IMG/VR virus record: IMGVR_UViG_3300030098_001484
Location: 1-64,000 of that record
DNA length: 64,000 bases
Source: a virus
Strand: one strand, 5' to 3'
Shown here: positions 1-64,000 of the stretch, piece by piece
Layout: the number at the start of each line of letters is the position of its first letter
How positions within the stretch are numbered: the first letter of the stretch is position 1
The notes under the pieces: model-generated
Databases searched by the model: none
What the model was told of the DNA's origin: nothing
Seen by the model: only the letters and a program-made list of their open reading frames with translations
Position numbers and translations under genes: made by a program

Positions 1-6
1 CAACAT

Positions 7-240
7 TCATAGGCGGTTTGTTTGACTCGACCCATTACTTTCCTCCAAAAGTTTAATAGCATCTTGACAGGCTTGGATAGCAGCCGTTAAGGCTAGTTCC
101 ATCCTATCCATAACTCCATTCATCTCATCACTATTACGAGACATTCTGTTAAGCAAGTCTTCAATCGTATCAAGAGTATTGTTATCCATATAGTATTCCT
201 CGCATGTTATACTCGATTCAAAATCATCTACAAGATTCAT
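7..240 (-). CDS. hypothetical acidic small protein
   Basis: A 77-residue protein that I do not recognise. It is acidic and looks mostly helical, with one stretch (about residues 48-66) predicted as an amphipathic helix rich in Ala, Leu and Gln. I chose the ATG at 240 because it overlaps the TGA of the preceding zincin-like gene in the usual ATGA way, which suggests translational coupling. A longer frame upstream lies inside the neighbour and is unlikely. The gene ends cleanly with TGA at 7-9. No signal peptide, membrane segment or metal motif is visible. It is the last complete gene before the window edge in transcription order. Confidence 0.6.
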   Translation of the reverse strand: MNLVDDFESSITCEEYYMDNNTLDTIEDLLNRMSRNSDEMNGVMDRMELALTAAIQACQDAIKLLEESNGSSQTNRL

Positions 241-560
241 AACAAACCTTCTTTCCAAAACTTATCTGCAAGTTTATATTGTAACCTATTGGCTTCACTT
301 TCTCCATCTTTCCACCAGCGTTGGCTTAACCACTGCTTAACATGAACCATCTCATGCACGACTGTAGCAATAAAGTCTCTAAGAGATTGATCTATAGAAA
401 CCTCGATAACATATGTGCCGAGTTCCCACTCATGCTCATAGCTTTGTCCACAACACTGAATCTGATTATGTGTAACTGGATAAAAAAGAACTTCGGGATG
501 AACGTCCCAGTAATCTGACAACCAGTCAATAACCTTGTAGCCAATCACTTGATAATCCAT
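237..560 (-). CDS. small zincin-like metalloprotease-fold protein (HEMVH)
   Basis: A 107-residue protein with the zinc metalloprotease signature His69-Glu70-x-x-His73 (VVHEMVH). Acidic residues about 14-16 positions later (Glu87/Glu89 in GESEAN) could be the third zinc ligand. This resembles the minimal catalytic core of SprT-like or ImmA/IrrE-like zincins, but the chain is much shorter than SprT, so only a zincin fold is inferred. Two adjacent cysteines (36-37) are present. The ATG at 560 is preferred because AAGAGGAAA lies just upstream; an in-frame GTG further up would run into the tRNA-Arg gene. The substrate is unknown. It sits immediately downstream of tRNA-Arg and is translationally coupled to the next gene. 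Confidence 0.65.
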   Translation of the reverse strand: MDYQVIGYKVIDWLSDYWDVHPEVLFYPVTHNQIQCCGQSYEHEWELGTYVIEVSIDQSLRDFIATVVHEMVHVKQWLSQRWWKDGESEANRLQYKLADKFWKEGLL

Positions 561-575
561 AAGATTTCCTCTTAA

Positions 576-648
576 CACTCCGAGTAGGACTCGAACCTAC
601 GACCTACGGTTTAGAAGACCGTTGCTCTATCCACTGAGCTACCGGAGT
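576..648 (-). tRNA. tRNA-Arg (anticodon TCT)
   Basis: A full cloverleaf can be folded on the minus strand. The 7-bp acceptor stem pairs ACTCCGG with TCGGAGT (last pair G-U). There is a GCTC D-arm, a 5-bp anticodon stem ACGGT/ACCGT with loop CTTCTAA (anticodon TCT), and a T-arm GTAGG-TTCGAGT-CCTAC. The discriminator is G and CCA is not encoded. It would read AGA/AGG, common Arg codons in an AT-rich phage. It lies right after the structured non-coding region. Confidence 0.96.
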
Positions 649-684
649 ATTATACCATAAATAAATAGAAGTGTTAGTAAATAA

Positions 685-1425
685 ATAAAAAATTGTACCT
701 AAGACAAGATACCAGAGCCAAGGCCGATGGGACTACCGTTTACCCATAAGTCTTCCTCTTACGCCATCATATCTGTGGGATGGTCAGCATAAGGTAGACT
801 GCTGCTCCCCTTTGATCCATCCTAAGAAGGACTCTCACGTTTGGTTCACAACACCTTTGTCTCCAGATACCAAGACATATTCAGTCACAACTGCGTAACC
901 TGAGTTGCTATCTCAAGCTGATTCTTACGCATCTCTGATATCCTGTCTTGGATACAATAAATAGGGAGTGATAACCCAGATCCCTACTGGAAGGCTCTCC
1001 TTTAATCCGTACTGTGTCACCTAGAACAGCTACGAACCCCGCACATGGGGAATATTACACCGGCCTATTGTGCAGACCTGAACCTCTGCCGAGGCGTTGC
1101 ATATTATACCCCGCTAAGAATATAACATACTCCTTTACAGTCCTTCGGTTGTACACCCTTCACTGCTCGATTTCAAATCCTCCCTACTATGTGCAGTCCA
1201 GAGTATGTCGGACCTACATCGCTAGTAGGGAACGCTTTGGGCTTACATTCTATTTATACTCGCCCAAACGAGTGATCTTTTGACTCTCGGCGTTACAGCC
1301 TCACCTATGCCAACCAGCCCCATACCGTCCCCATCATAGGATAGGCCAAGGATTCTTCTAAGAGAGTGACACATGCAATCCTTGGTAAGTAGTCATCTCT
1401 CTGTGTTCGCAAGGGGAAACGAACA
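685..1425 (-). ncRNA. large structured non-coding RNA, GOLLD/ROOL-like in character
   Basis: About 740 nt without a credible gene on either strand, between a small CDS and tRNA-Arg. Read as minus-strand RNA it contains many strong helices: a 7-bp hairpin just after the upstream stop codon (about 1398-1425); a perfect 9-bp stem 1377-1385/1346-1354; a perfect 9-bp stem from TCCCTACTA to TAGTAGGGA (about 1225 to 1183); a 9-bp bulged helix GCCCAAA/TTTGGGC; and a 6-bp stem TAGGGA/TCCCTA near 962-986. A 23-bp helix between 933-955 and 695-717 has only one mismatch and three G-U pairs, and it closes a multibranched domain. Within that domain are TGCGTAA/TTACGCA, GGATGG/CCATCC and CAGCA/TGCTG stems. 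The end is followed by a run of six U (687-692). Giant ornate phage RNAs (GOLLD, ROOL) often lie beside tRNAs. Family membership here is inference; the structure is seen. Confidence 0.72.
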
Positions 1426-1728
1426 CTAAACTGTTTCTTTGTTCTTATGTTTAATGAACTTAAGTTGGGCGGTCGTGTCGCCCTTCCCATTCGCAGAACT
1501 GTCGCTATCACATATGTACCCACGTTCATGTAGCGCATCGAACGCCGACTCTAGTTCTTCTTCGTATGACCATTCTCCCCTACGCTTATAGCATACAAGG
1601 AAACGTCCGTGCATTGGGTGACACACAGACACTTGGTCATACCTAAACTCTACAATAAATCCAACATTTGAAAACTTATCAATAATACTAATCATCTCAG
1701 TTCTTTCTACCTGATCTACGGTTTCCAT
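1426..1728 (-). CDS. hypothetical protein, 100 aa
   Basis: A 100-residue protein that I do not recognise. It has a mixed alpha/beta composition, and its C-terminal third is charged and Lys-rich. The ATG at 1728 is chosen because AGAGAAAC lies upstream; the longer in-frame start would cover the whole preceding small basic gene. Its stop (TAG at 1426-1428) is followed at once by the first hairpin of the structured RNA region. The codons for residues about 77-82 (SSANGK) coincide with a 17-bp sequence repeated near 5380 and 5435. Confidence 0.5.
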   Translation of the reverse strand: METVDQVERTEMISIIDKFSNVGFIVEFRYDQVSVCHPMHGRFLVCYKRRGEWSYEEELESAFDALHERGYICDSDSSANGKGDTTAQLKFIKHKNKETV

Positions 1729-1813
1729 ATTTGTTTCTCTTTGAACGCCTAGGCTTACCTTTCTTACGCAACCTAGACACATGGGCTTTCAATGCTTCTG
1801 TAACTTTAGCCAT
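1697..1813 (-). CDS. very small, highly basic protein (38 aa)
   Basis: A 38-residue product, MAKVTEALKAHVSRLRKKGK followed by an Arg/Lys/Asn-rich tail, with a strongly positive charge that suggests nucleic acid binding. The ATG at 1813 has a good ribosome-binding site (GAGGATTAA) and follows the stop of the preceding gene by a few bases. Its 3' end overlaps the start of the next gene by about 30 bp in another frame. It is supported by its ribosome-binding site and tight packing rather than by homology that I can see. Confidence 0.5.
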   Translation of the reverse strand: MAKVTEALKAHVSRLRKKGKPRRSKRNKYGNRRSGRKN

Positions 1814-1993
1814 TTAATCCTCTATGTCCTCATGATACATTCGACTTGTGATAACATCCAAAGGATCATGATCTTCAGGAGGCGTAAGATTATACTCAAT
1901 ACCCCCATCATTTATTAGTTGTTGAAGATAGTCATAAACGTCAGTACTATCAGGCTTGTAATTAAACTCAAGCCTAATGTGTGCAACAAACAT
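1814..1993 (-). CDS. hypothetical acidic protein (59 aa)
   Basis: A 59-residue acidic protein. Its ATG overlaps the previous stop as TAATG, a typical coupled arrangement in this phage. The N-terminal half (MFVAHIRLEFNYKP) looks like a beta strand, followed by a helix and a Pro/Asp-rich segment. No known motif is seen. The continuous packing with both neighbours and the matching strand make it likely to be real. Confidence 0.55.
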   Translation of the reverse strand: MFVAHIRLEFNYKPDSTDVYDYLQQLINDGGIEYNLTPPEDHDPLDVITSRMYHEDIED

Positions 1994-2289
1994 TATTTCC
2001 TTGCCTTTCTAGCCTTAGTTAAGGCTTGTTTAATTGCATTAAGGTGAGCGTTAGCATGATCTCGCATCCATTTGCGATCAGCTTTATTAGTATTACGTTG
2101 GGTCCAAAATCCTGAGTCCACTTTAAACTCTAAGACTAAGGATGTATTCCAAAGTATTCTAATGCGTAAATCTTTTCCTCTTTGGAATGTTAAATCATCC
2201 GAGGATGTTTTGTATTCCCTTATTGAAAACTTAGATCCAAGCATATCCAAGCTGTTTTTCATGTATTTAGAATAAGATTCGTTTGTCAT
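1993..2289 (-). CDS. hypothetical basic protein (98 aa)
   Basis: A 98-residue protein starting MTNESYSKYM. It is rich in Lys and Arg at its C-terminus (LTKARKARK), which may mean nucleic acid binding. The ATG at 2289 follows the RNA polymerase 2 stop by a few bases and has GAGGTG as ribosome-binding site; the longer reading frame overlaps the polymerase gene and is rejected. Likely co-transcribed with the polymerase. No family recognised. Confidence 0.55.
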   Translation of the reverse strand: MTNESYSKYMKNSLDMLGSKFSIREYKTSSDDLTFQRGKDLRIRILWNTSLVLEFKVDSGFWTQRNTNKADRKWMRDHANAHLNAIKQALTKARKARK

Positions 2290-2296
2290 AAACACC

Positions 2297-4423
2297 TCAC
2301 ATAAACATATTCTCCGATTGCAGAACCGTATCAATATCCAAGTCACCAAACTCAGGCAACTCAACACCGTACTGCTCAGCTAACGCCAACAACGGAGAGT
2401 TAAGATAAACAGCATGTGTAGCCTTGCGTATACCATCCCTAAAGATTTGCATGTGCATAGGCAACAGCCCACCACAATCATGGATGCTAATGATGTTCTT
2501 AACACCACGGGTAAGGCAGTAGATAATACACAACCGCATCACCAAAGCATCCAAGAAGTGTACAAAGTTAGGAGGTCCAGAAGTAATAGACTTCCTTACA
2601 TCAAGTACGTCTGTGTAAACGTAGAACGTAAGAGACAAGCAGTCCTCATCTCCGAAACATTTACTAGCCTTAAGTGTTCTCTCCTCAGTCTTGCTTCTGA
2701 AGTTCTCCATAACAAGACCATCAGGAGAAGTAATAGTCATTGCCTCACCATCTTCGCCCGCAACCTTGACAACCTTACCGATAAACTTCATAAAGGCTTC
2801 AATGGTCGGGCTTAACTTAAGCAACGACTTACGATAACGACTCGCCAGCTTCATGGCAATAGGAAACTGATCCTCAAACGGCACATCTAGCTTGCCGATA
2901 GGGGAGTCTGAGGCAGCAATAACTTTCCACTCTGGTTCATCTTCAGTACCAAAGTTATGCCAAGTCTTATCACCCATGAACTTCCTAGCAATAGCCAATG
3001 GCTTACCGCCGTATGGAATAATCATCACAGGATTCTTTGCAACTGTGGTAGTGTTAACCACATCCTCATTCTCAAGGAACACCTGACTAAACTCATCGTC
3101 TTCCCCTGCTTCCCAAGCACGACGGTTCTCATCACAGATATCTTTCCTGAAGTCGTGAATCTCACCGTTAGGGTTGTTGATAAGGTTTGTACGTCGGGCG
3201 TTAACCTCATCCCTAGTAGCAGCCGCAGTGTGCTGAAGGTTTGATGACACTTGGTCAAGCCTAATAGGCAAGTCCCAGTAACCGTCTTCCAAAGCATCAG
3301 CATATGCGTCACATGCACTAAAGCATTTGAAAGTACCGGCTCCCTTACCAAAGCCATCCCACCACAGATCATAATGCTTAAGCGGGTCTTCAGCAACAGC
3401 AAGGATACGGTCCTTATTGTTGTCAACCCACTCAACACGATGATCGAAGTGAAGTTTGTCCAACTTAACTCCGTCTGCTATAGGCAGTCCAGAACATGAA
3501 CTGGCGATACCAACCTTAGCCCAATACCAGTCATCGTCTGTCTTAAGAATCTGTCCGTTAGCAAAACGCAACAAACTAGAAGCCAGATCATTACCTTGCG
3601 GTGATAAGACATCGCAATAGTAATACATACGACCACGAAAGTCGATGTAAACAACCAGCCAGAAGGTCCGACCCTGCATCTCAGTAGCCACCTGTAAGGC
3701 AACACCATGAGCATACTTATGAATCTCATGTTCATAAGGCAACAGCGTATGCTTAGCCAAAGCTAAGGTACGATCTGAGATAACGTATGGCACGTCTTGT
3801 AGACCGTTCATCGCATCACAGATCCCTTGCTTTGTAACATTTTGCCACGTTCCGTGACTTATGCCGTGCCTAAGAGCATCAGTGAGATATCCACCCGGAC
3901 GCTCAATAGTATGAGGCACAGGCGGCACAACCATAGGGCGACGATTCATTCCAATCATACCCCAAAGGTCGTGTTCCTCAAGCATGTTCTTAAGTGTGCT
4001 AGTGAGCCTAACAACAGTGGTATCCCCATGCTTAGTGTGGTTAAGGTCGATAAACCCAACCGAACGACAGGCATGTATAAGATTCCAAGATATTGCTAGT
4101 CGATCCTCTCGATCCATGTTAGGTGCTAAAGTTAACAACCTGCGTGACACTTCATTCACTACAGGGTGTGCTTGAGCCGTATCACCTTCCTTGGAGACCT
4201 TATCCAGAGTGGCACATGACGCAATCATTGACACTTCTCTAAGGCCCATCTTAAGGACACGTTTAGCCCACTTAGGAGGCTGACTGAAGCCACTGATCAA
4301 ATCCTCCAGCCCTCCCTCAAGTTGGTCAACAATAGGATTAGGGTTAACACCCCTACCCATGATTTCTAACTCAAGGTTGCGCTGTTGGTCTAAAGCAGCA
4401 TCAGTAACAGTAACACATGACAT
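2297..4423 (-). CDS. divergent T7-type single-subunit RNA polymerase (RNAP 2)
   Basis: A 708-residue DNA-directed RNA polymerase of the T7/mitochondrial family. The DxRGR element is at residues 261-265 (DFRGRMYYY). The motif A aspartate is Asp390 (LDQVSSNLQH, equivalent to T7 Asp537), motif B has Lys463 and Tyr471 (T7 Lys631 and Tyr639), and motif C is IHDCGG with Asp649 (T7 Asp812). The catalytic set is therefore complete. Motif A reads DQVSSNLQH instead of the usual DGSCSGIQH, and the T7 Arg627 position is Thr, so it is clearly divergent. It is shorter than T7 RNAP (883 aa), mainly in the N-terminal domain. The start ATG at 4423 has AAGGGG upstream. A second, more canonical polymerase lies at the other end of the window, so this one probably reads a different promoter class. 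Confidence 0.93.
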   Translation of the reverse strand: MSCVTVTDAALDQQRNLELEIMGRGVNPNPIVDQLEGGLEDLISGFSQPPKWAKRVLKMGLREVSMIASCATLDKVSKEGDTAQAHPVVNEVSRRLLTLAPNMDREDRLAISWNLIHACRSVGFIDLNHTKHGDTTVVRLTSTLKNMLEEHDLWGMIGMNRRPMVVPPVPHTIERPGGYLTDALRHGISHGTWQNVTKQGICDAMNGLQDVPYVISDRTLALAKHTLLPYEHEIHKYAHGVALQVATEMQGRTFWLVVYIDFRGRMYYYCDVLSPQGNDLASSLLRFANGQILKTDDDWYWAKVGIASSCSGLPIADGVKLDKLHFDHRVEWVDNNKDRILAVAEDPLKHYDLWWDGFGKGAGTFKCFSACDAYADALEDGYWDLPIRLDQVSSNLQHTAAATRDEVNARRTNLINNPNGEIHDFRKDICDENRRAWEAGEDDEFSQVFLENEDVVNTTTVAKNPVMIIPYGGKPLAIARKFMGDKTWHNFGTEDEPEWKVIAASDSPIGKLDVPFEDQFPIAMKLASRYRKSLLKLSPTIEAFMKFIGKVVKVAGEDGEAMTITSPDGLVMENFRSKTEERTLKASKCFGDEDCLSLTFYVYTDVLDVRKSITSGPPNFVHFLDALVMRLCIIYCLTRGVKNIISIHDCGGLLPMHMQIFRDGIRKATHAVYLNSPLLALAEQYGVELPEFGDLDIDTVLQSENMFM

Positions 4424-4501
4424 AACCAATCCCCTTATTTGAAAGGTTATTTATTACGAGCCTTTTACTGACTTGCTCAGGTCAATACACAGTGTATTAA
4501 C

Positions 4502-5308
4502 TCAGTCCATGTTGGCTTCAAGAACCGCAGACTTATTAGCAGTCCGGCGACGATTACTCTTGTTAGACCTCAACAGGTGATCTGTATTAGTCCGCTGGTC
4601 GCCACGGTCCTCAACGTAGTTGCCTGAACGAGGGCCACTACCCATCTGAACCCCGTGAGGTTCCAATGCTTCTCTAAGGTTATTCATTGCGTCCTTAACC
4701 GTTTCCCCAACACCGTACAACCCGACATATTCATGATCGGTGTTATACTTCTTCTTCTTGAAAGTACCGTCCTTCTTACGGATACCTTCACCAATAACCT
4801 CCATCCGATATCCTTCATCGGTCAAGGTTCTGGTAAGTCTGAAACCCTTAACCCAAGGCAACTTCGAAGGCTTAACTTCAGCCTTCTCAGTCTTACTCAG
4901 GTACTCGTTGATTAGGGTCTTACTACGAGTCCGCTTGCCGGGTTCAATACCGCAAACCTTAAGTAGCTCTTGCCTTGACATGGCTTCAAGCTGCTCTTTG
5001 GTAAAGGTCTTACCCTTAGACTTCTTGCCCCCAATCTTGCGAGTCTTCTTCGCAGACTTAGGCTTGTCCTCTGCGGTAACACCACGGTCCTTGGCCTTCT
5101 TGTGCTTATCTTCAAGATCAGCCACGGTATCCTTGGTATCACCAACAATCACACCAAGCCGGGCCAATGCTCTTTGAGTGGTGGCTTTACCATTCAGTTT
5201 CCACCGGCGGTTCAACTCTTTCAGAGCCTTCTTCCGCTTCTTGTCACTCTTATTAGCATAAGCGCAAAGCTCAGCGTTGGACATATAATTCATTGGTTTC
5301 TTACTCAT
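4502..5308 (-). CDS. Lys/Arg-rich protein with SAP-like helix-extension-helix
   Basis: A 268-residue, very basic protein. Residues about 100-140 (TKEQLEAMSRQELLKVCGIE and on to a Lys-Thr-Leu-Ile helix) look like a SAP/Rho-N-type helix-extension-helix that binds DNA or RNA. The first 40 residues form a Lys-rich helix, and the middle carries Lys-rich linkers. The C-terminal part (about 150-215) seems to be a compact beta-containing domain, followed by an Arg/Asn-rich tail. It ends 78 bp before RNA polymerase 2, so it may be co-transcribed with it. A transcription or chromatin-like partner role is only inference. The ATG at 5308 has AAGGAATG upstream. Confidence 0.6.
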   Translation of the reverse strand: MSKKPMNYMSNAELCAYANKSDKKRKKALKELNRRWKLNGKATTQRALARLGVIVGDTKDTVADLEDKHKKAKDRGVTAEDKPKSAKKTRKIGGKKSKGKTFTKEQLEAMSRQELLKVCGIEPGKRTRSKTLINEYLSKTEKAEVKPSKLPWVKGFRLTRTLTDEGYRMEVIGEGIRKKDGTFKKKKYNTDHEYVGLYGVGETVKDAMNNLREALEPHGVQMGSGPRSGNYVEDRGDQRTNTDHLLRSNKSNRRRTANKSAVLEANMD

Positions 5309-5365
5309 GTTACTAACATTCCTTCATTCAAAGGTACATACATCGGGTACGCAACACCATGCTGC

Positions 5366-5448
5366 GTTCCCATTGGCAGAACTCGGCCTACCACGCATGT
5401 ATACGTACATGCTTTGATGCCTTGTTCCCATTCGCAGAACTCGGCCTA
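5366..5448. repeat. two-copy direct repeat, 25 bp with 58-bp period
   Basis: The 25-bp units at 5366-5390 and 5424-5448 differ at one base (core TTCCCATTSGCAGAACTC). The sequence after each unit is also similar and rich in GTAC/CATG, including a perfect 7-bp hairpin at 5395-5412 (GCATGTA, tetraloop TACG, TACATGC). A third copy of a 17-bp core occurs at about 1484-1500, inside a gene. The pair lies in the 171-bp gene-free gap between two minus-strand genes. It could be a protein- or polymerase-binding region; its function is unknown. Confidence 0.7.
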
Positions 5449-5479
5449 TACATACGTACACATACTACGTTCACGTTCA

Positions 5480-5800
5480 CTATCTATCAAGTCTCCTTTC
5501 GTTGTCTTCTTTCCACTGCTCATACTCACGCATACGAGCCTTGAACTCTGATCTGGGAAGCCATGTCTGTATAATTTCCCGTGACTCAGGGTCGTCCAAC
5601 AAACCAAGCCTAATCTTTCTCAACGCACTACGATGACCCCCTCTTACCGTTGATTCATTATTATTATTTCCTGAATCAGGGTGAGGATCTTCGTTTAGCT
5701 TCTCCGCAATTACCTTATGCGGAGTAAGATCTAACGGAGACTTAGGTTCCGTAGCCTTACAAAGATTAGAGTCAATACGATCTCTAACAATTTTTGCCAT
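5480..5800 (-). CDS. hypothetical charged protein (106 aa)
   Basis: A 106-residue hydrophilic protein. Its middle is Asn/Ser-rich and probably disordered (about residues 40-52, with four Asn in a row). The last 40 residues are helical and Arg/Glu-rich (SEFKARMREYEQWKEDNERR), possibly a coiled coil. Its ATG overlaps the stop of the upstream 30-residue membrane peptide as TAATG, so the two are probably coupled. It is followed by the repeat-containing gap. No family recognised. Confidence 0.55.
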   Translation of the reverse strand: MAKIVRDRIDSNLCKATEPKSPLDLTPHKVIAEKLNEDPHPDSGNNNNESTVRGGHRSALRKIRLGLLDDPESREIIQTWLPRSEFKARMREYEQWKEDNERRLDR

Positions 5801-5892
5801 TACAGTTCAACTACCTCTTGTAAAATGAGTATGATAAACAAAGTAATAAGGCCCATACTCATGGCACATAATACTAATTCAATTACCCACAT
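5800..5892 (-). CDS. tiny single-pass membrane peptide (30 aa)
   Basis: A 30-residue product (MWVIELVLCAMSMGLITLFI followed by ILILQEVVEL) that is almost entirely one hydrophobic helix, so it would insert in the inner membrane. The ATG at 5892 follows directly after the previous TGA, with GGAG upstream, and its TAA overlaps the ATG of the next gene. This exact packing on both sides is the main support. A lysis, superinfection or host-membrane role is possible but not shown. Confidence 0.5.
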   Translation of the reverse strand: MWVIELVLCAMSMGLITLFIILILQEVVEL

Positions 5893-6147
5893 TCAATTCT
5901 CCACTTTTATTGCATACATTCTCCGAAAGAAGTGCTTATCTTTGACACTCTTACGATACCAACGATTGCCTAGACCTTTGGATCTATTGCCCCAATCGTA
6001 TCTAAAGTCAGGATCTAGATTAATTCTGACATCCATGCAGAACTCACCGCAATCCCAAAGTACACGGTTAGTTCTACGTTCCGGTAAGAAACCAAGAATC
6101 CACAGTAACATCCTGTGAATCCAAGGTTTACGAGGTTCAGTGTACAT
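5893..6147 (-). CDS. hypothetical basic protein (84 aa)
   Basis: An 84-residue protein rich in Arg and Trp, with an N-terminal hydrophobic stretch (HRMLLWILGFLP) that might be a weak membrane anchor. After it comes a short segment with two cysteines (DCGEFC), then basic and aromatic residues. The ATG at 6147 is preferred over an in-frame GTG two codons upstream, with AAAGG ahead. No family recognised. Confidence 0.5.
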   Translation of the reverse strand: MYTEPRKPWIHRMLLWILGFLPERRTNRVLWDCGEFCMDVRINLDPDFRYDWGNRSKGLGNRWYRKSVKDKHFFRRMYAIKVEN

Positions 6148-6166
6148 ATACACCTACCTTTCTGCC

Positions 6167-6382
6167 TCAATCAAGAGGCTCTATGCGTTCCCCGCTATAT
6201 TCATCGAGGTCAGCTTGCGTATAACCAGAGAACGTCTCTGGTGTATACTTCTTTTCTTTCTCCTTTCTGCAACTAACACAAACCCTGTCTAAGGGTATGC
6301 CTTGGCAATCTGTCATCCAATAAGACATTTGCCCTGACCCACAAGGGCAAGGCTTTGGTGGTCGTTCGTGAATACTACTCAT
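6167..6382 (-). CDS. small Cys-rich, probably zinc-binding protein
   Basis: A 71-residue protein beginning MSSIHERPPKPCPCGSG. Cysteines at 12, 14, 26, 35 and 38 (CPC at the start and CVSC after about 20 residues) suggest one zinc ribbon or knuckle. The C-terminal half is acidic. The ATG at 6382 has a strong AAGGAG and overlaps the end of the preceding gene by 8 bp; an in-frame extension upstream would lie inside that gene and is rejected. A nucleic-acid or protein adaptor role is inferred from the zinc motif only. Confidence 0.62.
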   Translation of the reverse strand: MSSIHERPPKPCPCGSGQMSYWMTDCQGIPLDRVCVSCRKEKEKKYTPETFSGYTQADLDEYSGERIEPLD

Positions 6383-6806
6383 CGATTGAATTCTCCTTCT
6401 TATCCATGCTGCCTTCCGCATATCCACAACCGTAACCATGATCCAACCCTTCACCGTGGCCCCATTCCCAGCCAACAGTAAACGCAACCTGCAAAGCCAG
6501 ATCGAGTCTGCCATCCGTGTTTGCCCCGAGTTGTTTCATTATGAACTCAAGGCATTCATTGGCTTCCTCACCTTGGGTGGCGGCAAACCACTTGTCTCTG
6601 TTGCGGAAGACATTCAATGCAAAGTTGCCATCCAGACATTCCATTGATTTTATTAGCTTGTGATGTCTGGTATCCTCGCCGCTGCCATTACACCGATCAC
6701 AAATCCTGAACTCAACGGGATTTTCACGGCCTGCATCTGAAGGGTGATAGTATTCCATATCACCACTGCCATCGCAGAGTTGGCATTCAAACTTCTTACT
6801 ATTCAT
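6375..6806 (-). CDS. DnaJ-type zinc-finger small protein
   Basis: A 143-residue protein whose N-terminus carries two CxxCxGSG units, Cys8/Cys11 and Cys36/Cys39, as in the Cys-rich domain of DnaJ. There is no J-domain and only one pair of repeats (DnaJ has four CxxC units), so it likely binds one zinc ion. The rest (about 50-143) is an unassigned domain ending in a Gly/His/Tyr-rich stretch and an acidic tail. The ATG at 6806 is chosen for its AAGGAG; the longer frame covers the preceding gene. Such fingers in phage often serve protein or RNA contact. The exact role is unknown. Confidence 0.65.
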   Translation of the reverse strand: MNSKKFECQLCDGSGDMEYYHPSDAGRENPVEFRICDRCNGSGEDTRHHKLIKSMECLDGNFALNVFRNRDKWFAATQGEEANECLEFIMKQLGANTDGRLDLALQVAFTVGWEWGHGEGLDHGYGCGYAEGSMDKKENSIDE

Positions 6807-6844
6807 AACACAATGCTCCTTACCCATATGGGCAGTTAGGTTAC

Positions 6845-7063
6845 TCAATAAGGACGATGATGCCTCAATACATTCAAGGCACATTTAACATGCCGAGGCT
6901 TTGGGTAAGCCCCGGCTTTGAATAGTTTCCTTAATGATTTAGGTTGTTTTCTGTAGGAATTACTTTCCCATGCCGCATCAATAGCTAGAAAAACTAGCGT
7001 TCTATTGAGGACATTAGGGTAATCCCAGTCCAATCTAAACATCACATACCTCTGTTGTATCAT
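6845..7063 (-). CDS. hypothetical basic protein (72 aa)
   Basis: A 72-residue basic protein starting MIQQRYVMFRLDW, rich in Arg, Lys and Leu, with a C-terminal His/Arg-rich end. The ATG at 7063 has AAGGAG about nine bases ahead. No motif recognised. It lies between two zinc-binding small proteins in the early-type small-gene cluster. Confidence 0.5.
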   Translation of the reverse strand: MIQQRYVMFRLDWDYPNVLNRTLVFLAIDAAWESNSYRKQPKSLRKLFKAGAYPKPRHVKCALNVLRHHRPY

Positions 7064-7102
7064 ACACAATACTCCTTATTTATAATTACCACGATTTGTG
7101 GA

Positions 7103-7309
7103 TTAATAGCCCGGACGAGCCTTACGCAATACCTTACCTATCAAATCAAAACGTAAGTTTATGCGGCCAAAGTAACAAGACCGTGATTTACAGTGTCTTC
7201 TATTGAAGCAATGTAAATCTGTCTGCTTATGGCAGCCCTTACATAGCGTTTTGTTTCTCACTTTATACTCCTTGTTAGTAATCACCACGATTACTATCAA
7301 CGGTCCCAT
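7103..7309 (-). CDS. small Cys-rich protein translated from a hairpin-gated start
   Basis: A 68-residue protein with a hydrophobic N-terminus (MGPLIVIVVIT) and then Cys23-x-x-Cys26, His27, Cys34, His39, Cys40 and Cys45, followed by a basic tail. The spacing suggests zinc binding, perhaps a minimal HNH- or ribbon-like finger, but no catalytic residues can be assigned. Its start codon lies inside a 13-bp perfect inverted repeat whose loop holds the Shine-Dalgarno AGGAGG, so translation is probably regulated by RNA structure or by RNase III. No exact family known. Confidence 0.6.
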   Translation of the reverse strand: MGPLIVIVVITNKEYKVRNKTLCKGCHKQTDLHCFNRRHCKSRSCYFGRINLRFDLIGKVLRKARPGY

Positions 7310-7333
7310 GTCCTCCTAAACATGGGACCGTTG
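7298..7333 (-). promoter_or_regulatory. 13-bp RNA hairpin over a start codon, SD in loop
   Basis: Perfect inverted repeat 7298-7310/7321-7333 with a 10-nt loop. In the minus-strand mRNA the loop reads TTTAGGAGGA, a very strong Shine-Dalgarno, and the stem contains the ATG of the gene ending at 7103. The stem would block the start codon while the ribosome-binding site stays exposed. Known options are translational control by a protein, activation by RNase III cleavage (common in T7-type phages), or opening by an upstream ribosome. Which of these applies is inference. Confidence 0.75.
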
Positions 7334-7346
7334 TGGTATCCGTGGA

Positions 7347-7754
7347 TTATCTAATAGCTCTGGAGAATGAACCTTGACCAAGCACAACTAAAGGTGCTTC
7401 AGATTCAGGGGTCATATGGTTCTGCCTAATCACTTGGATATAACTAATTTCTGTTTGAAGTTTAGTTATGTGCTTCTCCATAGTATGTTCAATCCACTTC
7501 AAGAACTCCATAACCATCTCTTGAGACCATTCACCGGGTAAACACCCTTCATCTGGCATAAAGTGGTTAATCTTAGCTGAAGGATCAAAGGTACAATACT
7601 GAGTCCTAGGATCCGACTCATCCCTATTAAAATGACACTCAAAGACTTGAGAAGAACCATCCCAGCAAAAGTTTAGGGTGTCTACCTCCAGAGCCAGCAT
7701 CTCAAGTAAATAACTCATATGTTCTTGAGGTGTAACTTCTTCGTTTCGTTCCAT
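7347..7754 (-). CDS. hypothetical protein (135 aa)
   Basis: A 135-residue acidic protein that I do not recognise. The first 30 residues look helical, the middle is rich in Asp, Phe and Cys, and residues about 85-110 form an amphipathic helix (FLKWIEHTMEKHITKLQTEI). The ATG at 7754 is preceded, about 20 bp away, by a small hairpin carrying AAGGAG. It lies between two strong inverted repeats (7801-7828 upstream and 7298-7333 downstream). Confidence 0.55.
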   Translation of the reverse strand: MERNEEVTPQEHMSYLLEMLALEVDTLNFCWDGSSQVFECHFNRDESDPRTQYCTFDPSAKINHFMPDEGCLPGEWSQEMVMEFLKWIEHTMEKHITKLQTEISYIQVIRQNHMTPESEAPLVVLGQGSFSRAIR

Positions 7755-7800
7755 TTACAAACTCCATTTTCTGCTCCTTTTGGAGCGGTTAGGGTAAACA

Positions 7801-7828
7801 CCACCAGTAGCCGTTAAGCTACTGGTGG
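7801..7828 (-). other. 10-bp perfect inverted repeat (RNA hairpin)
   Basis: CCACCAGTAG (7801-7810) and its perfect complement (7819-7828) enclose an 8-nt loop, about 40 bp after the stop of the HTH gene. No U-run follows in the minus-strand direction, so it is not a classical intrinsic terminator. It could be an RNase III processing site, an mRNA stability element or a terminator for the phage polymerase. On the plus strand it is followed by a short tandem repeat of GGTTAGGGGTTGA at about 7834-7858. Confidence 0.65.
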
Positions 7829-7869
7829 CAAAGGGTTAGGGGTTGAGGTTAGGGGTTATAAAACGACTA

Positions 7870-8304
7870 TCAACCGTTCTTCTTGGTCCACCACTCAAGA
7901 GTCTTGAGAGCAGCCTTACACTTTCTAGCAAATCCGTTGATATCTTGGTGCTTACCTTTCTTCTTCCACTTACTCATGGTCTTGACAAACTTAGCTTTCT
8001 GAGGGGACCAAGTAACAGACAGAGAACCATCAGGGTTCTCGGTCTTAGTCTGCTGCTGGACCCAACTTAGCAGCTTGGAACCGTCTGGAGCCAAGGGCAG
8101 TTTAGGGTGCTTAGTCTTAGACTTAACCGCCACTTTACCCTTAGCTTTCGAGGGCTTAGCTTTACCGTTAGACTTCTCTTGATTCTTGCAAATCTGGCTG
8201 ATTCTAGGGGCTGAAATGCCATACTTATCGGCAATATCAACCTGTTTCATACCAGAAGTGTAAAGATCATAAATCTTACGGTTACGCTTCTTCAATTCAT
8301 TCAT
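7870..8304 (-). CDS. helix-turn-helix DNA-binding protein
   Basis: A 144-residue basic protein. Residues about 8-40 form a helix-turn-helix of the sigma-region-4/resolvase type: helix 1 RKIYDLYTSG, then KQVDIADKYG, a turn at IS, and recognition helix APRISQICKN. A Lys/Ala-rich linker (about 45-66) follows, and the C-terminal half carries several Trp and Lys residues (about 80-144) and may form a second small domain. It probably regulates transcription or binds replication or packaging sites. Its target is unknown. The gene is preceded by about 270 bp without a gene and followed by a strong hairpin, so it may form its own unit. Confidence 0.68.
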   Translation of the reverse strand: MNELKKRNRKIYDLYTSGMKQVDIADKYGISAPRISQICKNQEKSNGKAKPSKAKGKVAVKSKTKHPKLPLAPDGSKLLSWVQQQTKTENPDGSLSVTWSPQKAKFVKTMSKWKKKGKHQDINGFARKCKAALKTLEWWTKKNG

Positions 8305-8575
8305 AACTTGTTGTCCTTTCTGGACTTAGGAACTGGGAAATAAGCAGGTCATCCACTGCGGATAACCTTAGGCTTACCTCTCTGCTACTGTTATGTTCTC
8401 ACCTTATCTCCGTAAACCCCTGTAAATAAAGGGTTTAGCAGCATAAGATTACCCTAATCCTCGTTTTCTGTACCGTTATGGCGGTTGACCCTTGCTCCTA
8501 AGGGTAAGAAAAGGGGGCTACCGGGGGATGCTGCGGGCCAATCAAGTCTATACCCAGAAATAAATTCGTGACCCC
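8305..8575. other. 271-bp gene-free stretch
   Basis: No credible gene on either strand. On the minus strand there are several short hairpins (AAACCC with GGGTTT around 8415-8440; CCCTT with AAGGG near 8495-8510) and runs of C and G (8515-8530). No copy of the 20-bp promoter motif is present. It separates the holin-like gene from the small-gene cluster, so a control region for the HTH gene is possible but unproven. Confidence 0.4.
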
Positions 8576-8863
8576 CTAGTCGATTCTACGATCCTCGGCA
8601 TCTAGCTTACCCATACGCTCCCAATCAGGTTCCATCTCTTTCATGAGACGAATCATAGTCTCCAGACGGATGATACTGTTGTCCAAGGCACGGACACGAT
8701 CAATAAGCTTGACCACCATGCTCCAAAGACTGTTGAGCTTAGTAATCAAGATGTTCATCATCCATTTCATCATGCAATACATGAATAAGATCAAGATGAT
8801 TGCCATGAAGATTGGAAACCCAAGGGTCTCGATAAGATGTAAGAATTGTGTAACGTCTTCCAT
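8576..8863 (-). CDS. holin-like small membrane protein
   Basis: A 95-residue protein with one clear transmembrane helix at about residues 14-36 (LGFPIFMAIILILFMYCMMK). A long amphipathic, charged helix (about 45-85) with Arg/Asp/Glu heptads follows. One N-terminal membrane helix followed by a charged coiled-coil tail is typical of BhlA/UviB-type and class III-like phage holins. Its place after the internal virion genes and behind a candidate phage promoter fits late lysis. No endolysin gene is next to it; a GH24 domain lies at 28651-29874. The ATG at 8863 has AGGGGG ahead. Alternative: another inner-membrane phage protein. Confidence 0.5.
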   Translation of the reverse strand: MEDVTQFLHLIETLGFPIFMAIILILFMYCMMKWMMNILITKLNSLWSMVVKLIDRVRALDNSIIRLETMIRLMKEMEPDWERMGKLDAEDRRID

Positions 8864-8988
8864 AGATGTCCCCCTAGATTAAAAGATATGTATATAGCGG
8901 GTTTCTCCCCCCAGAGCCTATAGATATTTATTTAGGTTTATAACGGTGAGTTATACCCTAGGTATCCTATAGCCCCATCCCATCAGAA

Positions 8989-9020
8989 CCCGACACGATG
9001 CCAAGGTCTATCGTGTCAGG
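8989..9020 (-). other. 11-bp hairpin downstream of the promoter copy
   Basis: The arms 8989-8999 and 9010-9020 pair over 11 positions (GACACGAT with ATCGTGTC, plus flanking G-C/G-U pairs) around a 10-nt loop. It starts about 30 bp after the 20-bp promoter motif in the direction of transcription, so it would lie in the 5' leader of the holin-like mRNA. No U-run follows. A leader stability or RNase III element is inferred. Confidence 0.6.
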
Positions 9021-9050
9021 CTCTCCCCCATGTACTCTTCATAGGTTTAT

Positions 9051-9070
9051 ATACTATTATACCCGGTTAT
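9051..9070 (-). promoter_or_regulatory. candidate phage RNAP promoter, copy 3
   Basis: The 20 bases here are identical to 32091-32110 and 52293-52312. On the minus strand the core reads ACCGGGTATAATAGTAT. It lies 15 bp after the stop of the giant virion gene, and its orientation leads to the holin-like gene. Flanks differ completely between the copies, as expected for a single-subunit RNAP promoter of about 20 bp. The part TATAAT also equals a bacterial -10 box, but no matching -35 is conserved. Confidence 0.75.
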
Positions 9071-9085
9071 CCGTCCATCGGCCTT

Positions 9086-12000
9086 CTAGGGGTTCTGAGG
9101 GCCGATTTTAAAGAAACTGTCCGGTAATCGAAGATACGTAGGCATCTCATAGATTGACTCGAATACATCAGTTTCCTTCTGCATTTCAAAGAACGGATTG
9201 AAGATAGGCTTCTCGGGTTTCTTGGCAGGGTTCTTATGCAGCGACTGTTGCATATACCGCTGTTTTTCCAAGGGGGTAGTGTTTGGGGTGTTCGATGGAA
9301 TTTTCGGCTGAAGACGCGGTGTAACGTGATCCTCGAAGTTCTGAAGGATAGTTTCTCTCCATACTCTCATAGCTTCGTCTGGCCTATTATTATCAATATC
9401 TTCTTTCATCATACTTGATAAAGCTAAGGCCAAGATTCTAGCTTGGTCCCGGTCATCAGGATTTACGTGATTAAAGAAGGCATCATTAATGGGAACCCAC
9501 CAGAATGCCTTGGTTGGGAACATGGCTTGATACAACAGATTGAAAGCATCACTAGCCTGAGCATCTCGCTCTCCAGACTTTAGGTCTCCCATTGTAGCAA
9601 TCCAGTCTTCCATGCCTACAGCTTTTGTAGCTTTGGTTCTGCCTTTTGTTAAGAAGTTGCCCTTACCCATACCTACCATTGCATTTGAGATCATCTTAAA
9701 TACGCCGGATGCTGGCATTTCTAGCGGATTGCTTCCATACGCAGGTTCACCTAACATTGGATTTACAACAGGTAAGACCGCCAGTTCTCTTACTATCTTA
9801 CTCCCCCATCCTAATACCGGAGCATGAGAACCCTTCTGGAATAGTTTAGCCCACCCATTTTCTTTCCATTCGGTTGCAATTTCTTCTGCTGATTTCTTAC
9901 CGGACTGAAGCTCCCTAACTTGCATATGTAACATCTCTAATGAAACAATACCTGCAATTAGAGCTAAGGCTTTTATGGCTCCTACTTCAGATGGATTCTT
10001 TTTCATATAAACATTAAAGAACGCTAAAGGATAAGTAGCATAGAAAGAGAATAATCTACCAAACCAATTCTTATTAAAGTGAGAATAAGAGGCTAATCCT
10101 CTCGGTTCTGGGGAAGCATCGTGAGCGTGCATTTCAATAAAGTTAATAAAACGATCAAACACATCCGTATACAGGTCTCTTTCTAACTTCCCAAACTGAT
10201 AATCAACGGAGTTCATTCGTTCAAACATAAGCGATTGATCCCAATTTGATTGGGTTGCTTCGCCCCATGTAAGAAGCTTTCTAACCATTGGCATCACATC
10301 TAGTCCACTGTCATCAACAACAAGCCCAGCCCTAAACCATCTCATCGCCATTTCATAGCTTAGTCCTTCTTTTCTAGCTAAGCCTTTAATGTATCGTCGT
10401 TTTGCTTTAGCGTCCGTTAGCGATTTAAATTTAATAGGATCAAATGCTAGATTAAACGCTTCAAGTTTATCTAAATTCTTAAGAGTATTATACTTAGCAT
10501 TACCAACCGCAATATTCTTAGTTAGGTTTATGACTTGGCGTAAGAACGTAAACTCTGATTGCATTTTAGCCGTGGCCTCTAAGAAATTATTAAGTTTTTC
10601 CATAGCTCCGTCTGTAGCGGTATACTTTCTATCTTTACTCCACATTAATTTCCAAAGGGATCTAATTCGATTACTCCATTTAATATCGTACTCTACTCGA
10701 TCATCATTCATAAACTTAGCTAAGCCAGATCTTTCAATGTTATCGAACATAAAGGCAGTACCCTCAAGATTGGTATTTAAGTTAGATGAAGATCTTGGGA
10801 TTCCCTTAAAGGCTGTACCTAAAGCATTCATTAACGCTCCAGCACTTCCTGATCTAGCAATAATAGCAAACGGTAATTCAACTAAAGCAACTGCTTGTGA
10901 AATACCGCTTCCAAAAATAGCCTGAGCAAGATTGTTCATTGCTTTTACTGCTGTATCAAATTTGATGTTTGCATCATATACAGGCGTTCCAATCATTTCC
11001 TTATAAAGCATTTCCATAAAATCGACAGTTTCTTCGAGTGCTTTTTTAGTGGCGTGATCAGCAATTTTCTTACCCTTTGGTCCGGCTATCTCGGTTAAGC
11101 TTGCAACCCTATCTCGCATTAAAGAAAAGACATCTTCAAACCGTAGGTTCTTAAGTTGTTCTCCGGTAAATGGAGAAGCAATTGCCATTGTTTGAAGCCA
11201 ATGATTTAATACATCTTGTGCATTAATTCTAGTTGCAGTAGTATTAGCGTAGTCCATAATAATCCGGTCCCACGACCAATCAAATTCTTTTAAGAATTCA
11301 GGATTATTTGCTAATTCTTCAGCAGAGAACACCCTTTCTTTTGATCCCATATTCGGTTGACCTATTTCATTTATGTACCTACGTTCTGCTCCAGCAACGT
11401 CTTGTCCAGCCTTAGAACCAGCAGCTTCGTGGTTTCTTCGCCTAGCCCAATTAATCATAGCTTCGTGTAATGCGGTTCGTTCTGGATTAATTCTTGCCCC
11501 CTTGGTATTTACATAATAACTAGTATCACCACCATAAGAAGCTTCTATTTTATCTCCAATAGAAATTGAATCCTCTGCTCCGCTATATTCAGCATTTAAG
11601 TTTTCTTCGCTAAATGTTTTAAATATTTCTGGCTTAGCCATAATAGGTTTAGTAGTATCAGGAGCTATAGCCTTAGCAGAAGTTTTTAACTCTTCAGGAG
11701 AGAACACTTGAATTTTACGACTCTTAGGTTTAAATACATTTGGTTCTCTTATTACAGAGATATCCAGAGCAGTCTTTGTCATAAATGGAGAACCTTCTTC
11801 AGTACCTACTCTAAATTGATTAGGTCCAAGCTTTTCTTGTAATTCATTAATAACCGCTGCTTCTCTTTGTTTAAGTTCTTTATATCGTTCAATGGATTCT
11901 TTATATAGCTGCCTCATTTTAAGAGTACGGGCTTGCATAGCCGAGTCTTGTTTAATAGGATTTCTTTCAACTGTAATTTGAGGATCCATCCACTGATCTT

Positions 12001-15000
12001 CAGCAGGCAATGTTTTATGAAGGTTTTCAATATCCCAAACTTCTTGCTTAATTGCTTGTAGCTCTTTAGCTAATGTTATGCTCTCAATAACAATTGGAGA
12101 ATCCTTTTGAGATCTTAGTTCTGCTATACGTGCATTGTAATCAGCTAACAGATAACCGGGAGACTTTAAACTCCACTCTCCCTTGGTATGATCCCACTGC
12201 TCTCTACCTTTCTTTTTACCCGCTTGTTTGACAACCTCTTGCTTTTTAGCTTCTAAGTAAGCAATCTTTTCATCAATTGTTTTATTCTTAACTTCAGGTG
12301 TTGGCTCAACTTTAGTAATTGTAATACCATGTAGTTCTTCTGCTCGTTCCCGACCTCTAGTTGTTAATCTCCAACCTCGTGCTGAACGATCATATTCAAT
12401 GAAGCCGGTCTTTTTTAAGTGCTGGAATAAATTGTTTTGATAAGAAGCTACATTTTTTCCAATATCATCGCTGTAAGTCTTTGGAGCAAAACGACTTATA
12501 GCTGGAATATCTTGTTTGGTAACGGGCTGAAAACTAGGATCAGCACTAACTAACGGCCTAATTTCCCCGAAGAATTGTTTAATAAAGTCAGCTTTAGTAA
12601 AGGTTGCATTTGTAGGATGGATTCTAAACCACTCAATAATATTTTTTTCTAGTGCCGTTTGAGGCTGGAATAATAAAGGCTTAGCAGGAACAAATACTTT
12701 TTTATCTTGATACTGTGTTAAGTTATCTAAAGCTTTCTTTAAGATACGTCTCTTATACATTAGAAGATTTCGAGTATAGTAATTACCTGTAGTAAATTCT
12801 TTTTTAAACGCCGGAACTCTATTATCGTTTGCGTAATTTTTAGAGAACCAATTAATTTTATTTACCATAGATGCAGAATCTCCAATATATCTCATTTGAG
12901 GTTCCATGAGTTGTTTATCTACAGTATTAAGTTCCTTAAGTAAAGAATCAAAAGGATTATCTACAAATCGGACAACTCCCTCAACAAACGTAGAATAAGC
13001 CTCCGCATAATTCTTGTAATGTCCTTGTAATAAAGATTCGGTTTCTTTCATGGTTTCGAACATAACTAAAGCTCTAAAGTTACCGATCATTGTGTCTTCT
13101 ACAATATCATTAACTTGCTGCTCAGTTAGTTCTTTATATTTTGGATTCTTCTTTTTCTTTTCAGCTTCTTCTTTTAAAAGTCTCTTTCTAATTTGTTCAG
13201 CAGATTCGCTTACAGAATCAATCATTCTTGTTAAAGTAGAGTAAGTTCCTTTAATATTTTTAATTACGTCTCTTTCGATTGCCCCTATTGTTAGGTGCGT
13301 AGCAAAGGTTACATATTCTACCTCTTTACCGTAATGACCGCCCTTACTGGTTGGCATATCATATGGTAACAATAGTTGCTTTTCAAGCTCTGCTAAACTT
13401 GAAATTGGCTTAACAAAAGTATAACCATCGTTTTCGTTTAAAGCTCTGTTTACCGATATCTTAGTAAACTTAGTTGGTCCTCCATCGGCTGCTCTTGGTT
13501 TCCACTCAGGATATAAAGGAATAATATCCTGAATGGGCTTAATAATTTTTACTCCCTCCCATTTAATGCTCTTTCCAAAAATACTATTTAAAGAAATTGC
13601 TCGTCTTCTAGACGGGAGGTTTAATTTAGATTCTCGTAATTCACTTTCATATATCGCTTCTCGTAATCGCTGAATCCAACGATTAATGTTTTCCCTTAGA
13701 ACCCGTACCTCTTGATCTCTATGCACAGGGCGGGAAATTCCAGTACGTCCGTCAGTTTTCATAGTTGTAGTATATAAATATTGCTTATTAATGGGTCTAT
13801 TAATAGAATCAAAATAACCAATTGCAGATGTATCTCCAGACTTAGCAATCTGTTCTTGAACATAGTTTGCATGCCAGTTCACAAGTTTTCTAACATCAAT
13901 TTCCTGTTCTTGTTTTAACTCTGCTCTACGTTGCTGTATGTCTTCGGCCCTAAACTTAAAGAAACTGTTAGGATTATCTTTCCATTTATTAGCACTTTCG
14001 TCCCACATGGCAGCGTCGGCATCGCCTTCAACAAGTAACTTAACCAAAAGATTAATTGAACGTCTTTCGTTTCGTTCTGCTGCACTTATACCTTTTTCAG
14101 TGGGATCAAAGAAATCTACTAACATTTTATTTAGACTTTGCCGTAACTCGTCATTTATCATCCTGTCTTCAGGACGCTCAGTTCGACTAGTCATTCGTGG
14201 CCTATCGGACACAGACATTCCTAATCTTTCGGCTTCTTCTGGGCTGATGCTAGATATTTTGCCCCTACCTATTTCAGAAGATCGTTTTCTTTTTCGGAAG
14301 GTTTCTTTGTATCCTGCCGCAACAGCGTACATAAAGCGACCTAATGGTACTTCTGAGTTGGCTCCAACACCGCCAAAGGTTTTGTCTTCTGACTTAAGCC
14401 TTCGAATTTTTCTCCACTTACCGTCCTCTCCCTTTTGTAATTTATGTGTAAACATTTCTCTACTAGCTCGGTGTAAAGCCATAGAGTCTTTAAATCCTAT
14501 AGAACTTGATAGTGGAAACTCTTTTATTAACTCTTCGGTTGTTAAGTCAATAAGCTTCTTAGGCTTACCTTTTTCATTCTTAACAATTTCTGATGTAGCC
14601 TTTTCAAACTGATCTTCAGTTAAATACCATAAACGCTTTAAGGCTGTAGGTTTACTGGTTGCTAACCAGAACAACTCTTCGAATACATCATCAAGTAAAT
14701 CTGCATCTACATCATGTCCTGCGGCTAACTCAGCACGGATAATAGAACTAATGCGTTGTTTAATGGCATATTCAATTCCCGGTTCGGTTTCCCATTCTTG
14801 TAAACCATACTTATCAGTTCTGCCCTTTTTACCCACAGCTTTTACTTTAGTTGCGTTTCTATTATATAAGAAGAATAAATCGCCAACAGTCATTGTTTCT
14901 TTGTTCTCAGCACCCGGAACAAAGTTGTAAAACTTATCATAAATATCGGCTTCATGCTTTGCTTCTTTAGCTTCTTTAGCTGCTATTTCTTTTTCAAGTG

Positions 15001-18000
15001 CTTTCTTTCGTAGTATTCGTTTTCTCTTACCGCCAAGATTAGCTGCCATTGCGGCTTGGTGCATGGTTAATTCAGCCGCTTCAGCTAGATGGAACTTTCC
15101 TGTTGTATCAAAACCAAATACGGAACCTTCGCCATCCAAGAGGTTTCTAAGCATTTCCAATCTTTTAATTTCCCAACGAAGCATTTCAATTTTTGGATGA
15201 TTAGGATCATTGATTCCAAGCTTTGTTCGTTTTTCATGTAAGGAATTTAATAGTTTTTGAAGTTCTTGTTGATACGCTCGACGGTTAGGATCTACAAACT
15301 TTTCTATTTCAATTAAAGTAACAATTTTATTCCACTGTCTTTCAATAGCTTTGGCCTTACCTTCAATAGGTTTGGCCCAATCCTTTTGAGCTATTTTACC
15401 GGGCTTTAATTGTTCCTTTCGTGTAATAGGAGAAATCCATCCTAAGTAAGATTCCATAACTTTAATCATTTTCTTAGCATTTTTTTGGATAGCAGGATGA
15501 GGAAGCTCAGCTTGTTTTTTATAAAACTCTAAAGTATTGCGTAATCTGGTTTCATTAATTAAAGTTGAATCGCCCTTTAATTTTAAAAGGTGTGGAGGAC
15601 CGTCTGTTAATTGAAGGATGCTAGGTAACATCTCTGCTTTCTTTTGTCTAACTTCCTTCCACAGTTTAACTCGTTGATCAACCACTGCTTTAAAGTCTCC
15701 GTCTCCGGTTAATAAAGCATACTCTTGCATCATAGTAAAGTATTCGTCTATATATGTTTTAACTTCTACTTCAACATCTTTAGATATAGTAAAGCGTCCT
15801 CGGCTTACATCACTTATTTCTTCTAAGATTCTCATTTCTTGATAGTTAAGGGCTGTTAGTTCTGCTTGGGTAGCTGTAGCATCTACGGCACTAGGCTGTT
15901 CAGTCCTAATAGCAGAATCTTCTAAGCTTTCTAGCTCTCTCTTGTGTTGTATAATTCTTTCGTCTAAATTAGCAACTGTTTTTGTAGCTAATGCTTGTGC
16001 TTCTTTAGCCTTTAATTGAGCTTGCTTTTTACCCATTGCTTTGTATTCTTTCTTAGAAATACCAAGAATTTTTCGAACTTGTTTCTTCGTAAGATCTGCT
16101 TCTTGTTTTTCGTGGGGTAACTCTGCAAGTACAGCATCAATGGTTTCATCTGTCTGTACAATTTCTATAGACGAATCATTGGGCTGATCTATTTCAGCTA
16201 CATCTTCAGGCTTGTCTACTTTCTGTTTCTTATATCCAATTGTAGGACCACGACGATAGACTTCATTTAAGTCTACATCAGTATCCCTTTCGTTTCTTAG
16301 CATAATATCATCAAGATTATCCCAAACCATGTCTGTTTCTAAGTCTGCTTTATATCCATCAATTTCGCCTTGAATATTGTCAGACCAAGCTGAAAACGGT
16401 TTATTATCTTTAGATGAATAATTACCATGCCAGATATCAATAAATGGATATCTTTCTTTAATTGCTCGTTCAATTGCAAGTCTAGTTATTCTTTGCTCTG
16501 GTTTGTTTTCCATAGCTGCATTTAAACTTGCATCAACCATAGCTTTTTTAATGGAGCCTATATCCGTTAGGATTTGCTGAGTAATGGTTTCTCCTCCTAC
16601 GGATACCCATCCCTCCGACAACCACGTTTGCATCTTTAGATTCCACTCTTCTGCATCATTAGCTTTCATCTCATTCCATTTTTTATTAACTTCTACTTCC
16701 TTACGATATTCTAAGAACAGTTCATTTCTTTCATCAAGGTCGAAGTAATTATGGTCTGGATAATATTTTTCAAGCCAGCTTTTGAAATGAGGAGAATCTG
16801 CGCCAGCTTCTGCTATAGCTTGTGTTAAGGCTTCATAATCTTCTGCTGAAGGATCGCCTGTTTTGTTTACTACATTTCTCCAACTTCTAAAATCTATATT
16901 TGCTTCTAACTCAGAGTTGGCTGCAACCGCCTTTAAAACATTTCGTCGATTGTAATCAGCCGCTTCTTTAATGGCTTCTCGAATTAAATGCACAACAATT
17001 TTAGAAACATCAAAATTATTAGCAGCACCTTCCGACACAATCTGTTTAAGCATGGCGTTGTTGTTAACAAAATTGATAATATCTAGAATAGATAAGCCAT
17101 TGTTTATAAACTCTTGTTCATTAATTCCCAACTCTCTTCGACCAACTTTTCTGCCAGTAAGAGCTTCTACTGTATCAAAGAGATGCTGCTCACCTACAGC
17201 ATAAAAGTCTTGTTCGGGGAACAGAGGATCTGGTTTATCTAGGTTTTTAGTAAACATTTCACCAATGTTTTCACCTTGTTCTCGACCAGTAAATGGTGTA
17301 ACTGTGGTTATTTCGTCTATTGGAATAGGTTTTTCTAATCCCTCAACCTTAATACTAATGATTGTTGGCTCAGGAATTAATCCTTGTTCTACGTCGTTTG
17401 CGGCTTCTCTCAGAGTAGTAGCTAATTCTAAGTTTCCTTCAGCTTCGTATCTATCCGCTGATGTGCGCATGTCATCAATGTTTCTAGTGGTAGCATAATC
17501 AGCGTTTTCGACAATACGTGCGTTTTCAAACAAAGGATTGTCTACATTGTGGATTACAACAGAACCAACATCAATAGGTTTATCAGGAGTTTCAACAAAA
17601 CCGGGAAACTCTAACCTATCGTGTGATACCTTTACGTTGGCTTTTACTGGGTTTCCATTAATTTCTAGTACATTGCCCTTGTGTTTAATTCCCGGCTCAA
17701 TAATATACGTAACTCTTGGTTCTCCTGAATCAGATAAATTCTTTGGAAATACTCTATTTCTTTCTGAAACAGACATTAACTCAGGATCAAACCTATCACC
17801 AACATTATCTATGAGTTCCATTTCATTCTTTGCTAAAAACTCATCTAATCTTTTTTGAATTTTTTCTTGTAGCTCTAACTCTAATGCTGCAAGAGTTTCG
17901 GTTTTTACCTTATTTTCAGGGGTTTTTGACTTAATTTTTTCTATGGCTTCAAGTTGGTTTCTTCTAATATTCCATAGAATCATAGCCGCAGTTCGCGTAT

Positions 18001-21000
18001 CTTCTAAACTAAATCGTCCTTCTCCATCAATAGGTTCTAGCCTATCAAAGTATTCATTAGCTGTCTTTTTTCTTCTTTCTAAGGTTTCAACAATAGGCGT
18101 AATAGGATCTACTTTTTGTTCTTTGATTAACGATAGTGGAGCGTCTTCTTTAGCAACAACAGGTAAACCTTTATTTTGTCGTTTATTATCTGCTGCTGCT
18201 TGAAGGGTACGTAAATCATCAGTTGTAAATCCGGTTTGATTATGATAATCCCACACCTGCTTTGACAGAGTAGCTTGGTTTATATCAGGACTATAGAAAA
18301 TAGATCCTTCAGGAATACCGCTAATACCTACTACAGAACCTTTCTCAGTTAATAAAGAAACATGACCGATTGCTTCAAGCTCAACAATAGAAACAAATCC
18401 TGATTCTAAATAACTGTTTGCTTTAATGTGGTTGCCTGCTGTTCCTAAGCTAATTACAGATTCAGGGTTATCGTTGATCATACTCTGAGATAATGGCACA
18501 TATCCTTCAGGATTACTGCTTTTAGTAAGCTGATTAGTGTCTACACCTCTTTGATAGTTTCTCATTAAGTAATCATCAATTTGAATAAAGACATCAGTAA
18601 AGTGTTGAGCAATAAGCTCCACATCTAAATGATCTATATTTCCCATTTCATTACCTAAAGCTTCTCTAACCCATTCTTTTATATTAGCTCTCTTAATTTT
18701 GTTTACTCTAGCTAATGCTATTAATTCTTCAAAGACCGGGAAAACTTCTTCCGGTAAGGCTTCTTTAGCTCTGTGTAAACGGGCCACAACAATCGAAGCT
18801 TCTCGTTTAGCTTTTTGTTTTGCGTGCCAAACACTTTGGTTTCGCCCTGTTGCGTTTAGATCATCAACTAAAAATTCGTGGGTATTATCTAAAATTCTAC
18901 CTAATGTTCTTAGTTCATATAAGGTAGAATAATAGACATCTGATTTACTAGAGCCTAGCTCAGCAACGGCAGAAACCATTCTGGTCAACTTAGAGCGTCG
19001 TAAAGCCTCGTCTAATACTTCAGCATTTTTAGCGTGGTTTCCTGTAGGATCTTGCATTCGCTTAAGGAGAGCAGAAAGAACTTCTTTACGTAGTTCTTGG
19101 CCTTCCATTGTTTCGTCTTGTATTCTCTTAACAAGCTTAGCGTCTGCTTCGTCTTGTAAAGCTTTCCTGCTTTTTGTGCTTTTTCTAGGATATGCTTTAT
19201 CCATTTCTTGTATCGCACTATCAACTAGTTTGTTTTGAGCGACAATCTCACTCATAGGAGTATCTCTAGTTTCTAAAAGCTTTAAGTTTTCAACTGCATC
19301 AAACAACTTAACTAACTCAGGTGTTGTGTAAGTATAGTCTCTAAATCTTAAACTAGGTGCTAAGTCTTCAGGGAACTTAGGAAAAGCTTCTCCACCATTT
19401 CCTTTTTCTAAAAAGTTAACTAAATCAGCTTCAGTTCGTTTGAATTTACGATAAGCCTCTCGAAACTTTTTACTGTCTACGCCATGCTTTTCTTTCATCT
19501 TTTCCGCTGTAGCTCTACGATTGTTTAATTTAGTTGTTAAGTTATTGTATCTTGTCCACGATTCTCTAGCTGCCACATCTGTAGGAGCAGCAGTATTAAA
19601 ATCTCTTGGCTTTGGAGTCGGAGATCGCAAGGAATCAACTTCGCTTACGGGTTTTAATAACCCTCTTTCTTCCATTGCGTGTTTTCCATCGGCGGTATTT
19701 CTAGCCTTTCTTTCAGCAGAAGACGCAATCTTATTACCGTTTTGCTTTTTCTTTAATTTAATAAAGGCCATAACTTCTTTTTCGATAACTTCACGATTTA
19801 CTTTATGACCACCAGAACGATAGTGTATATCTTTTAACAAGTTTGCAATTTCGTTTAAGGTAGAATGATGGCCTTCAATTAAGTTTCTATCTAAGAATCT
19901 AGCAAAAGCTTCTCCTTCTCCTCCAGTCATATGATCTACAAAAGAAGATACCGTAATCATACCATCTTCCCAACCCATATGAGAAACCAATCCTTCAAAG
20001 GTTCCGTCCATTGGAGAATCTGTAGATATTCCCGCCATATGTTTTAACTGATTTTGAACCCAATGAGGATGGTTAAAGCCTATTTTCTTAGCGTCTTTTA
20101 TTCCCTTAAAGATTTGACCTCCGAGAAACCCATCCATAAAACCAGTCATAGCAAAACCAAATCCACCCATTGTTCCCATTGTAAAAGCTAATTCGCCCAA
20201 ACTAAAACTATAATCGTGATTTCCTAGGCCATTTATAAAGTCTAATCTTTGTCTAGCATCTTCTTGTTGACGTAAGTTCATTCCTAAACCATACGCTGCA
20301 CCCCAACCAGCACCAACAGCGGAGCGTCCAGCTAATCCACCTAAAGTTTTAGCACCCTTCATAAAGGCTAAAACTTCTAAAGTTTCTCCGACTGCGACCA
20401 TTGGATAACCCAGCATTTTATTTATAAATGCTTGTGATTTAATTTGTGTATTAGTTAAAGTTGCTAATCGAGAATCCTTAACAAACCTAGCTCCCCAGAC
20501 TCCTTGTTTAGTATTAAACAAAGTGGGTATTAATGAACCGTCTGCCATTAAAGCTTTAGTATCTTTTAAACTTAAAGCAACATCGTCTCCTGTTTTAGAA
20601 ATACCAGAAGCCGGTCCCTTCCAACCCTTAGTTCTTGTAGCCCGAGTTGCAACTAATTGCCACTGATTTTTAGGATTACCAAATCCACCCCACAAACGAG
20701 GATTTAATTTTCTTCTTAAGGGTACGCCCATATGGCGACGAACTCCTTGGGTAACAAACTTTCCAGATGTTTGGGCTAAATCTATTACTTCTCCGGTGGT
20801 TCTATGAATTAATCTTGGATTAACGTACTGACCTTTTTGAGCGGCTTGAAGAAATTTACTTAGTCTAGCGGTTTGTTCTGTGCTTTTTAATAAAGCTTGT
20901 CCACCCGTTTTGGTTACTGCACCTACTCCCGCTAATCCGAAAGTTAAGGGAATAGTAGCATAAAGCTCCCAATCCATTCCCATATCAAATATCATATCTC

Positions 21001-21745
21001 CCCACCAATCAGCGGTTTCAGATGTTTTACCGGCTTCTCTCATTTGCATATCATATCGAGTTTTACGCATCATTTCTAAAGACGTATCTAATACATGACG
21101 ATTAACCCAATATAAATAATCGTTTTTATTGGCTGCTCCTTTGCCCCACTCTTGAGGATTAATTCCCTGCTGTTCTAAGTATTCCCTTATAAGGTCTGCT
21201 TCAATCTTGTTTCCTCGTCTTTTAGGAAAAGCTTCATCTAACGCAGTAATCCATCCATCAGTCTTATAGTCAAATGTAGGGTCTAAACCATCATGCATGG
21301 CATCAATACGGCTCCAATCTGTATTTAAAAACCATTCTAGATCGTCGCCCAATCCCTCAAACTTCATTGTACCCGAGTATCCTCCAGCCGTAGCAGGAGT
21401 TAAACCGGCCAAAGATTCATGGAACTCAACGGAATATGGGTTAGCTCCGAGCATTCCTGACATATATTGAGGCTGTGATCTTAGGTTTAACCATCGCCAA
21501 TAATCATTCATATCTTCAGTACTAAAAATTTCTGGAGGAAGGATGCCTCTATGAAAGTCCCAGTCAAGTCCAGAACGAACAGAGAAATCTCCTTCTTTGT
21601 TTATATTCATTACAGGAATAGGCCAAAGAGTTTTTTCTGCTTCTTCTTTTGTCGCTTGTATATAATCAACGCGATTAACTACTGGAATAGGCTTCCGCGT
21701 TAAGGTTCTTTCATAATCTCTAAAGCTTCCTAATGGATATTCCAT
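9086..21745 (-). CDS. giant internal virion (DNA ejection) protein, 4219 aa
   Basis: One uninterrupted reading frame of 4219 codons, about 470 kDa. From position and character it corresponds to the largest ejection protein of T7-type podoviruses (T7 gp16, 1318 aa), but it is over three times longer. Visible features are a hydrophobic segment at about 259-280, a Gly/Ala-rich hydrophobic zone at about 500-590, very long charged helical regions through the middle, a winged-helix-like patch around residue 3020-3110, and hydrophobic helices in the last quarter (about 3530-3570 and 3860-3890). I found no lytic transglycosylase motif and no RNA polymerase motif. Its ATG overlaps the upstream stop (TAATG) with AGGAG ahead. 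It is AT-rich compared with the capsid gene. Its likely role is forming the channel across the cell envelope during genome ejection. Confidence 0.8.
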   Translation of the reverse strand: MEYPLGSFRDYERTLTRKPIPVVNRVDYIQATKEEAEKTLWPIPVMNINKEGDFSVRSGLDWDFHRGILPPEIFSTEDMNDYWRWLNLRSQPQYMSGMLGANPYSVEFHESLAGLTPATAGGYSGTMKFEGLGDDLEWFLNTDWSRIDAMHDGLDPTFDYKTDGWITALDEAFPKRRGNKIEADLIREYLEQQGINPQEWGKGAANKNDYLYWVNRHVLDTSLEMMRKTRYDMQMREAGKTSETADWWGDMIFDMGMDWELYATIPLTFGLAGVGAVTKTGGQALLKSTEQTARLSKFLQAAQKGQYVNPRLIHRTTGEVIDLAQTSGKFVTQGVRRHMGVPLRRKLNPRLWGGFGNPKNQWQLVATRATRTKGWKGPASGISKTGDDVALSLKDTKALMADGSLIPTLFNTKQGVWGARFVKDSRLATLTNTQIKSQAFINKMLGYPMVAVGETLEVLAFMKGAKTLGGLAGRSAVGAGWGAAYGLGMNLRQQEDARQRLDFINGLGNHDYSFSLGELAFTMGTMGGFGFAMTGFMDGFLGGQIFKGIKDAKKIGFNHPHWVQNQLKHMAGISTDSPMDGTFEGLVSHMGWEDGMITVSSFVDHMTGGEGEAFARFLDRNLIEGHHSTLNEIANLLKDIHYRSGGHKVNREVIEKEVMAFIKLKKKQNGNKIASSAERKARNTADGKHAMEERGLLKPVSEVDSLRSPTPKPRDFNTAAPTDVAARESWTRYNNLTTKLNNRRATAEKMKEKHGVDSKKFREAYRKFKRTEADLVNFLEKGNGGEAFPKFPEDLAPSLRFRDYTYTTPELVKLFDAVENLKLLETRDTPMSEIVAQNKLVDSAIQEMDKAYPRKSTKSRKALQDEADAKLVKRIQDETMEGQELRKEVLSALLKRMQDPTGNHAKNAEVLDEALRRSKLTRMVSAVAELGSSKSDVYYSTLYELRTLGRILDNTHEFLVDDLNATGRNQSVWHAKQKAKREASIVVARLHRAKEALPEEVFPVFEELIALARVNKIKRANIKEWVREALGNEMGNIDHLDVELIAQHFTDVFIQIDDYLMRNYQRGVDTNQLTKSSNPEGYVPLSQSMINDNPESVISLGTAGNHIKANSYLESGFVSIVELEAIGHVSLLTEKGSVVGISGIPEGSIFYSPDINQATLSKQVWDYHNQTGFTTDDLRTLQAAADNKRQNKGLPVVAKEDAPLSLIKEQKVDPITPIVETLERRKKTANEYFDRLEPIDGEGRFSLEDTRTAAMILWNIRRNQLEAIEKIKSKTPENKVKTETLAALELELQEKIQKRLDEFLAKNEMELIDNVGDRFDPELMSVSERNRVFPKNLSDSGEPRVTYIIEPGIKHKGNVLEINGNPVKANVKVSHDRLEFPGFVETPDKPIDVGSVVIHNVDNPLFENARIVENADYATTRNIDDMRTSADRYEAEGNLELATTLREAANDVEQGLIPEPTIISIKVEGLEKPIPIDEITTVTPFTGREQGENIGEMFTKNLDKPDPLFPEQDFYAVGEQHLFDTVEALTGRKVGRRELGINEQEFINNGLSILDIINFVNNNAMLKQIVSEGAANNFDVSKIVVHLIREAIKEAADYNRRNVLKAVAANSELEANIDFRSWRNVVNKTGDPSAEDYEALTQAIAEAGADSPHFKSWLEKYYPDHNYFDLDERNELFLEYRKEVEVNKKWNEMKANDAEEWNLKMQTWLSEGWVSVGGETITQQILTDIGSIKKAMVDASLNAAMENKPEQRITRLAIERAIKERYPFIDIWHGNYSSKDNKPFSAWSDNIQGEIDGYKADLETDMVWDNLDDIMLRNERDTDVDLNEVYRRGPTIGYKKQKVDKPEDVAEIDQPNDSSIEIVQTDETIDAVLAELPHEKQEADLTKKQVRKILGISKKEYKAMGKKQAQLKAKEAQALATKTVANLDERIIQHKRELESLEDSAIRTEQPSAVDATATQAELTALNYQEMRILEEISDVSRGRFTISKDVEVEVKTYIDEYFTMMQEYALLTGDGDFKAVVDQRVKLWKEVRQKKAEMLPSILQLTDGPPHLLKLKGDSTLINETRLRNTLEFYKKQAELPHPAIQKNAKKMIKVMESYLGWISPITRKEQLKPGKIAQKDWAKPIEGKAKAIERQWNKIVTLIEIEKFVDPNRRAYQQELQKLLNSLHEKRTKLGINDPNHPKIEMLRWEIKRLEMLRNLLDGEGSVFGFDTTGKFHLAEAAELTMHQAAMAANLGGKRKRILRKKALEKEIAAKEAKEAKHEADIYDKFYNFVPGAENKETMTVGDLFFLYNRNATKVKAVGKKGRTDKYGLQEWETEPGIEYAIKQRISSIIRAELAAGHDVDADLLDDVFEELFWLATSKPTALKRLWYLTEDQFEKATSEIVKNEKGKPKKLIDLTTEELIKEFPLSSSIGFKDSMALHRASREMFTHKLQKGEDGKWRKIRRLKSEDKTFGGVGANSEVPLGRFMYAVAAGYKETFRKRKRSSEIGRGKISSISPEEAERLGMSVSDRPRMTSRTERPEDRMINDELRQSLNKMLVDFFDPTEKGISAAERNERRSINLLVKLLVEGDADAAMWDESANKWKDNPNSFFKFRAEDIQQRRAELKQEQEIDVRKLVNWHANYVQEQIAKSGDTSAIGYFDSINRPINKQYLYTTTMKTDGRTGISRPVHRDQEVRVLRENINRWIQRLREAIYESELRESKLNLPSRRRAISLNSIFGKSIKWEGVKIIKPIQDIIPLYPEWKPRAADGGPTKFTKISVNRALNENDGYTFVKPISSLAELEKQLLLPYDMPTSKGGHYGKEVEYVTFATHLTIGAIERDVIKNIKGTYSTLTRMIDSVSESAEQIRKRLLKEEAEKKKKNPKYKELTEQQVNDIVEDTMIGNFRALVMFETMKETESLLQGHYKNYAEAYSTFVEGVVRFVDNPFDSLLKELNTVDKQLMEPQMRYIGDSASMVNKINWFSKNYANDNRVPAFKKEFTTGNYYTRNLLMYKRRILKKALDNLTQYQDKKVFVPAKPLLFQPQTALEKNIIEWFRIHPTNATFTKADFIKQFFGEIRPLVSADPSFQPVTKQDIPAISRFAPKTYSDDIGKNVASYQNNLFQHLKKTGFIEYDRSARGWRLTTRGRERAEELHGITITKVEPTPEVKNKTIDEKIAYLEAKKQEVVKQAGKKKGREQWDHTKGEWSLKSPGYLLADYNARIAELRSQKDSPIVIESITLAKELQAIKQEVWDIENLHKTLPAEDQWMDPQITVERNPIKQDSAMQARTLKMRQLYKESIERYKELKQREAAVINELQEKLGPNQFRVGTEEGSPFMTKTALDISVIREPNVFKPKSRKIQVFSPEELKTSAKAIAPDTTKPIMAKPEIFKTFSEENLNAEYSGAEDSISIGDKIEASYGGDTSYYVNTKGARINPERTALHEAMINWARRRNHEAAGSKAGQDVAGAERRYINEIGQPNMGSKERVFSAEELANNPEFLKEFDWSWDRIIMDYANTTATRINAQDVLNHWLQTMAIASPFTGEQLKNLRFEDVFSLMRDRVASLTEIAGPKGKKIADHATKKALEETVDFMEMLYKEMIGTPVYDANIKFDTAVKAMNNLAQAIFGSGISQAVALVELPFAIIARSGSAGALMNALGTAFKGIPRSSSNLNTNLEGTAFMFDNIERSGLAKFMNDDRVEYDIKWSNRIRSLWKLMWSKDRKYTATDGAMEKLNNFLEATAKMQSEFTFLRQVINLTKNIAVGNAKYNTLKNLDKLEAFNLAFDPIKFKSLTDAKAKRRYIKGLARKEGLSYEMAMRWFRAGLVVDDSGLDVMPMVRKLLTWGEATQSNWDQSLMFERMNSVDYQFGKLERDLYTDVFDRFINFIEMHAHDASPEPRGLASYSHFNKNWFGRLFSFYATYPLAFFNVYMKKNPSEVGAIKALALIAGIVSLEMLHMQVRELQSGKKSAEEIATEWKENGWAKLFQKGSHAPVLGWGSKIVRELAVLPVVNPMLGEPAYGSNPLEMPASGVFKMISNAMVGMGKGNFLTKGRTKATKAVGMEDWIATMGDLKSGERDAQASDAFNLLYQAMFPTKAFWWVPINDAFFNHVNPDDRDQARILALALSSMMKEDIDNNRPDEAMRVWRETILQNFEDHVTPRLQPKIPSNTPNTTPLEKQRYMQQSLHKNPAKKPEKPIFNPFFEMQKETDVFESIYEMPTYLRLPDSFFKIGPQNP

Positions 21746-24700
21746 TATTTATTCTCCTGCATTGAAAGTATAAATTTGTGAGAAAATATAGTTTGCCACT
21801 TTTCTCGTCCGCTTAGTCGTCCAATTTGCGGATTTTTTCTAGCTTGTACAACTAAAACATACTGATTAATATCATTATCCCAGTGCATTATATATTTAAG
21901 TTCTTTATCCCAAGTAGTACCCGAATCTCTTTCTGTAAGTTGAGAAAGAGTAGCGGGAGAATGGGTAATGTTTTTCGCGTTTCTGACAATACCACCAGTT
22001 TGATGAATTACAAACGATTCTTTATTTTGTAGTTTATTTTGTATAGATGAACTATTAGGAATAGCAATATTAAGCCATTTTCTATGGGCAAAGCGACCTT
22101 TAACAAACTTTTCTTCTCCCGTAGGAGAGTAATAAAACCTTAAGTTTTTACCTGCATATTCTTCTGGTTGTAAATATTCCATAGGCGTAACAATATTTTT
22201 ATTATCTGCGGTATCATCTAAGGTAAAAGCTGGAATACCTAAAGAACGAATTTCGTGTTGTCTTGTATATGGGTTCCATTGTATGTCTTTTTTAAAATAG
22301 ATATTATCGAAACCTAGATCATCCCAACTTTTCCACTCATTTCCTATTTTAACCTGTAGTTCAACAGGATTACCCTTAAACGCATCAGCCCAAGGTCCAG
22401 CGTTGTTCTTATTTCTATATAGACCATACTCTGGATTTTCAGCAAGATGTACTGGGATAGGCATAAATCTAAAATCTCCTGCCCCAAAGGATTTATCGGT
22501 TCGTTGAATATAGTCTAAAAGTGCTGGATCAGCACCAAACGGAATTGTAAAGTCTAGCTGATTCATACTATACTCTACTACATCAAGTTGGGTAACAACG
22601 CGATTATCCTTTTCTCTTTCTGCAATAAACTCCCAAAATTGCCTATTAGGTGTTTGGTCAGTAATAGTAACATAATCTCGAACTACATCAGCATATGAAT
22701 AGTCTGTATCAATTGTTAAAGATCTATGCATATTATATGGGGAATATGGTCCGCGATCAACAGCATCTTGTAGGGGTTGCCAGAATTTTTGTCTTAATGC
22801 AGAAGGCATTAGTCGATCTAAATTTAAGTCCATCCAGTTTCCTGAATTATCAAATGCTCCTAAAACAGAATACTCTTCAAATATTCTTTCCATTTTAATA
22901 TCTAATCCGGCTTGACGAATAGCTTTAGCTGGATTATCTGGATTATTTTGATAGGTTTCATAGAACGAAATAGCATCTGGACTTAAAAACCACATTTGTT
23001 CAAACTTTGAACCCGACAAACCAGACACATCGTTTGGATCAGTAATTCGCATAGTTTCATAGTGTCTTAATATATCGTCATACACGTTTTCGAGTGCATT
23101 ATCAAGCATCCCATAATTATTTGTTCTAACTGCGTCTTGCCGTAACTGTCTAAGTGTTCTAGTTAAAGGAACTTTAGATAGGGGTTCAGGAGCAAACTCA
23201 GGAGGATTAGATCCCAAGGTTCCTTGCTTTGTATCTAATACAGATTCCCATACTAAATCCCTACGTTCTTCAGGAATATTATTAAAAGATTTTCCGGTAG
23301 ATACGCCAAGACGACTTTCTGCTTTTTCGATTGCACTGGTTAATAAGCTTAGTTCAGTGCGTAATCCATCCATAATTTCTTCTCTATTAGAAGCATTGGT
23401 TTGGTTAGCCCATTCTAATAAACTATCTGCTAATTCCCGTGGTCGTGTAAATTCTCTGGTTGCCCTATTTAAATCAACTCTTTCAAGAAGACTATTAAGG
23501 GTTTGCATGGCATCGTCATATACAGCGGCTTCCAGAAAATCTACGTTTTCCCATCCAGTAGCCCAACCTCGTTCAACCTGTGTTCCTTGTTCGGTTACTT
23601 TCATTGTATCATATGATGGATGCCATTCGGCTCCGAAAGCCCGAGCAAGATCCCATACTTTACGAAGGCCAGTTGCATTTGGATCTACTTTAATATTTGC
23701 ATTAAACCATGCTCTTTCTTGATGGGTATGTGTGATATATGTTTCAATACGCTCAAGGGTTTCTTCTGCTTTTTGAATTTCTTGTTCTTCTTCTGGAGTA
23801 TAAGGCTCAGCAATACCCGGTTCTCGTTTAATTCTTATTGCTTGTTTTAATTCTCTAACTTTGCTTTGAAGTTCTTTAGATTGTTCTGGTTTTAATATTT
23901 CGATTCCTTCTCCCGTAGCAATTTGAGCTAATGTGTAAGCCATCTTAAAATTATTATCTTGTTTAGCTGCTTCTTGTGGAGTTAAGTATGGCCGTACCCA
24001 TTGATAATCATCTACGGCTCTATCAATATCTTGAGCTAAACTAAATAATTCTGGATTAGTTTGTAAACTTGTCGTAAAGTTATCGGGATATAATGATGTT
24101 CGGATTGCCATTCGTTCTAACCACTCAGGCAAAGCTTCATCTAATAGTTCGGGAGTATGCGGATAACCTAATCTTTTTAGTTCTTCATCTACGTTAAAGG
24201 TAGGATCTTCTTCTCCTCTTGCAATAATCGAATCATATAATTCTTTGTCTGCTCTAAGAATATCGGGGTTGGTAACGGTTCTTTGGCTATTATTAGTATA
24301 GCTCCTAACAACAACCCTTCCTTCTTCTTCATAAGTTTGTCTATCTATTTCTCTTTGATCTTTTCGTTCATTAACTATGTTTATATAGCGAGCTAAATAA
24401 GACGGTTGGGGAACATTAGGGTCTGGAAATGATTCTGGATCTGCTAATGTAATAGGAGATTGAACACTTGTTTGATTCATTTGATGCATACTTCTTTCGT
24501 TATAAGAAAACTGAGTTTGTCCTCCTATTCCCGGCAATCTTCGAACTAATTGTAAGTTTTTTGGGCCTACTATTTCGAACCTATAGTTGTTAGAAAAAGC
24601 TTTTAACGCTCCTTGTACAGTGCTTGCGTCAAACTCTACACTAATTCCCGCTGCTTCTAAAATGTCAGGATCGGCTAGTTGCTGTCCAATATTATCTCTT

Positions 24701-27700
24701 ACGGCTGGATTAATAGCTTGTTCTATTACAATTCGAAGATCTTCAGGAGTTAGCATATTAGCTAAGATATCAAATGAATCTTCGCCTAAAAGTGCATCTG
24801 TGTCAATTTCTGTCTGTTCTCTAAGTAAATCTAGATTAATCATTAACCCCTCTCCTTCAGCATTAGGAGATAATAAATATCTAGCGGTTACGTCTGCTGC
24901 ATTAGCTTTTGCTAGTTCTAATTGACCCTCAACCGTAGTCGGTGCTTTTTTGTCGTTTAGAAATAATCGTTTTAATCTTGCTTCATATTCTGTATCCGTT
25001 AATCTATTATCAACTTCTGTAGAAGCTTGACCCCACAATGGATTAATTTTTTCTTTTGGATCTTGTTGACTAGGGTTTTGAATACGGTAAGGACGGCCTA
25101 AATCGTTTGTAGCTCTTTGATAATTAGATTCTAAATATAATTCTAAAAACCTTCCAAACTTTTGGTGGTCTTTATTTTCGCTGGTAGATAAAGATCTAAT
25201 AATTAAATCAGCATCGGGTATATTAATCTTTGCAAAAACATTAGTCATCCAGTAATCTAAATATGCAGAACTATCGCTATCAACTCCAGTATTTGTAGCC
25301 CATGCTATCGGTGCAAGAAGATGTCCGTTTTTAATTTTGATGTCGCCAGTTGTACCATCGTTTAAAACATTAATTTGTCTTTCTGATTGAGCCGCTAACC
25401 AACTTTGGGTCGTAGGAATATTATCTATTTGTCCGGCCCTAGTTATTACATCTAGGTTAATAATGCCTTTCGCATATTCTTCCATATCTGTTTCGTTTAA
25501 ATTAATTTCGTTTCGTTGTGTATTAATAGGGTTTGTTCGGCTTGCGCCTATAGATTGATTATGTCTTTGAGTAATAGGTTTTTGTGCGCTGTTCATAAAA
25601 TTATTAAATGCAGTATAGGCTATACTATCGTGAGCTACGTTCCTGTAAAAGTACTGCCCTTTAATTTTAAACTCCCAAACTAATTCTGGTTTTAACCCTG
25701 AAAAATCTAACTGCTGATTGATTCTGGCCCATCTATTTGGATTTGAAACTGCCGAAGGTACAACCAATTTAACCCCTTCTCTAGGTATTGATATGGTATC
25801 TACACCGCTTTCTAATAATGGGTTAGGTACGTTTAAAGAAGAAGGAATAGTATCTTCAGGTAATATCATCATTAAGGATGTAAATGTATCGTCCCAATTA
25901 ATTTTATCCATAATTTGTGGTAAAATTTCCTCGGAACTAAAACTTGAAAGAGATCCCTGTCTTACCATTGTATCAATAATGTTACTTGATCCATTCTCAA
26001 TATTTCTTTGCAGGGTTTGACGAACATGAGATTTATAACTTTCTGTTATACCTTCTAATGCTCTTTCATAATATTTAGTATAGATTGTTGCTCGTCGGTC
26101 TTCGTCTACAATTAGTCCGCCTTGATGAAGCTCTAACGAAGTTTGATACTGAGCTAATGCCGCTGCCGTTGCAGGTATTTCTTCGCGTAAAGCATAGTCA
26201 ATTAAAGACGAGTCTTTGTTATCTGGTATGTACTGCTCATTCAATAAACCAGCCACATCGTTTCTGACGTTATTAAATATTCGATTACCAATATTTTTAT
26301 AGAAATCTTCTAAGTGCTTATTAGAGGCAGCAAAAATAATTTCTCTAGACTTAGGTAAATGTAATGAATTAGATAATGCCCCTAGTTCCGTAGTTAACTC
26401 ATTGGCCGCAACTAGCTGTCCGTTAGATAAGGATTCAAAAAATGAAGGCGTTAGTGTTTCTATTTTTGTGCTTGTAGTTGAATCTTGCTCTCCCTTCCAC
26501 CTAAAGTTTAATAAGGGAAGAATAGTTTGTTTAACTGAGTCTTGAAATAGTTCTGTTAATGAGACATCCTTACCTAACGAGGTGTAGTCTTCTGTTATAG
26601 GTAACTGACTATCGCCTAATAAATTAGTTGCTTCAAAGGTAATATATTCGGCTAATGTTTGTGGATTAAATGAGGAAGCAAAGTCTGTTGCATCTTCAGG
26701 AATAATCCCTGCCCGCCTTGCTTCTTCGAGATTTCCGCTTAAATTCACCATAGTTTGTTGAACTATGGATTCTAAAATAGAAGGGTCTTGTGGTCCTGCA
26801 CTAGCTGTAATTTCTCTAACCCATTTTTTAACTGTCTCTATTTCAGCTTTCTGCATCATGCCGAATTTTCTATCGGACCATCCATTAATACTTTCTAAAA
26901 ATGTACCGTCATTAGCCCATGACGGATTGTGTCTATATGCAGTATTAACTAAAGCTTTAACTGTATCGTTCCAATCTTCTTCCGTTAATTGGGGAAGTTG
27001 GCTCATTTTTTCTAAGGTTACATTAAATAAAGACTTAAAAGATTCTTTAGTTAGGTTGTTTCCAATAGCATCTAATACAAATTTATTTCGTGATTTAATT
27101 AAAGCAGCCGGTCCTCTACGGGATTCCATAGCAACCTCAACATTTCCAAAATGAGAATCATACCAATCAAGTTGTTTTTTCTTACTCCAGTGTGTAGGCC
27201 ACGAAGAAGAGGAAGGGTTAAATCCCAATCTTTTAGCCAATGCTTTTGAAACATGATCTTCTAATTTTGTATCAGAATATCTCCAATCTGGTTTTTGCTC
27301 AGTACCATAGTTACGCCAAGTTTTAGCCTCTCCTGATAAAAAGTCTTCTATTTCTTGAGCAGTAATGTTTGGCCCTAAATCTAAATCCTTAACCTTTAAT
27401 ATATCCTTAGCCCTTTGATCGGCCCATATCTGTTGCTGATCATATCCAGCCGCTATTCCCTCTTCAATAAGACGCTCATCTTTTCTCTGGAATCCTTTTT
27501 CCTTTAAAACAATTAGCTCACCTACTTTTGTGGCAAATTCAAATCCTGAGCTTATAAAGTCTTTTACATCTCCTGCAACATTAGGAACATTTTGTCCAGC
27601 TTTTTCTACAAGATTAGGATCCCAATATTGTCTTTGTGTACTTATTGTTCCTGATCTACCAAATCCCTCAAGGTTTCTAATTACCGGATCAGCTATTTGC

Positions 27701-27816
27701 TGTCTTCCCGACAGTTCCTCTAACAGTTCCATACCTTGTTGTAAGTCTGTTTCAAAACCTTGTAGACCGCTTGATCGCTTTTGTGAGCGTCTATTGTTGT
27801 CTGGAATAAGTACCAT
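21745..27816 (-). CDS. large internal virion protein, 2023 aa (gp15-like)
   Basis: A 2023-residue hydrophilic protein with no signal peptide or clear membrane segment, predicted largely helical and rich in Asn, Gln, Glu and Leu. It lies between a small virion protein and the 4219-residue protein, the order of T7 genes 14-15-16. It is therefore likely the gp15-type ejection protein that forms the periplasmic tunnel, though T7 gp15 has only 747 residues. The ATG at 27816 has a strong GGAGG. The stop codon is shared with the next start, so the two giants are probably translationally coupled in a fixed ratio. No enzymatic motif was identified. Low GC as in its neighbours. Confidence 0.75.
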   Translation of the reverse strand: MVLIPDNNRRSQKRSSGLQGFETDLQQGMELLEELSGRQQIADPVIRNLEGFGRSGTISTQRQYWDPNLVEKAGQNVPNVAGDVKDFISSGFEFATKVGELIVLKEKGFQRKDERLIEEGIAAGYDQQQIWADQRAKDILKVKDLDLGPNITAQEIEDFLSGEAKTWRNYGTEQKPDWRYSDTKLEDHVSKALAKRLGFNPSSSSWPTHWSKKKQLDWYDSHFGNVEVAMESRRGPAALIKSRNKFVLDAIGNNLTKESFKSLFNVTLEKMSQLPQLTEEDWNDTVKALVNTAYRHNPSWANDGTFLESINGWSDRKFGMMQKAEIETVKKWVREITASAGPQDPSILESIVQQTMVNLSGNLEEARRAGIIPEDATDFASSFNPQTLAEYITFEATNLLGDSQLPITEDYTSLGKDVSLTELFQDSVKQTILPLLNFRWKGEQDSTTSTKIETLTPSFFESLSNGQLVAANELTTELGALSNSLHLPKSREIIFAASNKHLEDFYKNIGNRIFNNVRNDVAGLLNEQYIPDNKDSSLIDYALREEIPATAAALAQYQTSLELHQGGLIVDEDRRATIYTKYYERALEGITESYKSHVRQTLQRNIENGSSNIIDTMVRQGSLSSFSSEEILPQIMDKINWDDTFTSLMMILPEDTIPSSLNVPNPLLESGVDTISIPREGVKLVVPSAVSNPNRWARINQQLDFSGLKPELVWEFKIKGQYFYRNVAHDSIAYTAFNNFMNSAQKPITQRHNQSIGASRTNPINTQRNEINLNETDMEEYAKGIINLDVITRAGQIDNIPTTQSWLAAQSERQINVLNDGTTGDIKIKNGHLLAPIAWATNTGVDSDSSAYLDYWMTNVFAKINIPDADLIIRSLSTSENKDHQKFGRFLELYLESNYQRATNDLGRPYRIQNPSQQDPKEKINPLWGQASTEVDNRLTDTEYEARLKRLFLNDKKAPTTVEGQLELAKANAADVTARYLLSPNAEGEGLMINLDLLREQTEIDTDALLGEDSFDILANMLTPEDLRIVIEQAINPAVRDNIGQQLADPDILEAAGISVEFDASTVQGALKAFSNNYRFEIVGPKNLQLVRRLPGIGGQTQFSYNERSMHQMNQTSVQSPITLADPESFPDPNVPQPSYLARYINIVNERKDQREIDRQTYEEEGRVVVRSYTNNSQRTVTNPDILRADKELYDSIIARGEEDPTFNVDEELKRLGYPHTPELLDEALPEWLERMAIRTSLYPDNFTTSLQTNPELFSLAQDIDRAVDDYQWVRPYLTPQEAAKQDNNFKMAYTLAQIATGEGIEILKPEQSKELQSKVRELKQAIRIKREPGIAEPYTPEEEQEIQKAEETLERIETYITHTHQERAWFNANIKVDPNATGLRKVWDLARAFGAEWHPSYDTMKVTEQGTQVERGWATGWENVDFLEAAVYDDAMQTLNSLLERVDLNRATREFTRPRELADSLLEWANQTNASNREEIMDGLRTELSLLTSAIEKAESRLGVSTGKSFNNIPEERRDLVWESVLDTKQGTLGSNPPEFAPEPLSKVPLTRTLRQLRQDAVRTNNYGMLDNALENVYDDILRHYETMRITDPNDVSGLSGSKFEQMWFLSPDAISFYETYQNNPDNPAKAIRQAGLDIKMERIFEEYSVLGAFDNSGNWMDLNLDRLMPSALRQKFWQPLQDAVDRGPYSPYNMHRSLTIDTDYSYADVVRDYVTITDQTPNRQFWEFIAEREKDNRVVTQLDVVEYSMNQLDFTIPFGADPALLDYIQRTDKSFGAGDFRFMPIPVHLAENPEYGLYRNKNNAGPWADAFKGNPVELQVKIGNEWKSWDDLGFDNIYFKKDIQWNPYTRQHEIRSLGIPAFTLDDTADNKNIVTPMEYLQPEEYAGKNLRFYYSPTGEEKFVKGRFAHRKWLNIAIPNSSSIQNKLQNKESFVIHQTGGIVRNAKNITHSPATLSQLTERDSGTTWDKELKYIMHWDNDINQYVLVVQARKNPQIGRLSGREKWQTIFSHKFILSMQENK

Positions 27817-27828
27817 TTAAAACCTCCA

Positions 27829-28647
27829 CTACCAAGTAGTCATTTGCTCTGCACCGGCCATCATTTCTAATTCACCGATAGTATTTACCATGTTTAATCC
27901 TTCTGTGGCCCCACTTAAACCTGCCGTAGCATAATCTAAGAAATTGTTTCCGGGTGTCCCAACATTTTGGGGTGGTTGAGAAGGTACAAAATATGATGGC
28001 ATATTATAACTGAATAAGTCTCTCTTAGCAAGGATTCCCTCATAAGCTTTTTGAATATTTTGACGTTCTGTATGATCGTTAATTTTAATAGCCTGAAGTG
28101 TTGCTCCTGCGTTAGCTTTAAACTGTTCCTTTAATGCCTTATATGTTCCGCTATTTGTTGATAATCCAGATCCTGTAGATGCTGCCGCAAGTTTTCCCAT
28201 ACTGGATTTGTATCCTTGGTTAATTTGTCGAAGCTTTGAACCAGTATCTTTTTGAAGCTGATGTCGAGCAGTACTTCTATATTCTTGTGCGGCTCTGCCT
28301 ATTTCTCTGTTCTGTCTAAACCTAGCTTGATTCATCCTAGTAATTTCTAGGTTTTTCAGCAGGTTTTTTACCGAACCATCTAAAACTTCCCAGTTTCTAT
28401 TAGACATATTTTGAGCAAACTGTACTTGTTGCATATATCTTTGCTTGGCTTCGTCTGCTCTTTTTTGGAATATACTTAGTATTCCCATACCAGCCGTCAA
28501 TGCAAATTGCCCTACTCCTAACATATTACCTAATCCTCCTGCTGCTCCTCCTCCTGAAGTTGCAGCACTAATAGCTGACGATGTTTCTGACATAGCACTG
28601 CCCATTATAGCTTGACTTGCAAACATAGCTGTTGATGATGGCAACAT
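27829..28647 (-). CDS. internal virion protein, gp14-like (272 aa)
   Basis: A 272-residue protein with an Ala/Gly/Ser-rich, mildly hydrophobic N-terminus (about residues 5-58, with a possible membrane helix at about 36-56). A long Gln/Arg-rich helical region (about 60-200; GRAAQEYRSTARHQLQKDTG) and a Pro/Gly-rich end follow. This pattern and its place directly before two very large ejection proteins match the smallest T7-type internal virion protein (gp14), which inserts in the outer membrane during infection. The ATG at 28647 has a GGGGGG-type ribosome-binding site. Assignment is by pattern and synteny. Confidence 0.68.
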   Translation of the reverse strand: MLPSSTAMFASQAIMGSAMSETSSAISAATSGGGAAGGLGNMLGVGQFALTAGMGILSIFQKRADEAKQRYMQQVQFAQNMSNRNWEVLDGSVKNLLKNLEITRMNQARFRQNREIGRAAQEYRSTARHQLQKDTGSKLRQINQGYKSSMGKLAAASTGSGLSTNSGTYKALKEQFKANAGATLQAIKINDHTERQNIQKAYEGILAKRDLFSYNMPSYFVPSQPPQNVGTPGNNFLDYATAGLSGATEGLNMVNTIGELEMMAGAEQMTTW

Positions 28648-28650
28648 AAA

Positions 28651-29874
28651 TTAATCCCCCCATCTTTGCTTATCTTTAGCCCATTGATCTAAGGCATCAT
28701 AAAATTTCATAAAACGATATCTTGATTCTCCTCGCCTATACGTTTTATTATCTAACCACTCTTCTTTGGCCTCATTAATTCTACCTAATTTAATAAGTTT
28801 TCTGGTTGTCGGACTTTTTCCTAACATTCCCCAGTATGTAGCATCTATTAAAGCGATCTGTACATATTCAGGGTACGTATGTAGATGCGGAAAAACTCTA
28901 CGGGTTGTATCAATTTTTTCTTGCACATCCATTTCAAATAGTTGAAAAACTTCAGACTTTGTTAATCCTTGTTCTTTTCGTATAATAGCCTGTACATCTA
29001 ATAATGGATTAATCTGTCTTAGCATCCTAGCGGTTCGTGGTACTGAACCCTTTTTCCTAGGGTCTACTAAATGTCCGATCCCAATCGTTAAATAACCGTC
29101 CTTACCAGAATCAGCATATGCTTTATAAATGTTTCCTTCTTTACCGGGGATTTGTGGAGTACCGTCTCTTCTAATAGGCACTTCATTACTTTGAATATAT
29201 TTGTTTAAACCTATAATATTTCTTGAGGGTTGTAATAACATATCTAAATATTCTTTTTCGATTGGCTTAAATCTAGGGTCTACTCGTTTATTTTTAGGAA
29301 AACTGTATAAAACTCTTTGCCCTTCTTTTTCTTCTGTGTAATAAATAACATGGGGGTTAGGCCGTCCCGTAATATCATCTTCGTCCATATTTTTTACCGA
29401 AATACCTTCAGTTAAAGATACAGGTTCGTGGTAGTTTAAATCCGAAAGTAAAGATAAATGTAATGTTGGATGACCAATTTGTTTTAAATATCTTCCTTCG
29501 TGTTTTCCTCTAGGTATACGAGAAGCTCCGTGCCATATTCCTTGATGATAACCACCAAGAGGAGGACTATTTGGAAACTCTTCTTCGTAAGCTTTCATAA
29601 TTTCGTGAGAATATAAATCATTTCGTTTATCGTCAAAAGCACCAAAACTAACTGTAGGTGTACTAGGAGAAAACATAGACTTAGTAAATTCATCTGTTGT
29701 CATGCCTGCTATTGAACCAAGTACATCTTTAGAATTAGCTAATTCAAATTCTTGTTCCCATTGGTGTTTAAAGGTTGGGGTATTAATAGAAGTAAATCCT
29801 TTTGTTAACTCAGGATTTCTTTTTAACATTTGATTAAAGCTATTAGAAGCTAAAGTCGTTTCTTGATTAAACAT
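28651..29874 (-). CDS. virion-type protein with C-terminal GH24 (T4-lysozyme) domain
   Basis: A 407-residue protein. Residues about 240-400 form a phage lysozyme domain of family GH24. The catalytic Glu246-Asp255-Thr263 set is visible in KEGNIYKAYADSGKDGYLTI, followed by GIGHLV, as in T4 lysozyme (Glu11-Asp20-Thr26). It would cut the beta-1,4 bond between MurNAc and GlcNAc. The first ~230 residues form an unknown domain. There is no signal peptide. It lies between the large terminase and the ejection proteins, so it is probably carried in the particle to open peptidoglycan during entry. It could also serve as the endolysin, since no other one is seen. The ATG at 29874 has GGAGG. Confidence 0.82.
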   Translation of the reverse strand: MFNQETTLASNSFNQMLKRNPELTKGFTSINTPTFKHQWEQEFELANSKDVLGSIAGMTTDEFTKSMFSPSTPTVSFGAFDDKRNDLYSHEIMKAYEEEFPNSPPLGGYHQGIWHGASRIPRGKHEGRYLKQIGHPTLHLSLLSDLNYHEPVSLTEGISVKNMDEDDITGRPNPHVIYYTEEKEGQRVLYSFPKNKRVDPRFKPIEKEYLDMLLQPSRNIIGLNKYIQSNEVPIRRDGTPQIPGKEGNIYKAYADSGKDGYLTIGIGHLVDPRKKGSVPRTARMLRQINPLLDVQAIIRKEQGLTKSEVFQLFEMDVQEKIDTTRRVFPHLHTYPEYVQIALIDATYWGMLGKSPTTRKLIKLGRINEAKEEWLDNKTYRRGESRYRFMKFYDALDQWAKDKQRWGD

Positions 29875-29876
29875 AA

Positions 29877-31562
29877 CTACCTCCAGCTACGGCCTTTGCG
29901 TATAGACCATTTAGTTTCTTTAGGTTGTGGGGGACTAGATGGATGTAAATGCATGGCCCCAGAAATTTTATTTCCTAGCATACCATAGATTCGTTTGTCA
30001 CTCAACCAGAGATCAATTTCAGCTTGTCGTTCTTGTTCTCTGTTTTTGGCAACGGCATGATCTACATTTAATCCAAGCGTATCTTCCCAAAAACTTACAG
30101 CGGCAGACAACGCATCTACCCTATCATCATGTCGTAGACTACCTCGTTGAGCAGTTAGTCTAGTTATTTGATGTTGTGTTTCTTTATCTTTAATAGCTTT
30201 AGAATTAAACACTAGACGGTGTTGAGCCATCACAGGTTCTAAAGCGTTTATCATTCTTATTTCTTTCAAGCCAGTTACACGAAAGTCTTCAATAGCTACT
30301 TGACCACAGGTTTCTCCAATAATTGGACGAAGTAACTGACAGAACATAGCATCGCCAAAGTTAGACTCTACCCTGATTAATTTTATTTTATATTGGAAAG
30401 CTAACATAGCAATTTTCTTTAAGGTAGCTTCACTATATCCACCCTCTAATCCTAATAACTCATGAATAAAAATAAATCCATTACAGGTAGAGGCAATACA
30501 GATAGCGGTTTCGTCTTTACCTCGACCACTTGGATCTATAAACATAGCGGTTTGAGTGTATGGGACAAAATGAGAGGCTATCCACATAGGATCGTAGATT
30601 TTGTCTCCAGCCATACCAAAAGACGGAATTGTCTTATTTGGGGTAGAGGAAGCCCACACAACCTTTTCTGGGGCCATCTCAGGGTGAACATCAATCACTA
30701 TTAAGTCGGATAACTTTAGAGGATACTTAGCTGCATCTGCTAGAGTTGTATCGAGTTTATAATGTAAGGAGAAAAGCCTAGGCCCAATTTTAGCTTGACG
30801 TTCTAAAAGAATTTCCATAGGAAATCTTTCTGGTTGGGTTGGTTCTCCGGGTTCTAATCCTGATTGTAAAACCCACTCATTAACATCTTCTATTTCGCTT
30901 TCAATACTAAGATCTGGCATGACTGCGGGAAACTTAGTAACATGATAGTTATCTTTTAATGTATTATAAATACTCTCTTTAATTTGGGGTGTACCAAGAA
31001 AGATAACCCTACCGCCTACGTTTCTAATCTGCTCAAACTCATGTACTTTATTTAAAAGCTTTTCTCTAGACGCTGCGGTTTCACAGTTACCCTCGATTTC
31101 AATATCATCTCCAATAACATACTCAGCATGGGAGCCAGTTATCTGTGAAGAAATACCACGGGCAAAGCAAGACTTATCCTGACCGATCTTGTCTCTAGCT
31201 TCCACATTAAACGCAAAGGCATTATCAGTTGTATGATCACCCGGTCTAAGATGAACACAATATGGCACTAAATCTAAAATTCTACGAGTCATAGAAATAA
31301 ACTCAGCGGCTTTATTTCCCGTAGCCGATACAACAAGAATGGTAGCATTGGGATCTCGCAAAAGAAACCAAGATGCAAGACAGGCTGTGATTACTGACTT
31401 ACCAAAGCCTCGTCCAGCTTGTAATTGCATATCTTTAGGCCCGTTCTGTAGGGCATCAGCCATTGCGTATTGAGCGGCTGTGGGTTCCCCTAGTCCCAGA
31501 TATTTAAAGCAAGCCCAAAGATGATTACGAAAATCATCCACCATTTCTTGAGGTACTTTCAT
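29877..31562 (-). CDS. terL: terminase large subunit (T7 gp19-type)
   Basis: A 561-residue packaging motor. The N-terminal ATPase has a Walker A at about residues 46-54 (QAGRGFGKSV), a Walker B-like EYVIGDDIE at about 145-153, and a coupling region with FLGTPQ around 190. The C-terminal nuclease of RNase H fold shows MFIDPSGRGKDET (about 338-350) and the final acidic motif RHDDRVDAL (about 480-490). Length and motifs match T7 gp19-type large terminases (586 aa). It cuts concatemeric DNA and pumps it into the prohead through the portal. It follows the small basic DUF protein and the presumed small terminase, all behind a promoter copy. Confidence 0.95.
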   Translation of the reverse strand: MKVPQEMVDDFRNHLWACFKYLGLGEPTAAQYAMADALQNGPKDMQLQAGRGFGKSVITACLASWFLLRDPNATILVVSATGNKAAEFISMTRRILDLVPYCVHLRPGDHTTDNAFAFNVEARDKIGQDKSCFARGISSQITGSHAEYVIGDDIEIEGNCETAASREKLLNKVHEFEQIRNVGGRVIFLGTPQIKESIYNTLKDNYHVTKFPAVMPDLSIESEIEDVNEWVLQSGLEPGEPTQPERFPMEILLERQAKIGPRLFSLHYKLDTTLADAAKYPLKLSDLIVIDVHPEMAPEKVVWASSTPNKTIPSFGMAGDKIYDPMWIASHFVPYTQTAMFIDPSGRGKDETAICIASTCNGFIFIHELLGLEGGYSEATLKKIAMLAFQYKIKLIRVESNFGDAMFCQLLRPIIGETCGQVAIEDFRVTGLKEIRMINALEPVMAQHRLVFNSKAIKDKETQHQITRLTAQRGSLRHDDRVDALSAAVSFWEDTLGLNVDHAVAKNREQERQAEIDLWLSDKRIYGMLGNKISGAMHLHPSSPPQPKETKWSIRKGRSWR

Positions 31563-31563
31563 A

Positions 31564-31851
31564 CTACCACTTTACCTTATGTGACCAATACCTTGCACTT
31601 AATTTATCTGGTTTAGAATCCTGAGCATTATGTCTAGCATAGTATGACTTTTTTCTAGCTTTTTCTTTTGCGGTTTTAGGATTCTTACCAGCCCCCTTTA
31701 CACCTTGTTGTCCAAAACGGATTGTTTTAATTGTATCTCCTTGTTTTGCCACAACAACGTGAGATTTAGTTTTATGATTAGGGGTTCGCTTGGGTTTATT
31801 GTACCCAGAAACTCCGGCTTTAGCAAGCCTTGGGTCTTTCTTCTTAGCCAT
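31564..31851 (-). CDS. small Lys-rich conserved phage protein before terL
   Basis: A 95-residue, very basic protein starting MAKKKDPRLAKAGVSGYNKP. The core (about 30-75) carries SHVVVAKQGDTIKTIRFGQQ followed by GVKGAGKNP and an Arg/Lys/Ala-rich helix. I recognise this type as a conserved small protein near terminase genes of marine phages, with no proven function. Its charge suggests DNA binding. The ATG at 31851 has AGGAG upstream; a longer frame overlaps the preceding gene. The stop is two bases before the terL start. Confidence 0.7.
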   Translation of the reverse strand: MAKKKDPRLAKAGVSGYNKPKRTPNHKTKSHVVVAKQGDTIKTIRFGQQGVKGAGKNPKTAKEKARKKSYYARHNAQDSKPDKLSARYWSHKVKW

Positions 31852-31861
31852 ATTTTTACTC

Positions 31862-32077
31862 CTAAGTGCCAAATTTAAATGGCGTATTCTCCATCATATC
31901 GGTTAACTCATCTAAAACTTCCGTAGGAATTTCATCAAGTTTATCTCGATTATCGTTCACAACTCCCCTAATAACTTGGTATAATCCCGGTGAGCATTTG
32001 CTCGGATCGTGTAAGTCTTCTAGAAGTTGTTGAAGGAGAATATTATTTAATCGTGATACAAGGTTTTTATCTGCCAT
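31862..32077 (-). CDS. terS: putative terminase small subunit
   Basis: A 71-residue acidic, helical protein (MADKNLVSRLNNILLQQLLE, then LHDPSKCSPGLYQVIRGVVN, then an acidic helix). This pattern resembles the small terminase subunits of T7-type marine phages, which recognise packaging DNA and regulate the large subunit. It is slightly shorter than T7 gp18 (89 aa). It is the first gene behind the promoter copy at 32091-32110, with AAGGAG directly before its ATG, and lies one gene upstream of terL. The call rests on pattern and synteny. Confidence 0.65.
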   Translation of the reverse strand: MADKNLVSRLNNILLQQLLEDLHDPSKCSPGLYQVIRGVVNDNRDKLDEIPTEVLDELTDMMENTPFKFGT

Positions 32078-32090
32078 ATATCTACTCCTT

Positions 32091-32110
32091 ATACTATTAT
32101 ACCCGGTTAT
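32091..32110 (-). promoter_or_regulatory. candidate phage RNAP promoter, copy 2
   Basis: An identical 20-bp copy of the motif (minus-strand core ACCGGGTATAATAGTAT). It sits in the 36-bp gap between the tail-spike stop and the small-terminase start. The Shine-Dalgarno AAGGAG begins immediately after the motif, so a transcript starting near its 3' end would have a very short leader. It would drive terminase and internal virion genes. Confidence 0.78.
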
Positions 32111-32113
32111 AGA

Positions 32114-34375
32114 TCAATCAGGTCCGGGCCAACCCGCTGCATTAATAAATGACCAAACATTTAATCCATATCTTTCTCCATAGTCTGCCGATGTAGCACC
32201 TAAAGATTGTCCAATACTATATGACTGATTAGCACCAGCAACCCCTACCGATATATCATTTAAAGCAGATGATCCCCCAGCACCTGAGAAAACATTTCCT
32301 AATAGAGAACACTTAGATGCGTTTTGAACAAACGAAGAACTATCAGTTGGATCGTCAAAATAAATATGGGCCTTAGAACCGGGAGTACCCGACCAATTCA
32401 TAATATTATTATTAATAGCACAGTTTAAAAAGTCGTGAGAATAGATAGTATGTTTAGTATTGGTAAAGGAACCATTCCACTTTATATCAAATATATTATT
32501 ATGAATACCCCACCTAATAGTGCCATTTCCGTCTCGCGTAAAGTCTAAGCCATAAGCCTCGTTATCCGATGTATCTTTAGCTAACACAATAAATATGTTA
32601 TCATTAACTAAAGAATTACTAAAATCGGTGTCATTTTTTCCGGTAATTTTAATACCTTTTGTAAACCCATACATTAAGTTATTAGAAATACGTCCCCCTG
32701 AAAAAGGCAATCCATCGGTAGTAAAGGATGCATGTAAAATATTAATTGCACGGTTTCCTGCTCCTTCATAATCTCTATGAGCAAAAAGTTTATTATTTAA
32801 AATTGTTACAGAAAAGTATGGCATATAGTGTTGAGGGTCTGCATAAATATTTGCGTTTGTATTGTCACCTGTTAGAACTGCATTTTCTTGCATTCCATTA
32901 TCAACAATAATACCATTATTTGAAATATTTTCTATATGATTGTTTGTAATTTCTGTATCTATAGCGGCGGTATAAATATTATGTATATGGTATTTAGCTT
33001 CTAAATGCGGATCAGCACCATTATTAGTGTTATTAAATCTATAGCTTTGAGAAATATGGTTTCCATCTATTTTTGCCCGATTAAATCCGGCTTGTAAGTG
33101 TACAGAAGTTCCTCTAATACCTGTAAATCTATTGTTTAAAATATGACAATGATTTCCTCCTACATATTCGTAGGTTGTTCCTTTTCGTGGACCTGAGCTT
33201 GTTGGACTATATATACCATTTCCGCCTCTTCCACAATGAAAAGTATTGTTTGATATTGTTACATAAGGGGTAGTATTTCCTAATAAAATTAAATCACCTT
33301 CGGGAAACGCTGGTCCCATATATAAATTTGAATCTACGGTGCAGTTATTAACATAGTTTAATTCTAAAATACCACCCGGACAATCGTTAAAAGTACAATT
33401 ATGTATGTTTACGTTATTACAATATTCAATTTCTAATGCTCGATTTAATCCTGATAAACATTCTGCTCCTGTTCCTCCATCGGTTCCTACAGAAGTTGAA
33501 CCACAAGAAGTATATGTAAAGGTTGTTGATGTAGGTGTTGAAGCAACTACTCGTTGCCCAAAAACATGCTGTATAAACTCAAACCCAGAACCATCACTAT
33601 CTCCGTTTCCAAAATAAACATAATCCCCGGTGGTTAAATTGTGAGCAGCAGTTGTAGTAACTGTTACGGTTTCATCAGAAGCGTTAGCAAAACCGTCTAC
33701 AGCAACTACAGAAGTACCCAAAGCATTTCCTTGAAATTGTACGTTAATAATATTAATATTTTCTAAAACACTAGTTAATTTAGTTACTGTAGAGTTGGTG
33801 GTTAATTTTCCTAAAATAGGATCAAGTAATGTTAAATCTTCTGTAGAAGAATCATTAGCTATAACTTTTTGCATGTCACTAAAAAACTTACTTCTTTCAA
33901 AAGTTTCAGCACCATATGGAATAATCTGCATGGATAGTCTACTACCGGCAGATAATAAAGTACTACCAATACTAGTCTCTGTATGATTGGCAATCTTAAC
34001 CCAATCTCCTACAGAAATAGTAGAGGAGTCATTAACTCTAACAACATAGTCGCCAATATTTACAGGAGATGCTACAGTTAGGGCCGTAGCTGTAGTATCA
34101 GTTCCGTAAATCTTAAGAATACTAAACTTACTTTTATTGGTTCCGGTGTACTTAATAGTACCGTTTCTAATTGTAACATTACTTCGGGTTAATGTTAGCT
34201 GCTGATTAGTAGCATAAGTTTTACCTGCAAGATCAATGACACTATAGTCTGATGCGTTTAATGCAAGTTGTAATTCTGGGCCATCGTCTGTGGCTCCATC
34301 GCCTGCTGCCCCGAAGTCGAGCGGCGTGATGAACCCAGTGTCCATCATACGTAAATTAGTTTTCGTTAGTGCCAT
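32114..34375 (-). CDS. tail spike with right-handed beta-helix (pectate-lyase-like fold)
   Basis: A 753-residue protein. Its N-terminus shows the typical start of phage beta-helix spikes (TPLDFGAAGDGATDDGPELQ, residues about 17-36). Many Asn-rich coils with repeated N-N-x-F/I patterns follow over about residues 50-690 (CNNVNIHNCTF, NNCTVDSNLY, ISNNTFHC), the sign of a parallel beta-helix. These proteins bind and often degrade surface polysaccharide. No catalytic residues can be assigned by eye. The short N-terminus has no obvious own tail-binding domain, so it may attach through the fibre encoded just upstream. The ATG at 34375 has AAGGAGAT. Confidence 0.85.
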   Translation of the reverse strand: MALTKTNLRMMDTGFITPLDFGAAGDGATDDGPELQLALNASDYSVIDLAGKTYATNQQLTLTRSNVTIRNGTIKYTGTNKSKFSILKIYGTDTTATALTVASPVNIGDYVVRVNDSSTISVGDWVKIANHTETSIGSTLLSAGSRLSMQIIPYGAETFERSKFFSDMQKVIANDSSTEDLTLLDPILGKLTTNSTVTKLTSVLENINIINVQFQGNALGTSVVAVDGFANASDETVTVTTTAAHNLTTGDYVYFGNGDSDGSGFEFIQHVFGQRVVASTPTSTTFTYTSCGSTSVGTDGGTGAECLSGLNRALEIEYCNNVNIHNCTFNDCPGGILELNYVNNCTVDSNLYMGPAFPEGDLILLGNTTPYVTISNNTFHCGRGGNGIYSPTSSGPRKGTTYEYVGGNHCHILNNRFTGIRGTSVHLQAGFNRAKIDGNHISQSYRFNNTNNGADPHLEAKYHIHNIYTAAIDTEITNNHIENISNNGIIVDNGMQENAVLTGDNTNANIYADPQHYMPYFSVTILNNKLFAHRDYEGAGNRAINILHASFTTDGLPFSGGRISNNLMYGFTKGIKITGKNDTDFSNSLVNDNIFIVLAKDTSDNEAYGLDFTRDGNGTIRWGIHNNIFDIKWNGSFTNTKHTIYSHDFLNCAINNNIMNWSGTPGSKAHIYFDDPTDSSSFVQNASKCSLLGNVFSGAGGSSALNDISVGVAGANQSYSIGQSLGATSADYGERYGLNVWSFINAAGWPGPD

Positions 34376-34401
34376 TTTAAATTATCTCCTTAAGATAAAA
34401 A

Positions 34402-37338
34402 TCATCCGAGTAAATAAGCGTAGCCTATGTTTTGACCCACATATTTATAAAGGTAAAAGTAGTATGTACTAGCATCTTCAGCTTTATAAGCAATATCAAA
34501 TGTTAAAAACCCAGGATATTCAGTATTACCGTTTGTATCTATATCAGATTGAGTAACTGTATATATAGACTTAATAGAACCAGTCATAGAAAAGAATCTT
34601 GCGGGTTGATTTTGAGTAGCTTCAAAACAATAGTCGTAAGTAACCATATCACCATATCCTTCAGTAAAATCTGTAGGTATTCTAGCTTTAGAATCTAAAG
34701 TAGCAATATTTACGCCGCTATCTAAAGTATTTCCTCTTATCCCAGAAAAAGGATCGTTTTTAATTATTGTAGCATAGTATTTTATATGCTCACTATTGCT
34801 AGTACTTGAATCAACTAAAGTGACACCTGCAACTTGTCCATCAAAAAGAATTTCATCTCCCGCTACTACATCTGCTAGAGGTATTTTCCAACGAAAACCT
34901 CCTGATTTCCAGTTATCAATATTTAAATAACCTTCGTTTATTAGCTCAACAGCATTGCTTTGATGGTGAAGAATATCCATACCATAAACATTACAAATAC
35001 TGCGTCTTCTACCTTTACCACCTGATCTATTACTTTCTCCTGCTACTTCTAAATCTCCAGAAATAACTGTATTACCACTAATGGTTGTATTACCCGTAGA
35101 AGCTTGTACAGTAAACTTATCTGTATTTACCGATAAATCACTAGAGACATTTAAGGTACTAGCCGCAGTTACAGAACCGCCTACAGTAATATTACCTGTA
35201 GTAGTAACTGTAGTTGCCGATAAGTCTCCAACAGACGAGTCTATTGTTGTTTGAATTGATGCACCAAAACAAACAAAATAAAGCTCTGCTTCATCTGGCG
35301 GTGCGTTGCCCGCAGAGAATGTAACGGTTGTTCCTGAGATTGAATACTTATTAGCAGGCTGAATAATACCATCTACAGTAATTAGCCATGCCGTATTAAT
35401 TGTAGAGTTAGGAGTTACGCCAACAACAAATGTTAGGTTAGATCCGTCAGCATTTCCAGTAATCGCATTATCTCCAGCACCTCCGGTGTACCAAATTTGA
35501 GGTGTCGAAACAATACTGGAGTTTGTCCACTTACTATTAATATCGTCCCAAGCAATGACATCTCCTATTGCTGGGGTAGCCGAAATATTCTCATTACCAA
35601 GATGCTCCATGCCAATGGTTCCGCTTTCCCATGCACTGCCGCTGTACTTGAGGATATGATTGGCTGCCGGTGTTCCGGTAAACCAGCCAGTATCAACATA
35701 AGCTTTAGTTGCAGCATCAGTATTGCCCGTAGGCGTAGCGAGAGCCGTAATCTTGTTACTGCCTAAGTTAAACTCACCAGTCGCCGTACGAGAACCGTCA
35801 GTCTTAAAGTACGAGCTATCATCTAAGGTAGCCGTAGCTCCTGCGTTGTACCATTCTGAACTTGCGTTATATCTAAGGTCTTCACCTAAAGCTACTTCAA
35901 TTGCTGTACTGCTTCCGGTAGGAGTAACAAAGCCAGACCTTGTGATAGTATCTACAGTATCTCCAGCAGCAAAGGCTCTACCTCCGGGTGTAGTTGGGAA
36001 TGAACTTTGAGTAATGCCTCCGGTAAAGGCTGTCGGGAGCGTACCAGTGGTATTGGCATTCCAGTTACTATAATTACTAAAGGAAATAGTAGTATTACCA
36101 TCCGCACCCGCAGTACCTTGTGTTAACAGAACTTCTCCCGTAGCTCCGCCACCAGAACTAGCAACAATATCCAATGTAGCTTCACCGTTAATTTCAGCAA
36201 TTAACTCTGCTGCCATTCCTGCTGCGTCATTAGTGGCTGGGTCCATAGCAATATTAGATCCGGCAGCCCCGTCATTGTCGTTATCAACCTCAAATACTAA
36301 AGTAGTACCATCAGAGTCTACAAGGGTTATAGTAGTGGTTTCGTTAGGTTTATCTGTAAGAGTAAAGGTTGCGGTGGCTTTTACGCCCGGTACTACGCTA
36401 CCAAGGTAAGCAATGCCAGTACCTTGAGCGTCTATTAATGCCTTAAGAATTTTACCTTGGTTGGCTGTAAGGGCTTTGGCTGTAGACGTAGAAGTTACAC
36501 TGTCTTCAAGGTCTACATAAACTCCGTCAGAATCTGAAAGTAAACCTCCGTTAGTCTTAGTAACTACGTCTAGACCGGAAGCTCCTCGCTGTACAGTTGT
36601 ATTGGTTTTAACTCTAAGCTGGTTAGAATCAAACTCAAGGCCGCCAACGGCAGCTAAGTCTACCGCAAGTGTAGGATTAGATCCCACAGTTCCACCGCCA
36701 GATAAACCATCACCAGCAGTAATAGTGTTGGTTTCACCTTGAGCCATAATACCGCTAGTATCAAGAGTAGCATAACCACTAGGTGTTCCGTAGTAAGGAT
36801 CTAAGTCACTAGCGTAATAAACTTTATCTAATAATTCTTGAGTTAGATATATAAGCTGAGTTGTCTGGTGATTAAGCTGAGATGAGGTAAGCTTAGATCC
36901 AGAAGACCATGTGACGAAAGGAGCAACGCCATAAGTTTTTCTAGCAATAATTATAGTATCAGTCGAAGGATCAAAGGCGGGTAAGTTAACTGTAGTGCCG
37001 TCTCTATCCCACGCATAGTCACTTGCAGTTGAAGACATTGTTATTGTTTTATTAACCGAATCAATAGTATACATAGAACTACCAGAAGTAGAAGTATTAG
37101 GCAGTGTCCATGCTTCCCATTGTTCTGAAGCAGCAATCTTTGTACCACCCAAACCATCTGGAGCAGCGGCAGCTTCAAAGGTTGAAGAAGGAGTAAACTT
37201 ACGAATAACAATCAGTTGATCCTGATCGGATACTGCTGAGTTTAAAGAAAGGGTATTGTACGAGTATGTATAGGTACTCGCACTTCCTGAATATTTTACA
37301 AATGATCCATAAGAATCATTCGTGTTAACGTAAGTCAT
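34402..37338 (-). CDS. tail fibre protein with T7 gp17-type N-terminus
   Basis: A 978-residue protein. The first ~160 residues match the T7 tail-fibre particle-binding domain (SYGSFVKYSGSASTYTYSYN, later GSKLTSSQLNHQTTQLIYLT). A repetitive Gly/Thr/Ser/Asn-rich shaft follows (about 200-740), with short repeats of the GDGLSGGGTVGSNPTLAVDL type. A different C-terminal domain (about 760-978) with Tyr-rich strands is probably the receptor-binding tip. It trimerises and attaches at the tail-tube interface. The ATG at 37338 has AAGGAG. It lies between the nozzle gene and the beta-helix spike. Confidence 0.85.
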   Translation of the reverse strand: MTYVNTNDSYGSFVKYSGSASTYTYSYNTLSLNSAVSDQDQLIVIRKFTPSSTFEAAAAPDGLGGTKIAASEQWEAWTLPNTSTSGSSMYTIDSVNKTITMSSTASDYAWDRDGTTVNLPAFDPSTDTIIIARKTYGVAPFVTWSSGSKLTSSQLNHQTTQLIYLTQELLDKVYYASDLDPYYGTPSGYATLDTSGIMAQGETNTITAGDGLSGGGTVGSNPTLAVDLAAVGGLEFDSNQLRVKTNTTVQRGASGLDVVTKTNGGLLSDSDGVYVDLEDSVTSTSTAKALTANQGKILKALIDAQGTGIAYLGSVVPGVKATATFTLTDKPNETTTITLVDSDGTTLVFEVDNDNDGAAGSNIAMDPATNDAAGMAAELIAEINGEATLDIVASSGGGATGEVLLTQGTAGADGNTTISFSNYSNWNANTTGTLPTAFTGGITQSSFPTTPGGRAFAAGDTVDTITRSGFVTPTGSSTAIEVALGEDLRYNASSEWYNAGATATLDDSSYFKTDGSRTATGEFNLGSNKITALATPTGNTDAATKAYVDTGWFTGTPAANHILKYSGSAWESGTIGMEHLGNENISATPAIGDVIAWDDINSKWTNSSIVSTPQIWYTGGAGDNAITGNADGSNLTFVVGVTPNSTINTAWLITVDGIIQPANKYSISGTTVTFSAGNAPPDEAELYFVCFGASIQTTIDSSVGDLSATTVTTTGNITVGGSVTAASTLNVSSDLSVNTDKFTVQASTGNTTISGNTVISGDLEVAGESNRSGGKGRRRSICNVYGMDILHHQSNAVELINEGYLNIDNWKSGGFRWKIPLADVVAGDEILFDGQVAGVTLVDSSTSNSEHIKYYATIIKNDPFSGIRGNTLDSGVNIATLDSKARIPTDFTEGYGDMVTYDYCFEATQNQPARFFSMTGSIKSIYTVTQSDIDTNGNTEYPGFLTFDIAYKAEDASTYYFYLYKYVGQNIGYAYLLG

Positions 37339-37349
37339 GTCTTCTCTCC

Positions 37350-40304
37350 TTAATCTAAGACTGAACTATATGTAGGTCTAAACATGGCTTTTATTTCCAT
37401 GTTTGATATATTTACTGGAGTGGGATAATCACTCTTAATGAAAACTTGAAGTTCAGAAGCAAAGCCCATAAGTTTAGCTGTCATTTCTCCTTCAGTTTCA
37501 AATAACTGTAATGAACCAAAAGTTTGTTCAAATTTATTTAATTGATTAACATCAAATGTTGTCACCATAGGCGAACGTCCTCGTCTTTGTACTTCAATTC
37601 TATAATTACCTGTATTAGAATGACGTACAGACATTGATTTTAAATTAAGGACACCATTAATTATGTTATTTTCATCGTCCCTAACAAATTGTTGGGATAG
37701 TTCAATATTCATAGTAAAGGTTTCACCAAAATAAATACTTGTATTATCAGTTGCATAATTACCTTGAACAGTTACCCAAGTTTGTTTAGTTTCTGGCTGC
37801 ATAACTACAGAATCTGGTGTAATTCTTAAATATTGAAATTCATCCCAACCATCATCAAGAATAACTTCATTAATATTGGGATTTAAAAAAGGAACTACAA
37901 ATCTTGTTTGGTCTGTTTCTGATAAATAGGTTGCATTGGACGTAGAATCAACTAAGTGTTTATATCTATGGTCTATTCTAGGTTTTTCAAACTCTTCGTC
38001 TGTTAGTGCAATTCTTTCTAAATACAAAATATCTGTACCATCGCCTCTAGGCTTTCGAATTACAGCATATAATCTATCATCAAAATGCTGCATCGAAAGT
38101 ACTTTATCTGTGGAACTGAGTGTCCATTTATGAAAAGCATTTTGAACCGCTCTATCGCCTTGATATCTATTTGTATATATAAATATTTCGTTTTTCTTAT
38201 CTTCGTTTACAAAGAAAATAGAATCTCTTGCACCTGCGGTGGCAACAGTACCAAAATTTTCTGGTAAATACTCAGGACAATGAGAACTAACCTCGGCAGC
38301 AGCGGATATACTAGCTGCTTGAGATGAGTAATAAATATACATTTTTTGTTTAGCAAAGAAATAAATTTGAGATCCCATTAAAATTGGATCAACAAGAGCA
38401 GCCGTAGCATAAAAAGCTGTTGGGGCTAATTCCGCAGTAAATGGCGTAACTGTGTTTTCTGATCCAAGTAATTCAAACTGAGTATCACTGTCTGTATTAA
38501 TAAATAAATAATCTGAGAAAGGAATCATTGCGTTGATTCTGGCGTATTTATTTGAAGAAGCTTGAAGATCAATAGGATCACTGTCTACAATTTTAGCTAT
38601 ATCATCAAAGAAGAAATTATCGTAATCACCAATTTGAGACGTAAATAAAGTATCCGCAGCACTAAAAAATAAACGACCACGATAAAAAGCCATTGAATTG
38701 ATTTCGATTTGTCTAAGTGTTCCATCATCTTTAGTAAAAATATCTGGGCCGGGATTTGTTTTTCTATTACCACTAGTTCTTGGATCCCATTCAACTGCTT
38801 CGAATTTAAAATTATTAGAGCTAATTAATGTTAGTTTAACAGGCATTCGTTTAGCATCAAACATGCAATGACCATCAGCACTTCTTAGTTTTTGGGTAAA
38901 AGGTCTACCGGCTCCGCCTTCTTCTGTATTTTTTGATATGATTCTATAATATCCTGAAGTAGAAGTTAAATAAGAACCAGCAGCAAAATATACTTTACCC
39001 CTTCCGGTGGCATCTCCGTCTGATGTTCGATGTCCTATGTCAGGATATAATGCTCTTAAGGTTTCTGCTGTTCTATTTACTCCTTTGCCATCACTCCAAA
39101 GATCATCCATAGAACCATTATTAGCTGACATATCTAAAGGAGAAGGAGGGAACTTTATTTTACTAAAGTCATCTAATGCTTGTCCTTTATATGCTTCATC
39201 TGAAATTGGATAAGACCAATCTTCAACCTGAATTAATTTAGCATCTCTAACATATTTATAGTCATCATTACCACCTCCGATATTATCTACGGTTGGTAAC
39301 GTAGTAGTTCCTTCGGGTAAGTTTCTGAGAACTTCAAATATTTTTAGGTCATCTTTTACAAAATCACCTGCTAAATATGTAGTATTTGCTGTCCATGTTC
39401 GTGCCAATCCTTGAGGATCTTGTTCTATTGTTGTATAATAGGCTATAGAACGCCCCTTTAAATCAATATCATCTATTTGTCCGCCATCTAAATCAAACAT
39501 ATAATTAGCTGGATTCGTTAACACAAAAAGATTGTTATTAAAACTAACAACATCATTTAATTTATAACCTTGACCCGGATCTTCAACATAAAAAACCTGA
39601 TGTTCGCCAACAATTTTTCTTAGTTTAGCTCGTAAACCCGACCCATTTCCAGTTACTGTCTTAGCATCGTAAATTTTATGATACTCATAATAATCATTTT
39701 GTATAGATGTGGGCCTAAAAGCAGCATCCCGTAGTGATTGGTTTGGGCCATGCCCTACACCAAAAGGCCAAGCTGGTCCTCTATCTTCGCTAGTAAACCC
39801 TGCTTTAACTGAGCGGTTTAAGATTAATAATGATTGACCAATAGCAATAGCTCTTAGGGCTTCTCTTGCTGTCGAATATTCAGAATTACGATGAGTTAAA
39901 TACCGTCTTTCATCTAAACTAATAGTATCAACAGGAGGAGAAATATCTCTCCAACCAGTTTTTAATAGTCTAAAAATCCAGAGAAATTGTTGGCTACTAC
40001 TAGTTGCGTTAAAATCAATTACAAGTAAATAACGAGCATTACTAGCTACATCAAACCAATGAAACCAAAGATCTTTACTTTCTAGATCTTCTATAGGTAA
40101 ATCATATTCGTCTTGTTCTTTGTTTCTAAAAATCTCAAACCCAGATCTTTTACTTACTGATCTTTCCAAGGTAACGTAACAATTCTCAATTGTTTCGGCT
40201 TCCGATGGAAGACGTTTACTAGGTGCTTGTCTACCAACGCCGCCTGACAATGTTAAAATAGGTATTCGTCTATTAGTAGTTTTAACTGGTCGTCTTTTAG
40301 CCAT
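37350..40304 (-). CDS. tail tubular protein B (nozzle, T7 gp12-type)
   Basis: A 984-residue protein. Its N-terminus (residues about 12-60, RIPILTLSGGVGRQAPSKRL, then an ENCYVTLERSVSKRSGF stretch) is typical of the T7-type nozzle protein, which forms the tail tip below the adaptor. It is largely beta, with no signal peptide and no enzymatic motif. T7 gp12 has 794 residues, so this version is longer. It lies directly after the adaptor gene, as in T7. The ATG at 40304 has TAGGAG. Confidence 0.9.
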   Translation of the reverse strand: MAKRRPVKTTNRRIPILTLSGGVGRQAPSKRLPSEAETIENCYVTLERSVSKRSGFEIFRNKEQDEYDLPIEDLESKDLWFHWFDVASNARYLLVIDFNATSSSQQFLWIFRLLKTGWRDISPPVDTISLDERRYLTHRNSEYSTAREALRAIAIGQSLLILNRSVKAGFTSEDRGPAWPFGVGHGPNQSLRDAAFRPTSIQNDYYEYHKIYDAKTVTGNGSGLRAKLRKIVGEHQVFYVEDPGQGYKLNDVVSFNNNLFVLTNPANYMFDLDGGQIDDIDLKGRSIAYYTTIEQDPQGLARTWTANTTYLAGDFVKDDLKIFEVLRNLPEGTTTLPTVDNIGGGNDDYKYVRDAKLIQVEDWSYPISDEAYKGQALDDFSKIKFPPSPLDMSANNGSMDDLWSDGKGVNRTAETLRALYPDIGHRTSDGDATGRGKVYFAAGSYLTSTSGYYRIISKNTEEGGAGRPFTQKLRSADGHCMFDAKRMPVKLTLISSNNFKFEAVEWDPRTSGNRKTNPGPDIFTKDDGTLRQIEINSMAFYRGRLFFSAADTLFTSQIGDYDNFFFDDIAKIVDSDPIDLQASSNKYARINAMIPFSDYLFINTDSDTQFELLGSENTVTPFTAELAPTAFYATAALVDPILMGSQIYFFAKQKMYIYYSSQAASISAAAEVSSHCPEYLPENFGTVATAGARDSIFFVNEDKKNEIFIYTNRYQGDRAVQNAFHKWTLSSTDKVLSMQHFDDRLYAVIRKPRGDGTDILYLERIALTDEEFEKPRIDHRYKHLVDSTSNATYLSETDQTRFVVPFLNPNINEVILDDGWDEFQYLRITPDSVVMQPETKQTWVTVQGNYATDNTSIYFGETFTMNIELSQQFVRDDENNIINGVLNLKSMSVRHSNTGNYRIEVQRRGRSPMVTTFDVNQLNKFEQTFGSLQLFETEGEMTAKLMGFASELQVFIKSDYPTPVNISNMEIKAMFRPTYSSVLD

Positions 40305-40313
40305 TGATCACTC

Positions 40314-40985
40314 CTAAATCTTTGCTCGCCAGAATCTAAATCTAGCAGGATCATTAGTAAATAAATTATGTTCTCTTCTTATTGCCCTTCGTCCTAAATC
40401 TCCATCAAAAATACTACGAGATTTAGTTACTGCATCTGAAGCTCTACCTTTAGATAAACCAATAGCTTCTTTCTGAGCTAAGTAAGCATCTGCGGCATCG
40501 TCTCCTTGCGTAATCATCTGATACCAACGGGCGGCACTTGTTACAACAGCTTTTTGACTAGCAGAATCCATATCTTCCCATCGTATACTTTGAATAAACT
40601 CTAAAGTATACTCTGTATTAGCATCCCACTTATCTGTTTGTTCAGTTATGTTATAAAGATATCCGTTAGGTTCTCCTCTAATCCCAGCTTCAATATTGTA
40701 ACCATCATATCCGTCTGTAGTATTATCACTAGTATGATTACTTAATAAGATAACATTAATAGCGTCGTTAGGTAACATAATTTTTAAATTAGAATCAGGC
40801 TTAGTCTTCTTAATATAAGTATTATGAGCTAATCCTCGGAACTGATATTCTTCTGAAACCTTATCTAAAATAAACTCTGCAATACTCGTATCTACACCGG
40901 AGGATTCATCAAGATCAGACACCAGTGTTTCACCTGCTGCCAATAGCATTTCATTAATAGCATCAAGCCTTGTAATATATCCCAT
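40314..40985 (-). CDS. tail tubular protein A (adaptor, T7 gp11-type)
   Basis: A 223-residue helical protein. The N-terminus (residues about 5-50, RLDAINEMLLAAGETLVSDL, then DTSIAEFILDKV) is diagnostic for the T7-type adaptor that joins portal and nozzle as a dodecamer. T7 gp11 has 196 residues. The ATG at 40985 has AAGGAGG. The gene is separated from the capsid gene by the terminator at 41000-41041, so it may be expressed at a lower level than capsid. Confidence 0.92.
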   Translation of the reverse strand: MGYITRLDAINEMLLAAGETLVSDLDESSGVDTSIAEFILDKVSEEYQFRGLAHNTYIKKTKPDSNLKIMLPNDAINVILLSNHTSDNTTDGYDGYNIEAGIRGEPNGYLYNITEQTDKWDANTEYTLEFIQSIRWEDMDSASQKAVVTSAARWYQMITQGDDAADAYLAQKEAIGLSKGRASDAVTKSRSIFDGDLGRRAIRREHNLFTNDPARFRFWRAKI

Positions 40986-40999
40986 TAGAATCCTCCTTA

Positions 41000-41041
41000 G
41001 TTAAAATAAAAGGCGAACCTCCCCCGAAAGGGAGGCCCACC
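41000..41041 (-). terminator. intrinsic-type terminator after capsid (T7 T-phi analogue)
   Basis: Minus-strand RNA can form a stem of up to 12 bp (41012-41041), with core CCTCCC/GGGAGG around loop TTTCGG, followed by TTTTATTTT. It lies 27 bp after the capsid stop and just before the adaptor gene. The main T7 terminator has exactly this position, between genes 10 and 11, so partial termination here would boost capsid relative to tail genes. Confidence 0.82.
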
Positions 41042-41067
41042 GTATGTGCGAAAAGATAAAAATTTTA

Positions 41068-42243
41068 TCAGGTCGCTACGTACTCGTTGTACGATCCACC
41101 ATAATCAAGGGCAGTCTTCATTTCTGCTCTTGTATCGTGATCTGCATTTGCCGTCATGAATGCAGCACATTCTGGCTTAAGAACGCCAGTACCTGCCATC
41201 ATGGATGCAACAGTAAATACAGTATTTCGACGAATATCATCTACTGTATCAACCTTAAGACCCTGAAGTTTGATAGCCGCAACAGCGTTGGACTGCCAAA
41301 CAATGGACTTAATTTCACCAGCCGCAAAGTCCAGATTATATCTACCACCGCCAATAGGATTAGTACCACCGCTTTTATCATCGGTTGACATATGGTTAGA
41401 TTTAATAATTGTAACACCCATATACTCAAGAGAATCCTGCATGTTATTCATGCCACGAGTGAATGGCGCACCCAATCCACCGGCCTGAGCAACTCCACCA
41501 AACATAGGCTGAGCATTAATAACGTCTGCCTTATCACGGGCAACACCTAATGCACGAATGTCTTGGAATGCTTGAGGAGTAACGCAAGCATAAACACCCT
41601 CAGTTGGGATGCTTTGCTCCTGTAAGTGAACTACGAAATCTTCAAGATTCTGCAAGAATGAAAGAGCTGCTGTAGTTCTCAATGAAGCTGCACTAGCCGC
41701 ATTACCTAAGTGGGTAAGGCCTGAAGAAGCAAATCCACTGTGGAATGTTACACCTCTTGGATCATCAGCAATTTGAGCATCTGCTGATGCACGACAAAGA
41801 TAAGCATAGATCTGCTTATCCCGAGTATTGGCAAGAGTCAGGCCAGCCTGACGAGCCAACTCAGCCCGGAACTCCCATTGAGTAAGCATCAAGTCGATGT
41901 TATCAATCTCAAAGTGAGCGGCCATAGGTCTCTCATCAAGGAATACGCTAAAAGCTTTTGAAGCAGCGTTGTTAGTACTACCTGTAAGCTCTTCGCCTGC
42001 GTCCCAAGACGCTTTAAGATCTACGGTTCCGGTCATTGGGAACGTCATTTCACGACCACTTGAGATGGTCTTAGAATTTACGAGAGGTTCAAACGAATTG
42101 TATTCATCGTAAGCGTGAATCACTTCGCCTGACCAAATAGGAAGCCACAACTTATTCTTAGTTGCGTCTCCACCAGCCGTTGCTGCGGCAACGGTTTCAC
42201 GATATACCATTGCTGTATTGCCTAATGGGCCTACTGCTGTCAT
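41068..42243 (-). CDS. major capsid protein (T7 gp10-type)
   Basis: A 391-residue protein of the HK97-fold T7 capsid family. It is recognised by the N-terminal region with VYRETVAAA and the LWLPIWSGEVIHAYDEYNSF stretch (about 33-52), then SGREMTFPMTGTVDLKASWD (about 62-82) and a Gly/Asn-rich loop around 280-300. It builds the head shell with the scaffold encoded upstream. Base composition is visibly less AT-rich than in the ejection genes, as expected for high expression. The ATG at 42243 has AAGGAGAT. A 176-bp gap ahead contains only a weak hairpin with a U-run (42281-42304) and no promoter motif. Confidence 0.95.
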   Translation of the reverse strand: MTAVGPLGNTAMVYRETVAAATAGGDATKNKLWLPIWSGEVIHAYDEYNSFEPLVNSKTISSGREMTFPMTGTVDLKASWDAGEELTGSTNNAASKAFSVFLDERPMAAHFEIDNIDLMLTQWEFRAELARQAGLTLANTRDKQIYAYLCRASADAQIADDPRGVTFHSGFASSGLTHLGNAASAASLRTTAALSFLQNLEDFVVHLQEQSIPTEGVYACVTPQAFQDIRALGVARDKADVINAQPMFGGVAQAGGLGAPFTRGMNNMQDSLEYMGVTIIKSNHMSTDDKSGGTNPIGGGRYNLDFAAGEIKSIVWQSNAVAAIKLQGLKVDTVDDIRRNTVFTVASMMAGTGVLKPECAAFMTANADHDTRAEMKTALDYGGSYNEYVAT

Positions 42244-42419
42244 AGTAATATCTCCTTAAAATTAAAGTCAACGAAGGGACAAAAAAATAACGATGACACA
42301 CGTTGGATTATTCCTTACGGAGTCCTCTGTATGGTAATTAAACTAATTCTAAGTTATCCATTGCCTTATAGGGGGATTAATCTTAACTTAAGTTTAATCT
42401 AACATTCCAAAGTTGTCCC

Positions 42420-43370
42420 TCACTCTGGAATATAATTAAAATCTGTTTTCATCATACGCTCTTCGACAGCCGCTCTAAAGTCCGGTTCTATATTAAACCT
42501 AGGATTACTTCGGTCCTGTCTAAATTCACGCATGGTCTTATAGCCTGTTAATGCTTGCTGTGTTGAGGCAACATTAACTTTATTCTGTACCTTGGCAGGC
42601 TCTTGAGCCTTTGGGGAATTACCAGTAGCTTCCATATATCTAGCTTGTAAACCACGAAGAGTTGTTTCTCTCATAGCCTTATTAGAAAAGCCATGATTAA
42701 TTGCAAATCTTTCCTGTTCACTTAGATTCTGTGAAGCCCACTGGAGCATATTCTGTAAGTTTTCCTTACCACCAACGATCTTGGCAGAGTTACCGTAAGA
42801 TTCTCTCATCTTGGCTTTTTGCCCAGCAACGAAATCCTTAATCATTTCAGGACTAAGACCAGTCTTGGTCTGAATTTCCTGCATGGTTTGTTCCATGATT
42901 TCACCTGTCGTGGCAATCTCATAAGCCCATTGATCCCAATCAGACTTTTCAATTGATTGGAATAAAGGTGCTGGTTCCTCTTCTGGAGGAGCTTCTGCTT
43001 CTGGAATCCTAAGCTCAGCATCTGGCGTATCTACAGGAGAAACTTCAGGCTGAACTTCAGGTTCTGGCTGTGGTGTTGGCTTAGCATTCTGTTCTGCCAT
43101 TTGTTTTCTAAGTTCAGCTATTTCCTGCTGACCTTGGGTATAGTTTTTTTGAGCTTCCTTCAAACCATTAAACCAGCTTTCTGCGTCTTGAAAGTTTTCT
43201 GGAATCTCTACGTTATTTTGGTTAACGTAAGTCTTAAAGGCTTCTTGCTCTGCAATTGCATTAATATCACTAGGAGATGCTGTCATCCCCTGTTGCATTT
43301 CCTGAATCTTTTCTGCTGCCTCGTTAACTTGTGGCTGCTGATAATCAAATTCTGGATTGGTATCGGTCAT
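42420..43370 (-). CDS. capsid scaffolding protein (T7 gp9-type)
   Basis: A 316-residue acidic, Gln/Glu/Pro-rich protein, mostly predicted helical with disordered parts. Residues about 85-135 are a Pro/Glu/Ala linker (PQPEPEVQPEVSPVDTPDAE). The C-terminal ~60 residues are more basic and aromatic (YKTMREFRQDRSNPRFNIEP), as in scaffolds that dock on the capsid protein. Its position between portal and capsid genes agrees with T7 gene 9 (307 aa). It guides prohead assembly and leaves the mature head. The ATG at 43370 follows AGGGAAAG. Confidence 0.85.
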   Translation of the reverse strand: MTDTNPEFDYQQPQVNEAAEKIQEMQQGMTASPSDINAIAEQEAFKTYVNQNNVEIPENFQDAESWFNGLKEAQKNYTQGQQEIAELRKQMAEQNAKPTPQPEPEVQPEVSPVDTPDAELRIPEAEAPPEEEPAPLFQSIEKSDWDQWAYEIATTGEIMEQTMQEIQTKTGLSPEMIKDFVAGQKAKMRESYGNSAKIVGGKENLQNMLQWASQNLSEQERFAINHGFSNKAMRETTLRGLQARYMEATGNSPKAQEPAKVQNKVNVASTQQALTGYKTMREFRQDRSNPRFNIEPDFRAAVEERMMKTDFNYIPE

Positions 43371-43371
43371 A

Positions 43372-43536
43372 CTACTTTCCCTCTATCTTTCTAATTCTAT
43401 GTTCGTGGTCAGATATCATGTCGGAGAATCTTCGCATCTCCGCAGCTAAACTGCCCAACTGTTGATTCATTTGCCACAGCATTGTAATAATGCCTGTGCC
43501 TACAATAATTTCTATTAACGGAAACACATCTATCAT
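43372..43536 (-). CDS. small membrane protein with coiled-coil tail (54 aa)
   Basis: A 54-residue protein: one hydrophobic helix at the N-terminus (MIDVFPLIEIIVGTGIITML), then an amphipathic, charged helix to the end (EMRRFSDMISDHEHRIRKIE). A stop-anchored cytoplasmic coiled coil is likely. The ATG at 43536 has a G-rich ribosome-binding site, and the stop ends three bases before the scaffold start. Similar small proteins occur in phage heads and in lysis cassettes. No function assigned. Confidence 0.58.
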   Translation of the reverse strand: MIDVFPLIEIIVGTGIITMLWQMNQQLGSLAAEMRRFSDMISDHEHRIRKIEGK

Positions 43537-43560
43537 TTTTAAGACCCCCCTTCTTTATAT

Positions 43561-43680
43561 CTAATCCTTTGACCAAGGAAGCTTCTTTGAAACCCACTTA
43601 TACATAGGCTGGCCCATTAATGCACCAGCTACAAAAACTACAATACAATAAAAAACGTGTGCAAGAACTGAACTAAACAT
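43561..43680 (-). CDS. small membrane protein (39 aa)
   Basis: A 39-residue product, MFSSVLAHVFYCIVVFVAGA followed by LMGQPMYKW and a basic tail, with one transmembrane helix at about 4-24. Its ATG lies inside the last codons of the lipoprotein-like gene, in another frame, with an overlap of 8 bp. It is the second of three adjacent small membrane genes here. Function unknown. Confidence 0.52.
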   Translation of the reverse strand: MFSSVLAHVFYCIVVFVAGALMGQPMYKWVSKKLPWSKD

Positions 43681-44095
43681 TAACTATCTCCTTAATTTTA
43701 ATATCATCATCATTAATTATTCGGACAATGATACGCCATCCCCAAGCTAAACTGATAGCCCCCGTGATGACAACCACAGGAATAAATATCCATGCGGCAT
43801 ATAACGCTATTAAATAGTTGACTATGATCATGGAAACTCCTCCGATGACCCCACGCCAACCCATAGATCCCCTTGTTAATACGAGTAAAACCATACCCGC
43901 TAACAAACAAAACCCACCAATAACACTTAAGATTGATAGATTGTTAAATCCTTGAATTTGTTCGATAGTAGAAGCAGCAGTAGCCGACACATTTTGTGGT
44001 ACAACTGTCGATATACTAGGCTTTACAAAAGGTGAACATCCTATAAGAAAAAAACTACTTAGTACGCTTAGCCATAGGCTTTTTCTTTTTACCAT
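43673..44095 (-). CDS. lipoprotein-like protein with several membrane segments
   Basis: A 140-residue protein. The N-terminus is a lipoprotein signal: basic MVKRK, hydrophobic LWLSVLSSFF, and lipobox LIGC with Cys20, where lipid could be attached. Residues 21-50 form a Ser/Thr/Val-rich linker. Three hydrophobic helices follow (about 53-73, 79-101, 102-122), then a short charged tail. Phage lipoproteins with such signals are often outer spanins, but the multiple membrane helices do not fit a spanin. A role in lysis timing or host-envelope modification is inference. It lies in a cluster of small membrane genes between virion genes. Confidence 0.6.
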   Translation of the reverse strand: MVKRKSLWLSVLSSFFLIGCSPFVKPSISTVVPQNVSATAASTIEQIQGFNNLSILSVIGGFCLLAGMVLLVLTRGSMGWRGVIGGVSMIIVNYLIALYAAWIFIPVVVITGAISLAWGWRIIVRIINDDDIKIKEIVNV

Positions 44096-44162
44096 TACCT
44101 ACTACCTTTTTCTTTGGTGGTCTTCCTCGTTTACTTCCATATGTTCCTTTTCCATGTGGCAT
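44055..44162 (-). CDS. AT-hook-like small basic protein (35 aa)
   Basis: A 35-residue product starting MPHGKGTYGSKRGRPPKKKV and ending in a Lys/Arg-rich tail. It has the core AT-hook motif RGRP (residues 13-16), which binds the minor groove of AT-rich DNA. I know similar MPHGKGTYG small proteins from marine phages. The ATG at 44162 has a strong AAGGAG. The same frame continues upstream to a TTG at 44255 (66 residues), with G-rich bases before it, so a longer form is possible. It overlaps the lipoprotein-like gene by 41 bp. It may condense or mark phage DNA. Confidence 0.62.
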   Translation of the reverse strand: MPHGKGTYGSKRGRPPKKKVVGNGKKKKPMAKRTK

Positions 44163-44265
44163 TTTAACTTTCTCCTTTTCATGAGTAATTTTATACATTA
44201 ATTGTGGATTAGTATCCATGAACGTCATCACAATGAGACGAAGCATTTCAATCAATAAGAACCCC

Positions 44266-45843
44266 CTATCTTAAAGTAATATCTTCCTTTGTCCAAACCG
44301 TGTCCCATCTTTTGGGGGTAGCAAATCCCCTAGATTCTAACATTTTATTTCTAACATCTAAACAGTTTTGTAATGTAGTTGGCCCAATAATATGTGTACT
44401 ATGATTAGCCTTTAGACTATAATTAGCATCGCTTTCTGAGGCTTTACCTAAGTTTGGAGGAAGCTCTACAACAGCTAAAAATACATCAGTTAACTCAACT
44501 GCCCCTTCTGCGTCTTCGTCTATATCTGTTTTCCAAACATCTAATTTAAAACTAAGAGTAGTTCCTTTAGTTATACTACTTAAAGATGCGGGAGGTACTG
44601 TGGAAAACCAACTTAAATTATTATCGTAGTCTGGAGAAACAGAGGGACTGTCACCTTTCCATCGTAAGGTACTAGTATTTTGCTGATCATCATCACCAAA
44701 TCTAGCATAGGTTCCGCCACTAACTTTCCACTGAACATCAGTAAAGAATCTTTGTTTCCTTCTATAAGCACCGCTGTCAGGTAAGTTTCCTACTCCGCCT
44801 TGAAACACTAAAAATTTAGGGGAAGAATATTTAACAGGAACTGAAGTTAACTCAGCAGCAACTACTTTAGTATCGTTAGCAGTACTTGTATTTACACTTA
44901 CATTTGAGGTAAAGGTTGTGCTTACAAACCTATCTAACCGAATACCCCAAACTTTACTATGCTGTGTAGTGTTATAACTGTTTCCGCTTCTAGCAGCCGG
45001 AGCCGATTCATCATTTGAATATACTTTAACATTCCAAGCAGTATCACTAAGATCGTTGTTTATTACAGTTAAAAAATTTAAGACGTTCTCTTCGTTGTTT
45101 TTAGTAGCGTCAAGGAAAACTGTTTCTCCACCTAAAACATTTGACTCAGCATCAGAAATGATTGTAATGGCATTAAAATTATCAGCATTGTTACACTTAT
45201 ATTGAAGTGCAGTACCAAGAAGCCAAGCACCTTTATTATCCTTAGTTAAGTTTAATGTAGCGGATTCTCTTTCTACTGCGCTAGTAGAGTTTGTCGAGTT
45301 TGTAGTATTTTCCTCAAAGAAATAATCATTACCCTCATTTAAATTCGTCAAATCAAAGAGTATCATTTGTGCATATTCTTGCGTTGCTTGTGTATTTCCG
45401 GCTAAATGTTCTAAAAATACTATTGGACCGTTTGTACTTGTACTACTAGCAGTAAACTTAGTAACAAAATTATATGTCATAAAATGATCTGCATCTGGCG
45501 GAGACTTTCTATCAACATGTTTCATTAATGAGCCATCTAAAACTACGTTTGATCCTGTGCTTCTTTCTAAGACAGTTATTTGTAAATCGTCATTTAAATC
45601 TGCTAGTTGATATCTAACTGTAACGAAAAGTAAATAACTTCTACCAGACTCAATCCAACCAGTGCCTATATCTGTAGTAGCTAAAGATTGTGTAGCTGGA
45701 ATAGCATATATTGTGTTATCTTCTTCGTACTTTATAGGTTCAGGAATTGTTTGTGCAATTTCTAAACGACACAGAGGTTTATCTATAGGCCAAGGTTTTC
45801 TTGGTCCTGTTGTACTAGTTGAACTAGGAGTATATGTACCCAT
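44266..45843 (-). CDS. probable structural beta-rich protein (525 aa)
   Basis: A 525-residue protein rich in Ser, Thr, Asn, Asp and Val, predicted as beta sandwich domains with no enzymatic motif, signal peptide or membrane helix. It lies directly after two paralogous small beta proteins and within the head-gene block, so a head decoration, head-fibre or tail appendage role is likely. Low-complexity parts (NTTNSTNSTS, about 185-200) are probably loops. The ATG at 45843 has AGGAGG. I do not recognise the family. Confidence 0.55.
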   Translation of the reverse strand: MGTYTPSSTSTTGPRKPWPIDKPLCRLEIAQTIPEPIKYEEDNTIYAIPATQSLATTDIGTGWIESGRSYLLFVTVRYQLADLNDDLQITVLERSTGSNVVLDGSLMKHVDRKSPPDADHFMTYNFVTKFTASSTSTNGPIVFLEHLAGNTQATQEYAQMILFDLTNLNEGNDYFFEENTTNSTNSTSAVERESATLNLTKDNKGAWLLGTALQYKCNNADNFNAITIISDAESNVLGGETVFLDATKNNEENVLNFLTVINNDLSDTAWNVKVYSNDESAPAARSGNSYNTTQHSKVWGIRLDRFVSTTFTSNVSVNTSTANDTKVVAAELTSVPVKYSSPKFLVFQGGVGNLPDSGAYRRKQRFFTDVQWKVSGGTYARFGDDDQQNTSTLRWKGDSPSVSPDYDNNLSWFSTVPPASLSSITKGTTLSFKLDVWKTDIDEDAEGAVELTDVFLAVVELPPNLGKASESDANYSLKANHSTHIIGPTTLQNCLDVRNKMLESRGFATPKRWDTVWTKEDITLR

Positions 45844-45855
45844 AGAATCCTCCTA

Positions 45856-46287
45856 TCAAGCTGGTGGTAATAAGTAGAAGAACGTAAGCGTCCCGCTGTT
45901 ACCCCAAGTTAATCCGCTTGCATTTGCTACAACTCTAAAATAAGGTACATCGGTACTAGTAAAGTCTGCTAATGCCATCTTTAGTCCAGTAACATTAGGA
46001 GTAATATCTGACGATAAAGTAGCAAAGGTATCGGTAAAGTTAACACCATCATGTGAAAGCTCGATTGTCAACGTAGAAGCTACATCCGAAAAACCACTCT
46101 TTACATCAATACCTACCATGATTTTCTTACCATTAAACGCAGTAGTACTGATTGCAGGAGAAGCAAGAATATCACTGGTTCCACCACCAGATAAAGTTGA
46201 AATGGCGGGAGAAGTTGAAGTCTCATACTTAGTATAAGTATTGACTGTCGAGGTTCCCCACTCAGATTCTAATGTAAAAGTTGCCAT
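45856..46287 (-). CDS. beta-sandwich virion protein, paralogue A
   Basis: A 143-residue, Ser/Thr-rich beta protein. Its middle (residues about 54-125, KKIMVGIDVKSGFSDVASTL; then ELSHDGVNFTDTFATL; then VPYFRVVANAS) aligns with the upstream neighbour (KLVVAIEIVVRF; QVSPDGTNWVNAQT; APYWRFIINES). The two genes therefore arose by duplication. The short size, beta strands and place between portal and capsid suggest a head decoration or Ig-like surface protein. The ATG at 46287 has AGGAGATTATAG. Confidence 0.6.
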   Translation of the reverse strand: MATFTLESEWGTSTVNTYTKYETSTSPAISTLSGGGTSDILASPAISTTAFNGKKIMVGIDVKSGFSDVASTLTIELSHDGVNFTDTFATLSSDITPNVTGLKMALADFTSTDVPYFRVVANASGLTWGNSGTLTFFYLLPPA

Positions 46288-46297
46288 CTATAATCTC

Positions 46298-46726
46298 CTA
46301 TGATGTACTTAAAGCATAGGCAGTTTTAACAGAACCGCCTGTGTATGAGCCTGCTGAAATCGACGCAGCACTCTCGTTAATAATAAATCTCCAATAAGGA
46401 GCATAAATGTCAGAAACATCGGCAACAAAAACTTTAGTGGCTCCAGCCGTAAGACCAATACCTGCTGTAATAGTCTGGGCATTTACCCAATTTGTACCAT
46501 CAGGGGACACTTGTATTTTTAGATCCGAGTCTGCATTAAACCTAACTACTATTTCAATAGCTACTACCAATTTCTTATTAGCTAAGGTATGACTGATAGT
46601 ACTAGTAGCAATATTATCATCAGCAGACGAAAGAGCGGATGTTCCAGCACTTGAGGAATACTTAGCATAACCTGAAGGCATTCCTGCTGTTGTTGTAGTA
46701 TTTATAGTTGATGTTACTGTTGCCAT
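46298..46726 (-). CDS. beta-sandwich virion protein, paralogue B
   Basis: A 142-residue beta-rich protein, paralogous to the gene at 45856-46287 by shared order of strands and by the SPDGTNW/SHDGVNF and PYWR/PYFR segments. Identity is modest, so the duplication is old or the copies have specialised. Its ATG overlaps the portal stop. A decoration or adhesion role on the head is inferred. Confidence 0.6.
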   Translation of the reverse strand: MATVTSTINTTTTAGMPSGYAKYSSSAGTSALSSADDNIATSTISHTLANKKLVVAIEIVVRFNADSDLKIQVSPDGTNWVNAQTITAGIGLTAGATKVFVADVSDIYAPYWRFIINESAASISAGSYTGGSVKTAYALSTS

Positions 46727-48351
46727 TAAATAGCTCCTCCTGAAATCTGAGACACTTGTTCTGCAAGTTCAGGGTTTTGCTGTAGTATCTGTTGAATACC
46801 TTGACCACCTGTTTCTTGTAGATCTTGTGCGGCTAGTTGTCCTACAGCCCCAGCACCTTGTTGTGCTAATTGCTGCTGAATTCCAGCTTGAGTTTGAATT
46901 TGCTGCTGTTCTTTCATCATTTCCATTTTTTCTTGTTGTACTTCTTCTGGGTTTTTAATCCAATTATTTGAATCAAAACCTATAGAAGTTACTAAAGATT
47001 TAGCATATTCTTCCCACTTAAATAACTCTAATGCTTGTGGAGGTAAGTTCTTTACCATCTCTCCCATCTGTAAAAGCTTGTTTAAATCTGTATCTCTACT
47101 TAGGGCTTGTAATCCAGTCACAATCTCCACTGTTAATAAACCATCTTCAGAAAATTGTTCGCCTAATCGCGGATCAATCTCTTGATTTTCTAACATTAAG
47201 AAAACGGTACGTCTAACAATAGGCTCCATTAAATCTCTCGATATAGCTGAAAACGCTCCGCCTAAAACAGTTTCTAATTCTGAACCGATCATTCTAACAG
47301 CCGTTGCTGTAACTCTGTCTCCGCTTGGTATTGCTGAACCTGCAAGTAAGAAAGCGTTTCCAACTTCCCGTCTCATATTTTCAACACCCATTTGAGTAGA
47401 CTGTATTTGAGGATTCATTGTACCTGAAGGCGTTAGTGTAAATACATCTTGTTGTCTTGCAGAAACAAAACCTCCATTAGAAGTTCTAGCAATATCATCT
47501 AGCTCTGTTAAACCTGCTGGATCAATCCCAATCCAGAAGGCAGACCCCGCCGCAGTACCTTCAATTAAAGCTTCGGTAAAAGATTCTAAGGTTTGAATAT
47601 CACCTATGATGTCTTCACAATGTGAACGACCATAGTTTTCACCAGCAACCATAGCCCATCTTAAAGGTATAACAGGAGAGACCTTAAAAGAACCAGAAGT
47701 TATATTAGTTCCTTCTTCATCCTCAGAAGTTTGGTCCCAACTTCCGTCCTCATTTAAAGTTAATCTAACGTATAAAGTATCATAACCTTTTTTACTGTGT
47801 TGACCGCTATGATAATATCCATTCATTATAGTATCATCATTATCCTTTGCTATAAACTCTAGGTATATAATCTCTTGTACGTTACCGTCTACATCTCTTC
47901 GTAAAACAAAGTGATCTTTCCTAATAACTCTGAAATTAAAGTCATCTTCTTGTACAACTAAAACGTCGCCTGTAACCAATAAGTGTTGTAAAGCTAAGTA
48001 AATAGTTTCTCTAAGATTTTTACTGGAGAGTTTATTATATGTCTGATATGAAAGAGTTTCAAGAAAATTCTCTATTTCTTGGGAGGGTTCCATACCCGTG
48101 GATAACTCAAACTTAAAAAAAGGAGCATCGTTTAATGGTAACATAGCGGAAAGAATTTTACTAGCCATGTTAGTTACACCACGGGCAGGAACCGACGAAT
48201 ACGGTTGGGGGAGTTGATCTTCTTCGGTTAATCCTTCAGGCGGAAGCAACGAAGGAATTGTGAGTGCTGCGCATTTTCTAGCACGCTCTAGTCCCATTGT
48301 TCGCTGACCATCTAATAGTCGCCAGCGTTCTAAATTAGTTTCTTCAGCCAT
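46726..48351 (-). CDS. portal protein (T7 gp8-type head-tail connector)
   Basis: A 541-residue protein. N-terminal residues about 5-100 carry the typical T7-type portal features: RARKCAALTIPSLLPPEG, SVPARGVTNMASKILSAMLP and an aromatic PFFKFEL. A conserved middle (PLRWAMVAGENYGRSHCEDI, about 229-248) and a helical, Gln-rich C-terminus (about 465-541) follow. Length matches T7 gp8 (536 aa). As a dodecamer it forms the DNA entry vertex, binds the large terminase and later the adaptor. The ATG at 48351 has AGGAGATA. Confidence 0.94.
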   Translation of the reverse strand: MAEETNLERWRLLDGQRTMGLERARKCAALTIPSLLPPEGLTEEDQLPQPYSSVPARGVTNMASKILSAMLPLNDAPFFKFELSTGMEPSQEIENFLETLSYQTYNKLSSKNLRETIYLALQHLLVTGDVLVVQEDDFNFRVIRKDHFVLRRDVDGNVQEIIYLEFIAKDNDDTIMNGYYHSGQHSKKGYDTLYVRLTLNEDGSWDQTSEDEEGTNITSGSFKVSPVIPLRWAMVAGENYGRSHCEDIIGDIQTLESFTEALIEGTAAGSAFWIGIDPAGLTELDDIARTSNGGFVSARQQDVFTLTPSGTMNPQIQSTQMGVENMRREVGNAFLLAGSAIPSGDRVTATAVRMIGSELETVLGGAFSAISRDLMEPIVRRTVFLMLENQEIDPRLGEQFSEDGLLTVEIVTGLQALSRDTDLNKLLQMGEMVKNLPPQALELFKWEEYAKSLVTSIGFDSNNWIKNPEEVQQEKMEMMKEQQQIQTQAGIQQQLAQQGAGAVGQLAAQDLQETGGQGIQQILQQNPELAEQVSQISGGAI

Positions 48352-48368
48352 GATTATCTCCTAATTAA

Positions 48369-48749
48369 TCAATAATAATCGTCTTCATCTTCATCATAAT
48401 CATCATCATAATACTCATCATCATCTATTAAACCATAGAAGCCGTATAAGAAATCATCAATATCTTGACCGGGAGCAGTAGGATCTTGTATAACTTCTGC
48501 CTCTTCTTGAGCCTGTTCTTCATCTTCAGCAATTGCTTCTTCTTCCATCTCCTGTTCAAGTATTTCTTGTTCCATAGCTTCATCTGCCATGTCTATCATT
48601 TGCTGTTCTTGCTCTAAAACCTGATCCATTGCTGCATCATAGGCCGCTTCTTCTTCGAGTCTTGCTTGATCCATAAAAGAATCATAAGCTGCTGTCTGCT
48701 CGATAGGTTGCGGTATGTTAATGGCTGGCATGTCTCCACTACCTCCCAT
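48369..48749 (-). CDS. extremely acidic protein with Asp/Glu/Tyr tail (126 aa)
   Basis: A 126-residue protein with very few basic residues. Residues about 25-95 are helical repeats of Glu, Gln, Ala and Met, and the last 20 residues are almost only Asp, Glu and Tyr (DDDEYYDDDYDEDEDDYY). The pI must be very low. Such a chain could mimic DNA, act as a scaffold-like or chaperone tail, or cap a basic partner; the next gene upstream encodes a protein with a basic C-terminus. It lies just upstream of the portal gene. The ATG at 48749 has AAAGGAG. No family recognised. Confidence 0.6.
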   Translation of the reverse strand: MGGSGDMPAINIPQPIEQTAAYDSFMDQARLEEEAAYDAAMDQVLEQEQQMIDMADEAMEQEILEQEMEEEAIAEDEEQAQEEAEVIQDPTAPGQDIDDFLYGFYGLIDDDEYYDDDYDEDEDDYY

Positions 48750-48766
48750 AATCAGTCTCCTTTCTA

Positions 48767-49645
48767 CTAGACCGGACGTTTACCCGCAGCGGTATATTTA
48801 CCTGCTCCACTACCCGGAGTTGTATAAGCCCTTACAGGGGCGGTTCTTCTCGAAACGCGGGAAACAGCTTTACCTCTGCCCGGCTTTCTTGGTTTTGCTT
48901 GAGATAAAGACTCTGCACTAGCCATTGCGGCAAAAGTTTTACCTCTATTAGCCATTTCTCTTTTACGATCTTGTTTTGCTGACTGTGTTAATTCATGGTG
49001 TCGTCTCATTTTTGCAGCAGCACGGGCTTCGTTTCTCTTCTTAATTCTTTGTGCATCGGCAAATGCTTGCTGTTGCGCCTGTCTATTTGCCGCTTCTTGA
49101 GATCTCTGTATAGCTGCTAATCTATTTTTCTCTGCTTCAGCTTCATAAGCTTCTAACTGTTTTCTTGATCTTTCATCTGCATGAGCTTGTAACTGCCACT
49201 GTAAATCTCTGTTTGCCATTCGTTCCTGCATTTGGAACTGCTGTGATTGAAGCTGCATTTGTGCTGCAAAGAATTGATCATAAAATTCAGGATATCCAGT
49301 ATCAGGATTAATACTATTGGCTTCGCTTCCTACAGTGTACCTTTCAATATCCATCTCATAAGCATTAAAAGCGTCTTCTAAGATACTCATAATTTCTGGA
49401 TCTTCTACCATTTCTAAAGGTATTACTAATTCTCCCGGCGTAAGATGACCCATAGTTACGTCACCTCCCCGTCCCTCATCAGCCATCATAGTAATCTCTT
49501 CTTCAGTTGGCATAGGCATCTCGCCTTCCATCATACCCATATCCATAGCCGCATCGGTTTCTGGAGGGGGCATCATACCCATATCGGGTTCAGCCGCTGC
49601 CGCAGCTTGCTTTGCCTTAAGTTGTTCGTACATAGGATCAGCCAT
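48767..49645 (-). CDS. probable virion protein with coiled coil and basic tail (292 aa)
   Basis: A 292-residue protein. The N-terminal part is Met/Pro/Glu-rich and acidic (about 1-60), followed by GHLTPGELVIP (about 66-76), a short motif I know from phage structural proteins. Residues about 120-225 are a long Gln/Ala/Arg coiled coil, and the end is strongly basic (about 225-292, Arg/Lys/Ala/Gly-rich). The ATG at 49645 has AAGGGGAA and overlaps the previous stop by 8 bp. The acidic-to-basic layout suggests a role in the head or in handling DNA. Exact role unknown. Confidence 0.55.
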   Translation of the reverse strand: MADPMYEQLKAKQAAAAAEPDMGMMPPPETDAAMDMGMMEGEMPMPTEEEITMMADEGRGGDVTMGHLTPGELVIPLEMVEDPEIMSILEDAFNAYEMDIERYTVGSEANSINPDTGYPEFYDQFFAAQMQLQSQQFQMQERMANRDLQWQLQAHADERSRKQLEAYEAEAEKNRLAAIQRSQEAANRQAQQQAFADAQRIKKRNEARAAAKMRRHHELTQSAKQDRKREMANRGKTFAAMASAESLSQAKPRKPGRGKAVSRVSRRTAPVRAYTTPGSGAGKYTAAGKRPV

Positions 49646-49829
49646 AGTATTCCCCTTTCTTCTGTTGTTCATAGATAAATCTAAGTTTTGATACTACGTC
49701 TCTTTGTCCACCACGAAATGCCCAAGACTCTTGGGTTTCGTCTGGATTATATTCAAGCGGAGGATAGAGATTCTCCAGCATCCTTACGAGTAGCTCGTCT
49801 ATTACTGGAAACTTTTGTTTCTTTTTCAT
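49638..49829 (-). CDS. small conserved-looking protein (63 aa)
   Basis: A 63-residue protein: basic start MKKKQKFPVIDELLVRMLEN, then Pro/Tyr-rich, then an Arg/Gln-rich helix (FRGGQRDVVSKLRFIYEQQK). Helical and soluble. It overlaps both neighbours, 77 bp with the preceding gene and 8 bp with the following one. GAGGATAGAG serves as ribosome-binding site. Position before the head genes suggests an assembly factor, but nothing more can be said. Confidence 0.52.
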   Translation of the reverse strand: MKKKQKFPVIDELLVRMLENLYPPLEYNPDETQESWAFRGGQRDVVSKLRFIYEQQKKGEYYG

Positions 49830-49941
49830 TGTCTCTATCCTCTAAGGTTTTAATTCTTTTATCCATATCCCGTAACATTTGGACAACTTGTAATGTATTA
49901 AGTTTTCCATTAATTTGTAATTGTTTATAAGGATCTAACAT
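49753..49941 (-). CDS. small coiled-coil protein (62 aa)
   Basis: A 62-residue protein with a probable coiled coil at residues about 12-42 (LNTLQVVQMLRDMDKRIKTL, then EDRDNEKE) and a Ser/Arg/Ala tail that is encoded in the overlap with the next gene. Its ATG lies right after the ribonucleotide reductase stop. It is supported by position and by a start close to the upstream stop. No family known. Confidence 0.48.
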   Translation of the reverse strand: MLDPYKQLQINGKLNTLQVVQMLRDMDKRIKTLEDRDNEKETKVSSNRRATRKDAGESLSSA

Positions 49942-49942
49942 A

Positions 49943-51841
49943 TCAACTCTCCACTAAATCTACTACTTCACAAGATCCACCAGAACAAGCAAGAGTCTGG
50001 GTTCCTTTAGTAGTATCTTCTTCTTCGTATTCCGACAGCTTAGTAAAATCAACCAGAGGCATTCGGTCGGCCATCATTTTATAACGAACTTCGTCTATAG
50101 TCTCAAACGGAGCCTGTTCATAAACATGATCTACCTGTGGTAGGAAAGAGATTCCTTGAATATCATCGAAGTTTTCCCAGACCCATGCACCTACAGACAT
50201 AAACTCATTATCAGTGTAGTTTACTGTAATAGATGGATTGTGATCACACCAATGACTCTTATATACTCGCCACAATTCCAAGTGATCCAATGCTGACACA
50301 TCATCGGCAACCCTTCCAAACTTGGGAGCCTGCATTGGGAATGAGAATACGGCAGTACTAGTAGGATTAAGTACACAATCTTCTACGGGAACTCCCTGAT
50401 CCTTCAAAAAGAAGAACAGAGGATCTTTCTTGTCAATTCGTACTCGTCTAATGTAGTACTTAGAATATCTTGGGTGAATTCCAGAAGAGGTATCACTAAG
50501 ACAAGACACCGTACCGCTAGGCTTTACACAAGTAATGGCAGCCGAAGCATTGATACCGAGCTTCTCAGCCCACTTAGTGTTAACCCGTCTAGCAAACTCA
50601 CGCCATCGGTTAAGACGACCTGCTAATTTATTGAGTCCATCTTTACCCCACATAATAGGGTTATCATAGATGCCTGTAAAGGATACTCCGAGCAATCTTT
50701 CCTGCTCTACATTTTCCTTCCAATCATTTGAAAGATAAGGAAAGTAAGTAAAAGAAGATTGAATAGTACCGAGAATAGTAGCAGCCTCGATCTTCCTCTT
50801 GATGTCAGATATCTTATCATCGGGTCTAATTATAATCTCCGTTAAGTTACAGAACTGCTTAGGACGCAGGAGAATCTCAGCACATGGGTTTACACCATAC
50901 GCATATTCTGAACTACGGCCTAACCATTCGCACTGTTCTTGCGCTCCAGCACGATTAAAGATACCACGCTCTCCTGAGTGTGAATCATAGAGATCTCTCC
51001 ACTCAGTCATGAATTCAGTAAGAGAAGGACGGCCATTATATACAGCCGAGTTATTAGCTAAGGATCTATGTCCTGAGCCTTCCCACCATGCACCACTCTT
51101 GCACTTGCCCATCTCTCTATCTGAAAGGTCAGACAAGGAGATCATAGCGGATCGTCGAACACCACCTACGATAATAGACTTAGCAATTACACAACAGATA
51201 TCGTGACACTCAAGCGATGTCAGCTTTCTACCTTGAGCATTATCAAATACCTTAACAATGTATTTAAAGACAGCTTCTAACGGCTCTGGTCCTGAAGCCC
51301 TTCCACCAAAGGTGTTGAGTCTACTACCTGCGGGTCTGATTTGAGAGAGATCCCACGTAGGATGGACACCTTTGAGCCAGAGGTTTTCTAATAGCTCATT
51401 ACAGGCGTTAGCCCAGCCTTCCTTGGAATCCTCTACAGTAATCCTAACCTGCTTGACTCGTAAGATATTAGTAGGAATCTTAGGAAGTCTGTTTACGACT
51501 TCGGACTCTACTGAGTACCCAACGCCTGTGCCATTCATCAGGATATACATTAACTCACTGAAAGAGCGAGGACTGTCGATCTCTAAATAAGAACAATTAT
51601 AAATGCATGTGTTGTCTCTGTCTGCCGCTTCTCCAGCGGTCATCAAAGCTCTCATACTAGGCATAATCTCATGCTTAAGAATCATGTCTCGAATGTTTTT
51701 ATGGTCTGTAAGAACAGGATGCTTATCTTCCATCCAATTCCAATACCTATCTACGGTTTCTGTCCATGTCTCCCTACGCTGCTCGTCTTCAAGCCATCTA
51801 GCATAACGAGACACGGCTATAAAATTTCTAAATGTATCCAT
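49943..51841 (-). CDS. nrdJ: class II (B12-dependent) ribonucleoside-triphosphate reductase
   Basis: A 632-residue monomeric enzyme of the Lactobacillus leichmannii RTPR type, which reduces NTPs to dNTPs with adenosylcobalamin. The active-site set is visible: Asn318-Pro-Cys320-Ala-Glu322 and Cys331 (FCNL) with the family's 11-residue spacing of the two cysteines. A partner cysteine of the active-site pair is in NTCIYNC (79/83). The C-terminal redox pair Cys619/Cys624 (ACSGGSCE) matches Cys731/Cys736 of RTPR. No separate small subunit is needed or seen. It is coupled to dUTPase by a 1-bp start/stop overlap behind a phage promoter copy. The host must supply or import cobalamin. Confidence 0.95.
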   Translation of the reverse strand: MDTFRNFIAVSRYARWLEDEQRRETWTETVDRYWNWMEDKHPVLTDHKNIRDMILKHEIMPSMRALMTAGEAADRDNTCIYNCSYLEIDSPRSFSELMYILMNGTGVGYSVESEVVNRLPKIPTNILRVKQVRITVEDSKEGWANACNELLENLWLKGVHPTWDLSQIRPAGSRLNTFGGRASGPEPLEAVFKYIVKVFDNAQGRKLTSLECHDICCVIAKSIIVGGVRRSAMISLSDLSDREMGKCKSGAWWEGSGHRSLANNSAVYNGRPSLTEFMTEWRDLYDSHSGERGIFNRAGAQEQCEWLGRSSEYAYGVNPCAEILLRPKQFCNLTEIIIRPDDKISDIKRKIEAATILGTIQSSFTYFPYLSNDWKENVEQERLLGVSFTGIYDNPIMWGKDGLNKLAGRLNRWREFARRVNTKWAEKLGINASAAITCVKPSGTVSCLSDTSSGIHPRYSKYYIRRVRIDKKDPLFFFLKDQGVPVEDCVLNPTSTAVFSFPMQAPKFGRVADDVSALDHLELWRVYKSHWCDHNPSITVNYTDNEFMSVGAWVWENFDDIQGISFLPQVDHVYEQAPFETIDEVRYKMMADRMPLVDFTKLSEYEEEDTTKGTQTLACSGGSCEVVDLVES

Positions 51842-52275
51842 CAGTCTAACCCTGTACTCCCAAAGCCGCCAACACCTCTTCCTGTGTCAGCGAGTTCAAA
51901 CATATCATGTAATTCAGCCTTAGCAAAAGGCACAATAATAAGCTGAGCAACCCTCATACTAGAGGTAATCTCAAATGGCTCATCTGAAGAATTCTTCAAC
52001 AGTACAGCTACCTCTCCTCTGTAGTCACTATCAATGACTCCGATCCCATTAGCTAAATGGATTCCTGCCTGACCCAAGCCAGATCGAGAGGCCAACAAGC
52101 CGAAGTAACCCTCCGGTATGCTGATGCACAATCCTGTATCTACCTTAACCACTTCTCCGGGCTTGATAGTTTTCGCACCCTTTATAGCAGCCCGAAGATC
52201 CATTCCAGCGGCCCCATCTGTAGAATAGGTGGGTTCGGGAATGTAATCTACGGTAGTTGTATAGTCGATTATCAT
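51841..52275 (-). CDS. dut: dUTPase
   Basis: A 144-residue trimeric dUTP nucleotidohydrolase that makes dUMP and keeps uracil out of DNA. Motifs in order: GAAGMDLRA (about 20-28), ASRSGLGQAGIHLANGIGVI (about 62-81) with the uridine-binding hairpin GVIDSDYRGE, and the flexible C-terminal GRGVGGFGSTG. Length is normal for the family. It is the first gene behind the promoter at 52293-52312, with AAGGAG upstream, and it feeds dUMP into the same pool as the reductase. Confidence 0.96.
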   Translation of the reverse strand: MIIDYTTTVDYIPEPTYSTDGAAGMDLRAAIKGAKTIKPGEVVKVDTGLCISIPEGYFGLLASRSGLGQAGIHLANGIGVIDSDYRGEVAVLLKNSSDEPFEITSSMRVAQLIIVPFAKAELHDMFELADTGRGVGGFGSTGLD

Positions 52276-52292
52276 ACTTGCTCCTTTTTGAT

Positions 52293-52312
52293 ATACTATT
52301 ATACCCGGTTAT
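52293..52312 (-). promoter_or_regulatory. candidate phage RNAP promoter, copy 1
   Basis: An identical 20-bp copy of the motif (minus-strand core ACCGGGTATAATAGTAT). It overlaps the last bases of the exonuclease gene and lies 17 bp before the dUTPase start. It would open the dut-nrdJ-virion unit. Two bases after the core are also shared with the copy at 9051-9070. Confidence 0.78.
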
Positions 52313-53034
52313 AGGGCATATCTATCGGGAAGATCCCATAGTTTAATTTCATTAGTGTCTTTATCGTACTCGCCATCTCTTAAAATGCGTAAACATCGGG
52401 CTTGAGACAGGAAAAAGTCCATATCATTTCCTGCTTCCTCATAAGCCCACCATATTTCCCACCACCAATCCTCTGGATCAAAGGGTAGGATATTCTTTTC
52501 AAAGTAGTGCTTACCTTTTCTAAACAATCCAGTAATATTATCGGATACATCTCCAGTAATTAATTGACAGGCAAAGAACTTATCAGCTTCTTCTTCTGAT
52601 ATAAAGATTGGCTCTGCTTCTTTCTCAGGATTCCAGTGCCATCCCGGTACACCCCTCAAATCTTTATCAATAGTCACGGCTATTGCTTTACCTGACGATG
52701 CCCCTATACCCATTAGATCGTCGGCCTCAATACGAGACACATTACGGGTAGGTCCAATATCTTCTAAGATTTCTTTAGCAATTCCTAGGCTTTCTGGTTC
52801 TGGTTTTGTATCTCGATTAGCTTTGTATGATGGTAAGATTTGTCGTCTAAAGTTGTCGTACCTACTACAAGATCTAGCCAAATATACTTTCGACACGCCA
52901 TCAGGTGTCCAGTTTTCTATATCAAGTTTTAATCTACTTTCTAAGTCTTCAATACCTTCAGTGTCGGCCCAGAACGCCGCCTTATAAATTAAAATATCTC
53001 CATCGAGAATAGCAATATCAGGTTTCTGCATCAT
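52309..53034 (-). CDS. 5'-3' exonuclease (T7 gp6/FEN-type)
   Basis: A 241-residue nuclease of the PIN/FEN fold. Metal-binding acidic motifs in order: LDGDILIY near the N-terminus, YDNFRRQILPSYKANRD (helical arch region), EADDLMG, DKDLRGVPGWHW and TGDVSDNI. T7 gp6 is similar in role: it removes RNA primers and degrades host DNA to feed nucleotides. The ATG at 53034 is preferred because GAAGAAAG lies before it; an in-frame TTG at 53061 would add nine residues. It overlaps the kinase gene by 17 bp, and its 3' end holds a promoter copy. Confidence 0.92.
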   Translation of the reverse strand: MMQKPDIAILDGDILIYKAAFWADTEGIEDLESRLKLDIENWTPDGVSKVYLARSCSRYDNFRRQILPSYKANRDTKPEPESLGIAKEILEDIGPTRNVSRIEADDLMGIGASSGKAIAVTIDKDLRGVPGWHWNPEKEAEPIFISEEEADKFFACQLITGDVSDNITGLFRKGKHYFEKNILPFDPEDWWWEIWWAYEEAGNDMDFFLSQARCLRILRDGEYDKDTNEIKLWDLPDRYAL

Positions 53035-53740
53035 CTTCTTCGCTTTCTTCGAACTTATCAAACAAGTCCATCATTTTTTCCCATACATCATCATGAGACT
53101 CTATAAACTCAAGCCACGTTTCTCCTTCATCCTCATCCATAGGACTAGGCTCAAGGCCACACCACATAGGTAAAGCTTTCTTCACCCGTTGGAGTAATGA
53201 TTCCAATGATTCGTTATTATACACGATCCAGTCGTAAAGTTCTTGGTATTCTTCCTCTTCTTGCTCAACTAAATTAGCTAACTCTTCTGAAGGATCTTCT
53301 CTCCACTGAGCATCATCATTAGGAAGGGTTCTTTCTCCTCCGACAATAAAGATTTGTGTTGCGTCATGGTGCTTACCATAAGCTACTTCATTAAGATATC
53401 TACAATCATCTACAATAACTACGGTTTCCCAGTACTTAACTCCATTACGAAGTAGTTCTATTTCCTGAGCCATTACTTCTAATAGGTCTTGATGAAACAT
53501 CTTTACCCAATGGTCTGGATCTTGTTCTCGTTTCTCTCGACCAACTCGTTGACAATATTCTCTATATTTTTCAGGTTCCTTATCTTTAGGAAATCCTAAT
53601 TCTTCTGCTTCTCGTTTCAACGCTCCCGCAAAAGACATAACCTTGGGACGAAGCCCATTGTTAAAAGCATATTCAGCGATGTGATTAGCCAAAGTAGTTT
53701 TTCCAACTCCAGCTTTTCCGCTTAAGATTACTAGGTGCAT
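53018..53740 (-). CDS. deoxynucleoside monophosphate kinase-like P-loop protein
   Basis: A 240-residue protein with a Walker A at residues 8-16 (GKAGVGKTT) and VVIVDDCRYLNEV (about 108-120) as the base- and metal-binding region, like the phage dNMP kinase family (T4 gp1 type). It would phosphorylate dNMPs released by host DNA breakdown. The C-terminus (about 200-240) is very acidic (EESEEDDAET). The ATG at 53740 lies 56 bp inside the previous gene with AGGGAG ahead. The adjacent exonuclease supplies substrates, so joint work in nucleotide salvage is likely. Confidence 0.85.
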   Translation of the reverse strand: MHLVILSGKAGVGKTTLANHIAEYAFNNGLRPKVMSFAGALKREAEELGFPKDKEPEKYREYCQRVGREKREQDPDHWVKMFHQDLLEVMAQEIELLRNGVKYWETVVIVDDCRYLNEVAYGKHHDATQIFIVGGERTLPNDDAQWREDPSEELANLVEQEEEEYQELYDWIVYNNESLESLLQRVKKALPMWCGLEPSPMDEDEGETWLEFIESHDDVWEKMMDLFDKFEESEEDDAET

Positions 53741-54212
53741 TTAGTAGCTCCCTAAATAGTGTGTTAGGCATAACATATTTTGAAATTGGTAATCCTCTAT
53801 CCTGTAAAATCTGACACACAGCCATAGTACAAGTCTTAGGTTTACTTAAAAATAAAAATCGCTTAAAGAAATACCATTTATATAAGTCCCACCGATTACC
53901 ACAATACTTAGGAAACAAGAAGTAATCTATTTTAGAAATATCTAAATCAAAATTTCCTAGAGGTACAATAGTATTTGGCTTACCAAATAACTTGTGTACA
54001 GAATCAGTTTCATAAAAGCATACTTGTTTGTTTTCTATAGCAAACAAAGTCATATCTATTTTATCATTATAGATTCTAATATCGCAGTGTACGATAGGAG
54101 AAAAAGCAAAGAACCGTAAAATAAATCGGCATACTTTTTCATTAAAGGATTTCTTAGTTACTAAAGCTGGGTTCTTCCAATGAAAGAAACCAACATCTAT
54201 TTTAAAGTTCAT
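53685..54212 (-). CDS. unknown protein, possible permuted papain-like fold
   Basis: A 175-residue protein rich in Phe, Lys and Cys. A His-containing strand (SPIVHCDIRIYNDKIDMTLF, about residues 38-57) and a later Cys at the start of a helix (KTCTMAVCQILQDRGLPISK, about 126-145) recall the order His...Cys of circularly permuted NlpC/P60-like (YiiX/LRAT) proteins. The match is only by pattern, and an acidic or polar third residue is not assigned. Its 5' end overlaps the DUF4406 gene and its 3' end overlaps the kinase gene. The end is basic and aromatic (SWSWKNYFG). Confidence in the gene is good; in the fold, low. Confidence 0.55.
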   Translation of the reverse strand: MNFKIDVGFFHWKNPALVTKKSFNEKVCRFILRFFAFSPIVHCDIRIYNDKIDMTLFAIENKQVCFYETDSVHKLFGKPNTIVPLGNFDLDISKIDYFLFPKYCGNRWDLYKWYFFKRFLFLSKPKTCTMAVCQILQDRGLPISKYVMPNTLFRELLNAPSNLKRKSWSWKNYFG

Positions 54213-54558
54213 ATTGAATTGACATACCCAGAGCTACAGCCAGTGCATGTTCCATTCTTGCTCCTTCGCTTCTCTCCCAACCCCGAAGCATATAGATACA
54301 ATCTGATTCAAAGACAGCTTCTATATCACGAAGAAGGGCATCACGAAGTTCTTTTTTACTCATTTCCTTAGAAGGATCTAATCCATATTCTTTATCAAGC
54401 TTAGCGGGATTGATAGGATCATAGATTATCTTACTCTTTAAGTTCTTTTCAGCCCTATCAAACGCTTCATGATTAAGGTTCTTATAACCACGCATGGGGC
54501 CAGCAATATAAATCTTCAGTTTTTCGTACTCGTTTCTAGGTACTTCCATATGTTTCAT
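54202..54558 (-). CDS. DUF4406 / nucleoside deoxyribosyltransferase-like protein
   Basis: A 118-residue protein with the Rossmann-like start YIAGPMRGY (about residues 17-25), a mid ALLRDIEAVFESD and the C-terminal motif GWERSEGARMEHALA (about 90-104), where Ser and Glu correspond to the active site of nucleoside 2-deoxyribosyltransferases. DUF4406 proteins are common in phages; the reaction is not proven, but nucleotide metabolism fits the neighbours. The ATG at 54558 overlaps the DNA polymerase stop (TGATG). An in-frame ATG nine bases upstream is also possible. Confidence 0.82.
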   Translation of the reverse strand: MKHMEVPRNEYEKLKIYIAGPMRGYKNLNHEAFDRAEKNLKSKIIYDPINPAKLDKEYGLDPSKEMSKKELRDALLRDIEAVFESDCIYMLRGWERSEGARMEHALAVALGMSIQYEL

Positions 54559-56261
54559 CAATGACATTCTGACCAATTCCTCCCGACTCTAAAGTCTCCA
54601 TCTAATCTGATCTTACAGTCTAGTCTTTCTCCTGCTTGCTTAATACTTTCACAGCCAAGTAAACCAATATCATTTGCAATATCAGGATGCACTTCCAACT
54701 GCCACTCATCGTGGACAGTAGCCATAAATCTAGCTTTATCTTGATACCCTCGTTTCTTAATTTCTCTATCTAAAATACATTGGGCAAGCTTCATAATAAT
54801 AGCACCGTCACCTTGCAACTGAACATTTAATGCTGCATGAATAGAGCGACACGGTACTTTCCTACCATCAAGCAACTCAATAGTCCCTGACTTATTAACT
54901 TGAAACTTACAGTTCTGAATAACTTTATTTAAAGCTGGTAGTTTTTGTAGGAATTTCTTCTTAAGATTCTTGCCGACTGCTGCGGTTTGTCCCACGATCT
55001 TTCCGATCTTAGCATCACCAGCGCCATATATAAAACCATAGAAGAAAGTTTTTGCCGCATTTCTACTGGGCAATCCAGCAAGCCTTTGATTCTCATCGTG
55101 AATGTCCTTCTCTAAAACAATCTTAGCATAACTACCACGGTCATAGGGATACATTCGATTAGCAAGCATTCTTGCCTCTAGTCCCTGAGCATCAATACCA
55201 ACCTGAACCCATCCTTCTTTAGGAATAAACAAAGCTCTGGCTCTCTTGTCTCCACTAACCTGTTGTAAATTAGGCTGACTAGCAGTCATACGACCTGTAA
55301 CTGTACCTTGAGGATTAATAGAACCATGTATTCTACCATCTCTAGACGTACTTGCTCTCGTAACCCAGTCTGTTACCTGACCCATGAGTTTAATCATGTA
55401 AAAGTATTCTACTAGTTTCTGTGCTTCAGGAAACTTAAGCTTTTTTAACACAGCTTCATCAACCTTTGGATTACCTTTCTCAGTCAGAGGAGCCTTCCAA
55501 CCATACTTATCAAACAAGCGTTCAGAAATCTGCTTACGAGAACCCGGATTAAATATAGTTATTTTATCCTTCAGTCTCTTACCAGTCTTATCTGAAAACC
55601 TTTCTTCAACTATAGGCGGAAAGATATCTCCTAACTCGTCTCGAATAAGGTCTGTTTGTGTTTCAAGTTCTTCAAGTAGAATAGTTCCCTTCTTTAAATC
55701 AAAGTTAAAACCGTTTGAGGTTTGCTCTGCAATGATCTTAGAAACTATATGCTCGAATCGAATTACCTTATGATTCTTTTTAATAAAGGACTGTTGCTCC
55801 TCAAAGATCTGTGCATTCAAGGCCACATCGCCCTTACAATAAGTCAACATAGTTTCACTAAAGGCATCCCAACCGCCATCATAATCTATCTTAGGAAACC
55901 CAAGATGAATTCCCCAGCACTCAAGAGAGTTTCCATTTAAAGGATGCTGAGACTTGTCAGGATACATTAGCTTACTAACGATTAACGTATCCAGTACTTT
56001 TGTTTTAATGGGACCATATAAACGCTCTAGTAACGGAACATCATACATTATAACATTATGACCAATAATTAAATCAGCGTTTCGTAGTTCATCAACGCCA
56101 TCTTCAATCTCACATGGTCCAAACTCTTTTGTTTCTCCAGTATCAAGATTAGTTGTTACCATACAGTGTACGGTATCAGCTTCCTTGGATGCTTGACCTT
56201 TGGAGTTTAGAATAACTTCTGTTAATCCATTCGCTTCAATATCAAATACGATCCGGTTCAT
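54558..56261 (-). CDS. DNA polymerase I family (T7-type) with 3'-5' exonuclease
   Basis: A 567-residue replicative polymerase. The exonuclease has FDIEANGL (residues 5-12), HNVIMYDVP (about 85-93) and YCKGD (about 141-145). The polymerase has motif A GIDAQGLEAR (T7 has Ser where Gln is here), motif B RNAAKTFFYGFIYG with Tyr at the position equivalent to E. coli 762 (T7 Tyr526), and motif C VHDEWQ. It is about 137 residues shorter than T7 gp5, so the thioredoxin-binding insertion is probably missing and processivity may be achieved otherwise. The ATG at 56261 has AGGAGAT. Likely co-transcribed with the primase-helicase. Confidence 0.95.
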   Translation of the reverse strand: MNRIVFDIEANGLTEVILNSKGQASKEADTVHCMVTTNLDTGETKEFGPCEIEDGVDELRNADLIIGHNVIMYDVPLLERLYGPIKTKVLDTLIVSKLMYPDKSQHPLNGNSLECWGIHLGFPKIDYDGGWDAFSETMLTYCKGDVALNAQIFEEQQSFIKKNHKVIRFEHIVSKIIAEQTSNGFNFDLKKGTILLEELETQTDLIRDELGDIFPPIVEERFSDKTGKRLKDKITIFNPGSRKQISERLFDKYGWKAPLTEKGNPKVDEAVLKKLKFPEAQKLVEYFYMIKLMGQVTDWVTRASTSRDGRIHGSINPQGTVTGRMTASQPNLQQVSGDKRARALFIPKEGWVQVGIDAQGLEARMLANRMYPYDRGSYAKIVLEKDIHDENQRLAGLPSRNAAKTFFYGFIYGAGDAKIGKIVGQTAAVGKNLKKKFLQKLPALNKVIQNCKFQVNKSGTIELLDGRKVPCRSIHAALNVQLQGDGAIIMKLAQCILDREIKKRGYQDKARFMATVHDEWQLEVHPDIANDIGLLGCESIKQAGERLDCKIRLDGDFRVGRNWSECH

Positions 56262-56270
56262 GAGGATCTC

Positions 56271-56585
56271 CTAAAAGTAACGCCACATTCCCTTTCTTTC
56301 CCATTCATGCGGGGACTCTGCTTCATTACCCATGAACCTAACATGGGAATAGCTTCTTCCATCGGAATGTAAAACGTATGTGTAGTGGTGTTCATCGTGT
56401 TGATAAGAAATCTTAATCTTATCTAACGACCTATTAACTTTAACAGGTACTTCGAACTTATTATCTCCAATTGACATAGGGATTCTGTGATCCCCATCTG
56501 GCAAAACAGTGATATCATGATCGAAGTTGACTGTCATATCATTATCTACTAGTTCCATCTTAGGTGTTGGAATCTTTTCAGCCAT
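56271..56585 (-). CDS. hypothetical acidic protein (104 aa)
   Basis: A 104-residue protein starting MAEKIPTPKMELVDNDMTVN, rich in Asp, His and Met, probably beta (FDHDITVLPDG, KFEVPVKVNRSL, YTYVLHSDGRSY). No catalytic motif. It lies between primase-helicase and DNA polymerase and overlaps the former by 8 bp. The ATG at 56585 has GGAGATAATA. A replication accessory role is possible by position only. Confidence 0.55.
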   Translation of the reverse strand: MAEKIPTPKMELVDNDMTVNFDHDITVLPDGDHRIPMSIGDNKFEVPVKVNRSLDKIKISYQHDEHHYTYVLHSDGRSYSHVRFMGNEAESPHEWERKGMWRYF

Positions 56586-58329
56586 TATTATCTCCATTCG
56601 TTACAGGCTGGAACATAGGCTGACCACTATCGCTGTCAATAGCGTAGTCAATTTCCTCAAGTCTTCCAGTCTGTCTATTGTAGAACAGGGCAGTAGCAAT
56701 ACCAGCCCGTCCAGTAAGTCTATTCTTAAGTACACGAACAATAGTGGTATTAGCTACAGCTTCATCGGGATTTTGACGATCCCTCTCAAGACCAACAACC
56801 ACATTAGGAACCGAAGCCAGACTACCCGATCCTCTTAGATCCTGTAGTGTAATACGATCACCCTCTTCGTAAGCCTTGTTTGTCTTACGCAACTGAGACA
56901 CGACATCAATACGCACTCCGGTACGAGACACCAAAGACCTAAGTTCTTTCATGATGTTATCAATCAAGAGCCTTTCCGAGTTACCGCCTTCGAAATCTGT
57001 ATCGGCATTCATAAGACCAGCAGCCGCAGCGGTAATATGATCGAGAACAATCACATCAACCTTAAGTGACACAGCCATATACTCCATCCTAGCACACAGG
57101 TTCTTCAAAGCATTATTGCCAAGATGATCATAAATATAAAGCGACGTTTCACTAAGCCGTCGTCTCGCAGAAGCATACTCTTCGTCTGATAACTCATCAA
57201 TTACATCCATATGAATAGGAGGCTTGCCCATCTTTTCTCGCAGTTCATTCATAAGCCGAACAGCCTTGATAGCACGAACAGGTTTATTAATCATAAGCGA
57301 AATCATATCGTCCATAGTTTCCTGTGGAGATTCTTCGAGCATGATCGCTCCAACACTGCGGCCCTCTTCGAGATGTCCATTCATAATCTCTCTAAGGATA
57401 GTGGACTTACCTGATCCAGTTCCAGAAGCCCACAAGGTAATCTCCCCTGATCGTTGACCAATCAGATACTCTGTCAGTACGGTAAACGGGAAAGGATACA
57501 CCCTAGTTTCTGAAAGGTCAGTTTCATTAGCAACCTTAGAAACATGCAGGATCTCATCTGGAGAATAACACTGGGCTTCCCAAAGGGCAGTAGTTAGTTC
57601 AGAGGTCTGACCATTCATGATACACTCATTTGCATCCTTGCCGGGAATACTAGCAATCTTACACTTACCCGGTGGCAGAATCTCAGCTACCTCATTGGCT
57701 GCCTTACGCCCTGCTTCATCTTGATCAAAGGCAATTACAATCTCTTGATAGGACACAAGCCACTCAAGGTTATCTTTAATTGCCTTAACTGCTCCGGCTG
57801 CTCCGCTTGGAAGGGACACGACAGGCCACCTACCGCCAAGCACTTGGTTAGCAGACATACAATCATACTCTCCTTCGGTAATGATCACACGCTTACCACC
57901 ATTACGCCAAAGGTGCTGACCCCATAGAGTAGGTTTGTGGCTATTACCAATCCACCTGAAGGATTTGTTTGGTCCTCTAACATGCTGAGCTACCATAACA
58001 CCATCGTTATAAAATGAAGCGATCTCTCGTCGTTCACCATTTTGGGAGCCGACCATATAGTTATACTTCTTAGCTGTTTCCTTAGTGATACCGCGAGCCT
58101 TAAGGGCTACACACTCTCCATCTAAGAAAGAAACAGGTTTAGTTTCTGGTATAAAGTTTGTCATAGTTTGTGTCTTATTTCCTTTTGAATAGAAGCCACA
58201 GCTAAAACAATAGCCATGACCATCATCATATATAGCTAGGTTATCCCCAGTATTGTCTCTACCTTTAGATGCACACTGAGGACATCTTTCTCGGCTTACT
58301 ACCGTACCCGTATCCGTAACGTCTTTCAT
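56578..58329 (-). CDS. primase-helicase (T7 gp4-type)
   Basis: A 583-residue bifunctional protein. An N-terminal zinc-binding domain has four cysteines (RCPQCASKG and YCFSCGF, residues about 16-45) to select primer sites. A TOPRIM primase follows (VIITEGEYDCMSANQVLGGR near 145-165 and VIAFDQDEAG near 198-207). The C-terminal RecA-like hexameric helicase has Walker A GTGSGKST (about 302-309), Walker B VDVIVLDHIT and the arginine region LRGSGSLASVPNVVVGLERD. It primes and unwinds at the fork together with the Pol A enzyme. The ATG at 58329 has CAGGAG and follows the ParB-like stop; the longer TTG frame is rejected. Confidence 0.95.
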   Translation of the reverse strand: MKDVTDTGTVVSRERCPQCASKGRDNTGDNLAIYDDGHGYCFSCGFYSKGNKTQTMTNFIPETKPVSFLDGECVALKARGITKETAKKYNYMVGSQNGERREIASFYNDGVMVAQHVRGPNKSFRWIGNSHKPTLWGQHLWRNGGKRVIITEGEYDCMSANQVLGGRWPVVSLPSGAAGAVKAIKDNLEWLVSYQEIVIAFDQDEAGRKAANEVAEILPPGKCKIASIPGKDANECIMNGQTSELTTALWEAQCYSPDEILHVSKVANETDLSETRVYPFPFTVLTEYLIGQRSGEITLWASGTGSGKSTILREIMNGHLEEGRSVGAIMLEESPQETMDDMISLMINKPVRAIKAVRLMNELREKMGKPPIHMDVIDELSDEEYASARRRLSETSLYIYDHLGNNALKNLCARMEYMAVSLKVDVIVLDHITAAAAGLMNADTDFEGGNSERLLIDNIMKELRSLVSRTGVRIDVVSQLRKTNKAYEEGDRITLQDLRGSGSLASVPNVVVGLERDRQNPDEAVANTTIVRVLKNRLTGRAGIATALFYNRQTGRLEEIDYAIDSDSGQPMFQPVTNGDNNG

Positions 58330-58330
58330 T

Positions 58331-58732
58331 CTAATGCTCCTGCAAAACCTTGTTTGCTCTAGCAACCCCAACTATATCATTTAATTGAGTTACTATACAT
58401 TCAATCTCATCACATTTCAATTCTTTGGCTAGATAAAATCTATTGTTTCCTTTAATCACTACCAAAATATTCTCTTTTATATCTATATCTAAGTTCTTTA
58501 TAACCTCTTTAAACTCTCGGTTTAAGGGGTGTTTAATCATTTCTTTAACACGTTCTGAAGACAAAGGCACAACCAAAATAGGGTGTCGCATACCTCCATC
58601 AGCTACTATCTCTTCTTTAAGCTTTATATAGAAGGTTTCATTTTCAGGCTCCGTTACATAAGGAACTAAATCCTTTAATGAAATAACTTCAGTTTGTAAC
58701 TTCCCTTCATAGAAACTTTTTAATGTCTTCAT
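58331..58732 (-). CDS. ParB/Srx-like nuclease-domain protein
   Basis: A 133-residue protein with the ParB N-terminal-type fold: a start strand VISLKDLVPY (about 16-25), then GGMRHPILVVPL (about 46-57), and the conserved GNNRFYLAKEL (about 95-105) that corresponds to the GNHR-type motif of ParB/sulfiredoxin domains. No helix-turn-helix follows, so it is a single-domain form; such phage proteins may bind CTP or ATP or cut DNA. Its ATG overlaps the stop of the upstream membrane gene (ATGA). The role is unknown, but it is coupled to replication genes. Confidence 0.72.
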   Translation of the reverse strand: MKTLKSFYEGKLQTEVISLKDLVPYVTEPENETFYIKLKEEIVADGGMRHPILVVPLSSERVKEMIKHPLNREFKEVIKNLDIDIKENILVVIKGNNRFYLAKELKCDEIECIVTQLNDIVGVARANKVLQEH

Positions 58733-58911
58733 ACAGCGTAAGCTCTTTCTCTTGTCTTTATGGTTGCTTTATTATGTCGGTCTGTTGCCTTCCACAAACC
58801 TCTTGAAAAACCAGCGTGTTCTCCATGTCCATAACCTTGACGATAACCAATTTTATAACAGAGATATCCAGTCAACCCTGCTAGAAGAACTGATCCCACC
58901 GCTAATAGCAT
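58729..58911 (-). CDS. small single-pass membrane protein (60 aa)
   Basis: A 60-residue protein: one transmembrane helix at residues about 2-20 (LLAVGSVLLAGLTGYLCYKI), a Gly/Tyr/His linker (GYRQGYGHGEHAG), and a basic tail. The ATG at 58911 has GGAG. The Gly-Tyr repeat after the helix resembles that of the next but one gene (KVGYRDGYISCG), so the two may be distant paralogues. Function unknown. Confidence 0.55.
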   Translation of the reverse strand: MLLAVGSVLLAGLTGYLCYKIGYRQGYGHGEHAGFSRGLWKATDRHNKATIKTRERAYAV

Positions 58912-58915
58912 TATG

Positions 58916-59140
58916 TTAGCTCCTTAAACTACTAATAGTTTTTGCCAAGTCTTCAATCTCTGCAATACTCTGATACGCAGCGACATCTCCTCCGGTATAT
59001 TCATAATTGAGATTACCCTTTGGATCTAGGACACCTACCTCAAAGGTTCCTTCATCTGAATAAGTACCGGGTCCGCATATGATGGACAATGCCCACCCGT
59101 TTTTGAAATCCATACGATCACGAAACTCTTTTCTTTCCAC
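58916..59140 (-). CDS. hypothetical protein (74 aa), GTG start
   Basis: A 74-residue acidic soluble protein, probably a small alpha/beta fold (WALSIICGPGTYSDEGTFEV, then a C-terminal helix IAEIEDLAKTISSL). The GTG at 59140 is chosen for its GAGAGGG; an ATG nine codons later is an alternative. The 5' end overlaps the previous gene by 23 bp. No family assigned. Confidence 0.52.
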   Translation of the reverse strand: MERKEFRDRMDFKNGWALSIICGPGTYSDEGTFEVGVLDPKGNLNYEYTGGDVAAYQSIAEIEDLAKTISSLRS

Positions 59141-59321
59141 AATTTTCCCTCTCTTTGTCTGGAATTAAAATCTTACTTTTACATGATATACATTTCCAAA
59201 CCCCCGTTTCCCATCCACAAGAAATATAACCATCTCTATAACCAACTTTAAGAGCAATTTTATATATCATATAAGGAAACATAATACCATTTACTAATAA
59301 CACAATTTCATACCAAGACAT
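59118..59321 (-). CDS. small membrane protein with CxxC tail (67 aa)
   Basis: A 67-residue protein: a transmembrane helix at about 3-24 (WYEIVLLVNGIMFPYMIYKI), then KVGYRDGYISCGWETG, then Cys-Ile-Ser-Cys (about 44-47) and a later Cys, with a basic end. A metal site or redox pair after the helix is possible. AGAGG precedes the ATG. It is the first gene after the two tRNAs. Role unknown. Confidence 0.55.
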   Translation of the reverse strand: MSWYEIVLLVNGIMFPYMIYKIALKVGYRDGYISCGWETGVWKCISCKSKILIPDKERENCGKKRVS

Positions 59322-59339
59322 ATTAAAGTATCCTCTTAA

Positions 59340-59412
59340 TGGGCCGAGCCAGATTCGAACTGGCGACCTAACGATTATGAGTCGTCTGCTCTAACCGCTG
59401 AGCTACCGGCCC
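59340..59412 (-). tRNA. tRNA-Ile2 (anticodon CAT, probable lysidine type)
   Basis: Cloverleaf on the minus strand: acceptor GGGCCGG/TCGGCCC, anticodon stem GACGA/TCGTT with loop CTCATAA, T-arm GCCAG-TTCGAAT-CTGGC, discriminator A, no encoded CCA. Anticodon CAT could mean Met or Ile2. The sequence around the anticodon arm and variable loop (GACTCATAATCG then GGTCGC) is close to the bacterial AUA-reading tRNA-Ile, so Ile2 modified by host TilS is most likely. AUA codons are frequent in AT-rich phage genes. Confidence 0.93.
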
Positions 59413-59416
59413 ATAA

Positions 59417-59489
59417 TACCCTCGGTGGGATTCGAACCCACACTGGATGGATTTTAAGTCCACTGCCTCTGCCGTTGGGCTACGAGGGC
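59417..59489 (-). tRNA. tRNA-Leu (anticodon TAA) with short variable arm
   Basis: Cloverleaf on the minus strand: acceptor GCCCTCG/CGAGGGT, anticodon stem GTGGA/TCCAT with loop CTTAAAA (anticodon TAA, reading UUA/UUG), T-arm GTGGG-TTCGAAT-CCCAC, discriminator A, no encoded CCA. The variable region is only about 5 nt, while bacterial tRNA-Leu has a long variable arm. It is separated from tRNA-Ile by 4 bp. Confidence 0.92.
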
Positions 59490-59497
59490 TAGGAAAC

Positions 59498-59536
59498 CGA
59501 AGGGGCCGGTGATTGCTTGAACCACCAGCCCCTCCG
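59498..59536 (-). terminator. 14-bp hairpin between rusA-like gene and tRNAs
   Basis: Arms 59498-59511 and 59523-59536 pair over 14 positions (12 Watson-Crick, two G-U; GC-rich core GGGGC/GCCCC) with an 11-nt loop. It begins 4 bp after the resolvase stop and ends 8 bp before tRNA-Leu. Only GTTT follows, no long U-run. It may be a terminator for the phage polymerase or a processing site that releases the tRNAs. Confidence 0.55.
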
Positions 59537-59540
59537 AATC

Positions 59541-59918
59541 TCACGCCTTATCGACTCCAACAATGAAGTAGCCCGGTTCTCCCGGTTCTGCCCATTGTTT
59601 AGTCACATGAAGATTTTGAATCTGTGAGTCATCTACCCAAAGTTTGTTATTTAAGACATCTAAAACAGACTTAGCAAAGTTATCTATGTCTGCTTTAGGA
59701 TAATCTAGTTTTGTTTTCTTTGGTCTAGTAACATACAGTTCTACATCTACAATGAGTGGTCCTTCGATAAGTTCAAAATCAGTACCTAGAACCTCGTATA
59801 CAACTTCGGCGCATTCTGATCTGAATTTCTTATATGGTCCTGTAAAGTAAGCACCATACTTTGAAACCCTAGGTCTACTTGCTGCTATGGGACTTATATC
59901 AAATCTCCATTCAGGCAC
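59541..59918 (-). CDS. RusA-like Holliday junction resolvase
   Basis: A 125-residue protein of the RusA endodeoxyribonuclease family. SRPRVSKYGAYFTGPYKKFR (about 14-33) and the acidic catalytic region with DYPKADIDNFAKSVLDVLNN (about 72-91) and WVDDSQI (about 94-100) give the family's Asp residues. It would cut four-way junctions, the role that T7 fills with endonuclease I, and so prepare concatemers for packaging. The GTG at 59918 has AAGGAG. It lies downstream of SSB, as expected for a recombination pair. Confidence 0.92.
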   Translation of the reverse strand: MPEWRFDISPIAASRPRVSKYGAYFTGPYKKFRSECAEVVYEVLGTDFELIEGPLIVDVELYVTRPKKTKLDYPKADIDNFAKSVLDVLNNKLWVDDSQIQNLHVTKQWAEPGEPGYFIVGVDKA

Positions 59919-59932
59919 AGTAGTTCTCCTTC

Positions 59933-60454
59933 TCAGAACGGCAGATCCTCTTCATCATCAGAGGTATTAGTAACGGTAGCTGGAGCCTGATAGTTTGAAC
60001 CATCGAAACCATCAGTAGGCTCAAAGCCACCAGTAGACATCTCCCGCTCAGCCTTCTCAACAATCTGAACACCATTCAAGAACATGCTCAGAGAGTTATC
60101 ACGCTCGATGACAACAGGAGTAAGCTTAAGCTTAACCCGATCACCACCATAAGGCGTAGCCTCTGTCGGCTTAGCCGCAGCATCAACGCAAGGAAATACA
60201 TTTACGTCCTTTCGAACAAACAACTTAGTCTTTGACTTCAGGGTTTGTGTACCCTCATCGTCTGCCTTAAGACCATTAATCTTAGTGCATCCCAGTTCCT
60301 TAGCAATAGCATCCATTCGCTTCTGCGTATCCTCATTAAGGACTACTGTGATGTTATGATTTGCAGCATCAACACCAAACTTGCTGTCTGGTTTATGGAG
60401 ATGCGACCATCGAACCTCAAGTTCGTCTGTTACAAAAGCACTACCCTTCTTCAT
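59933..60454 (-). CDS. single-stranded DNA-binding protein (T7 gp2.5-type)
   Basis: A 173-residue protein: OB-fold core (about 10-120) with alternating strands and basic residues, and a disordered, acidic C-terminal tail ending Asp-Asp-Glu-Glu-Asp-Leu-Pro-Phe. A terminal aromatic after acidic residues is a hallmark of T7 gp2.5 and bacterial SSBs, used to contact polymerase and helicase. The ATG at 60454 has AAGGAG; an upstream in-frame extension lies in the previous gene and is rejected. It protects ssDNA and stimulates annealing. Confidence 0.9.
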   Translation of the reverse strand: MKKGSAFVTDELEVRWSHLHKPDSKFGVDAANHNITVVLNEDTQKRMDAIAKELGCTKINGLKADDEGTQTLKSKTKLFVRKDVNVFPCVDAAAKPTEATPYGGDRVKLKLTPVVIERDNSLSMFLNGVQIVEKAEREMSTGGFEPTDGFDGSNYQAPATVTNTSDDEEDLPF

Positions 60455-60671
60455 TTGACTTTTCTCCTTCTTCGGCTTCTGTCTTTGTACCTTCAGTAAT
60501 AATACTAGTAATAGTTTGGTTAATTCCATCTGCCATTTCTCTCATAGCATTACTGAGATTACCGAGATAAGACAAAACAGCTTCCGTCTTAATTCCCGGT
60601 GGCAAGGATGGCCCGTCCATATCCGGGGCATTATCCTGATTATCTGTGACAACCATTGTCTCTTCTGTCAA
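60441..60671 (-). CDS. hypothetical acidic protein (76 aa), TTG start
   Basis: A 76-residue acidic protein. An unstructured Asn/Asp/Pro-rich start (about 1-28) is followed by an amphipathic helix (EAVLSYLGNLSNAMREMADG and onwards) and an acidic tail. The first in-frame TTG at 60671 has AAAGGAG at a good distance; an ATG five codons later is the alternative. It overlaps SSB by 14 bp, so it may be a partner of SSB. Not recognised. Confidence 0.55.
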   Translation of the reverse strand: MTEETMVVTDNQDNAPDMDGPSLPPGIKTEAVLSYLGNLSNAMREMADGINQTITSIITEGTKTEAEEGEKSNEEG

Positions 60672-60672
60672 T

Positions 60673-61341
60673 TTATGACTCCTTTCGTAAGAGTTCTAGG
60701 TACGGATGTCCATCAATTACTACGCCTACAGAAACAATCGGTTTCTTAATATAATTCTTAGCGTAGCTCATAGCTGTATGATTTGTATCTACTCCACAGC
60801 CTACATTCATGCCGAAGATATACTTATTCGTCGGCGTTCTCAGGTATTGTATACCAGCAACACTATGAGTGTGTCCCATTACCCAAGAATTTCCTGTAAG
60901 TTTTGCAGAATTAAATGCCGGAGCCATACCCCCACTACCTGTGCCGTGGCTGTAATGAACTCCATCTATATTTGTACTGTATTCCCACGACCAGTTAGGG
61001 GTATCCCATACTTCACTGTACTCCTTTAAATAAACAGGAGGAATACCTACGTCGGCATTTAACCTAATGACACGCTCATCATGATTACCAATCATAACGT
61101 GTGCCGAGGGAAATAATCTTTTCCACTTCTTCAGATTATCTACAACACCTTGATACTCCTGCATAGCGGAGATAGATTCAGGGTGTTTCTTATGAAAAGA
61201 AATTGCATGATGATCTACAATATCACCAATAAACACGGTAGTATTGGTTCGATACTTCCGCTTAATATCCTTGACAAAAGAATAATAATCTGGATGTTCC
61301 GCAGGTAAATGCAGATCACCTATTACAAGTACTCTTGCCAT
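60673..61341 (-). CDS. calcineurin-like metallophosphoesterase
   Basis: A 222-residue enzyme with the full order of phosphoesterase motifs: GDLHLP (about 7-12), GDIVDHH (about 38-44), GNHDER (about 79-84), a His-rich YSHGTGSGG and GHTHS (about 155-159). Two metal ions are expected. It could act on cyclic or linear phosphodiesters, nucleotides or phosphoprotein. Phages use such enzymes in DNA metabolism (SbcD-like) or signalling defence, but the substrate cannot be read from the sequence. The ATG at 61341 (MARVLVIGD) is chosen because the domain starts there. Confidence 0.88.
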   Translation of the reverse strand: MARVLVIGDLHLPAEHPDYYSFVKDIKRKYRTNTTVFIGDIVDHHAISFHKKHPESISAMQEYQGVVDNLKKWKRLFPSAHVMIGNHDERVIRLNADVGIPPVYLKEYSEVWDTPNWSWEYSTNIDGVHYSHGTGSGGMAPAFNSAKLTGNSWVMGHTHSVAGIQYLRTPTNKYIFGMNVGCGVDTNHTAMSYAKNYIKKPIVSVGVVIDGHPYLELLRKES

Positions 61342-61588
61342 TTGATTTATCCTTACAAAATCTATTTTTATAATCCTGCTGCCATTGTGTAGCAATAGGT
61401 GGTAGGTCGGCTCTCTTCCGAGTACCGGGCTTTGGATAAGCTTTCACAAAGTTTCCTTGCTTATCTTCTACATGAACCCACTCCTCTGCATAAGCTTTGA
61501 TAGGTTTATAAACATTGAGTTTATTTTGTTGGTGAGCTATTTGGATATTATTTAGTTTTACGTTCTTATTTTTTGGTTGGTCTTTCAT
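61316..61588 (-). CDS. hypothetical basic protein (90 aa)
   Basis: A 90-residue, Lys/Asn/Gln-rich soluble protein. The second half (EEWVHVEDKQGNFVKAYPKP, then GTRKRADLPPIA and WQQDYKNRF) looks like a small conserved module, perhaps nucleic-acid binding. The ATG at 61588 has AAGGAT. Its 3' end overlaps the phosphoesterase start by 26 bp. No family recognised. Confidence 0.52.
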   Translation of the reverse strand: MKDQPKNKNVKLNNIQIAHQQNKLNVYKPIKAYAEEWVHVEDKQGNFVKAYPKPGTRKRADLPPIATQWQQDYKNRFCKDKSNGKSTCNR

Positions 61589-61597
61589 ATCTGATCC

Positions 61598-61711
61598 TTA
61601 ATCATCCTGTATATCTACCGAATCACAAATTAAATAATCCCCCTCTATAACAATATGTTCTCCATCATCTAGGACGATGTAGTCTCCATAATCAATCTCA
61701 ATTAAAGTCAA
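61598..61711 (-). CDS. possible tiny acidic protein (37 aa), TTG start
   Basis: An in-frame TTG at 61711 with GAGGAG about ten bases upstream opens 37 codons (TLIEIDYGDYIVLDDGEHIV followed by an acidic end). It overlaps the stop of the previous gene and fills the gap before the next one. The sequence is plausible as two short beta strands plus an acidic tail. Weak support: no ATG and a very short frame. Confidence 0.35.
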   Translation of the reverse strand: MTLIEIDYGDYIVLDDGEHIVIEGDYLICDSVDIQDD

Positions 61712-61958
61712 CTTCTTCAATCTCCTCATCAAATTCTCCGTCGTCAGGAATGTAAACATTCAAGTTTAATCCTTTAACTGGAGCAAGTTTATTATACCAT
61801 AAAGATGAAGCCAAGTTAACTAAAAAGATTTCAGAAAGTTGTTTGGACGGAAAGGAAAACGTAATATCCTTTTGTCCTGAACAGTCTTTAACTAAATTAA
61901 CTGTATATTCAATTGCTTGTTCCATTTCATGTTCACTATCTATTACCCTCATTGTCAT
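61698..61958 (-). CDS. hypothetical acidic protein (86 aa)
   Basis: An 86-residue acidic protein starting MTMRVIDSEHEMEQAIEYTV, with an N-terminal helix, a middle FSFPSKQLSEIFLVNLASSL helix and an acidic tail (DDGEFDEEIEEVDF). The acidic end with a near-terminal Phe recalls SSB-type tails, but the chain is too short for an OB-fold SSB. The ATG at 61958 has AAGGGG; a longer frame overlaps the upstream gene. Role unknown. Confidence 0.55.
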   Translation of the reverse strand: MTMRVIDSEHEMEQAIEYTVNLVKDCSGQKDITFSFPSKQLSEIFLVNLASSLWYNKLAPVKGLNLNVYIPDDGEFDEEIEEVDFN

Positions 61959-62223
61959 GTTCTTGTCCCCTTCTAAGAGTTGACATTTCAATTATAATGT
62001 TACGAGGAATACTATGGACGGTTCCAGTATTATCCTCCCCTACAGTATCTGTTATAGCTACATACTCATCTGTCTCATGTAACACATAACCTATATTTTT
62101 AATTTTAGGTAACGGTTCATGAGCATATTCGTATGCGTCTTCTAATGATACCCACTCAGGACCACCCTGAGAATGAGCATCTACCCAAACGATTTCTCTT
62201 ACTTCAAGCGAAGAGATAATCAG
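61936..62223 (-). CDS. hypothetical protein after RNAP 1, start uncertain
   Basis: About 95 residues. The core VREIVWVDAHSQGGPEWVSL (then EDAYEYAHEPLPKIKNIGYV) resembles a small conserved phage domain, beta-rich, with an IPRNIIIEM end and a charged tail. The frame stays open far into the polymerase gene, where it is only a shadow. There is no ATG after that, so the true start is unclear: a CTG near 62223 or an ATT near 62220 would fit. It ends 23 bp inside the next gene. Gene likely real, start weak. Confidence 0.5.
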   Translation of the reverse strand: MIISSLEVREIVWVDAHSQGGPEWVSLEDAYEYAHEPLPKIKNIGYVLHETDEYVAITDTVGEDNTGTVHSIPRNIIIEMSTLRRGQEHDNEGNR

Positions 62224-64000
62224 ATTCGAGAACTCTCTCAATTCTGAAGTCACCTCTCCGGGGCAGTTCGGGCAATCGCAAGTTGAGTTCGTTCTCAATG
62301 TCTTCCTTGAGTCGTTGCAGTTGGTTTTCCTGATGCATCTCATAGAATTCCTCCCTTATCAGTGGGACCAGTAGATCCATGTCCGGTGCAGGACAACCAT
62401 AAGAATCATGCACCATAGAAAATTGGTATATGCCAAGCATTATGGCTCGCCAAACAGTACAAAACATATGACTTGCATCAAGACTATGAATCCAGTTAGG
62501 AGAAATAGCCTGCATCACAGCCTTACGATCTACCTCGGTCTGACTGTGCGTTGCAAATATTAATTCTTTCTTATTAAATAACTCAGCAAAACTACGTCGC
62601 TTTGTGGGCTTAAAGTAAGCATGAACAACACGGAACCCAGAAGGAACGGTGTAAGTTATATGTTCATTTAAGTTAGCGGTTATTTCGCCAAGTTGTTTTA
62701 GATATTCTTTACCTCGGTTAGGCATCTCAAGAGCCTCGTCTAGCCCTACCTTAATAGCTCGGGCCAACTCTGTAATAGCAGCATTACGAGTATCTTTAGG
62801 AACCCAATCTAAATGTCCCTCAGATTTAAGATACTTCTGTATCCCATAGAAGGTTAAGCCATAAGCATCACACATAGTACTACGCTTAGTAACACTTCTA
62901 GGAATGTTGGCCTTCCAGTGGTTTAAGAACTTTATATAAAACTCATTATCCAACTGATTGGTATTGCAGTATGTAGTTACGGCATCTGCTACCGATTGGT
63001 ACAGATCTTCAGGACTTAAATTAGCATCAACATTAGTTAACTTAGCGTTCTTCTCATCTCGCATAATAGCTGACCAATGTTGTGTACCATTGCAGGCTCC
63101 GTCCACTTGAACAGGAACCTGAGTCATTCCATCTTCTCTAAAGTAATCAAAGATTGCTGCGAGTCGTTGGAACGATGGGTTTTTCTTTACTTTATCTGAG
63201 ATCCACCCACGATTATCATAAGGATTCTCACTTATACGCCGTAACATTTCGACGTTATCATCAAACCATTGTTCTCTTTGATCAAACGAAAACTTATCTT
63301 GGTCAAATAGATTTGCTATGTGTCTCTTCATCCATATTCGACCACGTTCTGTTTGCTTCCGTGCTTCTGCAAACTGAATTAAACCCACATCAAGATCAGA
63401 ACCTTGACAAGATAACAATTCACAGGCGGTATACGCTCGTCCTCTAAAGTCTAAAGTATAAACCATATAGAAGAAAGAAAACTTAGCCATCTCTTTAGCT
63501 AAATTTAAACGAACTAACAAGCGACACCTATGTTGTTCAGATTTAAACCAACTAGCCCAATACTCTTCTCTAGCTACACACCACTTCGCTTGTTCTTCTT
63601 TAGATCCTTCTTCAGGATAAGGTTCATTATGCATAAACTCTTCTAAAGAATAAGCGGGAAGGTTGGCAAGTTGAGTATTATTTAAGAAGAAGTTTTCCAT
63701 AACTTCTAATACACGTTTATTGATAGACCATTCAGTTCGCATCTTAGCATTTAAACCATCCAAAACTAACTGACTAGGCTGTGAAAAACTCTGGGGCTTT
63801 AAATAACCTTCTTCGTAATCTGAATTATATCGTTGAACAACTTCTTTTCTAGCCCATGTATTTAAGTAACCACCGCTGGCCTGTAATGTATGATCAACCG
63901 GCGGAACAATCATCGGTCTAAATAATAAGTTACTAGTCTCTAATGCTGCATGTTTAGAGTGAAGATCCTGTAAGATATCAGGACGCAAGGTAACAAATAA
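62204..64000 (-). CDS. T7-type single-subunit RNA polymerase (RNAP 1), 5' end missing
   Basis: At least 598 residues; the frame is open through the window edge, so roughly 240 or more N-terminal residues (promoter-binding domain) lie outside. Counting from a TTG codon at 63988, TLDFRGRAY is at about 178-186 and motif A VDGACNGTQH has Asp296 (T7 Asp537). Motif B RSVTKRSTMCDAYG has Arg364, Lys368 and Tyr376 (T7 Arg627, Lys631, Tyr639), and motif C VHDSYG has Asp528 (T7 Asp812). All catalytic residues are present and canonical. The internal TTG is not the real start. It leads the replication genes, as T7 gene 1 does. Confidence 0.96.
   Translation of the reverse strand, partial: LFVTLRPDILQDLHSKHAALETSNLLFRPMIVPPVDHTLQASGGYLNTWARKEVVQRYNSDYEEGYLKPQSFSQPSQLVLDGLNAKMRTEWSINKRVLEVMENFFLNNTQLANLPAYSLEEFMHNEPYPEEGSKEEQAKWCVAREEYWASWFKSEQHRCRLLVRLNLAKEMAKFSFFYMVYTLDFRGRAYTACELLSCQGSDLDVGLIQFAEARKQTERGRIWMKRHIANLFDQDKFSFDQREQWFDDNVEMLRRISENPYDNRGWISDKVKKNPSFQRLAAIFDYFREDGMTQVPVQVDGACNGTQHWSAIMRDEKNAKLTNVDANLSPEDLYQSVADAVTTYCNTNQLDNEFYIKFLNHWKANIPRSVTKRSTMCDAYGLTFYGIQKYLKSEGHLDWVPKDTRNAAITELARAIKVGLDEALEMPNRGKEYLKQLGEITANLNEHITYTVPSGFRVVHAYFKPTKRRSFAELFNKKELIFATHSQTEVDRKAVMQAISPNWIHSLDASHMFCTVWRAIMLGIYQFSMVHDSYGCPAPDMDLLVPLIREEFYEMHQENQLQRLKEDIENELNLRLPELPRRGDFRIERVLESDYLFA

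Follow-up and report, generated by a model that had tools for sequence, protein, structure and literature searches.

The stretch of viral DNA analyzed here (the window, 64,000 nt) covers positions 1 to 64,000 of a source record of 66,999 bases. The record looks circular, since its last genes continue the gene order found downstream of the RNA in relatives. The phage encodes two single-subunit RNA polymerases (2297-4429 and from 62204 on), together with portal/head-tail adaptor, scaffold-like, terminase, DNA polymerase, and primase/helicase genes. A 4219-aa open reading frame (ORF) at 9086-21745 on the minus strand takes up about a fifth of the genome. On the minus strand, the gene order runs from polymerase A through small ORFs and a region lacking any credible gene (1428-690) to tRNA-Arg. 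The features of this region and its flanks are as follows.

1484-1500, minus strand: promoter-like motif AGTTCTGCGAATGGGAA, with the first hairpin of the RNA about 57 nt downstream
1426-1419 with 1410-1403, minus strand: hairpin H1, the first element of the 5' domain, with a U-A to C-G compensatory change between the window and the relative L002
1402-1392 with 1370-1361 (stem 1) and 1385-1377 with 1354-1346 (stem 2), minus strand: crossing helices, a possible H-type pseudoknot
1178-1273, minus strand: Pistol-type domain, with P1 at 1273-1270/1261-1258 and a pseudoknot at 1267-1262/1242-1237
1232-1223/1189-1180, minus strand: extended P3 of the Pistol-type domain
1179-1178, minus strand: G-A junction of the Pistol-type domain, with putative cleavage between the two nucleotides
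963-1177, minus strand: variable middle, not alignable with relatives, holding a 14-bp hairpin
690-962, minus strand: manA-like 3' domain, identified by a match to RF01745, a folding z-score of -4.32, and two-sided changes
955-933 with 717-695, minus strand: long helix that closes the 3' domain, with one mismatch in 23 positions
891-888 (GUUG) with 726-723 (CGGC), minus strand: manA pseudoknot, which varies among relatives
687-692, minus strand: U-run in the sequence directly after the closing helix, a possible 3' end
575-649, minus strand: tRNA-Arg (UCU), called by ARAGORN and Rfam

The original prediction placed a giant structured non-coding RNA in the roughly 740 nt upstream of the tRNA, where it saw no credible gene. 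The longest ORFs in 1428-690 are 89 aa (plus strand) and 77 aa (minus strand), and neither is credible, since relatives have a different sequence in the middle and the lengths of the indels at the ends are not multiples of three. No relatives were recovered with the protein of the adjoining ORF 1426-1782. One further long gap was looked at, 58733-59335; it was rejected as a second non-coding RNA because small ORFs fill it, which makes it coding, and its folding is unremarkable (z -1.1).

The 23-position helix described in the original prediction occurs exactly as given, with one mismatch (C-A) and three G-U pairs, and the two perfect 9-bp stems are also present, namely CCAAGGAUU/AAUCCUUGG (stem 2 of the crossing helices) and UCCCUACUA/UAGUAGGGA. 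With one mismatch allowed, the longest stem in the region spans 26 positions, compared with a maximum of 21 in 200 dinucleotide-preserving shuffles, and the long helix exceeds chance. The folding-energy z-score is -3.0 for the whole region, and by part it is -4.32 for the 3' domain, -2.5 for the 5' domain, and -0.83 for the middle. The predicted wealth of strong helices is therefore found at both ends, but not in the middle, which folds no better than chance in the window phage (z -0.8). The L002 middle, unrelated to that of the window, does fold strongly by itself (z -4.83).

The nearest relatives are three IMG/VR contigs (L002-L004) that are identical in the RNA region, and a fourth contig, L005, whose RNA is 99.7% identical to that of L002. 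The polymerase of L002-L004 is 60% identical to that of the window. The L002 group has the same strand and the same order as the window, with polymerase, small ORFs, a 5' domain with Pistol, a middle, a manA-like domain, and tRNA-Arg. The tRNA neighborhood noted at the outset, tRNA-Arg(UCU) at 649-575 on the minus strand, is real and is conserved at the same place in L002-L005. Nucleotide identity between the window and L002 is about 77-79% in the 5' and 3' domains, and the middles are unalignable. The 3' domain and its closing helix also occur in a third phage, G001 (L027/L035), which gave no Pistol match. Protein searches with the RNA polymerase recovered only the L002 group, because this gene diverges too fast.

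The 3' domain resembles manA RNA. The Rfam model RF01745 aligned over its full length (positions 1-192 of 192) to 909-717, with 26.8 bits and an E value of 7e-5 in a 751-nt stretch. This does not reach the gathering cut-off of 55.2 bits, so we call the domain manA-like and not a member of RF01745. The conserved manA core GUGACUGAAUA...AAGGUG is exact at 888-848, and the last hairpin is also kept in the RF01745 alignment. Judged by this alignment, 962-690 is a divergent manA-type RNA lying below the Rfam threshold.

Covarying helices among homologues, which had been proposed as a check of the original prediction, were found in this domain. Across the window, L002, and G001, 19 of 70 pairs have changes on both sides and 95.1% of cells are paired, and none of 500 shuffles reached either figure. 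Slid structures gave about 40% paired cells; the consensus structure was derived from the same three sequences and this control alone flatters it, which leaves the two-sided changes as the stronger argument. Four of these lie in the inner 14-pair helix of the closing helix, both strands of which change length in relatives. The covariation supports the manA-like fold. Furthermore, the manA pseudoknot occurs as 8 distinct strand pairs over 13 loci with 32 of 32 pairs formed, and only 6 of 20000 permutations were equally good. This pseudoknot had been considered doubtful, and it is now supported by covariation across these loci.

A manA core pattern derived from the window matched 16 viral stretches. 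These comprise the four of the L002 group, L027 (a divergent relative), and 11 above the Rfam manA cut-off, ten of them at 153-182 bits and one a contig-end fragment at 56.8 bits. In cellular genomes (257 billion bases), the same pattern matched 12 times, and by Rfam none of these is manA.

The 5' domain opens with hairpin H1 and the crossing helices, which have three compensatory pairs in stem 1 and one in stem 2, with all cells paired in the two phages. Between the window and L002, every named pair of the domain is kept, with five two-sided changes, crossing helices included. Covariation resting on these two independent sequences lends the 5' fold modest support. Downstream, RF02679, the Pistol model, scores 42.4 bits over 1273-1212, exceeding its cut-off of 34.5. 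The first 48 nt of the Pistol domain are identical in the window and L002, as is a 25-nt block upstream of the Pistol core. P1, the P1-loop pseudoknot, and P3 form all their pairs in both phages, but these pairs hardly vary and so give no covariation evidence. After the two-nucleotide junction, P2 would pair GAAU with UUUG in the window (right shoulder 1177-1174), where two of four pairs are Watson-Crick, and GAAU with AACU in L002, where no contiguous pairs form. Because P2 is weak in the window and unformed in L002, we refer to a Pistol-type fold and not to a proven ribozyme. The G-A junction and the state of P2 make self-cleavage doubtful and a non-cutting role possible, though the core is identical in both phages.

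Upstream of the RNA, the promoter-like motif at 1500-1484 overlaps the 3' end of ORF 1426-1782. The pattern AGTTCTGC[GC]AATGGGAA has three copies in the window (1500, 5441, and 5383, all minus strand), the latter two of which precede the polymerase-A gene cluster with a spacing of 58 nt. The three matching sites of L002 carry AGTTCTACCAAAGGG[GA], and two of them are likewise 58 nt apart. The copies have changed in step across both phages and end in GGGA, as at T7-class start sites. This suggests a phage-polymerase promoter from which transcription could start at the GGGA (about 1488), although part of the conservation of the copy near the RNA may stem from the protein, since that copy falls within coding sequence. 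A separate motif, ATAACCGGGTATAATAGTATA, has three exact copies at gene boundaries (window 9050-9070, 32090-32110, and 52292-52312, minus strand) and is probably a second promoter class of the window phage. At the other end of the RNA, the U-run noted in the original prediction is present at 692-687. It is not conserved in L002, which has a ribosome-binding site and a 38-aa ORF there instead. Just upstream of tRNA-Arg (677-649) lies a TATAAT-type promoter-like site with a match of 10/12.

Pistol and manA-like RNAs recur together in other phages. In G002 (L009) they lie 1 kb apart, and in G006 (L013/L036) manA is found 57 nt upstream of Pistol. Inspection by eye also showed Pistol followed by a manA-like core or last hairpin in L012 and L038, and a manA-like RNA in L048, which has no Pistol. 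A downstream protein common to G001 and G006 fetched 37 phages, among which a manA-like RNA was found only in G006, G001, and G032/L048 (the last by eye). In a nucleotide search of named phages, the only matches of note were short Pistol matches in Tenacibaculum phage Gundel_1 and Microcystis phage MaeS. A search of papers accessible without subscription found none treating "manA RNA" and "pistol" together.

Several other RNA elements were seen in these phages. Two unrelated phages (L014 160-760 and L039 2441-1960, minus strand) have Pistol followed by at least 260 nt without a same-strand ORF of 60 aa, and other large RNAs may start with Pistol. Type II hammerhead ribozymes were found at L048 1051-1116 and 1530-1598 and at L009 1586-1656, in two phages with manA-like RNAs. 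Downstream of Pistol in L036 (2532-2350) and L016 (2278-2060), both on the minus strand, a T-arm-like hairpin precedes a D-arm-like hairpin, and the outer strands form a long helix with compensatory changes between the phages (z -2.2 and -2.9). This element, which was not called by ARAGORN, is a tRNA-like fold in permuted order. At the end of the RNA middle of L002 (11230-11335) stands a tRNA-like T-arm, GGAGGGUUCGAUUCCCUCU, which a 9-bp helix may enclose; ARAGORN under relaxed settings reported a degenerate tRNA-Cys there. The T-arm-like hairpins and a weak tmRNA score in L002 raised the idea of a tmRNA, which we rejected: the score is just 14.5 bits over 17 positions, and the relaxed ARAGORN runs report tmRNA everywhere. 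A compact tmRNA match over the cut-off (63.6 bits) does occur in a 130-kb phage contig, at L012 10544-10624 (minus strand), about 2.7 kb downstream of a Pistol ribozyme.

Taken together, the sequence comparisons show that the region encodes a modular, conserved and structured minus-strand RNA, with a 5' domain that has a Pistol-type end, a middle that can be replaced, and a 3' domain of manA-like type that the long helix closes. Its conserved position and covariation support that part of the original prediction which placed a large, structured non-coding RNA next to a tRNA gene of the phage. We think it somewhat better than an even chance that this is a phage-transcribed, stand-alone modular RNA of about 740-800 nt that works as RNA. 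One phage single-subunit RNA polymerase would start the transcript at the GGGA motif (about 1488), and the 3' end would be set by the helix and U-run (about 686) or by RNase P trimming at the tRNA. The product, about 0.8 kb long, would accumulate as an RNA of its own. The Pistol domain would either cut at 1179/1178 to give a middle-plus-manA RNA of roughly 0.5 kb or serve as a non-cutting structural part. Since the gene next to the manA-like domain differs between phages, the function would lie in the RNA itself, or in the manA fold protecting processed ends, rather than in the control of one gene.

A cis-acting 5' leader, either a riboswitch or an mRNA stabilizer, with Pistol trimming the 5' end of the leader, is the rival reading that fares best, and we consider it unlikely. 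manA RNAs have been proposed as riboswitch candidates in the 5' UTRs of phage genes (PMC2864571), and cyanophage manA examples lie within about 50 nt of ORFs. Likewise, in L002 and G001 a ribosome-binding site and then an ORF follow within about 40 nt after the domain. In the window, the controlled unit would be tRNA-Arg and ORF 237-578. However, the feature just after the manA-like domain is tRNA-Arg in the window, a 38-aa ORF in L002, a 57-aa ORF in G001, and Pistol in G006, and it is mainly because of this lack of a conserved downstream gene that we favor a stand-alone RNA. The window adds to this, as its manA-like domain is followed by a U-run and then by a tRNA with its own promoter-like site.

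It is quite improbable that the region is a decaying set of independent mobile RNA elements (ribozyme, manA, and tRNA) at a recombination hot spot, with no joint function. Such a history would fit the unrelated middles, the different order in G006 (manA, then Pistol), and the L002 Pistol without P2, but the 48 nt of Pistol core and the 25-nt upstream block are identical despite polymerases that are only 60% identical, and compensatory change keeps the manA-like fold. The class first suggested, a GOLLD or ROOL giant RNA or a distant member of one, is very improbable in spite of the size, the phage location, the neighboring tRNA, and a conserved 3' part with a variable remainder as in GOLLD (PMC12286853), as the conserved 3' part aligns to manA instead and neither model matches: with E values up to 10, GOLLD (RF02032) gave nothing in the window phage and nothing in three relatives at their RNA loci, ROOL (RF03087) likewise gave nothing in the region or those loci (a less firm negative, being without a positive control), and full Rfam scans were also negative. 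The earlier idea of a distant or new member survives in so far as the RNA is a distant member of other kinds, with a manA-like 3' half and a 5' half ending in a Pistol-type fold.

Returning to the stand-alone RNA, we propose a new class of large phage RNA only tentatively, with slightly more doubt than belief; it would combine manA-type and Pistol-type folds, have its own phage-polymerase promoter, and act on its own. If this is true, the manA "riboswitch candidate" would be one face of a general phage RNA module, and some Pistol folds would be kept as non-cutting scaffolds. What the sequences point to is a composite phage RNA with manA-like and Pistol-type domains, known from few independent sequences and with a manA score below the Rfam threshold. 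The manA motif, a riboswitch candidate since 2010, has yet to be explained, as has the purpose that Pistol ribozymes serve in phages. Both folds in one conserved phage RNA give a concrete object for testing both questions, and a warning that manA may not be simply a leader of metabolic genes.

The closest known systems each share part of this design. Like GOLLD (RF02032; PMC12286853), the window RNA is a large phage RNA near a tRNA with a conserved 3' part and a variable remainder, but it has no sequence or structure match to GOLLD. Like ROOL (RF03087; PMC12286853), it is a large phage RNA near tRNAs, but without a model match. With Pistol (RF02679; PMC4604425), it shares P1, the loop-junction pseudoknot, the conserved core, P3, the two-nucleotide junction, a score above the cut-off, and a phage location, as for many Pistols. 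Unlike known Pistols, its P3 is extended with a long folded loop, the junction is G-A instead of G-U, and P2 keeps only two Watson-Crick pairs in the window and does not form in L002. With manA RNA (RF01745; PMC2864571), it shares the GUGACUGAAUA core, the multistem body, the last hairpin with conserved arms, the phage location, and the same pseudoknot, which is marked with a question mark in Weinberg et al. 2010 (PMC2864571). It differs in scoring 26.8 bits against a cut-off of 55.2, in its much longer closing helix, and in its pseudoknot strands, which are GUUG/CGGC in the window and GGAG/CUCC in known manA. Furthermore, the window domain sits inside a larger RNA and does not look like the short 5' UTR of a metabolic gene.

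Follow-up and report, generated by a model that had tools for sequence, protein, structure and literature searches.

Two T7-type RNA polymerase genes in a family of uncultured phages, with candidate promoters of two classes

Known systems with more than one polymerase

To our knowledge, known Autographiviridae carry one T7-type RNA polymerase gene, and the textbook T7-type phages run on a single polymerase. Phages with several RNA polymerases have already been described, among them N4, the jumbo phages and P23-45, and in plants the paralogous T7-type enzymes RpoTm, RpoTp and RpoTmp divide the labour within one genetic system, although these are nuclear genes serving organelles and not phage genes. 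Here we analyse a second T7-type polymerase gene, RNAP2, in a 64,000-nucleotide stretch of viral DNA (the window; positions 1 to 64,000 of IMG/VR record IMGVR_UViG_3300030098_001484) that also carries the main T7-type polymerase, RNAP1. In a literature search that took in few subscription papers and no bioRxiv preprints, we found no description of two complete T7-type polymerases kept in one phage across a whole family.

RNAP2 shares with the T7/SP6-type polymerases of the Autographiviridae (PF00940) its family, the catalytic motifs, the predicted fold and short putative promoters ending in a purine start, but those phages have one such gene each, and RNAP2 is a protein of 708 aa with Asn542, Arg571 and Thr627 (T7 numbering). 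The likeness to N4 (Schitoviridae) consists in the presence of more than one polymerase of the single-subunit family, in the small number of candidate early promoters and, in one relative (G031), in hairpins of N4 geometry. The N4 virion polymerase (vRNAP) is, however, part of a virion protein of ~3,500 aa, whereas RNAP2 is a separate ORF, and N4 RNAPII is split into two chains, gp15 and gp16, whereas RNAP2 is one chain. The promoters of N4 vRNAP are hairpins with a 7-bp stem and a 3-nt loop (PMC4496689). Thermus phage P23-45 has a virion and a non-virion polymerase, both relatives of cellular RNAPs (PMC10770324); it resembles our phage in having two phage polymerases per genome and a relay logic, but its enzymes are not T7-type.

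The two polymerase genes and their evolution

An earlier note, made from the sequence alone, had placed a second, highly divergent single-subunit polymerase at positions 2,297 to 4,423 of the window. These positions correspond exactly to one ORF, on the minus strand, which starts with an ATG at 4423 preceded by the ribosome-binding site aagggg and stops at 2297. RNAP1 (819 aa, minus strand, 62204..64000) is cut by the window edge, and its complete sequence was seen in the 66,999-bp contig (64663-62204, ATG at contig 64663). A 99-bp direct repeat is present at both ends of the contig, and the genome is a 66.9-kb circle or terminally redundant; with the ends joined by the repeat, RNAP2 thus lies ~4.5 kb upstream of RNAP1 rather than at the opposite end of the genome. 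All large genes are on the minus strand. The presence of a T7-type terminase, a portal, a family-A DNA polymerase and a primase-helicase indicates an Autographiviridae-like phage of bacteria, with distant nearest cultured phages (terminase ~41%, capsid ~28%) and no close relative found among GTDB genome contigs.

RNAP2 matches Pfam RNA_pol (PF00940; E 1.9e-28, 100 bits, cut-off 22) and the PHROG RNA polymerase (1.2e-95), and its identity with RNAP1 is 24-25%. Comparison with solved structures gave 8e-22 for T7, 2e-16 for the human mitochondrial enzyme and only 0.44 for N4 RNAPII. The AlphaFold model (pLDDT 79.7) predicts the T7 RNAP fold across residues 5-708, with a region ~50 residues shorter than in T7 between residues 184 and 255, the thumb by position. 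The model aligns with T7 RNAP elongation complexes (1s76) at Z 32.2 (502 residues at 2.9 A), with yeast mitochondrial RNAP at Z 31, with N4 RNAPII at Z 19 and with N4 mini-vRNAP at Z 16. RNAP2 is therefore structurally closer to the T7 and mitochondrial enzymes than to N4 RNAPII or vRNAP, and the earlier note's remark that N4-like phages use several polymerases of another type was a fair one.

The details given in that note for the active site also held. The catalytic residues D537, K631, Y639, H811 and D812 of T7 are all present, motif A reads DQVSSNLQH, a Thr occupies the T7 R627 position in the residue table, and pairwise alignments of the specificity-loop regions of RNAP1 and RNAP2 reveal no evident similarity. 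Further substitutions are C540S, G542N, Y571R and R632N, and the RNAP2 of a close relative, L004, has Ala at R627 and Asn at G542; both enzymes thus lack G542, Y571, R627 and R632, which nearly all single-subunit polymerases keep. Apart from the RNAP2 group, every polymerase in the table retains R627 and G542; such conservation is common in T7-type polymerases and was not counted as a defining trait. In the RNAP2 of G014 and G016, H784 is missing. In T7, R627 and K631 hold the triphosphate (PMC9836923), and the mutants R627S and G542V retain only 10-30% activity in one coupled assay (PMC8155940). Taken together with the RNAP2 substitutions at these two positions, the mutant data make catalytic activity of RNAP2 plausible, not assured.

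The proposal of two T7-type polymerases in one phage was borne out well beyond the window, since the pair is kept across a whole uncultured virus family. Relatives were gathered from RNAP1 (17 loci, then a partly overlapping set of 80), and those at >=45% RNAP1 identity form a distinct group, the next relatives being at 26-33%. An RNAP2-type ORF of 572-713 aa is found at the same spot in all 13 lineages of the RNAP1 family for which enough upstream DNA was examined (our own; L004/L005/L006/L013; G008, alias L055; G011; G014, alias L058; G016, alias L061; G024; G026; G031, alias L159; G032; G033; G035; and G036). Three IMG/VR contigs carry an RNAP2 that is 60% identical to ours and, downstream of it, an RNAP1 with 78% identity, and a fourth has a partial RNAP2. 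With Pfam, the second RNA_pol ahead of RNAP1 is detected in G008, G011, G024, G031, G032, G035 and G036; in G014, G016, G026 and G033, reading of the upstream DNA revealed at this place an ORF of 590-710 aa missed by Pfam, and for the one of G026 an AlphaFold model aligns with T7 RNAP at Z 30.6. G033 is the weakest case. All 13 lineages keep in RNAP2 the T/DxxGR Arg, the motif-A Asp, the motif-B Lys and Tyr (8 apart) and the motif-C His-Asp. The two polymerase genes are intact, and their order and strand do not vary among the 13 lineages. Where the stretch was read, a giant virion-type gene is followed by RNAP2, then by small genes and a conserved ORF of ~330 aa, and finally by RNAP1. In G030, RNAP2 was not found within 6.2 kb upstream, and a Pfam search, which hyperdivergent copies would escape, found a second T7-type polymerase in none of 19 control contigs that carry an ordinary T7-type RNAP.

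Two side observations concern the RNAP1 locus itself. In G038 (L100, an 82-kb contig), RNAP1 (40737-39651) is split over two frames by a frameshift, an intron or an assembly error. The contigs L024, L027, L029, L030, L031, L081 and L083 start 0.4-1 kb upstream of RNAP1, perhaps at a physical genome end or at a spot that is hard to assemble.

RNAP2 has evolved far faster than RNAP1, with identities to relatives of 60, 39 and about 20% versus 78, 67 and about 55%, and by tree branch lengths the rate is ~3 times higher. Between our phage and L004, dN/dS is ~0.19 for RNAP2, with dS near saturation, and 0.08 for RNAP1, and pN is 0.27 versus a pS of 0.68 for RNAP2, values that indicate purifying selection on RNAP2. 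The earlier note had suggested a phylogeny of both enzymes; in our tree, with T7, SP6, phiKMV, marine, rhizobial and yeast mitochondrial polymerases included as references and N4 compared by structure instead, RNAP1 and RNAP2, including the G031 RNAP2, lie together on one side of a branch with 99/99 support, obtained without the longest branches. The long branches of the RNAP2 of G011, G014 and G016 make their placement unreliable. Because the 99/99 branch joins the two enzymes, the simplest reading of the tree is an old duplication in the phage lineage. An origin of RNAP2 in the T7, SP6 or mitochondrial lineages receives no support from it.

Two promoter-like motifs

Two promoter classes had been considered plausible, and at the sequence level this idea gains support from two unrelated promoter-like motifs upstream of the two polymerase genes. 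Class 1 occurs four times and class 2 three times, while 20 shuffles gave zero for each. Class 1, ATAACCGGGTATARTAGTATA, is distributed genome-wide, with one site ahead of RNAP1 (contig 64709), one between the giant virion-type gene and the RNAP2 region (ATAACCGGGTATAATAGTATA, 9050..9070), one upstream of the terminase region (32090..32110) and one upstream of the dUTPase/RNR region (52292..52312), the last three on the minus strand. The positions are the same in L004, where the sequence is covered, and, slightly altered, in G008, and G024 and G031 have a class-1-type pair of different sequence, one member following the giant gene and the other preceding RNAP1. The giant gene (9086..21745, minus strand), of virion type by position, codes for 4219 aa and is followed by RNAP2-type ORFs in the relatives where the stretch was read. 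No confident family matches were found for this protein or its 2023-aa neighbour, and an RNAP inside the 4219-aa protein was discarded on finding no RNAP match in Pfam or PHROGs.

Class 2, AGTTCTGCGAATGGGAA, is confined to the early region, with all three sites on the minus strand. Two tandem copies, AGTTCTGCGAATGGGAA (5425..5441) and AGTTCTGCCAATGGGAA (5367..5383), lie upstream of RNAP2 and of a gene for a 268-aa basic protein (4502..5308, minus strand) that stands between them and RNAP2 and is matched in size and place by ORFs of L004 (272 aa) and G008 (270 aa). The third, an exact copy of the 17-mer (1484..1500), precedes the non-coding RNA region that lies between the two polymerase genes. 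In L004 the corresponding three positions carry TAGTTCTACCAAAGGG; G008 has five coding-strand copies of AGAATCCTACCAAAAGA, which all fall in the early region (16.6 to 29.2 kb out of 68 kb) and one of which is within the RNAP1 coding sequence. The 51 kb of G031 contain three class-2-like sites, which end in CCAATAGAAGA and are preceded by perfect hairpins with a 7-bp stem and a 3-nt loop, with a compensatory stem change; a class-2-like site there directly precedes an RBS and ATG. No such N4-type geometry was found at the class-2 sites of the window, and the repeat was not recognised in lineages beyond our own, L004, G008 and the looser case of G031. The 3΄ ends of class 2, GGGAAC, GGGAGG and GAAGAA, resemble the initial transcribed sequences of T7 and SP6. 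As sigma-70 promoters the class-2 repeats were rejected for want of any resemblance, and sigma-70-like sites in the 1-10 kb region are at chance level (17 vs 19.1). Near-perfect sigma-70 promoters (TTGACA, 17, TATAAT) were seen on either side of RNAP1 in G014, at ~1.97 and ~5.98 kb, which suggests that the host RNAP may make RNAP1 early in that relative. In G008, a class-2-like site with 1 mismatch in 17 falls within the specificity-loop codons of RNAP1 (2562 region).

The stretch after the third class-2 site, a non-coding region and then a tRNA-Arg (579..1425, minus strand), contains a Pistol ribozyme (1273-1212, minus strand, 42.4 bits) with counterparts at L004:12960-13021 and L159:12752-12684. 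The core bearing it shares 92-98% identity with L004 and exceeds the surrounding coding DNA in conservation, and there is a weak manA-like RNA match at 909-717 (26.8 bits, below threshold). In G016, a manA RNA (3701-3897, 77.9 bits) lies between RNAP2 and RNAP1, and G031 has three tandem type-II hammerhead ribozymes (14504-14571, 14192-14259 and 14828-14893) after the giant gene and upstream of RNAP2.

Which polymerase may read which motif? For the pairs own-L004, L004-G008 and own-G008, specificity-loop identity is 0.98, 0.80 and 0.78 for RNAP1 and 0.53, 0.47 and 0.31 for RNAP2; hand-counted matches are 20-21/21, 19/21 and 18/21 for class 1 and 13/17, 11/16 and 9/16 for the class-2 core. The RNAP1 loop and class 1 are thus nearly static, while the RNAP2 loop and class 2 diverge in the same rank order. 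Since specificity region and motif diverge together in these three lineages, with G031 as a looser case, we tentatively infer that RNAP2 pairs with class 2. Free divergence of one pair with the other fixed is what would be expected from two uncoupled circuits.

Possible roles of RNAP2

We propose, with a probability of about 0.6, that RNAP2 is an active T7-type polymerase, an old paralogue of RNAP1, that works beside it with promoters of its own. RNAP1 would be the main middle and late enzyme, positively regulating itself, and would read class 1 at its own gene, at the replication/metabolism and packaging/late genes and at the region upstream of RNAP2; given the class-1 site between the giant gene and RNAP2, it would be expected to switch RNAP2 on. 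RNAP2 would read class 2 ahead of two targets, its own operon and the non-coding RNA/tRNA stretch that leads on to RNAP1, amplifying its own and early-region transcripts without the host polymerase and possibly feeding RNAP1 by read-through. The timed relay suggested in the earlier note is possible.

A rather different and distinctly less probable scheme is that RNAP2 is made late, packaged and injected, reading class 2 at the start of infection before RNAP1 takes over, in a relay like that of N4 or P23-45. Its place after the giant virion-type gene, with a late-capable class-1 site between or near, would suit this, as would the three G031 hairpins of vRNAP-promoter geometry and the small number of class-2 sites and their restriction to the early region, which recalls N4, where three vRNAP promoters occupy the leftmost 10% of the genome (PMC4496689). 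Against it, RNAP2 is a separate 708-aa gene and not fused to a virion protein, the class-2 sites of the window have no such hairpin, and the class-2 pair upstream would also produce RNAP2 inside the cell. Somewhat more doubtful still is a slow or repurposed paralogue, serving in primer synthesis or as a regulator of RNAP1, with the class-2 repeats serving another protein: the loss of G542, Y571, R627 and R632 in our RNAP2 and that of L004, the loss of H784 in G014 and G016 and the very fast evolution fit such a role, but the catalytic D, K, Y and H-D and the T/DxxGR Arg persist in 13/13 lineages even at ~20% identity, dN/dS is well below 1, and the class-2 ends resemble single-subunit polymerase starts, all on the coding strand.

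That both polymerases use class 1, RNAP2 being a redundant copy, appears improbable: in its favour, class 1 alone is seen genome-wide, but the specificity regions of the two enzymes have no evident similarity and class 1 hardly changes while the RNAP2 loop drops to 31-53% identity. Least probable by far is an artefact, in favour of which nothing was found, either a chimeric contig, which the shared arrangement in 13 lineages and the circular end repeats rule out, or a recently acquired stray polymerase gene; the same arrangement in independent contigs from many metagenomes refutes an artefact, and the tree joins both enzymes.

Tentatively, and with a likelihood similar to that of virion delivery, we also envisage an N4-style dual-polymerase programme arisen by internal duplication, in which a small virion-delivered or early RNAP2 with few, fast-changing promoters, extruded hairpins in some phages of the family, would hand over to RNAP1. 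Returning to RNAP2 as an active enzyme beside RNAP1, the family would hold a slowly evolving and a fast-evolving polymerase, apparently each with its own promoter, a natural test of how polymerase and promoter specificity co-evolve, and may be a source of naturally orthogonal polymerase/promoter pairs.

Follow-up and report, generated by a model that had tools for sequence, protein, structure and literature searches.

The giant gene and its module

On the minus strand of the window, by which we mean the whole stretch of 64,000 nucleotides analysed (positions 1 to 64,000 of a 66,999-bp IMG/VR virus record), the gene for the terminase large subunit (TerL) is followed by four genes in the order lysozyme-type, gp14-like, gp15-like and giant, the giant being the last and largest gene:

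29877..31562, minus strand: TerL of the T7 type, used as context marker (phrog_38, E 1e-94; Pfam Terminase-T7_RNaseH-like, 5.8e-32)
28651..29874, minus strand: 407-aa protein without cysteine, phage-lysozyme-like domain at residues ~234-403 (phrog_7 endolysin, E 3.4e-5)
27829..28647, minus strand: gp14-like protein, 272 aa, without cysteine (homologues adjoin TerL in 15 of 15 other clade contigs compared)
21745..27816, minus strand: protein in gp15 position, 2023 aa, without cysteine
9086..21745, minus strand: giant protein in gp16 position, 4219 aa, without cysteine (open reading frame, orthologue and cysteine count)

The clade was defined by a scan with a TerL alignment, which yielded 39 loci (50-97% identical), and its long contigs show the same kind of module order.

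The intact frame of 4219 residues, which had been reported in a preliminary description of this DNA, was confirmed together with its coordinates: it lies on the minus strand, starts with an ATG at 21745, ends at 9086 and contains zero internal stop codons. The last base of the 2023-aa gene is at the same time the first base of the giant gene, and this one-base overlap bears out the proposed coupling of the two genes. The GC content of the giant gene lies at 0.35-0.40 for most of the frame and rises to 0.45 in the last ~220 codons, and a self-comparison of the protein revealed no internal repeats. A complete and colinear orthologue of 4649 aa, 59% identical to the window giant along the aligned length, is encoded by a contig from another sample (L001), and the C-terminal 2060 aa of a giant in contig L002 are 99.9% identical to the L001 protein. 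Such an orthologue means that the giant is neither a chance frame nor an assembly fusion. As further contigs also carry giants in the same slot, an artefact (chance frame, frameshift fusion or misassembly) is refuted as the origin of the gene and retains practically no probability.

The first 99 bp of the window recur as a direct repeat at positions 66901-66999 of the record (50-base probes, both ends), which suggests a closed assembly and hence a nearly complete genome. Its T7-type genes encode RNA polymerase (RNAP), TerL, portal, scaffold, capsid and two tail tubular proteins (gp11/gp12-type), and a primase-helicase and a DNA polymerase gene are also present. All marks of a T7-like podovirus (RNAP, terminase, portal, capsid and tail tubular proteins) were thus found. 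There are two different T7-type RNAP genes, one for a protein of 710 aa (window 2297-4429, minus strand) and one for a protein of 819 aa (L003 1205-3664, minus strand). Both proteins match phrog_414, and one of the two holds 14 cysteines. The 710-aa RNAP shares 61% identity with an RNAP of contig G002; its matches in seven further long contigs of the clade are all weak and fall in frames of 812-836 aa or, in G006, of 385 aa. Directly 3′ of the giant, positions 8576-8863 (minus strand) encode a possible holin of 95 aa, which has a hydrophobic stretch close to the N-terminus. Genes for tRNA-Arg, tRNA-Met and tRNA-Leu lie at 575-649, 59339-59413 and 59417-59489 (minus strand).

The operon order gp14-gp15-gp16 has been described together with a size plasticity of gp16 between 609 and 1337 aa (PMC8954989). 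Like T7 gp16 (internal virion protein D) and its counterparts in the Autographiviridae, the window giant is encoded at the end of a module of the gp14-gp15-gp16 type in a T7-type phage. However, it has 4219 aa in comparison to the 1318 aa of T7 gp16, a ratio of 3.2 that agrees with the more than threefold size stated at the outset, and it lies far outside the published range. A further difference is the location of the module, which in T7 is found between gp12 and the fibre gene, whereas it follows TerL in the window. Comparison of the giant with T7-type gp16 profiles gave E-values of 0.05-0.9, like those of reversed controls, with the positive control (T7 versus BB8) reaching 6.3e-10.

The gp14-like genes beside TerL form a single homologous cluster in 16 of 16 loci compared, and the L029 member of this cluster has a match to phrog_418 "internal virion protein" (E 2.9e-5). 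As phrog_418 differs from phrog_805, the family of T7 gp14 itself, this match backs the kind of protein, but not orthology to T7 gp14. The 2023-aa protein is regarded as the gp15 counterpart because of its position and size. Searches of the named families in Pfam, PHROGs and NCBIfam returned nothing convincing for the 272-, 2023- and 4219-aa proteins, and the two larger ones had no match in the PDB.

The N-terminal peptidoglycan hydrolase of gp16-type proteins is phage-specific and absent in P22-like ones. In the window giant no family match (PHROGs, Pfam) to an N-terminal transglycosylase or peptidoglycan hydrolase was found, and the lysozyme-like domain resides in a separate gene of the module. 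The match of this 407-aa protein to Pfam Phage_lysozyme (E 0.025) is below the family cut-off. The domain likewise lies in a separate protein in L014 (583 aa, 11656-13407), while in L033 (4312-8730) it forms the end of the gp15-position protein, with L029 and L044 in the same cluster.

Cysteine exclusion from the module

The four module proteins contain no cysteine in 6921 residues. The rest of the genome (40 other window genes counted) has 144 cysteines in 11,966 residues, from which ~83 would be expected in the module proteins; the other virion proteins counted have 24 in 4711. For the giant alone, a simple Poisson estimate predicts 51 cysteines at the rate of the other genes or 21 at that of the other virion proteins. 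Cysteine is also absent from T7 gp15, from N4 gp50, gp51 and gp52 and from the gp16s of seven out of seven phages examined (T7, HTVC200P, a Limnohabitans phage, BB8, ICP3, Lepni01 and Cornix), a count that includes related and hence not independent proteins. The gp14 proteins of T7 and BB8 have one cysteine each. At the clade loci, cysteine-free open reading frames of at least 1000 aa lie within the ejection module, and frames of this size that have more than two cysteines are found outside it. Absence of cysteine is not confined to ejection proteins, since it is also seen in the N4 capsid protein (401 aa) and in some small proteins. The otherwise cysteine-free stretch after TerL in L014 is interrupted by a 347-aa protein (14075-15118) that contains 13 cysteines.

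We suppose, as our own reading of these counts, that passage through the oxidising periplasm may be the reason for this exclusion. A limited search of the open literature found no paper that states cysteine exclusion as a mark of ejection proteins. It looks like a simple sequence mark that could find such proteins where homology fails.

These counts also bear on the question whether the giant could remain inside the head as an internal scaffold or core protein. The gene lies in the late region with virion genes around it, which would suit such a role, and ejection itself is something that we infer. Yet the exclusion of cysteine matches the ejected proteins of T7 and N4, even if the cysteine-free N4 capsid protein weakens this argument, and a retained core protein appears improbable.

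Relatives of the giant and their domains

TerL is ~60-74% identical between the window phage and the clade phages with giants. Complete giants in the same slot have 4728 (G005), 4675 (G006), 4559 (G010), 5012 (G013) and 4172 aa (G016 and G017). Four more are truncated by the edge of the analysed stretch; three of them reach at least 4304-4330 aa and the fourth at least 3620 aa. In G016 and G017 (L055 303-16253 and L056 2408-19477) the 4172-aa giant is preceded by a protein of 1138 or 1511 aa, which clusters with the N-termini of other clade giants, as if the gene had been split in two. A tblastn search of 50,697 isolate phage genomes gave no match to the two big proteins or their relatives, and no relative was found in the genome contigs searched. 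The clade consists of largely uncharted environmental phages, whose gp16 equivalents reach 4000-5000 residues almost without cysteine.

The giants of this uncultured clade (IMG/VR contigs L001, L050-L063 and L085) share with the window giant not only the slot and a size of 4172-5012 aa, but also a C-terminal domain:

9644..11326, minus strand: C-terminal domain, residues ~3474-4034, common to the clade giants (hhalign Prob 95.9, E 5.5e-9 against 8 clade proteins)
9779..10063, minus strand: most conserved motif, residues 3895-3989 (LFSFYATYPLAFF.. in the window giant, LFEIYRRYPxLFVSQ.. in the clade; hmmsearch i-E 3.1e-5, profile built from seven clade giants)

Reversed controls of the profile-profile comparison gave E-values of 0.17 or worse. 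A full-length profile comparison was weaker and covered the motif only (hhalign E 2.6e-4), and BLASTP against the giant in L062 (M062) aligned residues 3896-4047 (E 7.6e-7); all of these E-values refer to very small databases or single pairs. Outside the C-terminal ~560 residues the window giant has no convincing similarity to most of the clade, the exceptions being the close orthologues in L001 and L002. The body of the giant turns over much faster than TerL.

An AlphaFold model of the C-terminal 800 aa of the window giant, made from two sequences, was discarded (pLDDT 33). The C-terminal domain of the L058 giant, modelled from 11 sequences including that of the window, was predicted to be mostly helical at low confidence (pLDDT 52.6). 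Among viral models, the best match to this low-confidence model (E 1.5e-7) was to part of an unnamed phage protein, and two of the first nine matches bear the name internal (virion) protein D (with probabilities of 0.69 and 0.92 and a low TM-score), which is suggestive only. A fold search of the PDB with the same model returned no significant match; a phage core protein in row 47 (Z 2.9) was too weak to use.

Unlike the window giant, most clade giants carry an HExxH motif. In eight relatives (G005, G006, G010, G013 and the giants in L058, L062, L063 and L085) its surroundings are conserved, a glutamate follows downstream, and the motif lies 1414-1469 residues before the protein end. The domain of G016 (E 2.4e-28) reads AEELVH at this site and so lacks the first histidine. 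The 5012-aa giant in L054 has a second HExxH at residue 1160 besides the one at 3562. The domain appears metalloprotease-like, and in a one-to-one comparison it is weakly similar to that of the N4 virion RNA polymerase (vRNAP; hhalign E 5.8e-5). Neither the motif nor a profile match is found in the window giant and its sister in L001, and a profile comparison revealed no degenerate version of the domain in the window giant. Extra enzymatic domains, as initially considered, are a feature of the relatives, but not of the window giant, in which no polymerase, effector or other catalytic domain was recognised (Pfam, PHROGs, NCBIfam, PDB). The absence of any transglycosylase or polymerase motif, noted at the start, was upheld.

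Probable ejection, possible payload and modularity

N4 gp50, the vRNAP of a member of the Schitoviridae, has an HExxH subdomain followed by a long helical part of ~1100 residues (PMC12633501, PMC5512222). It is a gp16 analogue of 3500 aa, cysteine-free and ejected, and the clade relatives resemble it by their HExxH domain and the long C-terminal part behind it. The window giant might in this light be an N4-like virion polymerase which is ejected to start early transcription. However, it has neither a polymerase family match nor the HExxH domain, and the two separate T7-type RNAP genes of this genome also argue against such a function. Moreover, the N4 C-terminal region has no profile match to the window giant and, within the clade, matches the neighbourhood of HExxH only, without significant similarity between the C-terminal regions. 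An N4-like polymerase is strongly disfavoured.

Polyvalent phage proteins, which are injected and multidomain, offer a second comparison (Iyer et al. 2017, PMC5512222). The giant could be packaged and injected mainly for the delivery of effectors (protease, counter-defence or host takeover) and have little role in a channel. It is very long and probably injected like these proteins, most of its relatives have the HExxH domain with weak similarity to that of N4 vRNAP, and its body evolves fast. Polyvalent proteins have at least two recognisable domains of different activity, whereas the family searches recognised none in the window giant, although remote ones may exist. It also occupies the place of gp16 in the module, which makes some channel role likely. 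A mere payload is consequently rather unlikely, albeit the most serious of these alternatives.

By far the likeliest reading is that the giant is the gp16-equivalent, i.e., the largest, ejection protein of a T7-like phage, gp16 being meant here by module position and not by demonstrated descent. This follows from the module context, the conservation of the slot throughout the clade, the internal-virion-protein match and the cysteine exclusion; it does not rest on size. The extended ejection machine that had been proposed stands as an enlarged T7-type module, given the gene order, the cysteine exclusion, the gp14-like match in the clade and the clade-wide conservation. For its proposed adaptation to a thick envelope nothing was found either way.

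Virion location, ejection, channel formation and the role of each domain are what we infer for such a machine. The head would contain packaged copies of the giant together with those of the 2023-aa gp15-like and the 272-aa gp14-like proteins. At infection, these proteins would exit via the tail, unfolded or bead-like, and traverse the oxidising periplasm, where the separate lysozyme-type protein would open the peptidoglycan. They would then refold into a trans-envelope channel, with the giant reaching the inner membrane or the cytoplasm. The conserved ~560-residue C-terminal domain would probably dock into the core or the membrane, and the fast-evolving body of ~3400 residues may enlarge the channel or carry payload.

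As a more tentative idea, it is possible that this clade has made gp16 modular: a conserved C-terminal docking domain would be joined to an exchangeable, nearly cysteine-free cargo of ~3400-4400 residues destined for passage through the tail, and most lineages, though not that of the window, would also have a protease-like processing domain. This clade may then harbour some of the largest proteins that phages eject. The four module genes take up ~20.8 kb, or ~31% of the record, compared to ~17% for gp14-16 in T7. If the giants are ejected, chains of ~470 kDa would have to pass a narrow tail channel, which would put models of protein translocation to the test.
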